DNA of 38,058 nucleotides from Saccoglossus kowalevskii (taxonomy: Eukaryota > Hemichordata > Enteropneusta > Harrimaniidae): NCBI RefSeq assembly GCF_000003605.2, contig NW_003110772.1:1-38058 (forward strand), in the 5' to 3' direction. The notes beneath the pieces are model-generated. The model made no database searches, was not told where the DNA came from, and saw nothing but the letters and a program-made list of their open reading frames with translations. Within the stretch, counting starts at the first letter, position 1. Every line of letters begins with the position of its first letter. This document shows, piece after piece, positions 1-38,058 of the stretch. The position numbers and the translations under genes were made by a program.

Positions 1-287
1 AACTTTGCAATAACTTTGTACAACTTTGCATTCACTTTGAACAACTTTGCACGGTGTGTTAACAGCTTAAAATCCACTACGTGACTACAGCATGAACAAC
101 TTGTCCTTCAAAATTAGAAGGAATTAAAACACATTTCATTAATTGAAATAGTTACAAAAATTCTACGATTTTTCACTATAGATGATTGACATCACTGTAA
201 AAAAGAATGCAGGATCGTTGTTTTATATATTTTATGGGTGCGTGATGAAACAAATAAAATAAATTCAACAGGTCGTTTATTCATGTA
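1..287. repeat. Partial monomer at the left edge (M0 tail)
   Basis: The window opens inside the phased ACTTTG cluster and runs through the A-rich tract to the M1 anchor. It corresponds to roughly the last 287 bases of a monomer and shares TCCTTCAAAATT and CACATTTCATT with the tail of M17 (near 16,120), so these two tails are close relatives. Confidence 0.95.
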
Positions 288-597
288 GTCTCCCATGCAA
301 GTACTAACCACGCCCGATTGCGCTTTACTTTAAACATTCGTCGGTGACCTAACCATAAAGCTGCATGGATTATTTGAAATTAAGCCGAATTGGCGCTAGT
401 TCATGTTTTTGGTTGTTTTAAAATCGATATCGCTGGCACAGGTACATTCTAGAATTGAACTATGACCTCTACAAGCTTGGAGTAACACTACGGAAATTTA
501 CCAGCTTTTTCAGAAATATTTATTCATATTTCCGAACTTTTAACTATGGGACTTGTTAATATGATATCACAGATAAAAATCACGAATGAAACTACCA

Positions 598-624
598 ACT
601 TTGCAATCGCTTTTTGCAACTTTG
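598..624. repeat. Second ACTTTG pair, 21 bp apart
   Basis: ACTTTG starts at 598 and 619, two helical turns apart, with a degraded GCTTTTTG in between at the position of the missing middle motif. It looks like a shorter relative of the phased cluster and recurs at the same place in nearly every monomer. Confidence 0.7.
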
Positions 625-944
625 TATGTAGTTTGTTGTCGATTTTTCAGTTGGTTGTTGTGATATTCTGCTAGTATATGAGGCATTATCGATACATTTA
701 CTTAATGTTTTCGAAATTTAACTGGGGGTTGTCATGACAATGACTTGGGTTAAATATAAAAGCAACTCCGCCAACATTTCTTTCGTTTTCTCAAACTTTG
801 CACACTTTTTTCTAACATTTTACACTCAGTTCATGTGAACATCTATAGGCTGCTTTCAACTAACTTTTATTTAATATGTCGACCATACAACTGCGCGTTT
901 TTATATGCCAACTACTTAGGTCATATATACAAATACATCTACAA

Positions 945-992
945 ACTTTGCAATAACTTTGTACAACTTTGCATTCACTTTGAACAACTTTG
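945..992. repeat. Helically phased ACTTTG cluster (five motifs, 10.5-bp spacing)
   Basis: ACTTTG starts at 945, 956, 966, 977 and 987, that is steps of 11, 10, 11, 10, averaging 10.5 bp, the helical repeat of B-DNA. The cluster sits in every monomer (the window itself opens in one, with starts at 2, 13, 23, 34 and 44). Motifs on one helical face usually mean intrinsic curvature, a positioned nucleosome or cooperative protein binding. Confidence 0.85.
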
Positions 993-1237
993 CACGGTGT
1001 GTTAACAGCTTAAAATCCACTACGTGACGACAGCATGAACAACTTGTCCTTGAAAATTGGAAGGAATTAAAACACTTTTCATTAATTGAAATAGTTACAA
1101 AAATTCTACGATTGTTCACTATAGATGGTTGACATCACTGTAAAAAAGAATGCAGGATCGTTGTTTTATATATTTTATGGGTGTGTGATGAAACAAAAAA
1201 AAAATAAATTCAACAAGTCGTTTATTCAGGGAGTCTC

Positions 1238-1313
1238 CCATGCAAGTACTAACCACGCCCGATTGCGCATTACTTTAAACATACGTAGATGACCTAACCA
1301 CAAAGCTGCATGG
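1238..1313 (-). repeat. Inverted pair CCATGCA ... TGCATGG around the 5S-like core
   Basis: Arms at 1238-1244 and 1307-1313 are exact reverse complements, 62 bp apart, enclosing most of the 5S-like sequence. In a minus-strand RNA they would form a 7-bp closing stem. The box-side arm depends on a change from the usual 5S TTGGATGG to TTGCATGG. Many family-B monomers (e.g. M8-M11, M20) have TGCATGA and keep only 6 bp. The pairing is inferred. Confidence 0.5.
1249..1301. repeat. Direct repeat CTAACCAC flanking the A-box side
   Basis: CTAACCAC occurs at 1249-1256 (inside the 5S C-box) and again at 1294-1301, 45 bp apart, in most monomers. The second copy, GTGGTTAG on the minus strand, may be a decayed duplicate of the C-box edge or chance. 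Confidence 0.5.
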
Positions 1314-1401
1314 ATTATTTGAAATTAAGCCGAATTGGCGGATATTTCATGTTTTTGGATGTTTTAAAATCGACATCGCTGGCACAGGTACATTCTAGAA
1401 T

Positions 1402-1414
1402 TGACCTATGACCT
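1402..1414 (-). promoter_or_regulatory. DR1-like site (AGGTCA-T-AGGTCA)
   Basis: TGACCTATGACCT on the plus strand is two perfect AGGTCA half-sites one base apart on the minus strand, the DR1 pattern bound by RXR-, HNF4- and PPAR-type nuclear receptors in animals. By my count it is unaltered in 29 of the 40 full monomers and changed in M1, M7, M15, M18, M19, M20, M24, M25, M33, M36 and M39. Two more AGGTCA half-sites occur per monomer (in GGTGACCTAACC and in TTAGGTCATATA). Function is inference only; conservation may just be satellite homogenisation. Confidence 0.3.
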
Positions 1415-1675
1415 CTGCAAGCTTGGAGTAACACTACGGAAATTTAACAGCATTTTCAGAAATATCTATTCTTATTTTCGAACTTTTAACTATGGGACTT
1501 GTTATTATGATATCACATGTAAAAATCACGAATGAAACTACCAACTTTGCAATCGCTTTTTGCAACTTTGTATGTAGTTTGTTGTCGATTTTTCCGTTGG
1601 CTGTTGTGATATTCTGCTTATATATGAGGCATTATCGATACATTTACTTAAAGTTTTCGAACTTTAACTGCGGGG

Positions 1676-1687
1676 TTGCCATGGCAA
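1676..1687. repeat. Variant perfect palindrome TTGCCATGGCAA
   Basis: Relative to TTGTCATGACAA, position 4 changed T to C and position 9 changed A to G, a symmetric pair that keeps the perfect dyad. The same form is at 32776-32787 (M35) and 35609-35620 (M38), both sisters of this monomer, so probably one ancestral event. Confidence 0.9.
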
Positions 1688-2172
1688 TGACTTACGTTAA
1701 ATACAAAAGCAACTCCGCCAACATTTCTTTCGTTTTCCCAAACTTTGTACACTTTTTTCTAACATCTTACACTCAGCTAATGAGAACATCTATAGGCTGC
1801 TTTCAACTAACTTTTATTTAATTTGTCGACTTTACAACTGCGCGTTTCTATATGCCAACTACTTAGGTCATATATACAAATACATCTACCAACTTTGCAA
1901 TAACTTTGTACAACTTTGCATTCACTTTGAACAACTTTGCACGGTGTGTTAACAGCTTAAAACCCACTACGTTTCGACGGCATGATCAACTTGTCCTTGA
2001 AAATTAGAAGGAATTAAAACACTTTTCATTAATTAAAATAGTTACAAAAATTCCACGATTTTTCACTATAAATGATTGACATCACTGTTAAAAAGAATGC
2101 AGGATCGTTGTTTTATATGTTTTATGGATGTGTGATGAAACAAAAAAAATCAACAGGTCGTTTATTCAGGGA

Positions 2173-3117
2173 GTCTCCAATGCAAGTACTAACCACGCCC
2201 GATTGCGCTTTGCTTTAAACATTCGACGGTAACCTAACCACAAAGCTGCATAGATTATTTGAAATTAAGCCGAATTGGCGGATATTTCATATTTTTGGAT
2301 GTTTTAAAATCGACATCGCTGGCACAGGTACATTCTAGAATTGACCTATGACCTCTACAAGCTTGGAGTAACACGACGGTAATTTAACAGCTTTTTCAGA
2401 AATATTTATTCATATTTTCGAACTTTTAACTATGGGATTTGTTAATATGATATCACAGGTAAAAATCACGAATGAAACTACCATCTTTGCAATCGCTTTT
2501 TGCAACTTTGTATGTAGTTTGTTGTCGATTTTTCAGTTGGCTGTTGTGATATTCTGCTAATATATGAGGCATTATCGATACATTTACTTAATGTTTTCGA
2601 AATTTAACTGGGGGTTGTCATGACAATGACTTGGGTTAAATATAAAAGCAACTCCGCCAACATTTCTTTCGCTTTCTCAAACTTTGCACACTTTTTTCTA
2701 ACATTTTACACTCAGTTCATGTGAACATCTATAGGCTGCTTTCAACTAACTTTTATTTAATATGTCGACCATACAACTGCGCGTTTTTATATGCCAACTA
2801 CTTAGGTCATATATACAAATACATCTACAAACATTGCAATAACTTTGTACAACTTTGCATTCACTTTGAACAACTTTGCACGGTGTGTTAACAGCTTAAA
2901 ACCCACTACGTGCCGACGGCATGAACAAATTGTCCTTGGAAATGATTAGGAATTAAAACACTTTTCATTAATTAAAATAGTTACAAGAATTCTACGATTT
3001 TTCACTATAAATGATTGACATCACTGTAAAAAAGAATGCAGGATCGTTTTTTTATATGTTTTATAGATGAGTGATGAAACAAAAAAAAATACATACAACA
3101 GGTCGTTTATTCAGGGA
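2173..3117. repeat. Satellite monomer M3 (family A, 945 bp)
   Basis: Box at 2166-2217 reads TCTCCAATGCAAG. ATTCGACGG, GCATAGATT and CACGACGG are shared with M36, as M2 is with M35, so a two-monomer block recurs 33 monomers apart. From the CTTGGTC-like tail onward (TTGGAAATGATTAGG, ACAAGAATTC) it resembles the M12 and M13 tails. Confidence 0.97.
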
Positions 3118-3162
3118 GTCTCCCATGCAATTACTAACCACGCCCGATTGCGCTTTACTTTA
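3111..3162 (-). pseudogene. 5S rRNA-derived segment, M4/M13/M14 variant
   Basis: The C-box reads GGTTAGTAATTG on the minus strand (plus: CAATTACTAACC), one base off the family-A form, while the A-box side is unchanged. The same allele is at 11599-11650 and 12543-12594, which groups these three boxes as one lineage. Confidence 0.8.
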
Positions 3163-4065
3163 AACATTCGTAGATGACCTAACCACAAAGCCGCATGGCT
3201 GATGTGAAATTAAGCCGAATTGGCGGCTATTTCATGTTTTTTGGATGTTTTAAAATCGATATCGCTGGCACAGGTACATTCTAGAATTGACCTATGACCT
3301 CGACAAGCTTGGAGTAACACTACGGAAGTTTAACAGCTTTTTCAGAAATATTTATTCATATTTTCGAACTTTTAACTATGGGACTTGTTAATATGATATC
3401 ACAGGTAAAAATCACAAATAAAACTACCAACTTTGCAATCGCTTTTTGCAACTTTGTATGTAGTTTGTTGTCGATTTTTCAGTTGGCTGTTGTGATATTC
3501 TGCTAATATATGAGGCATTATAGATACATTTACTTAATGTTTTCGAAATTTAACTGGGGGGTTGTCATGACAATGACTTAGGTTAAATATAAAAGCAACT
3601 CCGCCAACATTTCGTTCGTTTTTCCCTAAAATTTGCATACTTGTTTTTAACATTTTACACTCAGCTCATGAGAACATCTATAGGCTGCTTTCACCTAACT
3701 TTTATTTAATATGTCGACTTTACAACTGCGCCTTTCTATATGCCAACTACTTAGGTCATATATACAAATACATCTACCAACTTTGCAATAACTTTGTACA
3801 ACTTTGTATTTACTTTGAACAACTTTGCACGGTGTGTTAACAGCTTAAAACGCACTACGTGCCGACGGCATGAACAACTTGTCCTGGAAAATTAGAAGGA
3901 ATTAAAACACTTTGCATTAATTAAAATAGTTACAAAAATTCTACGATTTTTCACTATAAATGATTGACATCACTGTAAAAACGAATGCAGGATCGTTGTT
4001 TTATATGTTTTATAGATGTGTGATGAAACAAAAAAAATAAATTCAAAAGGTCGTTTATTCAGGGA
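3118..4065. repeat. Satellite monomer M4 (family A, 948 bp, longest)
   Basis: Box at 3111-3162 reads CAATTACTAACC. The left half carries a string of rare variants (AGCCGCATGGCTGATG, CCTCGACAAG, CGGAAGTTT, CACAAATAAAAC, ATTATAGATAC) found together again only in M13 (the first of them also in M14). After about 3,600 it switches to TTTCGTTCG and CCCTAAAATTTGC as in M12, so the monomer is a mosaic. Confidence 0.97.
3562..3573. repeat. 12-bp perfect palindrome TTGTCATGACAA
   Basis: The sequence equals its own reverse complement. It is intact in 29 of 40 full monomers by my count, for example 729-740 and 2615-2626. Broken forms are in M5, M17, M18, M20, M22, M29, M37 and M39. Three monomers carry a different but equally perfect palindrome (see 1676-1687). 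It could be a dyad protein-binding site or simply an inherited part of the monomer. Confidence 0.9.
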
Positions 4066-5005
4066 GTCTCCCATGCAAGTACTAACCACGCCCGATTGCG
4101 CTTTACTTTAAACATTCGCCGGTGACCTAACCACAAAGGTGCATGGATTATTTAAAATTAAGCCGACTTGGCGGCTATTTCATGTTTTTGGATGTTTTGA
4201 AATCGATATTGCTGGCATTGGTACATTCTAGAATTGACCTATGACCTCTACAAGCTTGGAGTAACACTACGGTAATTTAACAGCTTTTTCAGAAATATTT
4301 ATTCATATTTTCGAACATTTAATTATGGGACTTGTTAATATGATATCACAGGTAAAAATCACGAATGAAAATACCAACTTTGCAATCGCTTTTTGCAACT
4401 TTCTATGTAGTTTGTTGTCGATTTTTCAGTTGGCTGTTGTGATATTCTGCTTATATATGAGGCATTATCGATACATTACTTAATGTTTTCGAAATTTAAC
4501 TGCGGGGGTGTATGACAATGACTTTGGTTAAATATAAAAGCAACTCCGCCAACATTCTTCGTTTTCCCAAAAATTTGCACACTTGTTTCTAACATTTACA
4601 CTCACCTCATGAGAACATCTATAGGCTGCTTTCAACTAACTTTATTTAATTTGTCGACTTTACAACTGCGCGTTTCTATATGCCAACTACTTAGGTCATA
4701 TATACAAATACATCTACCAACTTTGCAATAACTTTGTACAACTTTGCATTCACTTTGAACAACTTTACACGGTGTGTTAACAGCTTAAAACCCACTAGGT
4801 GCCGACGGCATGAACAACTTGTCCTGGAAAATTAGAAGGAATTAAAACACTTTGCATTAATTAAAATAGTTACAAAAATTCTACGATTTTTCACTATAAA
4901 TGATTGACATCACTGTAAAAAAGAATGCAGGATCGTTGTTTTATATGTTTTATAGATGTGTGATGAAACAAAAAAAATAAATTCAAAAGGTCGTTTATTC
5001 AGGGA
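4066..5005. repeat. Satellite monomer M5 (family A, 940 bp)
   Basis: Box at 4059-4110, standard family A. GCCGACTTGGCGG and CTGGCATTGG are shared with the next monomer, M6. The 12-bp palindrome is broken by a small deletion (GGGGGTGTATGACAATG near 4,504). Confidence 0.97.
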
Positions 5006-5940
5006 GTCTCCCATGCAAGTACTAACCACGCCCGATTGCACTTTACTTTAAACATTCGCCGGTGACCTAACCACAAAGGTGCATGGATTATTTGAAATTA
5101 AGCCGACTTGGCGGCTATTTCATGTTTTTGGATGTTTTGAAATCGATATCGCTGGCATTGGTACATTCTAGAATTGACCTATGACCTCTACGAGCTTGGA
5201 GTAACACTACGGTAATTTAACAGCTTTTTCAGAAATATTTATTCATATTTTCGAACTTTTAACTATGGGATTTGTTAATATGATATCACAGGTAAAAATC
5301 ACGAATGAAACTACCAACTTTGCAATCGCTTTTTGCAACTTTGTATGTAGTTTGTTGTCGATTTTTCAGTTGGCTGTTGTCATATTCTGCTAATATATGA
5401 GGCATTATCGATACATTTACTTAATGTTTTCGAAATTTAACTGTGGTGTTGTCATGACAATGACTTAGGTTAAATATAAAAGTAACTCCGCCAACATTTC
5501 TTTCGTTTTCCCAAACTTTGCACACTTTTTTCTAACATTTTACACACAGCTCATGTGAACATCTATAGGCTGCTTTCAACTAATTTTTATTAAATTTGTC
5601 GACTTTACAACTGCGCGTTTCTATATGCCAACTATTTAGGTCATATATACAAATACATCTACCAACTTTGCAATAACTTTGTACAACTTTGCATTCACTT
5701 TGAACAACTTCGCACGGTGTGTTAACTGTTCAAAACCCACTACGTGCCGACGGCATGAACAACTTGTCCTTGAAAAGGAATTAAAACACATTGCATTAAT
5801 TAAAATAGTTACAAAAATTCTACGATTTTTCACTATAAATGATTGACATCACTGTAAAAAAGAATGCAAGATCGTTGTTTTATATGTTTTATAGATGTGT
5901 GATGAAACAAAAAATAATTGAACAGGTCGTTTTTCAGGGA
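5006..5940. repeat. Satellite monomer M6 (A-to-B junction, 935 bp)
   Basis: Box at 4999-5050 (CGATTGCACTT, intermediate between families). The left third is almost identical to M5; by 5,370 it reads GTCATATTC and the tail has CTTCGCACGG and AACTGTTCAAAACC, which are family-B marks. The A-to-B switch therefore lies inside this monomer, about 5,260 to 5,375. Confidence 0.96.
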
Positions 5941-6882
5941 GTCTCCCATGCAAGAAATAACACGCCCGATTGCACTTTACTTTAAACATTCGTCGGTACC
6001 TAACCACAAAGCTGCATGGATTATTTGAAATTAAGCCGAATTGGCTGCTATTACATGTTTTCAGAACTTTTAAATCGATATCGCTGGCACAAATACCTTC
6101 TAGAATTGACCGATGACCTCTACAAGCTTGGAGTAACACTACGGTAATTTAACAGCTTTTTCAGAAATATTTATTCATATTTTCGAACTTTTAACTATGG
6201 GATTTGTTAATATGATATCGCAGGTAAATATCACGAATGAAACTACCAACTTTGCAATCGCTTTTTGCAACTTTGTATGTAGTTTGTTGTCGATTTTTCA
6301 GTTGGCTGTTGTCATATTCTGCTAATATATGAGGCATTATCGATACATTTACTTAATGTTTTCGAAATTTAACTGTGGTGTTGTCATGACAATGACTTAG
6401 GTTAAATATAAAAGTAACTCCGCCAACATTTCTTTCGTTTTCCCAAACTTTGCACACTTTTTTCTAACATTTTACACTCAGCTCATGTGAACATCTATAG
6501 GCTGCTTTCAACTAACTTTTATTTAATTTGTCGACTTTACAACTGCGCGTTTCTATATGCCAACTACTTAGGTCATATATACAAATACATCTACCAACTT
6601 TGCAATAACTTTGTACAACTTTGCATTCACTTTGAACATCTTTGCACGGTGTGTTAACAGCTTAAAACCCAATACGTGCCGACGGCATGAACAACTTGTC
6701 CTTGAAAATTAGAAGGAATTAAAACACTTTTCATTAATAAAAATAGTTACAAAAATTCTACGATTTTTCACTATAAATGATTGACATCACTGTAAAAAAG
6801 AATGTAGGATCGTTGTTTTATATGTTTTATAGATATGTGATGAAACAAAAAAAATAAATTCAACAGGTCGTTTAATCAGGGA
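5941..6882. repeat. Satellite monomer M7 (family B, 942 bp)
   Basis: Box at about 5934-5985 is damaged (GCAAGAAATAACACGCCC). At 6,050-6,115 it carries the alternative tract ATTACATG, TTTTCAGAAC, CACAAATACC, TGACCGATGACC that appears together only in M19 and M24. Confidence 0.96.
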
Positions 6883-7827
6883 GTCTCCCATGCAAGAACT
6901 AACCACGCCCGATTTCACTTTACTTTAAATATTCGTCGTTGACCTAACCACAAAGCTGCATGAATTATTTGAAATTAAGCCGAATTGGCGGCTATTTAAT
7001 GTTTTTGGATGTTTTAAAATCGATATCGCTGGCACAGGTACATTCTAGAATTGACCTATGACCTCTACAAGCTTGGAGTATCACTACGGTAATTTAACAG
7101 CTTTTTCAGAAATATTTATTCATATTTTCGAACTTTTAACTATGGGACTTGTTAATATGATATCACAGGTAAAAATCACGAATTAAACTACCAACTTTGC
7201 AATCGTATTTCGCAACTTTGTATGTAGTTTGTTGTCGATTTTTCAGAGGGCTGTTGTCATATTCTGCTAACATATGAGGCATTATCGATACATTTACTTA
7301 ATGTTTTCGAAATTTAACTGCGGGGTTGTCATGACAATGACTTAGGTTAAATACAAAAGCAACTCCGCCAACATTTCTTTCGTTTTCCCAAACGTTGCAC
7401 ACTTTTTTCTAACATTTTACACTCACCTCATGTGAACATCTATAGGCTGCTTTCAACTAACTTTTATTTAATTTGTCGACTTTACAACTGCGCGTTTCTA
7501 TATGCCAACTACTTAGGTCATATATACAAATACATCTACCAACTTTGCAATAACTTTGTACAACTTTGCATTCACTTTGAACATCTTTGCACGGTGTGTT
7601 AACAGCTTAAAACCCAATACGTGCCGACGGCATGAACAACTTGTCCTTGAAAATTAGAAGGAATTAAAACACTTTTCATTAATAAAAATAGTTACAAAAA
7701 ATCTACGACTTTTCACTATAAATGATTGACATCACTGTAAAAAAGAATGTAGGATCGTTGTTTTATATGTTTTATAGATATGTGATGAAACAAAAAAAAT
7801 AAATTCAAAAGGTCGTTTAATCAGTGA
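6883..7827. repeat. Satellite monomer M8 (family B, 945 bp)
   Basis: Box at 6876-6927 is family B (GCAAGAACTAACC, CGATTTCACTT). AACGTTGCAC, CACGAATTAAAC and CTAACATATGAGG recur exactly 1,890 bp later in M10. Private bases: TCAGAGGGCTG and TAAATATTCG. Confidence 0.97.
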
Positions 7828-8772
7828 GTCTCCCATGCAAGTACTAACCACGCCCGATTTCACTTTACTTTAAACATTCGTCGTTGACCTAACCACAAAG
7901 CTGCATGAATTATTTGAAATTAAGCCGAATTGGCGGCTATTTAATGTTTTTGGATGTTTTAAAATCGATATCGCTGGCACAGGTACATTCTAGAATTGAC
8001 CTATGACCTTTACAAGCTTGGAGTATCACTACGGTAATTTAACAGCTTTTTCAGAAATATTTATTCATATTTTCGAACTTTTAACTATGGGATTTGTTAA
8101 TATGATATCACAGGTAAAAATCACGAATGAAACTACCAACTTTGCAATCGCTTTTTGCAACTTTGTATGTAGTTTGTTGTCGATTTTTCAGTTGGCTGTT
8201 GTCATATTCTGCTAATATATGAGGCATTATCGATACATTTACTTAATGTTTTCGAAATTTAACTGTGGTGTTGTCATGACAATGACTTAGGTTAAATATA
8301 AAAGTAACTCCGCCAACATTTCTTTCATTTTCCCAAACTTTGCACACTTTTTTCTAACATTTTACACTCAGCTCATGTGAACATCTATAGGCTGCTTTCA
8401 ACTAACGTTTATTTAATTTGTCGACTTTACAACTGCGCGTTTCTATATGCCAACTACTTAGGTAATATATACAAATACATCTACAAACTTTGCAATAACT
8501 TTGTACAACTTTGCATTCACTTTGAACAACTTCGCACGGTGTGTTAACAGCTTAAAACCCACTACGTGCCGACGGCATGAACAACTTATGCTTGAAAATT
8601 AGAAGGAATTAAAACACTTTTCATTAATTACAATAGTTACAAAAATTCTACGATTTTACACTATAAATGATTGACATCACTGTAAAAAAGAATGTAGGAT
8701 CGTTGTTTTATATGTTTTATAGATATGTGATGAAACAAAAAAAATAAATTCAACAGGTCGTTTAATCAGGGA
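7828..8772. repeat. Satellite monomer M9 (family B, 945 bp)
   Basis: Box at 7821-7872 combines the intact C-box bases (GTACTAACC) with the altered A-box (GATTTCAC), preceded by CAGTGAG. GACCTTTACAAG is shared with M11, 1,890 bp to the right. The tail has TAGGTAATATAT and ACTTATGCTTG, not seen elsewhere. Confidence 0.97.
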
Positions 8773-9717
8773 GTCTCCCATGCAAGAACTAACCACGCCC
8801 GATTTCACTTTACTTTAAACATTCGTCGTTGACCTAACCACAAAGCTGCATGAATTATTTGAAATTAAGCCGAATTGGCGGCTATTTAATGTTTTTGGAT
8901 GTTTTAAAATCGATATCGCTGGCACAGGTACATTATAGAATTGACCTATGACCTCTACAAGCTTGGAGTATCAAAACGGTAATTTAACAGCTTTTTCAGA
9001 AATATTTATTCATATTTTCGAACTTTCAACTATGGGACTTGTTCATATGATATCACAGGTAAAAATCACGAATTAAACTACCAACTTTGCAATCGTATTT
9101 TGCAACTTTGTATGTAGTTTGTTGTCGATTTTTCAGTTGGCTGTTGTCATATTCTGCTAACATATGAGGCATTATCGATACATTTACTTAATGTTTTCGA
9201 AATTTAACTGCGGGGTTGTCATGACAATGACTTAGGTTAAATACAAAAGCAACTCCGCCAACATTTCTTTCGTTTTCCCAAACGTTGCACACTTTTTTCT
9301 AACATTTTACACTCACCTCATGTGAACATCTATAGGCTGCTTTCAACTAACTTTTATTTAATTTGTCGACTTTACAACTGCGCGTTTCTATATGCCAACT
9401 ACTTAGGTCATATATACAAATACATCTACCAACTTTGCAATAACTTTGTACAACTTTGCATTCACTTTGAACATCTTTGCACGGTGTGTTAACAGCTTAA
9501 AACCCAATACGTGCCGACGGCATGAACAACTTGTCCTTGAAAATTAGAAGGAATTAAAACACTTTTCATTAATAAAAATAGTTACAAAAATTCTACGATT
9601 TTTCACTATAAATGATTGACATCACTGTAAAAAAGAATGTAGGATCGTTGTTTTATATGTTTTATAGATATGTGATGAAACAAAAAAAATAAATTCAAAA
9701 GGTCGTTTAATCAGTGA
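8773..9717. repeat. Satellite monomer M10 (family B, 945 bp)
   Basis: Box at 8766-8817, family B. Near copy of M8; differences include CATTATAGAA, TATCAAAACGG, TTTCAACTATGG and TTGTTCATATG, all private to M10. Confidence 0.97.
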
Positions 9718-10659
9718 GTCTCCCATGCAAGTACTAACCACGCCCGATTTCACTTTACTTTAAACATTCGTCGTTGACCTAACCACAAAGCTGCATGAAT
9801 TATTTGAAGTTAAGCCGAATTGGCGGCTATTTAATGTTTTTGGATGTTTTAAAATCGATATCGCTGGCACAGGTACATTCTAGAATTGACCTATGACCTT
9901 TACAAGCTTGGAGTATCACTACGGTAATTTAACAGCTTTTTCAGAAATATTTATTCATATTTTCGAACTTTTAACTATGGGATTTGTTAATATGATATCA
10001 CAGGTAAAAATCACGAATGAAACTACCAACTTTGCAATCGCTTTTTGCAACTTTGTATGTAGTTTGTTGTCGATTTTTCAGTTGGCTGTTGTCATATTCT
10101 GCTAATATATGAGGCATTATCGATACATTTACTTAATGTTTTCGAAATTTAACTGTGGTGTTGTCATGACAATGACTTAGGTTAAATATAAAAGTAACTC
10201 CGCCAACATTTCTTTCGTTTTCCCAAACTTTGCACACTTTTTTCTAACATTTTACACTCAGCTCATGTGAACATCTATAGGCAGCTTTCAACTAACGTTT
10301 ATTTAATTTGTCGACTTTACAACTGCGCGTTTCTATATGCCAACTACTTAGGTCATATATACAAATACATCTACCAACTTTGCAATAACTTTGTACAACT
10401 TTGCATTCACTTTGAACATCTTTGCACGGTGTGTTAACAGCTTAAAACCCACTAAGTGCCGACGGCATGAACAACTTGTCCTTGAAAATTGGAAGGAATT
10501 AAAACACTTTTTCTTAATTAAAATAGTTACAAAAATTCTACGATTTTTCACTATAAATGATTGACATCACTGTAAAAAAGAATGCAGGATCGTTGTTTTA
10601 TATGTTTTATAGATGTTTGATGAAACAAAAGAAAATTCAACAGGTCGTTTATTCAGTGA
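9718..10659. repeat. Satellite monomer M11 (family B to A, 942 bp)
   Basis: Box at 9711-9762, same hybrid type as M9. Near copy of M9 up to about 10,350 (differences TTGAAGTTAAG, TAGGCAGCTTT). Beyond that the tail has TTTGCACGG and GCAGGATCG, and the array returns to family A before the M12 box. Confidence 0.97.
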
Positions 10660-11605
10660 GTCTCCCATGCAAGTACTAACCACGCCCAATTGCGCTTTAC
10701 TTTAAACATTCGTCGGTGACCTAACCACAAAGCTGAATGGATTATTTGAAATTAAGCCGAATTGGCGGCTAATTCATGTTTTTGGATGTTTTAAAATCGA
10801 TATCGCTGGCACAGGTACATTGTAGAATTGACCTATGACCTCTACAAGCTTGGAGTAAAACCACGGTAATTTAACAGCTTTTTCAGAAATATTTATTCAT
10901 ATTTTCGAACATTTAATTATGGGACTTGTTAATATGATATCACAGGTAAAAATCACGAATGAAACTACCAACTTTGCAATCACTTTTTGCAACTTTGTAT
11001 GTAGTTTGTTGTCGATTTTTCAGTTGGCTGTTGTGATATTCTGCTTATATATGAGGCATTATCGATACATTTACTTAATGTTTTCGAAATTTAACTGCGG
11101 GGTTGTCATGACAATGACTTAGCTTAAATATAAAAGCAACTCCGCCAACATTTCGTTCGTTTTCCCTAAAATTTGCACACTTGTTTCTAACATTTTACAC
11201 TCACCTCATGAGAACATCTATAGGCTGCTTTCAACTAACTTTTATTTAATATTTCGACTATACAACTGCGCGTTTCTATATGCCAACTACTTAGGTCATA
11301 TATACAAATACATCTACCAACATTGCAATAACTTTGTACAACTTTGCATTCACTTTGAACATCTGTGCACGGTGTGTTAACAGCTTAAAACCCACTACGT
11401 GCCGACAGCATGAACAACTTGTCCTTGGAAATTATTAGGAATTAAAAGACTTTTCAATAATTAAAATAGTTACAAGAATTCTACGATTTTTCATTATAAA
11501 TGATTGACATCACTGTAAAAAAGAATGCAGGATCGTTTTTTATATGTTTTATAGATGTGTGATGAAACAAAAAAAAATACATACAACAGGTCGTTTATTC
11601 AGGGA
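10660..11605. repeat. Satellite monomer M12 (family A, 946 bp)
   Basis: Box at 10653-10704 reads CGCCCAATTGCG after CAGTGAG, both shared with M40. GTAAAACCACGG is private. CATTTCGTTCG with CCCTAAAATTTGC matches the right half of M4. The tail (GACAGCATG, AAATTATTAGG, TTCAATAATT) is repeated in M13. Confidence 0.97.
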
Positions 11606-12549
11606 GTCTCCCATGCAATTACTAACCACGCCCGATTGCGCTTTACTTTAAACATTCGTAGATGACCTAACCACAAAGCCGCATGGCTGATGTGAAATTA
11701 AGCCGAATTGGCGGCTATTTCATGTTTTTTGGATGTTTTAAAATCGATATCGCTGGCACAGGTACATTCTAGAATTGACCTATGACCTCGACAAGCTTGG
11801 AGTAACACTACGGAAGTTTAACAGCTTTTTCAGAAATATTTATTCATATTTTCGAACTTTTAACTATGGGACTTGTTAATATGATATCACAGGTAAAAAT
11901 CACAAATAAAACTACCAACTTTGCAATCGCTTTTTGCAACTTTGTATGTAGTTTGTTGTCGATTTTTCAGTTGGCTGTTGTGATATTCTGCTAATATATG
12001 AGGCATTATAGATACATTTACTTAATGTTTTCGAAATTTAACTGGGGGGTTGTCATGACAATGACTTAGGTTAAATATAAAAGCAACTCCGTCAACATTT
12101 CTTTCGTTTTCTCAAACTTTGCACACTTTTTTCTAACATTTTACACTCAGCTCATGTGAACATCTATAGGCTGCTTTCAACTAACTTTTATTTAATATGT
12201 CGACCATACAACTGCGCGTTTTTATATGCCAACTACTTAGGTCATATATACAAATACATCTACAAACTTTGCAATAACTTTGTACAACTTTGCATTCAAT
12301 TTGAACAACTTTGCACGGTGTGTTAACAGCTTAAAACCCACTACGTGCCGACAGCATGAACAACTTGTCCTTGGAAATTATTAGGAATTAAAAGACTTTT
12401 CAATAATTAAAATAGTTACAAGAATTCTACGATTTTTCATTATAAATGATTGACATCACTGTAAAAAAGAATGCAGGATCGTTTTTTATATGTTTTATAG
12501 ATGTGTGATGAAACAAAAAAAATAAATTCAACAGTCGTTTATTCAGGGA
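11606..12549. repeat. Satellite monomer M13 (family A, 944 bp)
   Basis: Box at 11599-11650 reads CAATTACTAACC. From about 11,570 to 12,088 it repeats M4's rare-variant string; after that it diverges (CCGTCAACATTTC, TTTTCTCAAAC). The tail is nearly the same as M12's. Confidence 0.97.
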
Positions 12550-13496
12550 GTCTCCCATGCAATTACTAACCACGCCCGATTGCGCTTTACTTTAAACATT
12601 CGTAGATGACCTAACCACAAAGCCGCATGGCTGATGTGAAATTAAGCCGAATTGGCGGCTATTTCATGTTTTTTGATGTTTTAAAATCGATATCGCTGGC
12701 ACAGGTACATTCTAGAATTGACCTATGACCTCTACAAGCTTGGAGTAACACTACGGAAATTTAACAGCTTTTTCAGAAATATTTATTCATATTTTCGAAC
12801 TTTTATCTATGGGACTTGTTAATATGATATCACAGGTAAAAATCACGAATGAAACTACCAACTTTGCAATCGCTTTTTGCAACTTTGTATGTAGTTTGTT
12901 GTCGATTTTTCAGTTGGCTGTTGTGATATTCTGCTAATATATGACGCATTATCGATACATTTACTTAATGTTTTCGAAATTTAACTGGGGGGTTGTCATG
13001 ACAATGACTTAGGTTAAATATAAAAGCAACTCCGCCAACATTTCTTTCATTTTCTCAAAAACTTTGCACACTTTTTTCTAACATCTTACACGCAGCTCAT
13101 GTGAACATCTATAGGCTGCTTTCAACTAACTTTTATTTAATATGTCGACCATACAACTGCGCGTTTTTATATGCCAACTACTTAGGTCATATATACAAAT
13201 ACATCTACAAACTTTGCAATAACTTTGTACAACTTTGCATTCACTTTGAACAACTTTGCACGGTGTGTTAACAGCTTAAAACCCACTACGTGCCGACGGC
13301 ATGAACAACTTGTCCTTGGAAATTATTAGGAATTAAAACACTTTTCATTAATTAAAATAGTTACAAGAATTCTACGATTTTCTACTATAAATGATTGACA
13401 TCACTGTAAAAAAGAATGCAGGATCGTTTTTTTATATGTTTTATAGATGAGTGATGAAACAAACAAAAAAAATTCAACAGGTCGTTTAATCAGGGA
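12550..13496. repeat. Satellite monomer M14 (family A, 947 bp)
   Basis: Box at 12543-12594 reads CAATTACTAACC with AGCCGCATGGCTGATG, continuing the M13 type, but CCTCTACAAG is back to consensus. Private: ATATGACGCATT, TCAAAAACTTTGC, TCTTACACGCAG. Confidence 0.97.
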
Positions 13497-14432
13497 GTCT
13501 CCCATGCAAGAACTAACCACGCCCGATTGCGCTTTACTTTAAACATTCGTAGATGACCAAACCACAAAGCTGCATGGATTTTTTGAAATTAAGCCGAATT
13601 GGCGGATATTTCATGTTTTTGGATGTTTTAAAATCGACATTGCTGGCACAGGTACATTCTAGAATTGACATATGACCTCTACAAGCTTGGAGTAACACTA
13701 CGGAAATTTAACAGCTTTTTCAGAAATATTTATTCATATTTTCGAACTTTTAACTATGGGACTTGTTATTATGATATCACAGGTAAAAATCACGAATGAA
13801 ACTTTGCAATCGCTTTTTGCAACTTTGTATGTAGTTTGTTGTCGATTTTTCAGTTGGCTGTTGTGATATTCTGCTAATATATGATGCATTATCGATACAT
13901 TTACTTAATGTTTTCGAAATTTAACTGGGGGTTGTCATGACAATGACTTAGGTTAAATATAAAAGCAACTCCGCCAACATTTCTTTCGTTTTCCCAAACT
14001 TTGCACACTTTTTTTATCATTTTACACTCAGCTCATGTGAACATCTATAGGCTGCTTTCAACTAACTTTTATTTAATTCGTCGACTTTACAACTGCGCGT
14101 TTCTATATGCCAACTACTTAGGTCATATATACAAATACATCTACCAACTTTGCAAAAACTTTGTACAACTTTGCATTCACTTTGAACAACTTTGCACGGT
14201 GTGCTACCAGCTTAAAACCCACTACGTGCCGACGGCATGAACAACTTGTTCTTGAAAATTAGAAGGAATTAAAACACTTTTCATTAATTAAAATAGTTAC
14301 AAAAATTCTACGATTTTTCACTATAAATGATTGACATCACTGTAAAAAAGAATGCAGCATCATTGTTTTATATGTTTTATAGGTGTGTGATGAAACAAAC
14401 AAAATAAATTCAACAAGTCGTTTATTCAGGGA
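13497..14432. repeat. Satellite monomer M15 (family A, 936 bp)
   Basis: Box at 13490-13541 has the family-B C-box base (GAACTAACC) but the family-A A-box (GATTGCGC). At about 13,798 GAAACTTTGCAATCG lacks eight bases present elsewhere (GAAACTACCAACTTTGC), a deletion between short AACT repeats. DR1 is altered (TGACATATGACC). Confidence 0.97.
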
Positions 14433-15367
14433 GTCTCCCATGCAAGTGCTAACCACGCCCGATTGCGCTTTATTTTAACATTCGTCGGTGACCTAACCAC
14501 AAAGCAGCATGGATTATTTGAAATTAAGCCGAATTGGCGGCTATTTCATGTTTTTGGATGTTTTAAAATCGATATCGCTGGCACAGGTACATTCTAGAAT
14601 TGACCTATGACCTCTACAAGCTTGGAGTAACACTACGGTAATTTAACAGCTTTTTCAGACATATTTATTCATATTTTCGAACTTTTAACTATGGAACTTG
14701 TTAATATGATATCACATGTAAAAATCACGAATGAAACTACCAACTTTGCTATCACTTTTTTCACTTTGTAGTTTGTTGTCGATTTTCAGTTGCTGTTGTG
14801 ATATTCTGCTAATACATGAGCCATTATCGATACATTTACTAATGTTTTCGAAATTTAACTGGGGTTGTCATGACAATGACTTAGGTTAAATATAAAAGCA
14901 ACTCCGCCAACATTTCTTTCGTTTTCCCAAACTTTGCACACTTTTTTCTAACATTTTTCACTCAGCTAATGAGAACATCTATAGGCTGCTTTCAACTAAC
15001 TTTTATTTAATTTGTCTATTTTAAAACTGCGCGTTTCTATATGCCAACTACTTAGGTCATATATACAAATACATCTACCAACTTTGCAATAACTTTGTAC
15101 AACTTTGCATTCACTTTGAACAACTTTGCACGGTGTGTTAACAGCTTAAAACCCACGACGTGCCGACGGCATGAACAACTTGTCCTTGAAAATTAGAAGG
15201 AATTAAAACACTTTTCATTAATTAAAATAGTTACAAAAATTCCACGATTTTTCACTATAGATGATTGACATCACTGTAAAAAAGAATGCCGGGTCGTTGT
15301 TTTATATATTTTATGGGTGTGTGATGAAACAAAAAAAAATAAATTCAACAGGTCGTTTATTCAGGGA
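14433..15367. repeat. Satellite monomer M16 (family A, 935 bp)
   Basis: Box at 14426-14477 reads GTGCTAACC. A cluster of small deletions lies at about 14,745-14,870 (ACTTTTTTCACTTTG, GATTTTCAGTTGCTG, TTTACTAATG). TTTGTCTATTTTAAAAC and CCCACGACGTG in the tail match M37's tail. Confidence 0.97.
15331..15339 (-). terminator. T-run downstream of the 5S-like box (possible Pol III terminator)
   Basis: Nine A on the plus strand, hence T9 on the minus strand, about 22 nt past the recognisable 5S match and therefore near where 5S transcripts end. Equivalent tracts (often 6 to 12 A) precede nearly every box, e.g. 34,190s and 32,300s; a few are interrupted (near 250, 14,398 and 37,015). RNA polymerase III terminates at runs of four or more T. 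A simple A-tract could also be a slippage-prone microsatellite with no function. Confidence 0.4.
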
Positions 15368-15412
15368 GTCTCCCATGCAAGTACTAACCACGCCCGATTG
15401 CGCTTTACTTTA
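15340..15412 (-). pseudogene. 5S rRNA-derived segment, best-preserved (family A) form
   Basis: Read on the minus strand, 15412 to 15361 gives AAAGTAAAGCGCAATCGGGC, then GTGGTTAGTACTTGCATGGG, then AGACTCCCTGA. By eye this matches animal 5S rRNA from about nucleotide 47 to 97 at roughly 39 of 50 positions, and about 32 of 36 across the C-box part. Weaker similarity continues to the 5S 3' end: CTGTTGAATTT (minus strand, ending at 15340) against CTGTAGGCTTT, followed by a T9 run at the expected end of a 5S gene. The 5' third of 5S (about nt 1-46) is not recognisable. TFIIIA-type internal control elements in 5S are the A-box, intermediate element and C-box; here the C-box core is intact and the A-box core is GTAAAGC instead of GCTAAGC. 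It cannot encode a working 5S rRNA. Whether it is transcribed is unknown. The equivalent interval is present in all 41 monomers; its coordinates are given in each monomer entry. Confidence 0.85.
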
Positions 15413-16308
15413 AACATTCGTCGGTGACCTAACCACAAAGCTGCATGGATGATTTGAAATTAAACCGAATTGGCGGCTATTTCATGTTTTTGGATGTTTT
15501 AAAATCGCTATCGCTAGCACAGGTACATTCTTGAATTGACCTATGACCTCTACCAGCTTGGAGTAACACTACGGAAATTTACCAGCTTTTTCAGAAATAT
15601 TTATTCATATTTTCGATCTTTTTACTATGGGACTTGTTAATATGATATCACAGGTAAAAATCACGAATGAAAGTCCCAACTTTGCAATCGCTTTTTGCAA
15701 CTTTGTATGTAGTTTGTTGTCAATTTTTCAGTTGGCTGTTGTGATATTCTGCTTATATATGAGGCATTATCGATACATTTACTTAATGTTTTCGAACTTT
15801 AACTGCGGGGTTGTCTAGGCAATGACTTAGGTTAAATATAAAAGCAACTCCGCCAACATTTCTTTCGTTTTCCCAAACTTTGCTCACTTTTTTCCAACAT
15901 TATTCAGCTCATGTGAACATCTATAGGCTGCTTTCAACAAACTTTTATTTAATTTGTCGACTTTACAACTGCGTTTTTCGATATGCCAACTACTTAGGTC
16001 ATATATACAAATACATCTACCAACTTTGCAATAACTTTGTACAACTTTGCATTCACTTTGAACAGCTTTGCACGGTGTGTTAACAGCTTAAAATCCACTA
16101 CGTGACGACAGCATGAACAACTTGTCCTTCAAAATTAGAAGCAATTAAAACACATTTCATTAATTGAAATAGTTACAAAAATTCTACGATTTTTCACTAT
16201 AGATGATTGACATCACTGTAAAAAAGAATGCAGGATCGTTGTTTTATATATTTTATGGGTGTGTGATGAAACAAAAAAAATAAATTCAACAGGTCGTTTT
16301 TTCATGGA
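15368..16308. repeat. Satellite monomer M17 (family A, 941 bp)
   Basis: Box at 15361-15412 has the family-A consensus throughout. CTCTACCAGCTTGG, TTTTCGATC, GAAAGTCCC and TTGTCAATTTTTC are shared with M37, 20 monomers away. The palindrome position reads TTGTCTAGGCAA (15811-15822). The tail has a shortened CCAACATTATTCAGC, shared with M33. Confidence 0.97.
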
Positions 16309-17252
16309 GTGTCCCATGCAAGTACTAACCACGCCCGATTGCGCTTCACTTTAAACATTCGTCGGTGACCTAACCATAAAGCTGCATGGATTATTTGAAA
16401 TTAAGCCGAATTGGCGCTAGTTCATGTTTTTGGTTGTTTTAAAATCGATATCGCTGGCACAGGTACATTCTAGAATTAAACTATGACCTCTACAAGCTTG
16501 GAGTAACACTTCGGAAATTTACCAGCTTTTTCAGAAATATTTATTCATATTTCCGAACTTTTAACTATGGGACTTGTTAATATGATATCACAGATAAAAA
16601 TCACGAATGAAACTACCAACTTTGCAATCGCTTTTTGCAACTTTGTATGTAGTTTGTTGTCGATTTTTCAGTTGGTTGTTGTGATATTCTGCTAGTATAT
16701 GAGGCATTATCGATACATTTACTTAATGTTTTCGAAATTTAACTGCGAGGGTGTCATGACAATGACTTAGGTAAATATAAAAGCAACTCCGCCGACATTT
16801 CATTCCTTTTTCTCAAACTTTGCACACTTTTTCTAACATTTTACACTCAGCTCATGTGAACATCTATAGGCTGCTTTCAACTAACTTTTATTTAATTTGT
16901 CGACTTTACAACTGCGCGTTTCTATATGCCAACTACTTAGGTCATATATATACAAATACATCTACCAACTTTGCAATAACTTTGTACAACTTTGCATTCA
17001 CTTTGAACAACTTCGCACGGTGTGTTAACAGCTTAAAACCCACTACGTGCCGACGGCATGAACAACTTGTACTTGAAAATTAGAAGGAATTAAAACACTT
17101 TTCATTAATTAAAATAGTTACAAAAATTCTACGATTTTACAGTATAAATGATTGACATCACTTTAAAAAAGAATGCAGGATCGTTGTTTTATATGTTTTA
17201 TAGATGTGTGATGAAACAAAAAAATAAATTCAACAGGTCGTTTAATCAGGGA
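16309..17252. repeat. Satellite monomer M18 (A-to-B junction, 944 bp)
   Basis: Box at 16302-16353 reads GTGTCCCATG. It is the sister of M1 (GGCGCTAGTTC, TTCCGAAC). Mid-monomer is family A (GTGATATTC at about 16,680); by 17,010 it has CTTCGCACGG and then TTGTACTTG and GATTTTACAG, so the switch to family B lies between. Confidence 0.96.
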
Positions 17253-18191
17253 GTCTCCCATGCAAGAACTAACCACGCCCGATTTCACTTTAGTTTAAAC
17301 ATTCGTCGTTGACCTAACAACAAGACTGCATGAATTATTTGAAATTAAGCCGAATTGGCGGCTATTACATGTTTTCAGAACTTTTAAATCGATATCGCTG
17401 GCACAAATACCTTCTAGAATTGACCGATGACCTCTACAAGCTTGGAGTAACACTACGGTAATTTAACAGCTTTTTCAGAAATATTTATTCATATTTTCGA
17501 ACTTTTAACTATGGGACTTGTTAATATGATATCACAGGTAAAAATCACGAATTAAACTACCAACTTTGCAATCGTATTTTGCAACTTTGTATGTAGTTTG
17601 TTGTCGATTTTTCAGTTGGCTGTTGTCATATTCTGCTAATATATGAGGCATTACCGATACATTTACTTAATGTTTTCGAAATTTAACTGCGGGGTTGTCA
17701 TGACAATGACTTAGGTTAAATATAAAAGCAACTCCGCCAACATTTCTTTCGTTTTCCCAAACTTTGCGCACTTTTTTCTAACATTTTACACTCAGCTCAT
17801 GTGAACATCTATAGGCTGCTTTCAACTAACTTTTATTTAATTTGTCGACATTACAACTGCGCGTTTCTATATGCCAACTACTTAGGTCATATATACAAAT
17901 ACATCTACCAACTTTGCAATAACTTTGTACAACTTGCATTCACTTTGAACAACTTCGCACGGTGTGTTAACAGCTAAAACCCACTACGTGCCGACGGCAT
18001 GAACAAATTGTACTTGAAAATTAGAAGGAATTAAAACACTTTGCATTATTTAAAATAGTTACAAAATTTCTACGATTTTACAGTATAAATGATTGACATC
18101 ACTGTAAAAAAGAATGCAGGATCGTTGTTTTATGTTTTATAGATGTGTGATGAAACAAAAAAATAAATTCAACAGGTCGTTTAATCAGGGA
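17253..18191. repeat. Satellite monomer M19 (family B, 939 bp)
   Basis: Box at 17246-17297 (GAACTAACC, GATTTCACTTTAG). Carries the CAGAACTTTTAAATCG / CACAAATACC tract at about 17,366-17,433 shared with M7 and M24. Small losses in the tail (CAACTTGCATTC, AACAGCTAAAAC). Confidence 0.97.
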
Positions 18192-18236
18192 GTCTCCCAT
18201 GCAAGAACTAACCACGCCCGATTTCACTTTACTTTA
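18185..18236 (-). pseudogene. 5S rRNA-derived segment, degraded (family B) form
   Basis: The same box as in family A but with three consistent changes on the minus strand: GTTAGTTCTTG instead of GTTAGTACTTG in the C-box, and GTGAAATC instead of GCGCAATC beside the A-box. This form (GAACTAACC with GATTTCAC on the plus strand) occurs in M8, M10, M19-M21, M30 and M31, with further loss of the GGGC in M22, M25, M26 (CGAACG) and M27-M29, M32 (CGACCG). These changes hit bases that are nearly invariant in 5S genes, so this form looks less able to bind TFIIIA than family A. Confidence 0.8.
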
Positions 18237-19136
18237 AACATTCGTCGTTGACCTAACCACAAAGCTGCATGAATTATTTGAAATTAAGCCGAATTGGCGG
18301 CTATTTAATGTTTTTGGATGTTTTAAAATCGATATCGCTGGCACAGGTACATTCTAGAATTGACATATGACCTCTACAAGCTTGGAGTATCACTACGGTA
18401 ATTTAACAGCTTTTTCAGAAATATTTATTCATATTTTCGAACTTTTAACTATGGGACTTGTTAATATGATATCACAGGTAAAAATCACGAATTAAACTAC
18501 CAACTTTGCAATCGTATTTTGCAACTTTGTATGTAGTTTGTTGTCGATTTTTCAGTTGGCTGTTGTCATATTCTGCTAATATATGAGGCATTATCGATAC
18601 ATTTACTTAATGTTTTCGAAATTTAACTGCGGGGTTGACATGACAATGACTTAGGTTAAATATAAAAGCAACTCCGCCAACATTTCTTTCGTTTTCCCAA
18701 ACATTGCACACTTTTTTCTAACATTGTACACTCAGCTCATGTGAACATCTATAGGCTGCTTTCAACTAACTTTTATTTAATTTGTCGACTTTACAACTGC
18801 GCGTTTCTATATGCCAACTACTTAGTTCATATATACAAATACATCTACCAACTTTGCAATAACTTTGTACAACTTTGCATTCACTTTGAACAACTTCGCA
18901 CGGTGTGTTAACAGCTTAAAACCCACTACGTGCCAATGGCATGAACAAATTGTACTTGAAAATTAGAAGGAATTAAAACACTTTTCATTAATTAAAATAG
19001 TTACAAAAATTCTACGATTTTACACTATAAATGATTGACATCACTGTAAAAAAGAATGCAGGATCGTTGTTTTATATGTTTTATAGATATGTGATGAAAC
19101 AAAAAAAATAAATACAGCAGATCGTTTAATCAGGGA
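18192..19136. repeat. Satellite monomer M20 (family B, 945 bp)
   Basis: Box at 18185-18236, family-B consensus. DR1 altered (TGACATATGACC); palindrome broken (TTGACATGACAA). The tail has GTGCCAATGGC, shared with the M29 tail. Confidence 0.97.
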
Positions 19137-20080
19137 GTCTCCCATGCAAGAACTAACCACGCCCGATTTCACTTTACTTTAAAGATTCGTCGTTGACCTA
19201 ACCACAAAGCTGCATGGATTATTTGAAATTAAGCCGAATTGGCGGCTATTTCATGTTTTTGGATGTTTTAAAATCGATATCGCTGGCACAGGTACATTCT
19301 TGAATTGACCTATGACCTCTACAAGCTTGGAGTATCACTACGGTAATTTAACAGCTTTTTCAGAAATATTTATTCATATTTTCGAACTTTTAACTATGGG
19401 ACTTGTTAATATGATATCACAGGTAAAAATCACGAATTAAACTACCAACTTTGCAATCGTATTTTGCAACTTTGTATGTAGTTTGTTGTCGATTTTTCAG
19501 TTGGCTGTTGTCATATTCTGCTAATATATGAGGCATTATCGATACATTTACTTAATGTTTTCGAAATTTAACTGTGGTGTTGTCATGACAATGACTTAGG
19601 TTAAATATAAAAGTAACTCCGCCAACATTTCTTTCGTTTTCCCAAACTTTGCACACTTTTTTCTAACATTTTACACTCAGCTCATGTGAACATCTATAGG
19701 CTGCTTTCAACTAACTTTTATTTAATTTGTCGACTTTACAACTGCGCGTTTCTATATGCCAACTACTTAGGTCATATATACAAATACATCTACCAACTTT
19801 GCAATAACTTTGTACAACATTGCATTCACTTTGAACAACTTCGCACGGTGTGTTAACAGCTTAAAACCCACTACGTGCCGACGGCATGAACAACTTGTAC
19901 TTGAAAATTAGAAGGAATTAAAACACTTTTCATTAATTACAATAGTTACAAAAATTCTACGATTTTACACTATAAATGTTTGACATCACTGTAAAAAAGA
20001 ATGCAGGATCGTTGTTTTATATGTTTTATAGATGTGTGATGAAACAAAAAAATAAATTCAACAGGTCGTTTAATCAGGGA
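19137..20080. repeat. Satellite monomer M21 (family B, 944 bp)
   Basis: Box at 19130-19181, family B. Private AATACAGCAGATCG before the box and AAAGATTCG after it; CATTCTTGAATTG is shared with M17 and M37. The palindrome is intact. Confidence 0.97.
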
Positions 20081-21024
20081 GTCTCCCATGCAAGAACTAA
20101 CCACGAACGATTTCACTTTACTTTAAACATTCGTCGGTGACCTAACCACAAAGCTGCATGGATTATTTGAAATTAAGCCGAATTGGCGGCTGTTTTATGT
20201 TTTTGGATGTTTTAAAATCGATATCGCTGGCACAGGTACATTCTAGAATTGACCTATGACCTCTACAAGCTTGGAGTAACACTACGGTAATTTAACAGCT
20301 TTTTCAGAAATATTTATTCATATTTTCGAACTTTTAACTATGGGACTTGTTAATATGATATCACAGGTAAAAATCACGAATGAAACTACCAACTTTGCAA
20401 TCGCTTTTTGCAACTTTGTATGTAGTTTGTTGTCGATTTTTCAGTTGGCTGTTGTCATATTCTGCTAATATATGAGGCATTATCGATACATTTACTTAAT
20501 GTTTTCGAAATTTAACTGTGGTGTTGTCAGGACAATGACTTAGGTTAAATATAAAAGTAACTCCGCCAACATTTCTTTCGTTTTCCCAAACATTACACAC
20601 TTTTTTCTAACATTTTACACTCAGCTCATGTGAACATCTGTAGGCTGCTTTCAACTAACTTTTATTTAATTTGTCGACTTTACAACTGCGCCTTTCTATA
20701 TGCCAACTACTTAGGTCATATATACAAATACATCTACCAACTTTGCAATAACTGTGTACAACTTTGCATTCACTTTGAACAACTTCGCACGGTGTGTTAA
20801 CAGCTTAAAACCCACTACGTGCCGACGGCATGAACAACTTGTACTTGAAAATTAGAAGGAATTAAAACACTTTTAATTAATTAAAATAGTTACAAAAAAT
20901 CTACGATTTTTCACTATAAATGATTGACATCACTGTAAAAAAGAATGCAGGATGGCTGTTTTATATGTTTTATAGATATGTGATGAAACAAAAAAATAAA
21001 TTCAACAGGTCGTTTAATCAGGGA
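20081..21024. repeat. Satellite monomer M22 (family B, 944 bp)
   Basis: Box at 20074-20125 reads CCACGAACGATTTC, losing the 5S GGGC. GGCGGCTGTTTTATG is shared with M25 to M29 and M32. Palindrome broken (TTGTCAGGACAA). Three-monomer offset to the near copy M25. Confidence 0.97.
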
Positions 21025-21966
21025 GTCTCCCATGCAAGAACTAACCACGCCCGAATTCACTTTACTTTAAACATTCGTCGTTGACCTAACCACAAAGCTG
21101 CATGTATTATTTGAAATTAAGCCGAATTGGCGGCTATTTCATGTTTTTGGATGTTTTAAAATCGATATCGCTGGCACAGGTACATTCTAGAATTGACCTA
21201 TGACCTCTACAAGCTTGGAGTATCACTACGGTAATTTAACAGCTTTTTCAGAAATATTTATTCTTATTTTCGAACTTTTAACTATGGGACTTGTTAATAT
21301 GATATCACAGGTAAAAATCACGAATGAAACTACCAACTTTGCAATCGTATTTTGCAACTTTGTATGTAGTTTGTTGTCAATTTTTCAGTTGGCTGTTGTC
21401 ATATTCTGCTAATATATGAGGCATTATCGATACATTTACTTAATGTTTTCGAAATTTAACTGCGGGGTTGTCATGACAATGACTTAGGTTAAATATAAAA
21501 GCAACTCCGCCAACATTTCTTTCGTTTTCCCAGACTTTGACACTTTTTTCTAACATTTTACACTCAGCTCATGTGAACATCTATAGGCTGCTTTCAACTA
21601 ACTTTTATTTAATTTGTCGACTTTACAACTGCGCGTTTCTATATGCCAACTACTTAGGTCATATATACAAATACATCTACCAACTTTGCAATAACTTTGT
21701 ACAACTTTGCATTCACTTTGAACAACTTCGCACGGTGTGTTAACTGCTCAAAACCCACTACGTGCTGACGGCATGAACAACTTGTACTTGAAAATTCGAA
21801 GGAATTAAAACACTTTTCATTAATTACAATAGTTACAAAAATTCTACGATTTTACACTATAAATGATTGACATCACTGTAAAAAAGAATGCAGGATCGTT
21901 GTTTTATATGTTTTATAGATGTGTGATGAAACAAAAAATAAATTGAACAGGTCTTTTATTCAGGGA
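21025..21966. repeat. Satellite monomer M23 (family B, 942 bp)
   Basis: Box at 21018-21069 reads CCCGAATTCAC. Private GCATGTATTATT and CCAGACTTTGACAC. The tail AACTGCTCAAAACC with GTGCTGACGG is shared with the tail of M32. Confidence 0.97.
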
Positions 21967-22910
21967 GTCTCCCATGCAAGAAATAAACCACGCCCGATTG
22001 CACTTTACTTTAAACATTCGTCGGTAACCTAACCACAAAGCTGCATGGATTATTTGAAATTAAGCCGAATTGGCGGCTATTACATGTTTTCAGAACTTTT
22101 AAATCGATATCGCTGGCACAAATACCTTCTAGAATTGACCGATGACCTCTACAAGCTTGGAGTAACACTACGGTAATTAAACAGCTTTTTCAGAAATATT
22201 TATTCATATTTTCGAACTTTTAACTATGGGACTTGTTAATATGATATCACAGGTAAAAATCACGAATTAAACTACCAACTTTGCAATCGTATTTTGCAAC
22301 TTTGTATGTAGTTTGTTGTCGATTTTTCAGTTGGCTGTTGTCATATTCTGCTAATATATGAGGCATTATCGATACATTTATTTAATGTTTTCGAAATTTA
22401 ACTGCGGGGTTGTCATGACAATGACTTAGGTTAAATATAAAAGCAACTCCGCCAACATTTCTTTCGTTTTCCCAAACTTTGCGCACTTTTTTCTAACATT
22501 TTACACTCAGCTCATGTGAACATCTATAGGCTGCTTTCAACTTACTTTTATTTAATTTGTCGACTTTACAACTGCGCCTTTCTATATGCCAACTACTTAG
22601 GTCATATATACAAATACATCTACCAACTTTGCAATAACTTTGTACAACTTTGCATTCACTTTGAACAACTTCGCACGGTGTGTTAACAGCTTAAAACCCA
22701 CTACGTGCCGACGGCATGAACAACTTGTACTTGAAAATTAGAAGGAATTAAAACACTTTTCATTAATTACAATAGTTACAAAAATTCTACGATTTTACAC
22801 TATAAATGATTGACATCACTGTAAAAAAGAATGCAGGATCGTTGTTTTATATGTTTTATAGATGTGTGATGAAACAAAAAAATAAATTCAACAGGTCGTT
22901 TAATCAGGGA
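21967..22910. repeat. Satellite monomer M24 (family B, 944 bp)
   Basis: Box at about 21960-22011 reads GCAAGAAATAAACCACG, the same type as M7. It carries the CAGAACTTTTAAATCG tract at about 22,080-22,148. It is the third holder of this tract after M7 and M19. Confidence 0.97.
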
Positions 22911-23839
22911 GTCTCCCATGCAAGAACTAACCACGAACGATTTCACTTTACTTTAAACATTCGTCGGTGACCTAACCACAAAGCTGCATGGATTATTTGA
23001 AATTAAGCCGAATTGGCGGCTGTTTTATGTTTTTGGATGTTTTAAAATCGATATCGCTGGCACAGGTACATTCTAGAATTGACCTATGTCCTCTACAAGC
23101 TTGGAGTAACACTACGGTAATTTAACAGCTTTTTCAGAAATATTTATTCATATTTTCGAACTTTTAACTATGGGACTTGTTAATATGATATCACAGGTAA
23201 AAATCACGAATGAAACTACCAACTTTGCAATCGCTTTTTGCAACTTTGTATGTAGTTTGTTGTCGAATTTTCAGTTGGCTGTTGTCATATTCTGCTAATA
23301 TATGAGGCATTATCGATACATTTACTTAATGTTTTCGAAATTTAACTGTGGTGTTGTCATGACAATGACTTAGGTTAAATATAAAAGTAACTCCGCCAAC
23401 ATTTCTTTCGTTTTCCCAAACTTTGCACACTTTACACACAGCTCATGTGAACATCTATAGGCTGCTTTCAACTAACTTTTATTTAATTTGTCGACTTTAC
23501 AACTGCGCGTTTCTATATGCCAACTACTTAGGTCATATATACAAATACATCTACCAACTTTGCAATAACTTTGTACAAATTTGCATTCACTTTGAACAAC
23601 TTCGCACGGTGTGTTAACAGCTTAAAACCCACTACGTGCCGACGGCATGAACAACTTGTACTTGAAAATTAGAAGAATTAAAACACTTTTCATTAATTAA
23701 AATAGTTACAAAATTCTACGATTTTACAGTATAAATGATTGACATCACTGTAAAAAAGAATGCAGGATCGTTGTTTTATATGTTTTATAGATGTGTGATG
23801 AAACAAAAAAATAAATTCAACAGGTCGTTTAATCAGGGA
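22911..23839. repeat. Satellite monomer M25 (family B, 929 bp, shortest)
   Basis: Box at 22904-22955 reads CCACGAACG. At about 23,425 CACACTTTACACACAG lacks about 13 bases (TTTTTCTAACATT in neighbours), a deletion between similar ACTTT and TTTAC stretches. DR1 altered (TATGTCC). Confidence 0.97.
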
Positions 23840-24783
23840 GTCTCCCATGCAAGAACTAACCACGAACGATTTCACTTTACTTTAAACATTCGTCGGTGAC
23901 CTAACCACAAAGCTGCATGGATTATTTGAAATTAAGCCGAATTGGCGGCTGTTTTATGTTTTTGGATGTTTTAAAATCGATATCGCTGGCACAGGTACAT
24001 TCTAGAATTGACCTATGACCTCTACAAGCTTGGAGTAACATTACGGTAATTTAACAGCTTTTTCAGAAATATTTATTCATATTTTCGAACTTTTAACTAT
24101 GGGAATTGTTAATATGATATCACAGGTAAAAATCACGAATGAAACTACCAACTTTGCAATCGCTTTTTGCAACTTTGTATGTAGTTTGTTGTCGATTTTT
24201 CAGTTGGCTGTTGTCATATTCTGCTAATATATGAGGCATTATCGATACATTTACTTAATGTTTTCGAAATTTAACTGCGGGGTTGTCATGACAATGACTT
24301 AGGTTAAATATAAAAGTAACTCCGCCAACATTTCTTTCGTTTTCCCAAACATTGCACACTTTTTTCTAACATTTTACACTCAGCTCATGTGAACATCTAT
24401 AGGCTGCTTTCAACTAACTTTTATTTAATTTGTCGACTTTACAACTACGCCTTTCTATATGCCAACTACTTAGGTCATATATACAAATACATCTACCAAC
24501 TTTGCAATAACTTTGTACAACTTTGCATTCACTTTGAACAACTTCGCACGGTGTGTTAACAGCTTAAAACCCACTACGTGCCGACGGCATGAACAACTTG
24601 TACTTGAAAATTAGAAGGAATTAAAACACTTTTCATTAATTACAATAGTTACAAAAATTCTACGATTTTACACTATAAATGATTGACATCACTGTAAAAA
24701 AGAATGCAGGATCGTTGTTTTATATGTTTTATAGATGTGTGATGAAACAAAAAAATAAATTCAACAGGTCGTTTAATCAGGGA
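23840..24783. repeat. Satellite monomer M26 (family B, 944 bp)
   Basis: Box at 23833-23884 reads CCACGAACG. GGGAATTGTT is shared with M37 only; ACAACTACGCC is private here. The preceding tail has single-base losses (AGAAGAATTAAAAC). Confidence 0.97.
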
Positions 24784-26414
24784 GTCTCCCATGCAAGAAC
24801 TAACCACGACCGATTTCACTTTACTTTAAACATTCGTCGGTGACCTAACCACAAAGCTGCATGGATTATTTGAAATTAAGCCGAATTGGCGGCTGTTTTA
24901 TGTTTTTGGATGTTTTAAAATCGATATCGCTGACACAGGTACATTCTAGAATTGACCTATGACCTCTACAAGCTTGGAGTAACACTTCGGTAATTTAACA
25001 GCTTTTTCAGAAATATTTATTCATATTTTCGAACTTTTAACTATGGGATTTGTTAATATGATATCACAGATAAAAATCACGAATGAAACTACCAACTTTG
25101 CAATCGCTTTTTGCAACTTTGTATGTAGTTTGTTGTCGATTTTTCAGTTGGCTGTTGTCATATTCTGCTAATATATGAGGCATTATCGATACATTTACTT
25201 AATGTTTTCGAAATTTAACTGCGGTGTTGTCATGACAATGACTTAGGTTAAATATAAAAGTAACTCCGCCAACATTTCTTTCGTTTTCCCAAACATTGCA
25301 CACTTTTTTCTAACATTTTACACTCAGCTCATGTGAACATCTGTAGGCTGCTTTCAACTAACTTTTATTTAATTTGTCGACTTTACAACTGCGCCTTTCT
25401 AAATGCGAATTACTTAGGTCATATATACAAATACATCTACCAACTTTGCAATAACTTTGTACAACTTTGCATTCACTTTGAACAACTTCGCACGGTGTGT
25501 TAACAGCTTAAAACCCACTACGTGCCGACGGCATGAACAACTTGTACTTGAAAATTAGAAGGAATTAAAACACTTTTCATTAATTACAATAGTTACAAAA
25601 ATTCTACGATTTTACACTATAAATGATTGACATCACTGTAAAAAAGAATGCAGGATCGTTGTTTTATATGTTTTATAGATGTGTGATGAAACAAAAAAAT
25701 AAATTCAACAGGTCGTTTAATCAGGGAGTCTCCCATGCAAGAACTAACCACGACCGATTTCACTTTACTTTAAACATTTGTCGGTGACCTAACCACAAAG
25801 CTGCATGGATTATTTGAAATTAAGCCGAATTGGCGGCTGTTTTATGTTTTTGGATGTTTTAAAATCGATATCGCTGACACAGGTACATTCTAGAATTGAC
25901 CTATGACCTCTACAAGCTTGGAGTAACACTTCGGTAATTTAACAGCTTTTTCAGAAATATTTATTCATATTTTCGAACTTTTAACTATGGGATTTGTTAA
26001 TATGATATCACAGATAAAAATCACGAATGAAACTACCAACTTTGCAATCGCTTTTTGCAACTTTGTATGTAGTTTGTTGTCGATTTTTCAGTTGGCTGTT
26101 GTCATATTCTGCTAATATATGAGGCATTATCGATACATTTACTTAATGTTTTCGAAATTTAACTGCGGTGTTGTCATGACAATGACTTAGGTTAAATATA
26201 AAAGTAACTCCGCCAACATTTCTTTCGTTTTCCCCAACATTGCACACTTTTTTCTAACATTTTACACTCAGCTCATGTGAACATCTGTAGGCTGCTTTCA
26301 ACTAACTTTTATTTAATTTGTCGACTTTACAACTGCGCCTTTCTAAATGCGAACTACTTAGGTCATATATACAAATACATCTACCAACTTTGCAATAACT
26401 TTGTACAACTTTGC
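24530..26414. repeat. Very recent single-monomer duplication (M27/M28, 944 bp)
   Basis: M27 and M28 share at least five variants found nowhere else as a set and differ at only about three visible positions. M26 and M29 on either side lack the set, so one monomer was duplicated in place by unequal exchange. Confidence 0.9.
24784..25727. repeat. Satellite monomer M27 (family B, 944 bp)
   Basis: Box at 24777-24828 reads CCACGACCG. CGCTGACACAGG, ACACTTCGG, CACAGATAAAAATC, CATCTGTAGG and TCTAAATGCGAA all recur in M28, which differs at only a handful of positions. Confidence 0.97.
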
Positions 26415-26671
26415 ATTCACTTTGAACAACTTCGCACGGTGTGTTAACAGCTTAAAACCCACTACGTGCCGACGGCATGAACAACTTGTACTTGAAAATT
26501 AGAAGGAATTAAAACACTTTTCATTAATTACAATAGTTACAAAAATTCTACGATTTTACACTATAAATGATTGACATCACTGTAAAAAAGAATGCAGGAT
26601 CGTTGTTTTATATGTTTTATAGATGTGTGATGAAACAAAAAAATAAATTCAACAGGTCGTTTAATCAGGGA
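25728..26671. repeat. Satellite monomer M28 (family B, 944 bp)
   Basis: Box at 25721-25772. Near-identical copy of M27. Differences I can see: ACATTTGTCGG for ACATTCGTCGG, TCCCCAACATTG for TCCCAAACATTG, GCGAACTACTT for GCGAATTACTT. Confidence 0.97.
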
Positions 26672-27616
26672 GTCTCCCATGCAAGAACTAACCACGACCG
26701 ATTTCACTTTACTTTAAACATTCGTCGGTGACCTAACCACAAAGCTGCATGGATTATTTGAAATTAAGCCGAATTGGCGGCTGTTTTATGTTTTTGGATG
26801 TTTTAAAATCGATATCGCTGGCACAGGTACATTCTAGAATTGACCTATGACCTCTACAAGCTTGGAGTAACACTACGGTAATTTAACAGCTTTTTCAGAA
26901 ATATTTATTCATATTTTCGAACTTTTAACTATGGGACTTGTTAATATGATATCACAGGTAAAAATCACGAATGAAACTACCAACTTTGCAATCGCTTTTT
27001 GCAACTTTGTATGTAGTTTGTTGTCGATTTTTCAGTTGGCTGTTGTCATATTCTGCTAATATATGAGGCATTATCGATACATTTACTTAATGTTTTCGAA
27101 ATTTAACTGCGGGGTTTTCATGACAATGACTTAGGTTAAATATAAAAGCAACCCCTTCAACATTTCTTTCGTTTTCCCAAACATTGCACACTTTTTTCTA
27201 ACATTTTACACTCAGCTCATGTGAACATCTATAGGCTGCTTTCAACTAATTTTTATTAAATTTGTCGACTTTACAACTGCGCGTTTCTATATGCCAACTA
27301 CTTAGGTCATATATACAAATACATCTACCAACTTTGCAATAAAATTTTACAACTTTGCATTCACTTTGAACAACTTCGCACGGTGTGTTAACAGCTTAAA
27401 ACCCACTACGTGCCAATGGCATGAACAACTTGTCCTTGAAAATTAGAAGGAATTACAACACTTTTCATTAATTAAAATAGTTACAAAAATTCTACGATTT
27501 TACAGTATAAATGATTGACATCACTGTAAAAAAGAATGCAGGATCGTTGTTTTATATGTTTTATAGATATGTGATGAAACAAAAAAAATAAATTCAACAG
27601 GTCGTTTAATCAGGGA
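26672..27616. repeat. Satellite monomer M29 (family B, 945 bp)
   Basis: Box at 26665-26716 reads CCACGACCG. GCAACCCCTTCAAC and GGGGTTTTCATGAC (broken palindrome) are private. The tail has AATAAAATTTTACAAC, which disrupts the phased ACTTTG cluster, and GTGCCAATGGC as in the M20 tail. Confidence 0.97.
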
Positions 27617-28560
27617 GTCTCCCATGCAAGAACTAACCACGCCCGATTTCACTTTACATTAAACATTCGTCGTTGACCTAACCACAAAGCTGCATGAATT
27701 ATTTGAAATTAAGCCGAATTGGCGGCTATTTCAAGTTTTTGGATGTTTAAAAATCAATATCGCTGGCACAGGTACATTCTAGAATTGACCTATGACCTGT
27801 ACAAGCTTGGTGTATCACTACGGTAATTTAACAGCTTTTTCAGAAATATTTATTCATATTTTCGAACTTTTAACTATGGGACTTGTTAATATGATATCAC
27901 AGATAAAAATCACGAATGAAACTACCAACTTTGCAATCGCTTTTTGCAACTTTGTATGTAGTTTGTTGTCGATTTTTCAGTTGGCTGTTGTCATATTCTG
28001 CTAATATATGAGGCATTATCGATACATTTACTTAATGTTTTCGAAATTTAACTGCGGGGTTGTCATGACAATGACTTAGGTTAAATATAAAAGCAACTCC
28101 GTCAACATTTCTTTCGTTTTCCCAAACATTGCACACTTTTTTCTAACATTTTACACTCAGCTCATGTGAACATCTATAGGCTGCTTTCACCTAACTTTTA
28201 TTTAATTTGTCGACTTTACAACTGCGCGTTTCTATATGCCAACTACTTAGGTCATATATACAAATACATCTACCAACTTTGCAATAATTTTGTACAACTT
28301 TGCATTCACTTTGAACAACTTCGCACGGTGTGTTAACAGCTTAAAACCCACTACGTGCCGACGGCATGAACAACTTGTACTTGAAAATTAGAAGGAATTA
28401 AAACACTTTTCATTAATTACAATAGTTACAAAAATTCTACGATTTTACACTATAAATGATTGACATCACTGTAAAAAAGTGTGCAGGATCGTTGTTTTAT
28501 ATGTTTTATAGATGTGTGATGAAACAAAAAAATAAATTCAACAGGTCGTTTAATCAGGGA
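27617..28560. repeat. Satellite monomer M30 (family B, 944 bp)
   Basis: Box at 27610-27661, family B with CTTTACATTAAAC. TATTTCAAGTTTTTGG and CTTGGTGTATCAC are shared with the next monomer, M31. Palindrome intact. Confidence 0.97.
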
Positions 28561-29501
28561 GTCTCCCATGCAAGAACTAACCACGCCCGATTTCACTTTA
28601 CTTTAAACATTCGTCGTTGACCTAACCACAAAGCTGCATGAATTATTTGAAATTAAGCCGAATTGGCGGCTATTTCAAGTTTTTGGACGTTTAAATATCG
28701 TATTCGCTGGCACAGGTACATTCTAGAATTGACCTATGACCTCTACAAGCTTGGTGTATCACTACGGTAATTTAACAGCTTTTTCAGAAATATTTATTCA
28801 TATTTTCGAACTTTTAACTATAGGACTTGTTAATATGATATCACAGGTAAAAATCACGAATGAAACTACCAACTTTGCAATCGTATTTTGCAACTTTGTA
28901 TGAAGTTTGTTGTCGATTTTTCAGTTGGCTGTTGTCATATTCTGCTAATATATGAGGCATTATCGATACATTTACTTAATGTTTTCGAAATTTAACTGCG
29001 GGGTTGTCATGACAATGACTTAGGTTAAATATAAAAGCAACTCCGCCAACATTTCATTCGTTTTCCCAAACTTTGCACACTTCTTTCTAACATTTTACAC
29101 TCAGCTCATGTGAACATCTATAGGCTGCTTTCAACTAATTTTTATTTAATATGTCGACTTTACAACTGCGCGTTTCTATACCCAACTACTTATGTCATAT
29201 ATACAAATACATCTACCAACTTTGCAATAACTTTGTACAACTGTGCATTCACTTTGAACAACTTCGCACGGTGTGTTAACTGTTCAAAACCCCACTACGT
29301 GCTGACGGCATGAACAACTTGTACTTGAAAATTAGACGATTAAACACTTTTCATTAATTACAATAGTTACAAAAATTCTACGATTTTACACTATAAATGA
29401 TTGACATCTCTGTAAAAAAGAATGCAGGATCGTTGTTTTATATGTTTTATAGATGTGTGATGAAACAAAAAAATAAATTCATCAGGTCGTTTAATCAGGG
29501 A
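28561..29501. repeat. Satellite monomer M31 (family B, 941 bp)
   Basis: Box at 28554-28605, family B. ATATCGTATTCGC and ACTATAGGACTTG are private. The tail has CTATACCCAACTAC, AACTGTTCAAAACC and an AGACGATTAAACAC deletion. Confidence 0.97.
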
Positions 29502-30445
29502 GTCTCCCATGCAAGAACTAACCACGACCGATTTCACTTTACTTTAAACATTCGTCGGTGACCTAACCACAAAGCTGCATGGATTATTCGAAATTAAGCC
29601 GAATTGGCGGCTGTTTTATGTTTTTGGATGTTTTAAAATCGATATCGCTGGCACAGGTACATTCTAGAATTGACCTATGACCTCTACAAGCTTGGAGTAA
29701 CACTACGGTAATTTAACAGCTTTTTCAGAAATATTTATTCATATTTTCGAACTTTTAACTATGAGATTTGTTAATATGATATCACAGGTAAAAATCACGA
29801 ATGAAACTACCAACTTTGCAATCGCTTTTTGCAACTTTGTATGTAGTTTGTTGTCGATTTTTCAGTTGGCTGTTGTCATATTCTGCTAATATATAAAGCA
29901 TTATCGATACATTTACATAATGTTTTCGAAATTTAACTGCGGTGTTGTCATGACAATGACTTAGGTTAAATATGAAAGTAACTCGGCCAACATTTCTTAC
30001 GTTTTCCCAAACATTGCACACTTTTTTCTAACATTTTACACTCAGCTCATGTGAACATCTGTAGGCTGCTTTCAACTAACTTTTATTTAATTTGTCGACT
30101 TTACAACTGCGCCTTTCTATATGCCAACTACTTAGGTCATATATACAAATACATCTACCAACTTTGCAATAACTTTGTACAACTTTGCATTCACTTTGAA
30201 CAACTTCGCACGGTGTGTTAACTGCTCAAAACCCACTACGTGCTGACGGCATGGACAACTTGTACTTGAAAATTAGAAGGAATTAAAACAATTTTCATTA
30301 ATTACAATAGTTACAAAAATTCTACGATTTTACACTATAAATGATTGACATCACTGTAATAAAGAATGTAGGATCGTTGTTTTATATGTTTTATGGATGT
30401 GTGATGAAGCAAAAAAATAAATTCAACAGGTCGTTTACTCAGGGA
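29502..30445. repeat. Satellite monomer M32 (B-to-A junction, 944 bp)
   Basis: Box at 29495-29546 reads CCACGACCG. Body and most of the tail are family B (GTCATATTC, CTTCGCACGG, TTGTACTTG, GATTTTACAC to about 30,335). After GTTTTATGGATG the next box is family A, so the switch is at about 30,340-30,440. Confidence 0.96.
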
Positions 30446-31385
30446 GCCTCCCATGCAAGTACTAACCACGCCCGATTGCGCTTTACTTTAAACATTCATC
30501 GGTGACCTAACCACAAAGCTGCATGGATTATTTGAAATTAAGCCGAATTGGCGGATATTTCATGTTTTTGGATGTTTTAAAATCGATATCGCTGGAACAG
30601 GTACATTCTAGAATTGAACTATGACCTCTACAAGCTTGGAGTAACACTACGGAAATTTACCAGCTTTTTCAGAAATATTTATTCATATTCCGAACTTTTA
30701 ACTATGGGATTTGTTAATATGATATCACAGATAAAAATCACGAATGAAACTACCAACTTTGCAATCGCTTTTTGCAACTTTGTATGTAGTTTGTTGTCGA
30801 TTTTTCAGTTGGTTGTTGTGATATTCTGCTAATATATGAGGCATTATCGATACATTTACTTAATGTTTTCGAAATTTAACTGTGGGGTTGTCATGACAAT
30901 GACTTAGGTTAAATATAAAAGCAAATCCGCCAACATTTCTTTCGTTTTCCCAAACTTTGCTCACTTTTTTCCAACATTATTCAGCTCATGTGAACATCTA
31001 TAGGCTGCTTTTAACTAACTTTTATTTAATTTGTCGACTTTACAACTGCGCTTTTCTATATGCCAACTACTTAGGTCATATATACAAATACATCTACCAA
31101 CTTTGCAATAACTTTGTACAACTTTGCATTCACTTTGAACAACTTTGCACGGTGTGTTAACAGCTTAAAATCCACTACGTGACGACAGCATGAACAATTT
31201 GTCCTTGAAAATTAGAAGGAATTAAAACACTTTTCTTTAATTGAAATAGTTACAAAAATTCTACGATTTTTCACTATAGATGATTGACATCACTGTAAAA
31301 AAGAATGCAGGATCGTTGTTTTATATATTTTATGGGTGTGTGATGAAACAAAAAAAATAAATTCAACAGGTCGTTTATTCAGGGA
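30446..31385. repeat. Satellite monomer M33 (family A, 940 bp)
   Basis: Box at 30439-30490 reads GAGCCTCCC. TTGAACTATGACC and CATATTCCGAAC link it to M1 and M18, while ACATTATTCAGC in the tail links it to M17. Confidence 0.97.
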
Positions 31386-32332
31386 GTCTCCCATGCCCGT
31401 ACTAACCACGCCCTATTGCGCTTTACTTTAAACATTCGTCGGTGACCTAACCACAAAGCTGCATGGATTATTTGAAATTAAGCCGAATTGGCGGCTATTT
31501 CATATTTTTGGATGTTTTAAAATCGACATCGCTGGCACAGGTACATTCTAGAATTGACCTATGACCTCTACAAGCTTGGAGTAACACTACGGTAATTTAA
31601 CAGCTTTTTCAGAAATATTTATTCATATTTTCGAACTTTTAACTATGGGATTTGTTAATATGATATCACAGGTAAAAATCACGAATGAAACTACCGACTT
31701 TGAAATCGATTTTTGCAACTTTGTATGTAGTTTGTTGTCGATTTTTCAGTTGGTTGTTGTGATATTCTGCTAATATATGAGGCATTATCGATACATTTAC
31801 TTAATGTTTTCGAAATTTAACTGCGGGGTTGTCATGACAATGACTTAGGCTAAATATAAAAGCAACTCCGCCAACATTTCTTTCGTTTTCTCAAACTTTG
31901 CACACTTTTTTCTAACATTTTACACTCAGCTCATGTGAACATCTATAGGCTGCTTTCAACTAACTTTTATTTAATTTGTCGACTTTACAACTGCGCGATT
32001 CTATATGCCAACTACTTAGGTCATATATACAAATACATTTACAAACTTTGCAATAACTTTGTACAACTTTGCATTCACTTTGAACAACTTTGCACGGTGT
32101 GTTAACAGCTTAAAACCCACTACGTGCCGACGGCATGAACAACTTGTCCTTGAAAATTAGAAGGAATTAAAACACTTTTCATTAATTAAAATAGTTACAA
32201 AAATTCCACGATTTTTCACTATAAATGATTGACATCACTGTTAAAAAGAATGCCGGGTCGTTGTTTTATATATTTTATGGGTGTGTGATGAAACAAAAAA
32301 AAAATAAATTCAACAGGTCGTTTATTCAGGGA
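31386..32332. repeat. Satellite monomer M34 (family A, 947 bp)
   Basis: Box at 31379-31430 reads CATGCCCGTACTAACC and GCCCTATTGCG. CTACCGACTTTGAAATCG and TTAGGCTAAAT are private. The tail TGCCGGGTCG is shared with the M16 and M37 tails. Confidence 0.97.
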
Positions 32333-33273
32333 GTCTCCCATGCAAGTACTAACCACGCCCGATTGCGCATTACTTTAAACATACGTAGATGACCTAACCA
32401 CAAAGCTGCATGGATTATTTGAAATTAAGCCGAATTGGCGGATATTTCATGTTTTTGGATGTTTTAAAATCGACATCGCTGGCACAGGTACATTCTAGAA
32501 TTGACCTATGACCTCTGCAAGCTTGGAGTAACACTACGGAAATTTAACAGCATTTTCAGAAATATCTATTCTTATTTTCGAACTTTTAACTATGGGACTT
32601 GTAATTATGATATCACAGGTAAAAATCACGAATGAAACTACCAACTTTGCAATCGCTTTTTGCAACTTTGTATGTAGTTTGTTGTCGATTTTTCAGTTGG
32701 CTGTTGAGATATTCTGCTTATATATGAGGCATTATCGATACATTTACTTAATGTTTTCGAACTTTAACTGCGGGGTTGCCATGGCAATGACTTACGTTAA
32801 ATATAAATGCAACTCCGCCAACATTTCTTTCGTTTTCCCAAACTTTGCACACTTTTTTCTAACATCTTACACTCAGCTAATGAGAACATCTATAGGCTGC
32901 TTTCAACTAACTTTTATTTAATTTGTCGACTTTACAACTGCACGTTTCTATATGCCAACTACTTAGGTCATATATACAAATACATTTACAAACTTTTCAA
33001 TAACTTTGTACAACTTTGCATTCACTTTGAACAGCTTTGCACGGTGTGTTAACAGCTTAAAACCCACTACGTTTCGACGGCATGATCAACTTGTCCTTGA
33101 AAATTAGAAGGAATTAAAACACTTTTCATTAATTAAAATAGTTACAAAAATTCCACGATTTTTCACTATAAATGATTGACATCACTGTTAAAAAGAATGC
33201 AGGATCGTTGTTTTATATGTTTTATGGATGTGTGATGAAACAAAAAAAAATCAACAGGTCGTTTATTCAGGGA
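32333..33273. repeat. Satellite monomer M35 (family A, 941 bp)
   Basis: Box at 32326-32377 with GCGCATTAC. Sister of M2 and M38; GCCATGGC palindrome at 32776-32787. GTTGAGATATTC is private. The tail has GTTTCGACGGCATGATC as in M2. Confidence 0.97.
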
Positions 33274-34219
33274 GTCTCCGATGCAAGTACTAGCCACGCC
33301 TGATTGCGCTATACTTTAAACATTCGACGGTGACCTAACCACAAAGCTGCATAGATTATTTGAAATTAAGCCGAATTGGCGGCTATTTCATATTTTTAGA
33401 TGTTTTAAAATCGACATCACTGGCACAGGTACATTCTAGAATTGACCAATGACCTCTACAAGCTTGGAGTAACACGACGGTAATTTAACAGCTTTTTCAG
33501 AAATATTTATTCATATTTTCGAACTTTTAACTATGGGATTTGTTAATATGATATCACAGGTAAAAATCACGAATGAAACTACCATCTTTGCAATCGCTTT
33601 TTGCAACTTTGTATGTAGTTTGTTGTCGATTTTTCAGTTGGCTGTTGTGATATTCTGCTAATATATGAGGCATTATCGATACATTTACTTAATGTTTTCG
33701 AAATTTAACTGGGGGTTGTCATGACAATGACTTGGGTTAAATATAAAAGCAACTCCGCCAACATTTCTTTCGTTTTCTCAAACTTTGCACACTTTTTTCT
33801 AACATTTTACACTCAGTTCATGTGAACATCTATAGGCTGCTTTCAACTAACTTTTATTTAATATGTCGACCATACAACTGCGCGTTTTTATATGCCAACT
33901 ACTTAGGTCATATATACAAATACATCTACAAACTTTGCAATAACTTTGTACAACTTTGCATTTACTTTGAACAACTTTGCACGGTGTGTTAACAGCTTAA
34001 AATCCACTACGTGACGACAGCATGAACAACTTGTCCTTGAAAATTGGAAGGAATTAAAACACTTTTCATTAATTGAAATAGTTACAAAAATTCTACGATT
34101 TTTCACTATAGATGGTTGACATCACTGTAAAAAAGAATGCAGGATCGTTGTTTTATATATTTTATGGGTGTGTGATGAAACAAAAAAAAAAAAAATTCAA
34201 CAAGTCGTTTATTCAGGGA
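33274..34219. repeat. Satellite monomer M36 (family A, 946 bp)
   Basis: Box at 33267-33318 is degraded (TCCGATGCAAG, ACTAGCCACGCCTG). Sister of M3. The tail (AAATCCACTACGTGACG, GAAAATTGGAAGG, GATGGTTGAC) matches the M1 tail. Confidence 0.97.
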
Positions 34220-35165
34220 GTCTCCCATGCAAGTACTAACCACGACCGATTGCGCTTTACTTTAAACATTCGTCGGTGACCTAACCATAAGGCTGCATGG
34301 ATTATTTGAAATTAAGCCGAATTGGCGGCAATTTCATGTTTTTGGATGTTTTAAAATCGCCATCGCTGGCACAGGTACATTCTTGAATTGACCTATGACC
34401 TCTACCAGCTTGGAGTAACACTACGGAAATTTAACAGCTTTTTCAGAAATATTTATTCATATTTTCGATCTTTTAACTATGGGAATTGTTAATATGATAT
34501 CACAGGTAAAAATCACGAATGAAAGTCCCAACTTTGCAATCGCTTTTTGCAACTTTGTATGTAGTTTGTTGTCAATTTTTCAGTTGGCTGTTGTGATATT
34601 CTGCTTATATATGAGGCATTATCGATACATTTACTTAGTGTTTTCGAAATTTAACTGCGGGGTTGTCATAACAATGACTTAGGTTAAATAGAAAAGCAAC
34701 TCCGCCAACATTTCTTTCGTTTTCCCAAACTTTGCACACTTTTTTCTAACATTTTTCACTCAGCTAATGAGAACATCTATAGGCTGCTTTCAACTAACTT
34801 TTATTTAATTTGTCTATTTTAAAACTGCGCGTTTCTATATGCCAACTACTTAGGTCATATATACAAATACATCTACCAACTTTGCAATAACTTTGTACAA
34901 CTTTGCATTCACTTTGAACAACTTTGCACGGTGTGTTAACAGCTTAAAACCCACGACGTGCCGACGGCATGAACAACTTGTCCTTGAAAATTAGAAGGAA
35001 TTAAAACACTTTTCATTAATTAAAATAGTAACAAAAATTCCACGATTTTTCACTATAGATGATTGACATCACTGTAAAAAAGAATGCCGGGTCGTTGTTT
35101 TATATATTTTATGGGTGTGTGATGAAACAAAAAAAAATAAATTCAACAGGACGTTTATTCAGGGA
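34220..35165. repeat. Satellite monomer M37 (family A, 946 bp)
   Basis: Box at 34213-34264 reads CCACGACCGATTGCG. Sister of M17 (CTCTACCAGC, GAAAGTCCC). Palindrome broken (TTGTCATAACAA). Confidence 0.97.
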
Positions 35166-36111
35166 GTCTCCCATGCAAGTACTAACCACGCCCGATTGCG
35201 CATTACTTTAAACATACGTAGATGACCTAACCACAAAGCTGCATGGATTATTTGAAATTAAGCCGAATTGGCGGATATTTCATGTTTTTGGATGTTTTAA
35301 AATCGACATCGCTGGCACAGGTACATTCTAGAATTGACCTATGACCTCTGCAAGCTTGGAGTAACACTACGGAAATTTAACAGCATTTTCAGAAATATCT
35401 ATTCTTATTTTCGAACTTTTAACTATGGGACTTGTTATTATGATATCACATGTAAAAATCACGAATGAAACTACCAACTTTGCAATCGCTTTTTGCAACT
35501 TTGTATGTAGTTTGTTGTCGATTTTTCAGTTGGCTGTTGTGATATTCTGCTTATATATGAGGCATTATCGATACATTTACTTAAAGTTTTCGAACTTTAA
35601 CTGCGGGGTTGCCATGGCAATGACTTACGTTAAATATAAAAGCAACTCCGCCAACATTTCTTTCGTTTTCCCAAACTTTGCACACTTTTTTCTAACATCT
35701 TACACTCAGCTAATGAGAACATCTATAGGCTGCTTTCAACTAACTTTTATTTAATTTGTCGACTTTACAACTGCGCGTTTCTATATGCCAACTACTTAGG
35801 TCATATATACAAATACATCTACCAACTTTGCAATAACTTTGTACAACTTTGCATTCACTTTGAACAACTTTGCACGGTGTGTTAACAGCTTAAAACCCAC
35901 TACGTTTCGACGGCATGAACAACTTGTCCTTGAAAATTAGAAGGAATTAAAACACTTTTCATTAATTAAAATAGTTACAAAAATTCCACGATTTTTCACT
36001 ATAAATGATTGACATCACTGTTAAAAAGAATGCAGGATCGTTGTTTTATATGTTTTATGGATGTGTGATGAAACAAAAAAAAATAAATTCAACAGGTCGT
36101 TTATTCAGGGA
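35166..36111. repeat. Satellite monomer M38 (family A, 946 bp)
   Basis: Box at 35159-35210 with GCGCATTAC. Sister of M2 and M35, sharing ACATGTAAAAATC and TTAAAGTTTTCG with M2 alone. GCCATGGC palindrome at 35609-35620. Confidence 0.97.
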
Positions 36112-37050
36112 GTCTCCGATGTAAGTACTAACCACGCCCGATTGCGCTTTACTTTAAACATTCGTCGGTGACCTAACCACAAAGCTGCATGGATTATTTC
36201 AAATTAAGCCGAATTGGCGGCTATTTCATGTTTTTGGATGTTTTGAAATCGATATCGCTGACACAGGTACATTCTAGAATTGACCTCTACAAGCTTGGAG
36301 TAACACTACGGTAATTTAACAGCGTTTTCAGAAATATTTATTCATATTTTCGAACTTTTAACTATGGGACTTGTTAATATGATATCACAGATAAAAATCA
36401 CGAATGAAACTACCAACTTTTCAATCGCTTTTTGCAACTTTGTATGTAGTTTGTTGTAGATTTTTCAGCTGGCTGTTGTGATATTCTGCTTATATATGAG
36501 GCATTATCGATACATTTACTTAATGTTTTCGAAATTTAACTGCGGGGATGTCATGACAATGACTTAGGTTAAATATAAAAGCAACTCCGCCAACATTTCT
36601 TTAGTTTTCCCAAAAATTTGCACACTTGTTTCTAACATTTTACACTCAGCTCATGTGAACATCTATAGGCTGCTTTCAACTAACTTTTATTTAATTTGTC
36701 GACTTTACAACTGCGCGTTTCTATATGCCAACTACTTAGGTCATATATACAAATACATCTACCAGCTTTGCAATAACTTTGCACAACTTTGCATTCACTT
36801 TGAACAACTTTGCACGGTGTGTTAACAGCTTAAAACCCACCACGTACCGACGGCTTGAACAACTTGTGCTTGAAAATTAGAAGGAATTAAAACACTTTTC
36901 ATTAATTAAAATTGTTACAAAAATTCTACGATTTTTCACTATAAATGATTGACATCACTGTAACAAAGAATGCAGGATCGTTGTTTTATATGTTTTATAG
37001 ATGTGTGATGAAAAAATAAAAATAAATTCAACAGGTCGTTTATTCAGTGA
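36112..37050. repeat. Satellite monomer M39 (family A, 939 bp)
   Basis: Box at 36105-36156 reads TCCGATGTAAG. At 36,281 TTGACCTCTAC lacks seven bases of the DR1 region (TTGACCTATGACCTCTAC elsewhere). GCTGACACAGG is shared with M27 and M28. Confidence 0.97.
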
Positions 37051-37996
37051 GTCTCCCATGCAAGTACTGACCACGCCCAATTGCGCTTTACTTTAAACAT
37101 TCGTCGGTGACCTAACCACAAATCTGCATTGATTATTTGAAAATAAGCCGAATTGGCGGCTATTTCATGTTTTTGGATGTTTTAAAATCGATATCGCTGG
37201 CACAGGTACATTCTAGAATTGACCTATGACCTCTACAAGCTTGGAGTAACACTACGGTAATTTAACAGCTTTTTCAGAAATATTTATTCATATTTTCGAA
37301 CATTTAACTATGGGACTTGTTAATATGATATCACAGGTAAAAATCACGAATGAAACTACCAACTTTGCAATCGCTTTTTGCAACTTTGTATGAAGTTTGT
37401 TGTCGATTTTTCAGTTGGCTGTTGTGATATTCTGCTTATATATGAGGCATTATCGATACATTTACTTAATGTTTTCGAAATTTAACTGCGGGGTTGTCAT
37501 GACAATGACTTAGGTTAAATATAAAAGCAACTCCGCCAACATTTCTTTCGTTTTCCCAAAAATTTGCACACTTGTTTCTAACATTTTACACTCACCTCAT
37601 GAGAACATCTATAGGCTGCTTTCAATTAACTTTTATTTAATTTGTCGACTTTACAACTACGCGTTTATATATGCCAACTACTTAGGTCATATATACAAAT
37701 ACATCTACCAACTTTGCAATAACTTTGTACAACTTTGCATTTACATTGAACAACTTTGCACGGTGTTTTAACAGCTTAAAACCCACTACGTGCCGACGGC
37801 ATGAACAACTTGTCCTTTCAAATTAGAAGGAATTAAACACTTTGCATTAATTAAAATAGTTACAAATATTCTACGATTTTTCACTATAAATGATTTACAT
37901 CACTGTAAAAAAGAATCCAGGATCGTTGTTTTATATGTTTTATAGATGTGTGTTGAAACAAAAAAAAATAAATTCAATAGGTCGTTTCTTCAGGGA
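37051..37996. repeat. Satellite monomer M40 (family A, 946 bp)
   Basis: Box at 37044-37095 reads GTACTGACCACGCCCAATTGCG, close to M12. The preceding A-tract is interrupted (GAAAAAATAAAAATAAATTC). CTCACCTCATGAG matches M12's right half. Confidence 0.97.
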
Positions 37997-38058
37997 GTCC
38001 CACATGCAAGTACTAACCACGCCCGATTGTGCTTTACTTTAAACATTCGTCGGTGACC
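37997..38058. repeat. Partial monomer M41 at the right edge
   Basis: Only the box and the following CGTCGGTGACC are present before the window ends. The box reads AGTCCCACATGCAAG, with a small rearrangement of the usual TCTCCCATG. The array clearly continues beyond. Confidence 0.95.

What the first reader, a model, noticed from the sequence alone, without database searches (positions are those of the whole stretch)
15340..15412. A 943-bp satellite built around the 3' two thirds of a 5S rRNA gene
Seen: every monomer carries, on the minus strand, a segment whose core GGTTAGTACTTG, ATGGGAGAC and CGGGC follows the animal 5S order and spacing, up to a T-run at the expected 5S end. Known: 5S-derived satellites (PcP190 in frogs, 5SHindIII in the fish Hoplias) and 5S-derived SINE3 elements exist. 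Inference: this array descends from a 5S rDNA unit (gene plus spacer) whose gene lost its 5' part, or from a mobile 5S-headed element that was tandemly amplified. I do not recognise this monomer as a described family.
Basis: partly seen in the sequence, partly recalled or inferred. Interest (0 to 1): 0.75.

Follow-up and report, generated by a model that had tools for sequence, protein, structure and literature searches.

The report
Satellite DNA keeping a 5S promoter
This is a long tandem repeat in an animal-like genome that descends from a 5S ribosomal RNA gene; the RNA has decayed, but across several related repeat families the short stretch matching the gene's internal promoter has stayed nearly unchanged, which hints that the promoter mattered to the repeat's spread.

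Summary
The window is one whole 38-kb contig of a 572-Mb genome and consists of 40 complete ~943-bp monomers in tandem. All 41 units that reach the segment carry a 5S-derived stretch on the minus strand. In the consensus, 5S 62-91 is identical to this genome's own 5S gene. A covariance model of that 5S hits 33 of 41 units end to end, many weakly: a decayed near-full-length gene, not a clean 3' two thirds. The rest of the monomer matches neither functional 5S spacer type beyond chance; it contains three diverged ~174-bp subrepeats. Related families (728, ~920, ~506 bp) occur elsewhere in the genome. In a four-family alignment, 28 of 30 core columns are invariant; the best other window has 23. 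A T-run follows the relic in 25 of 28 units. Within arrays the core is not constrained. Best reading: a 5S-derived satellite superfamily that kept a 5S-type internal promoter and perhaps a terminator, probably because founders of new families had them. A second satellite (216 bp) keeps full-length 5S. New variant of a known kind.

The parts
1..38058 (.). Satellite array, 40 complete monomers plus two partial ones; the whole contig G000:C525
   Evidence: mean pairwise divergence 5.6%
15324..16265 (.). Representative monomer (942 bp)
15341..15461 (-). Decayed near-full-length 5S gene (own-genome covariance model 1-119, 17.4 bits, E 0.02 in this copy)
   Evidence: local match 15358-15397
15368..15410 (-). 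5S 49-91, the internal control region as far as kept; 15368-15397 (5S 62-91) is identical to the functional gene
15331..15339 (-). Run of nine T just after the 5S relic, at the place of a Pol III terminator
   Evidence: 25 of 28 units of several families have T>=5 there
15543..15716 (-). Diverged ~174-bp subrepeat C
15716..15890 (-). Diverged ~174-bp subrepeat B (holds the second-best conserved stretch of the 3-family comparison)
15890..16059 (-). Diverged ~174-bp subrepeat A, with most of a 21-bp CAACTTTGCA-type cluster (16021-16072)

Best explanation
The array belongs to a superfamily of satellites that began as a 5S rRNA gene of this lineage joined to unrelated spacer DNA. Shown: the gene has lost its RNA structure, while the part covering the 5S internal promoter (5S 49-91, above all 62-91) is the best conserved part between the families compared, and a T-run sits behind it. 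Inferred: founders of each new family were copies still able to bind TFIIIA/TFIIIC and be transcribed, or at least bound, by the Pol III machinery, and this helped them to be copied (for example as extrachromosomal circles that reinsert). Once an array exists, single copies decay freely. Also inferred: the unit grew by duplication of a ~174-bp piece, from one copy in a ~506-bp unit on C6 to three in the 943-bp units (loss is the other possible direction).
For: 5S descent. Superfamily: 728-bp family with the same architecture, ~920-bp family on C3196, a ~506-bp unit with one subrepeat. Four-family alignment: 28 of 30 invariant columns in the core against 23 for the best of 399 windows not overlapping it, mean 52% invariant. 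The test does not rest only on loci found by the core: with relatives found by a non-5S query, C4561 keeps 29/30, six C3196 units 28-30/30, L059 28/30 and L062 27/30 where the rest is 72-79% identical; in 6 of these 9 rows no other window is as good. T-run in 25 of 28 core-bearing units against 12 and 7% of background windows of the 943 and 728 consensus. The relic RNA folds no better than shuffles (162 of 200 fold at least as well; -22.2 against -49.3 kcal/mol for the functional gene), so what is kept looks like DNA-level promoter sequence. Solitary and short copies in large contigs fit reinsertion. Circles of 5S rDNA and of satellites are known in human cells (PMC3225859, abstract).
Against: Within arrays the core is not constrained: over 141 units its low-frequency variation is 1.5% against 1.3% overall, its total divergence 4.5% against 3.1%, and only 25 of 141 have the exact core. 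One unit of L045 not found by pattern has core 26/30, no better than its rest. Of 8 dispersed pieces found by non-5S sequence, 2 have deletions in the core, and the C2041 fragment lacks the 5S segment. In 3 of 6 C3196 rows 11-14 other windows do as well as the core. The 728-bp family and L044, L045, L047-L049 were first found by exact match to the core, which biases them. Box A region (5S 49-61) is only 4-10 of 13 identical to the functional gene. The 28 units of the T-run count were chosen by a recognisable core and include 10 of one array. No transcript, TFIIIA-binding or circle data exist here. Families are not phylogenetically independent.
Confidence: 0.5

Rival explanations
1. Plain satellite: a 5S pseudogene caught in a tandem duplication and amplified by unequal exchange, with no role for the promoter; the apparent conservation of the core reflects how relatives were found and a few lucky families.
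For: No constraint within arrays; core deletions in 2 of 8 dispersed pieces; several relatives were found by exact core match.
Against: Relatives found by a non-5S query still keep 27-30 of 30 in 9 of 9 rows (six of them from one contig) at 72-79% background, and in 6 of the 8 dispersed pieces; the T-run is kept too.
Confidence: 0.3
2. The repeat descends from a 5S-headed mobile element (SINE3-like, or a TRIM with 5S in its LTR such as Ajax) that was later tandemly amplified.
For: Promoter-only conservation is reported for HaSE3 (PMC3272025, passages) and for Ajax and lepidopteran SINE3 (PMC10886601, section 3.7). The non-subrepeat part is about 400 bp. A solitary 1,124-bp copy and a lone fragment exist.
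Against: Most relatives read are arrays; the solitary C4561 copy is longer than one unit (it starts a second one), as a piece of an array or circle would be; target-site-duplication candidates are not above shuffles (consensus: 8 bp, reached by 81 of 200; C4561: 7 bp, reached by 67 of 200); a T-run follows the relic at the gene-end position instead of a SINE body. PBS and PPT were not tested.
Confidence: 0.15
3. The core is kept identical by gene conversion or recombination with the many 5S and 5S-like copies of the genome, not by selection on promoter function.
For: First-look 5S candidates number 18217, 47 scored, and the core is shared by functional, 216-bp and 943-type repeats.
Against: The kept island is only 30-43 nt. 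Four families share a CAA at 5S 59-61 that neither donor type has, so tracts would have to stop at the island. That conversion usually needs longer identity is recalled, not tested.
Confidence: 0.15
4. Descent of a functional 5S rDNA unit, gene plus its own spacer.
For: Tandem units of similar size (943 against 1139 and 1579 bp), gene and T-run in place; a few hits run ~38 nt past the gene end.
Against: Beyond that T-rich stretch neither spacer type matches the monomer; flank tests are at chance.
Confidence: 0.1

Closest known systems
PcP190 satellite of hyloid frogs
   Same: Tandem satellite derived from 5S rDNA, with a conserved 5S-like region and a variable remainder (PMC4201667 and PMC11675491, passages)
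   Different: PcP190 is ~190 bp with a 120-bp 5S-like region; here the unit is ~943 bp and only ~43 nt of the 5S are well kept. The 216-bp repeat of this same genome is the closer match to PcP190. Sequences were not compared.
5SHindIII satellite of the fish Hoplias malabaricus (name from the finding and recalled)
   Same: 5S-derived satellite, structure less stable than functional 5S (PMC5437419, passages)
Ajax TRIMs of nemerteans and 5S-headed SINE3 such as HaSE3
   Same: Keep the 5S promoter boxes but not the 5S RNA (PMC10886601, sections read; PMC3272025, passages)
   Different: Those are dispersed mobile elements with LTRs or LINE-like tails; here arrays dominate and no target duplication was found.
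Meloidogyne satellites with a CENP-B box-like motif
   Same: Short motifs kept while satellites diverge to 32-64% identity (PMC3694981, abstract)
   Different: The kept motif here is a 5S promoter and not a CENP-B box.
5S rDNA of Tribolium freemani associated with a satellite
   Same: 5S genes, 5S pseudogenes and satellite DNA together (PMC11202950, passages)
   Different: There 32 of 113 copies are truncated and full-sized genes prevail; here no copy in the array reaches the Rfam cut-off.

Membership tests
5S-derived satellite DNA | Long head-to-tail arrays of a non-coding unit | tested here: met
   40 complete monomers in the window; C4284, C1669, C1321, C124 and the first 10 kb of C1592 are also pure arrays
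5S-derived satellite DNA | A segment homologous to the 5S gene in each unit | tested here: met
   41 of 41 units by local alignment; 33 of 41 by the own-genome covariance model
PcP190 | ~190-bp unit with a 120-bp 5S-like conserved region | tested here: not met
   Unit ~943 bp, well-kept part 5S 49-91
Functional 5S rDNA | Covariance score and fold of 5S rRNA | tested here: not met
   No RF00001 hit at gathering in the window; fold of one copy not above shuffles; functional units score up to 112.9 bits
Functional 5S rDNA | Spacer of the functional unit | tested here: not met
SINE3 (5S-headed SINE) | Dispersed single copies with target-site duplications and a LINE-like tail | tested here: inconclusive
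Ajax/Cassandra TRIM | LTRs, primer-binding site, polypurine tract | not tested
   No tRNA 3' ends of this genome were collected
Pol III type 1 promoter (5S ICR) | Box A, intermediate element and box C (Xenopus positions recalled: 50-64, 67-72, 80-97) | tested here: inconclusive
   62-91 kept 27-30/30 in the nine relics (26/30 in a tenth); box A region 4-10/13 and 92-106 6-10/15
Pol III type 1 promoter (5S ICR) | TFIIIA binding and transcription | not testable with these tools
   Needs RNA or binding data

The most novel reading that the evidence does not exclude
A satellite superfamily whose long-lived elements are a TFIIIA-type box (5S 62-91) and a Pol III terminator: the box would play for these arrays the part that the CENP-B box plays in alpha satellite, with Pol III/TFIIIA occupancy or transcription-coupled circle formation deciding which monomers found new arrays, so that 5S genes keep seeding new satellites (943, 728, ~920, ~506 and 216 bp) in one genome.
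Probability: 0.25. Interest if true: 0.8.

Novelty: new variant of a known kind. Interest (0 to 1): 0.55.

Why it matters
5S-derived satellites are known from frogs, fish and plants, but what decides which monomers are amplified is an open question for all satellites. Here several families of one genome diverged to 72-79% identity while one promoter-sized island stayed nearly unchanged, yet copies inside an array drift freely. That pattern separates selection on founders from selection on copies and is directly testable by TFIIIA or Pol III mapping and by circle sequencing. It also warns that box-C hits are no count of 5S genes: the exact 31-mer of the functional gene occurs 50 times, while two box-C patterns occur 1546 and 1153 times (the first also counts functional genes).

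Tried and rejected
Rejected: chance similarity; another RNA family (searches gave none); a tRNA; a protein-coding remnant (open frames of at most 100 aa in the two monomers examined; not searched against Pfam); descent of the whole functional unit; derivation of the 943-bp unit from the 216-bp spacer (an attractive eye match upstream, CCAATTC..AAT.TTCA, is reached by 307 of 3000 shuffles, the downstream flank by 2215 of 3000). An 11-bp insertion in the 5' half, first inferred, was dropped: an ungapped alignment fits the other families better. Higher-order repeats of whole monomers: no lag of 1-19 stands out. No relatives found in viral contigs (18, 19), phages (21) or genome contigs (23, 38); in plasmids one chance-level 33-base match (20). 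Naming the organism failed: only the place of COX1 was found.

Literature: seven searches of the held library; none of the listings I saw names this monomer or several satellites of one genome sharing only the 5S promoter. Ten papers were opened, in abstract, passages or sections only. Subscription papers are not held.

Full report
What is there. The window is the complete contig G000:C525 (38,058 bp) of a genome of 572,110,611 bases in 4830 contigs. It consists of tandem monomers from end to end: 40 complete ones of 929-949 bp plus two partial ones. Mean pairwise divergence is 5.6% (0.3-8.4), neighbours are slightly closer than distant copies, no higher-order period stands out, and CpG observed/expected is 1.07. 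Two sets of linked variants alternate in blocks: copies 19-32 are mostly one type and the ends mostly the other. The search with a 200-base piece had 2846 first-look candidates, of which 40 were scored. The contigs C4284, C1669, C1321, C124 and the first 10 kb of C1592 are pure arrays of the same monomer. The exact box pattern of this type occurs 1153 times in the genome. Since 80 of 141 sampled units carry it, about 2030 copies or 1.9 Mb would be a rough estimate, close relatives included.

The 5S relic. Local alignment of a recalled human 5S finds the segment in 41 of 41 units, well above the shuffles of the consensus. Rfam's general 5S model does not reach its threshold. The genome's own functional 5S, found on C3485, C2212 and C3801 in units of about 1139 and 1579 bp (47 scored of 18217 first-look candidates; the exact 31-mer occurs 50 times, all on these three contigs), explains more. 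Positions 62-91 are identical, 30 of 30, to the monomer consensus, including CTTGCATGG where the six recalled animal genes have other letters. The flanking parts of the gene are decayed but above chance when anchored on the core (4 and 3 of 2000 shuffles; unanchored local tests give 43 and 176 of 2000). A covariance model from two functional and four 216-type genes aligns end to end in 33 of 41 units, E 8e-5 to 0.97, ten at E<=0.01. The relic RNA does not fold better than shuffles. So it is a dead, nearly full-length 5S gene of this lineage, and not a clean 3' two thirds.

The remainder. Neither functional spacer type matches the monomer without the gene. A few hits to ~1139-bp units run about 38 nt past the gene end through T-rich sequence, but the flanks alone are at chance. 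Instead the monomer holds three diverged tandem subrepeats of about 174 bp (64-68% alike; E 3e-20 for the best pair) and about 400 bp of other sequence that includes the relic.

Relatives in the same genome. Patterns built to separate derived repeats from the functional gene led to (i) diverged copies inside other contigs: L044 on C6, where one ~506-bp unit has only one subrepeat; L045 with three units 83-85% identical to the consensus; L047-L049 at 82-89%; and (ii) a 728-bp family on C590 with the same architecture. L045 (from its position 101), L047-L049, L055 and L056 are satellite to the ends of what was fetched. C4561 is a solitary stretch of 1,124 bp, about 1.2 units; C6 is a short array of about 1.6 kb; C2041 is a lone 194-bp fragment. 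No target duplication at C4561 exceeds shuffles (7 bp, reached by 67 of 200).

Conservation. Against the functional 5S, nine relics (943 and 728 consensus, L044 twice, L045 twice, L047, L048, L049) keep 27-30 of 30 at 62-91, but 9-17 of 28 at 21-48, 4-10 of 13 at 49-61 and 6-10 of 15 at 92-106. That script found units by up to 7 mismatches in the 22-nt box and missed the first L045 unit, which has 26 of 30, its background level. In the set found without the core, C4561 has 29/30 and six C3196 units have 28-30/30. The eight dispersed pieces have 19, 29, 28, 18, 27, 27, 29 and 30 of 30; the 19 and the 18 are due to deletions. C2041 lacks the 5S segment. No other 30-nt window does as well in 6 of 9 rows found without the core and in 9 of all 12 rows. 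In the alignment of four families, 28 of 30 core columns are invariant; the best of 399 other windows has 23 and the mean is 52%. A T-run of at least 5 lies 15-60 nt behind the core in 25 of 28 core-bearing units (10 of them from one array), against 12 and 7% of background windows.

Against this stands the absence of constraint inside arrays: over 141 units the core varies as much as the rest or more. My reading joins both: the core mattered when a monomer founded a new array, and single copies are free afterwards. This is inference. Gene conversion with other 5S copies, or bias in a small set of families, are the main alternatives.

A second 5S-derived satellite. A box-C pattern occurs 1546 times, functional genes included. 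The places listed lie on six contigs, many 216 bp or multiples apart, with 118-bp steps. In two stretches read, the 216-bp unit is a full 5S of about 119 nt (85-91% identical to the functional gene) with a 97-bp spacer, and the 118-bp units lack its first 19 nt. It scores 76-99 bits in Rfam in the nine hits of L042, and its consensus folds at -43.0 against -49.3 kcal/mol. Position 7 and its partner differ from the functional gene by a G-C to T-A change in the four copies aligned. This is the PcP190-like member of the pair, and it could also be an expressed variant 5S.

Known relatives. 5S-derived satellites (PcP190; 5SHindIII), 5S-headed SINE3 and the 5S-containing TRIMs Cassandra and Ajax are the nearest kinds. 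Promoter-only conservation is reported for HaSE3 and Ajax. Short motifs kept among satellites of 32-64% identity are reported for Meloidogyne (abstract). I file this as a 5S-derived satellite, tested and met, and do not file it as SINE3, TRIM or PcP190.

Noticed in passing
L042 (C576:5001-7500) and L043 (C404:5001-6900): A 216-bp tandem repeat made of a full-length variant 5S (Rfam 76-99 bits in nine hits of L042) and a 97-bp spacer, interleaved with 118-bp units lacking the first 19 nt of the 5S; a compensatory G-C to T-A change in helix I suggests it may be, or recently was, an expressed 5S variant.
   Followed up: partly
L050 and L046 (C590): A 728-bp satellite family with the same plan as the 943-bp one, 60-69% identical to it in local alignments.
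   Followed up: yes
L054 (C4561) and L053 (C2041): Solitary copies of the satellite in large contigs, 1,124 bp (1.2 units) and a 194-bp fragment: the repeat disperses outside long arrays.
   Followed up: partly
window 15716-15890 on the minus strand (subrepeat B): A second stretch well conserved between families (around CTAAGTCATTGTCATGACAACCCCGCAGTT) contains the palindrome TTGTCATGACAA; no explanation.
   Followed up: no
C3485 against C2212 and C3801: Two kinds of functional 5S rDNA unit, about 1139 and 1579 bp, with the same gene but visibly different sequence next to it.
   Followed up: partly
window monomers 2, 35 and 38 (starts 1188, 32288, 35122): Nearly identical copies (1.2-1.8% apart), the first more than 30 kb from the others, while adjacent copies differ by 4.7% on average: long-range exchange or block duplication within the array.
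   Followed up: no
C4830:13523-14863: A COX1 gene with seven in-frame TGA and no other stop, as in mitochondria that read TGA as tryptophan; the organism was not identified.
   Followed up: no
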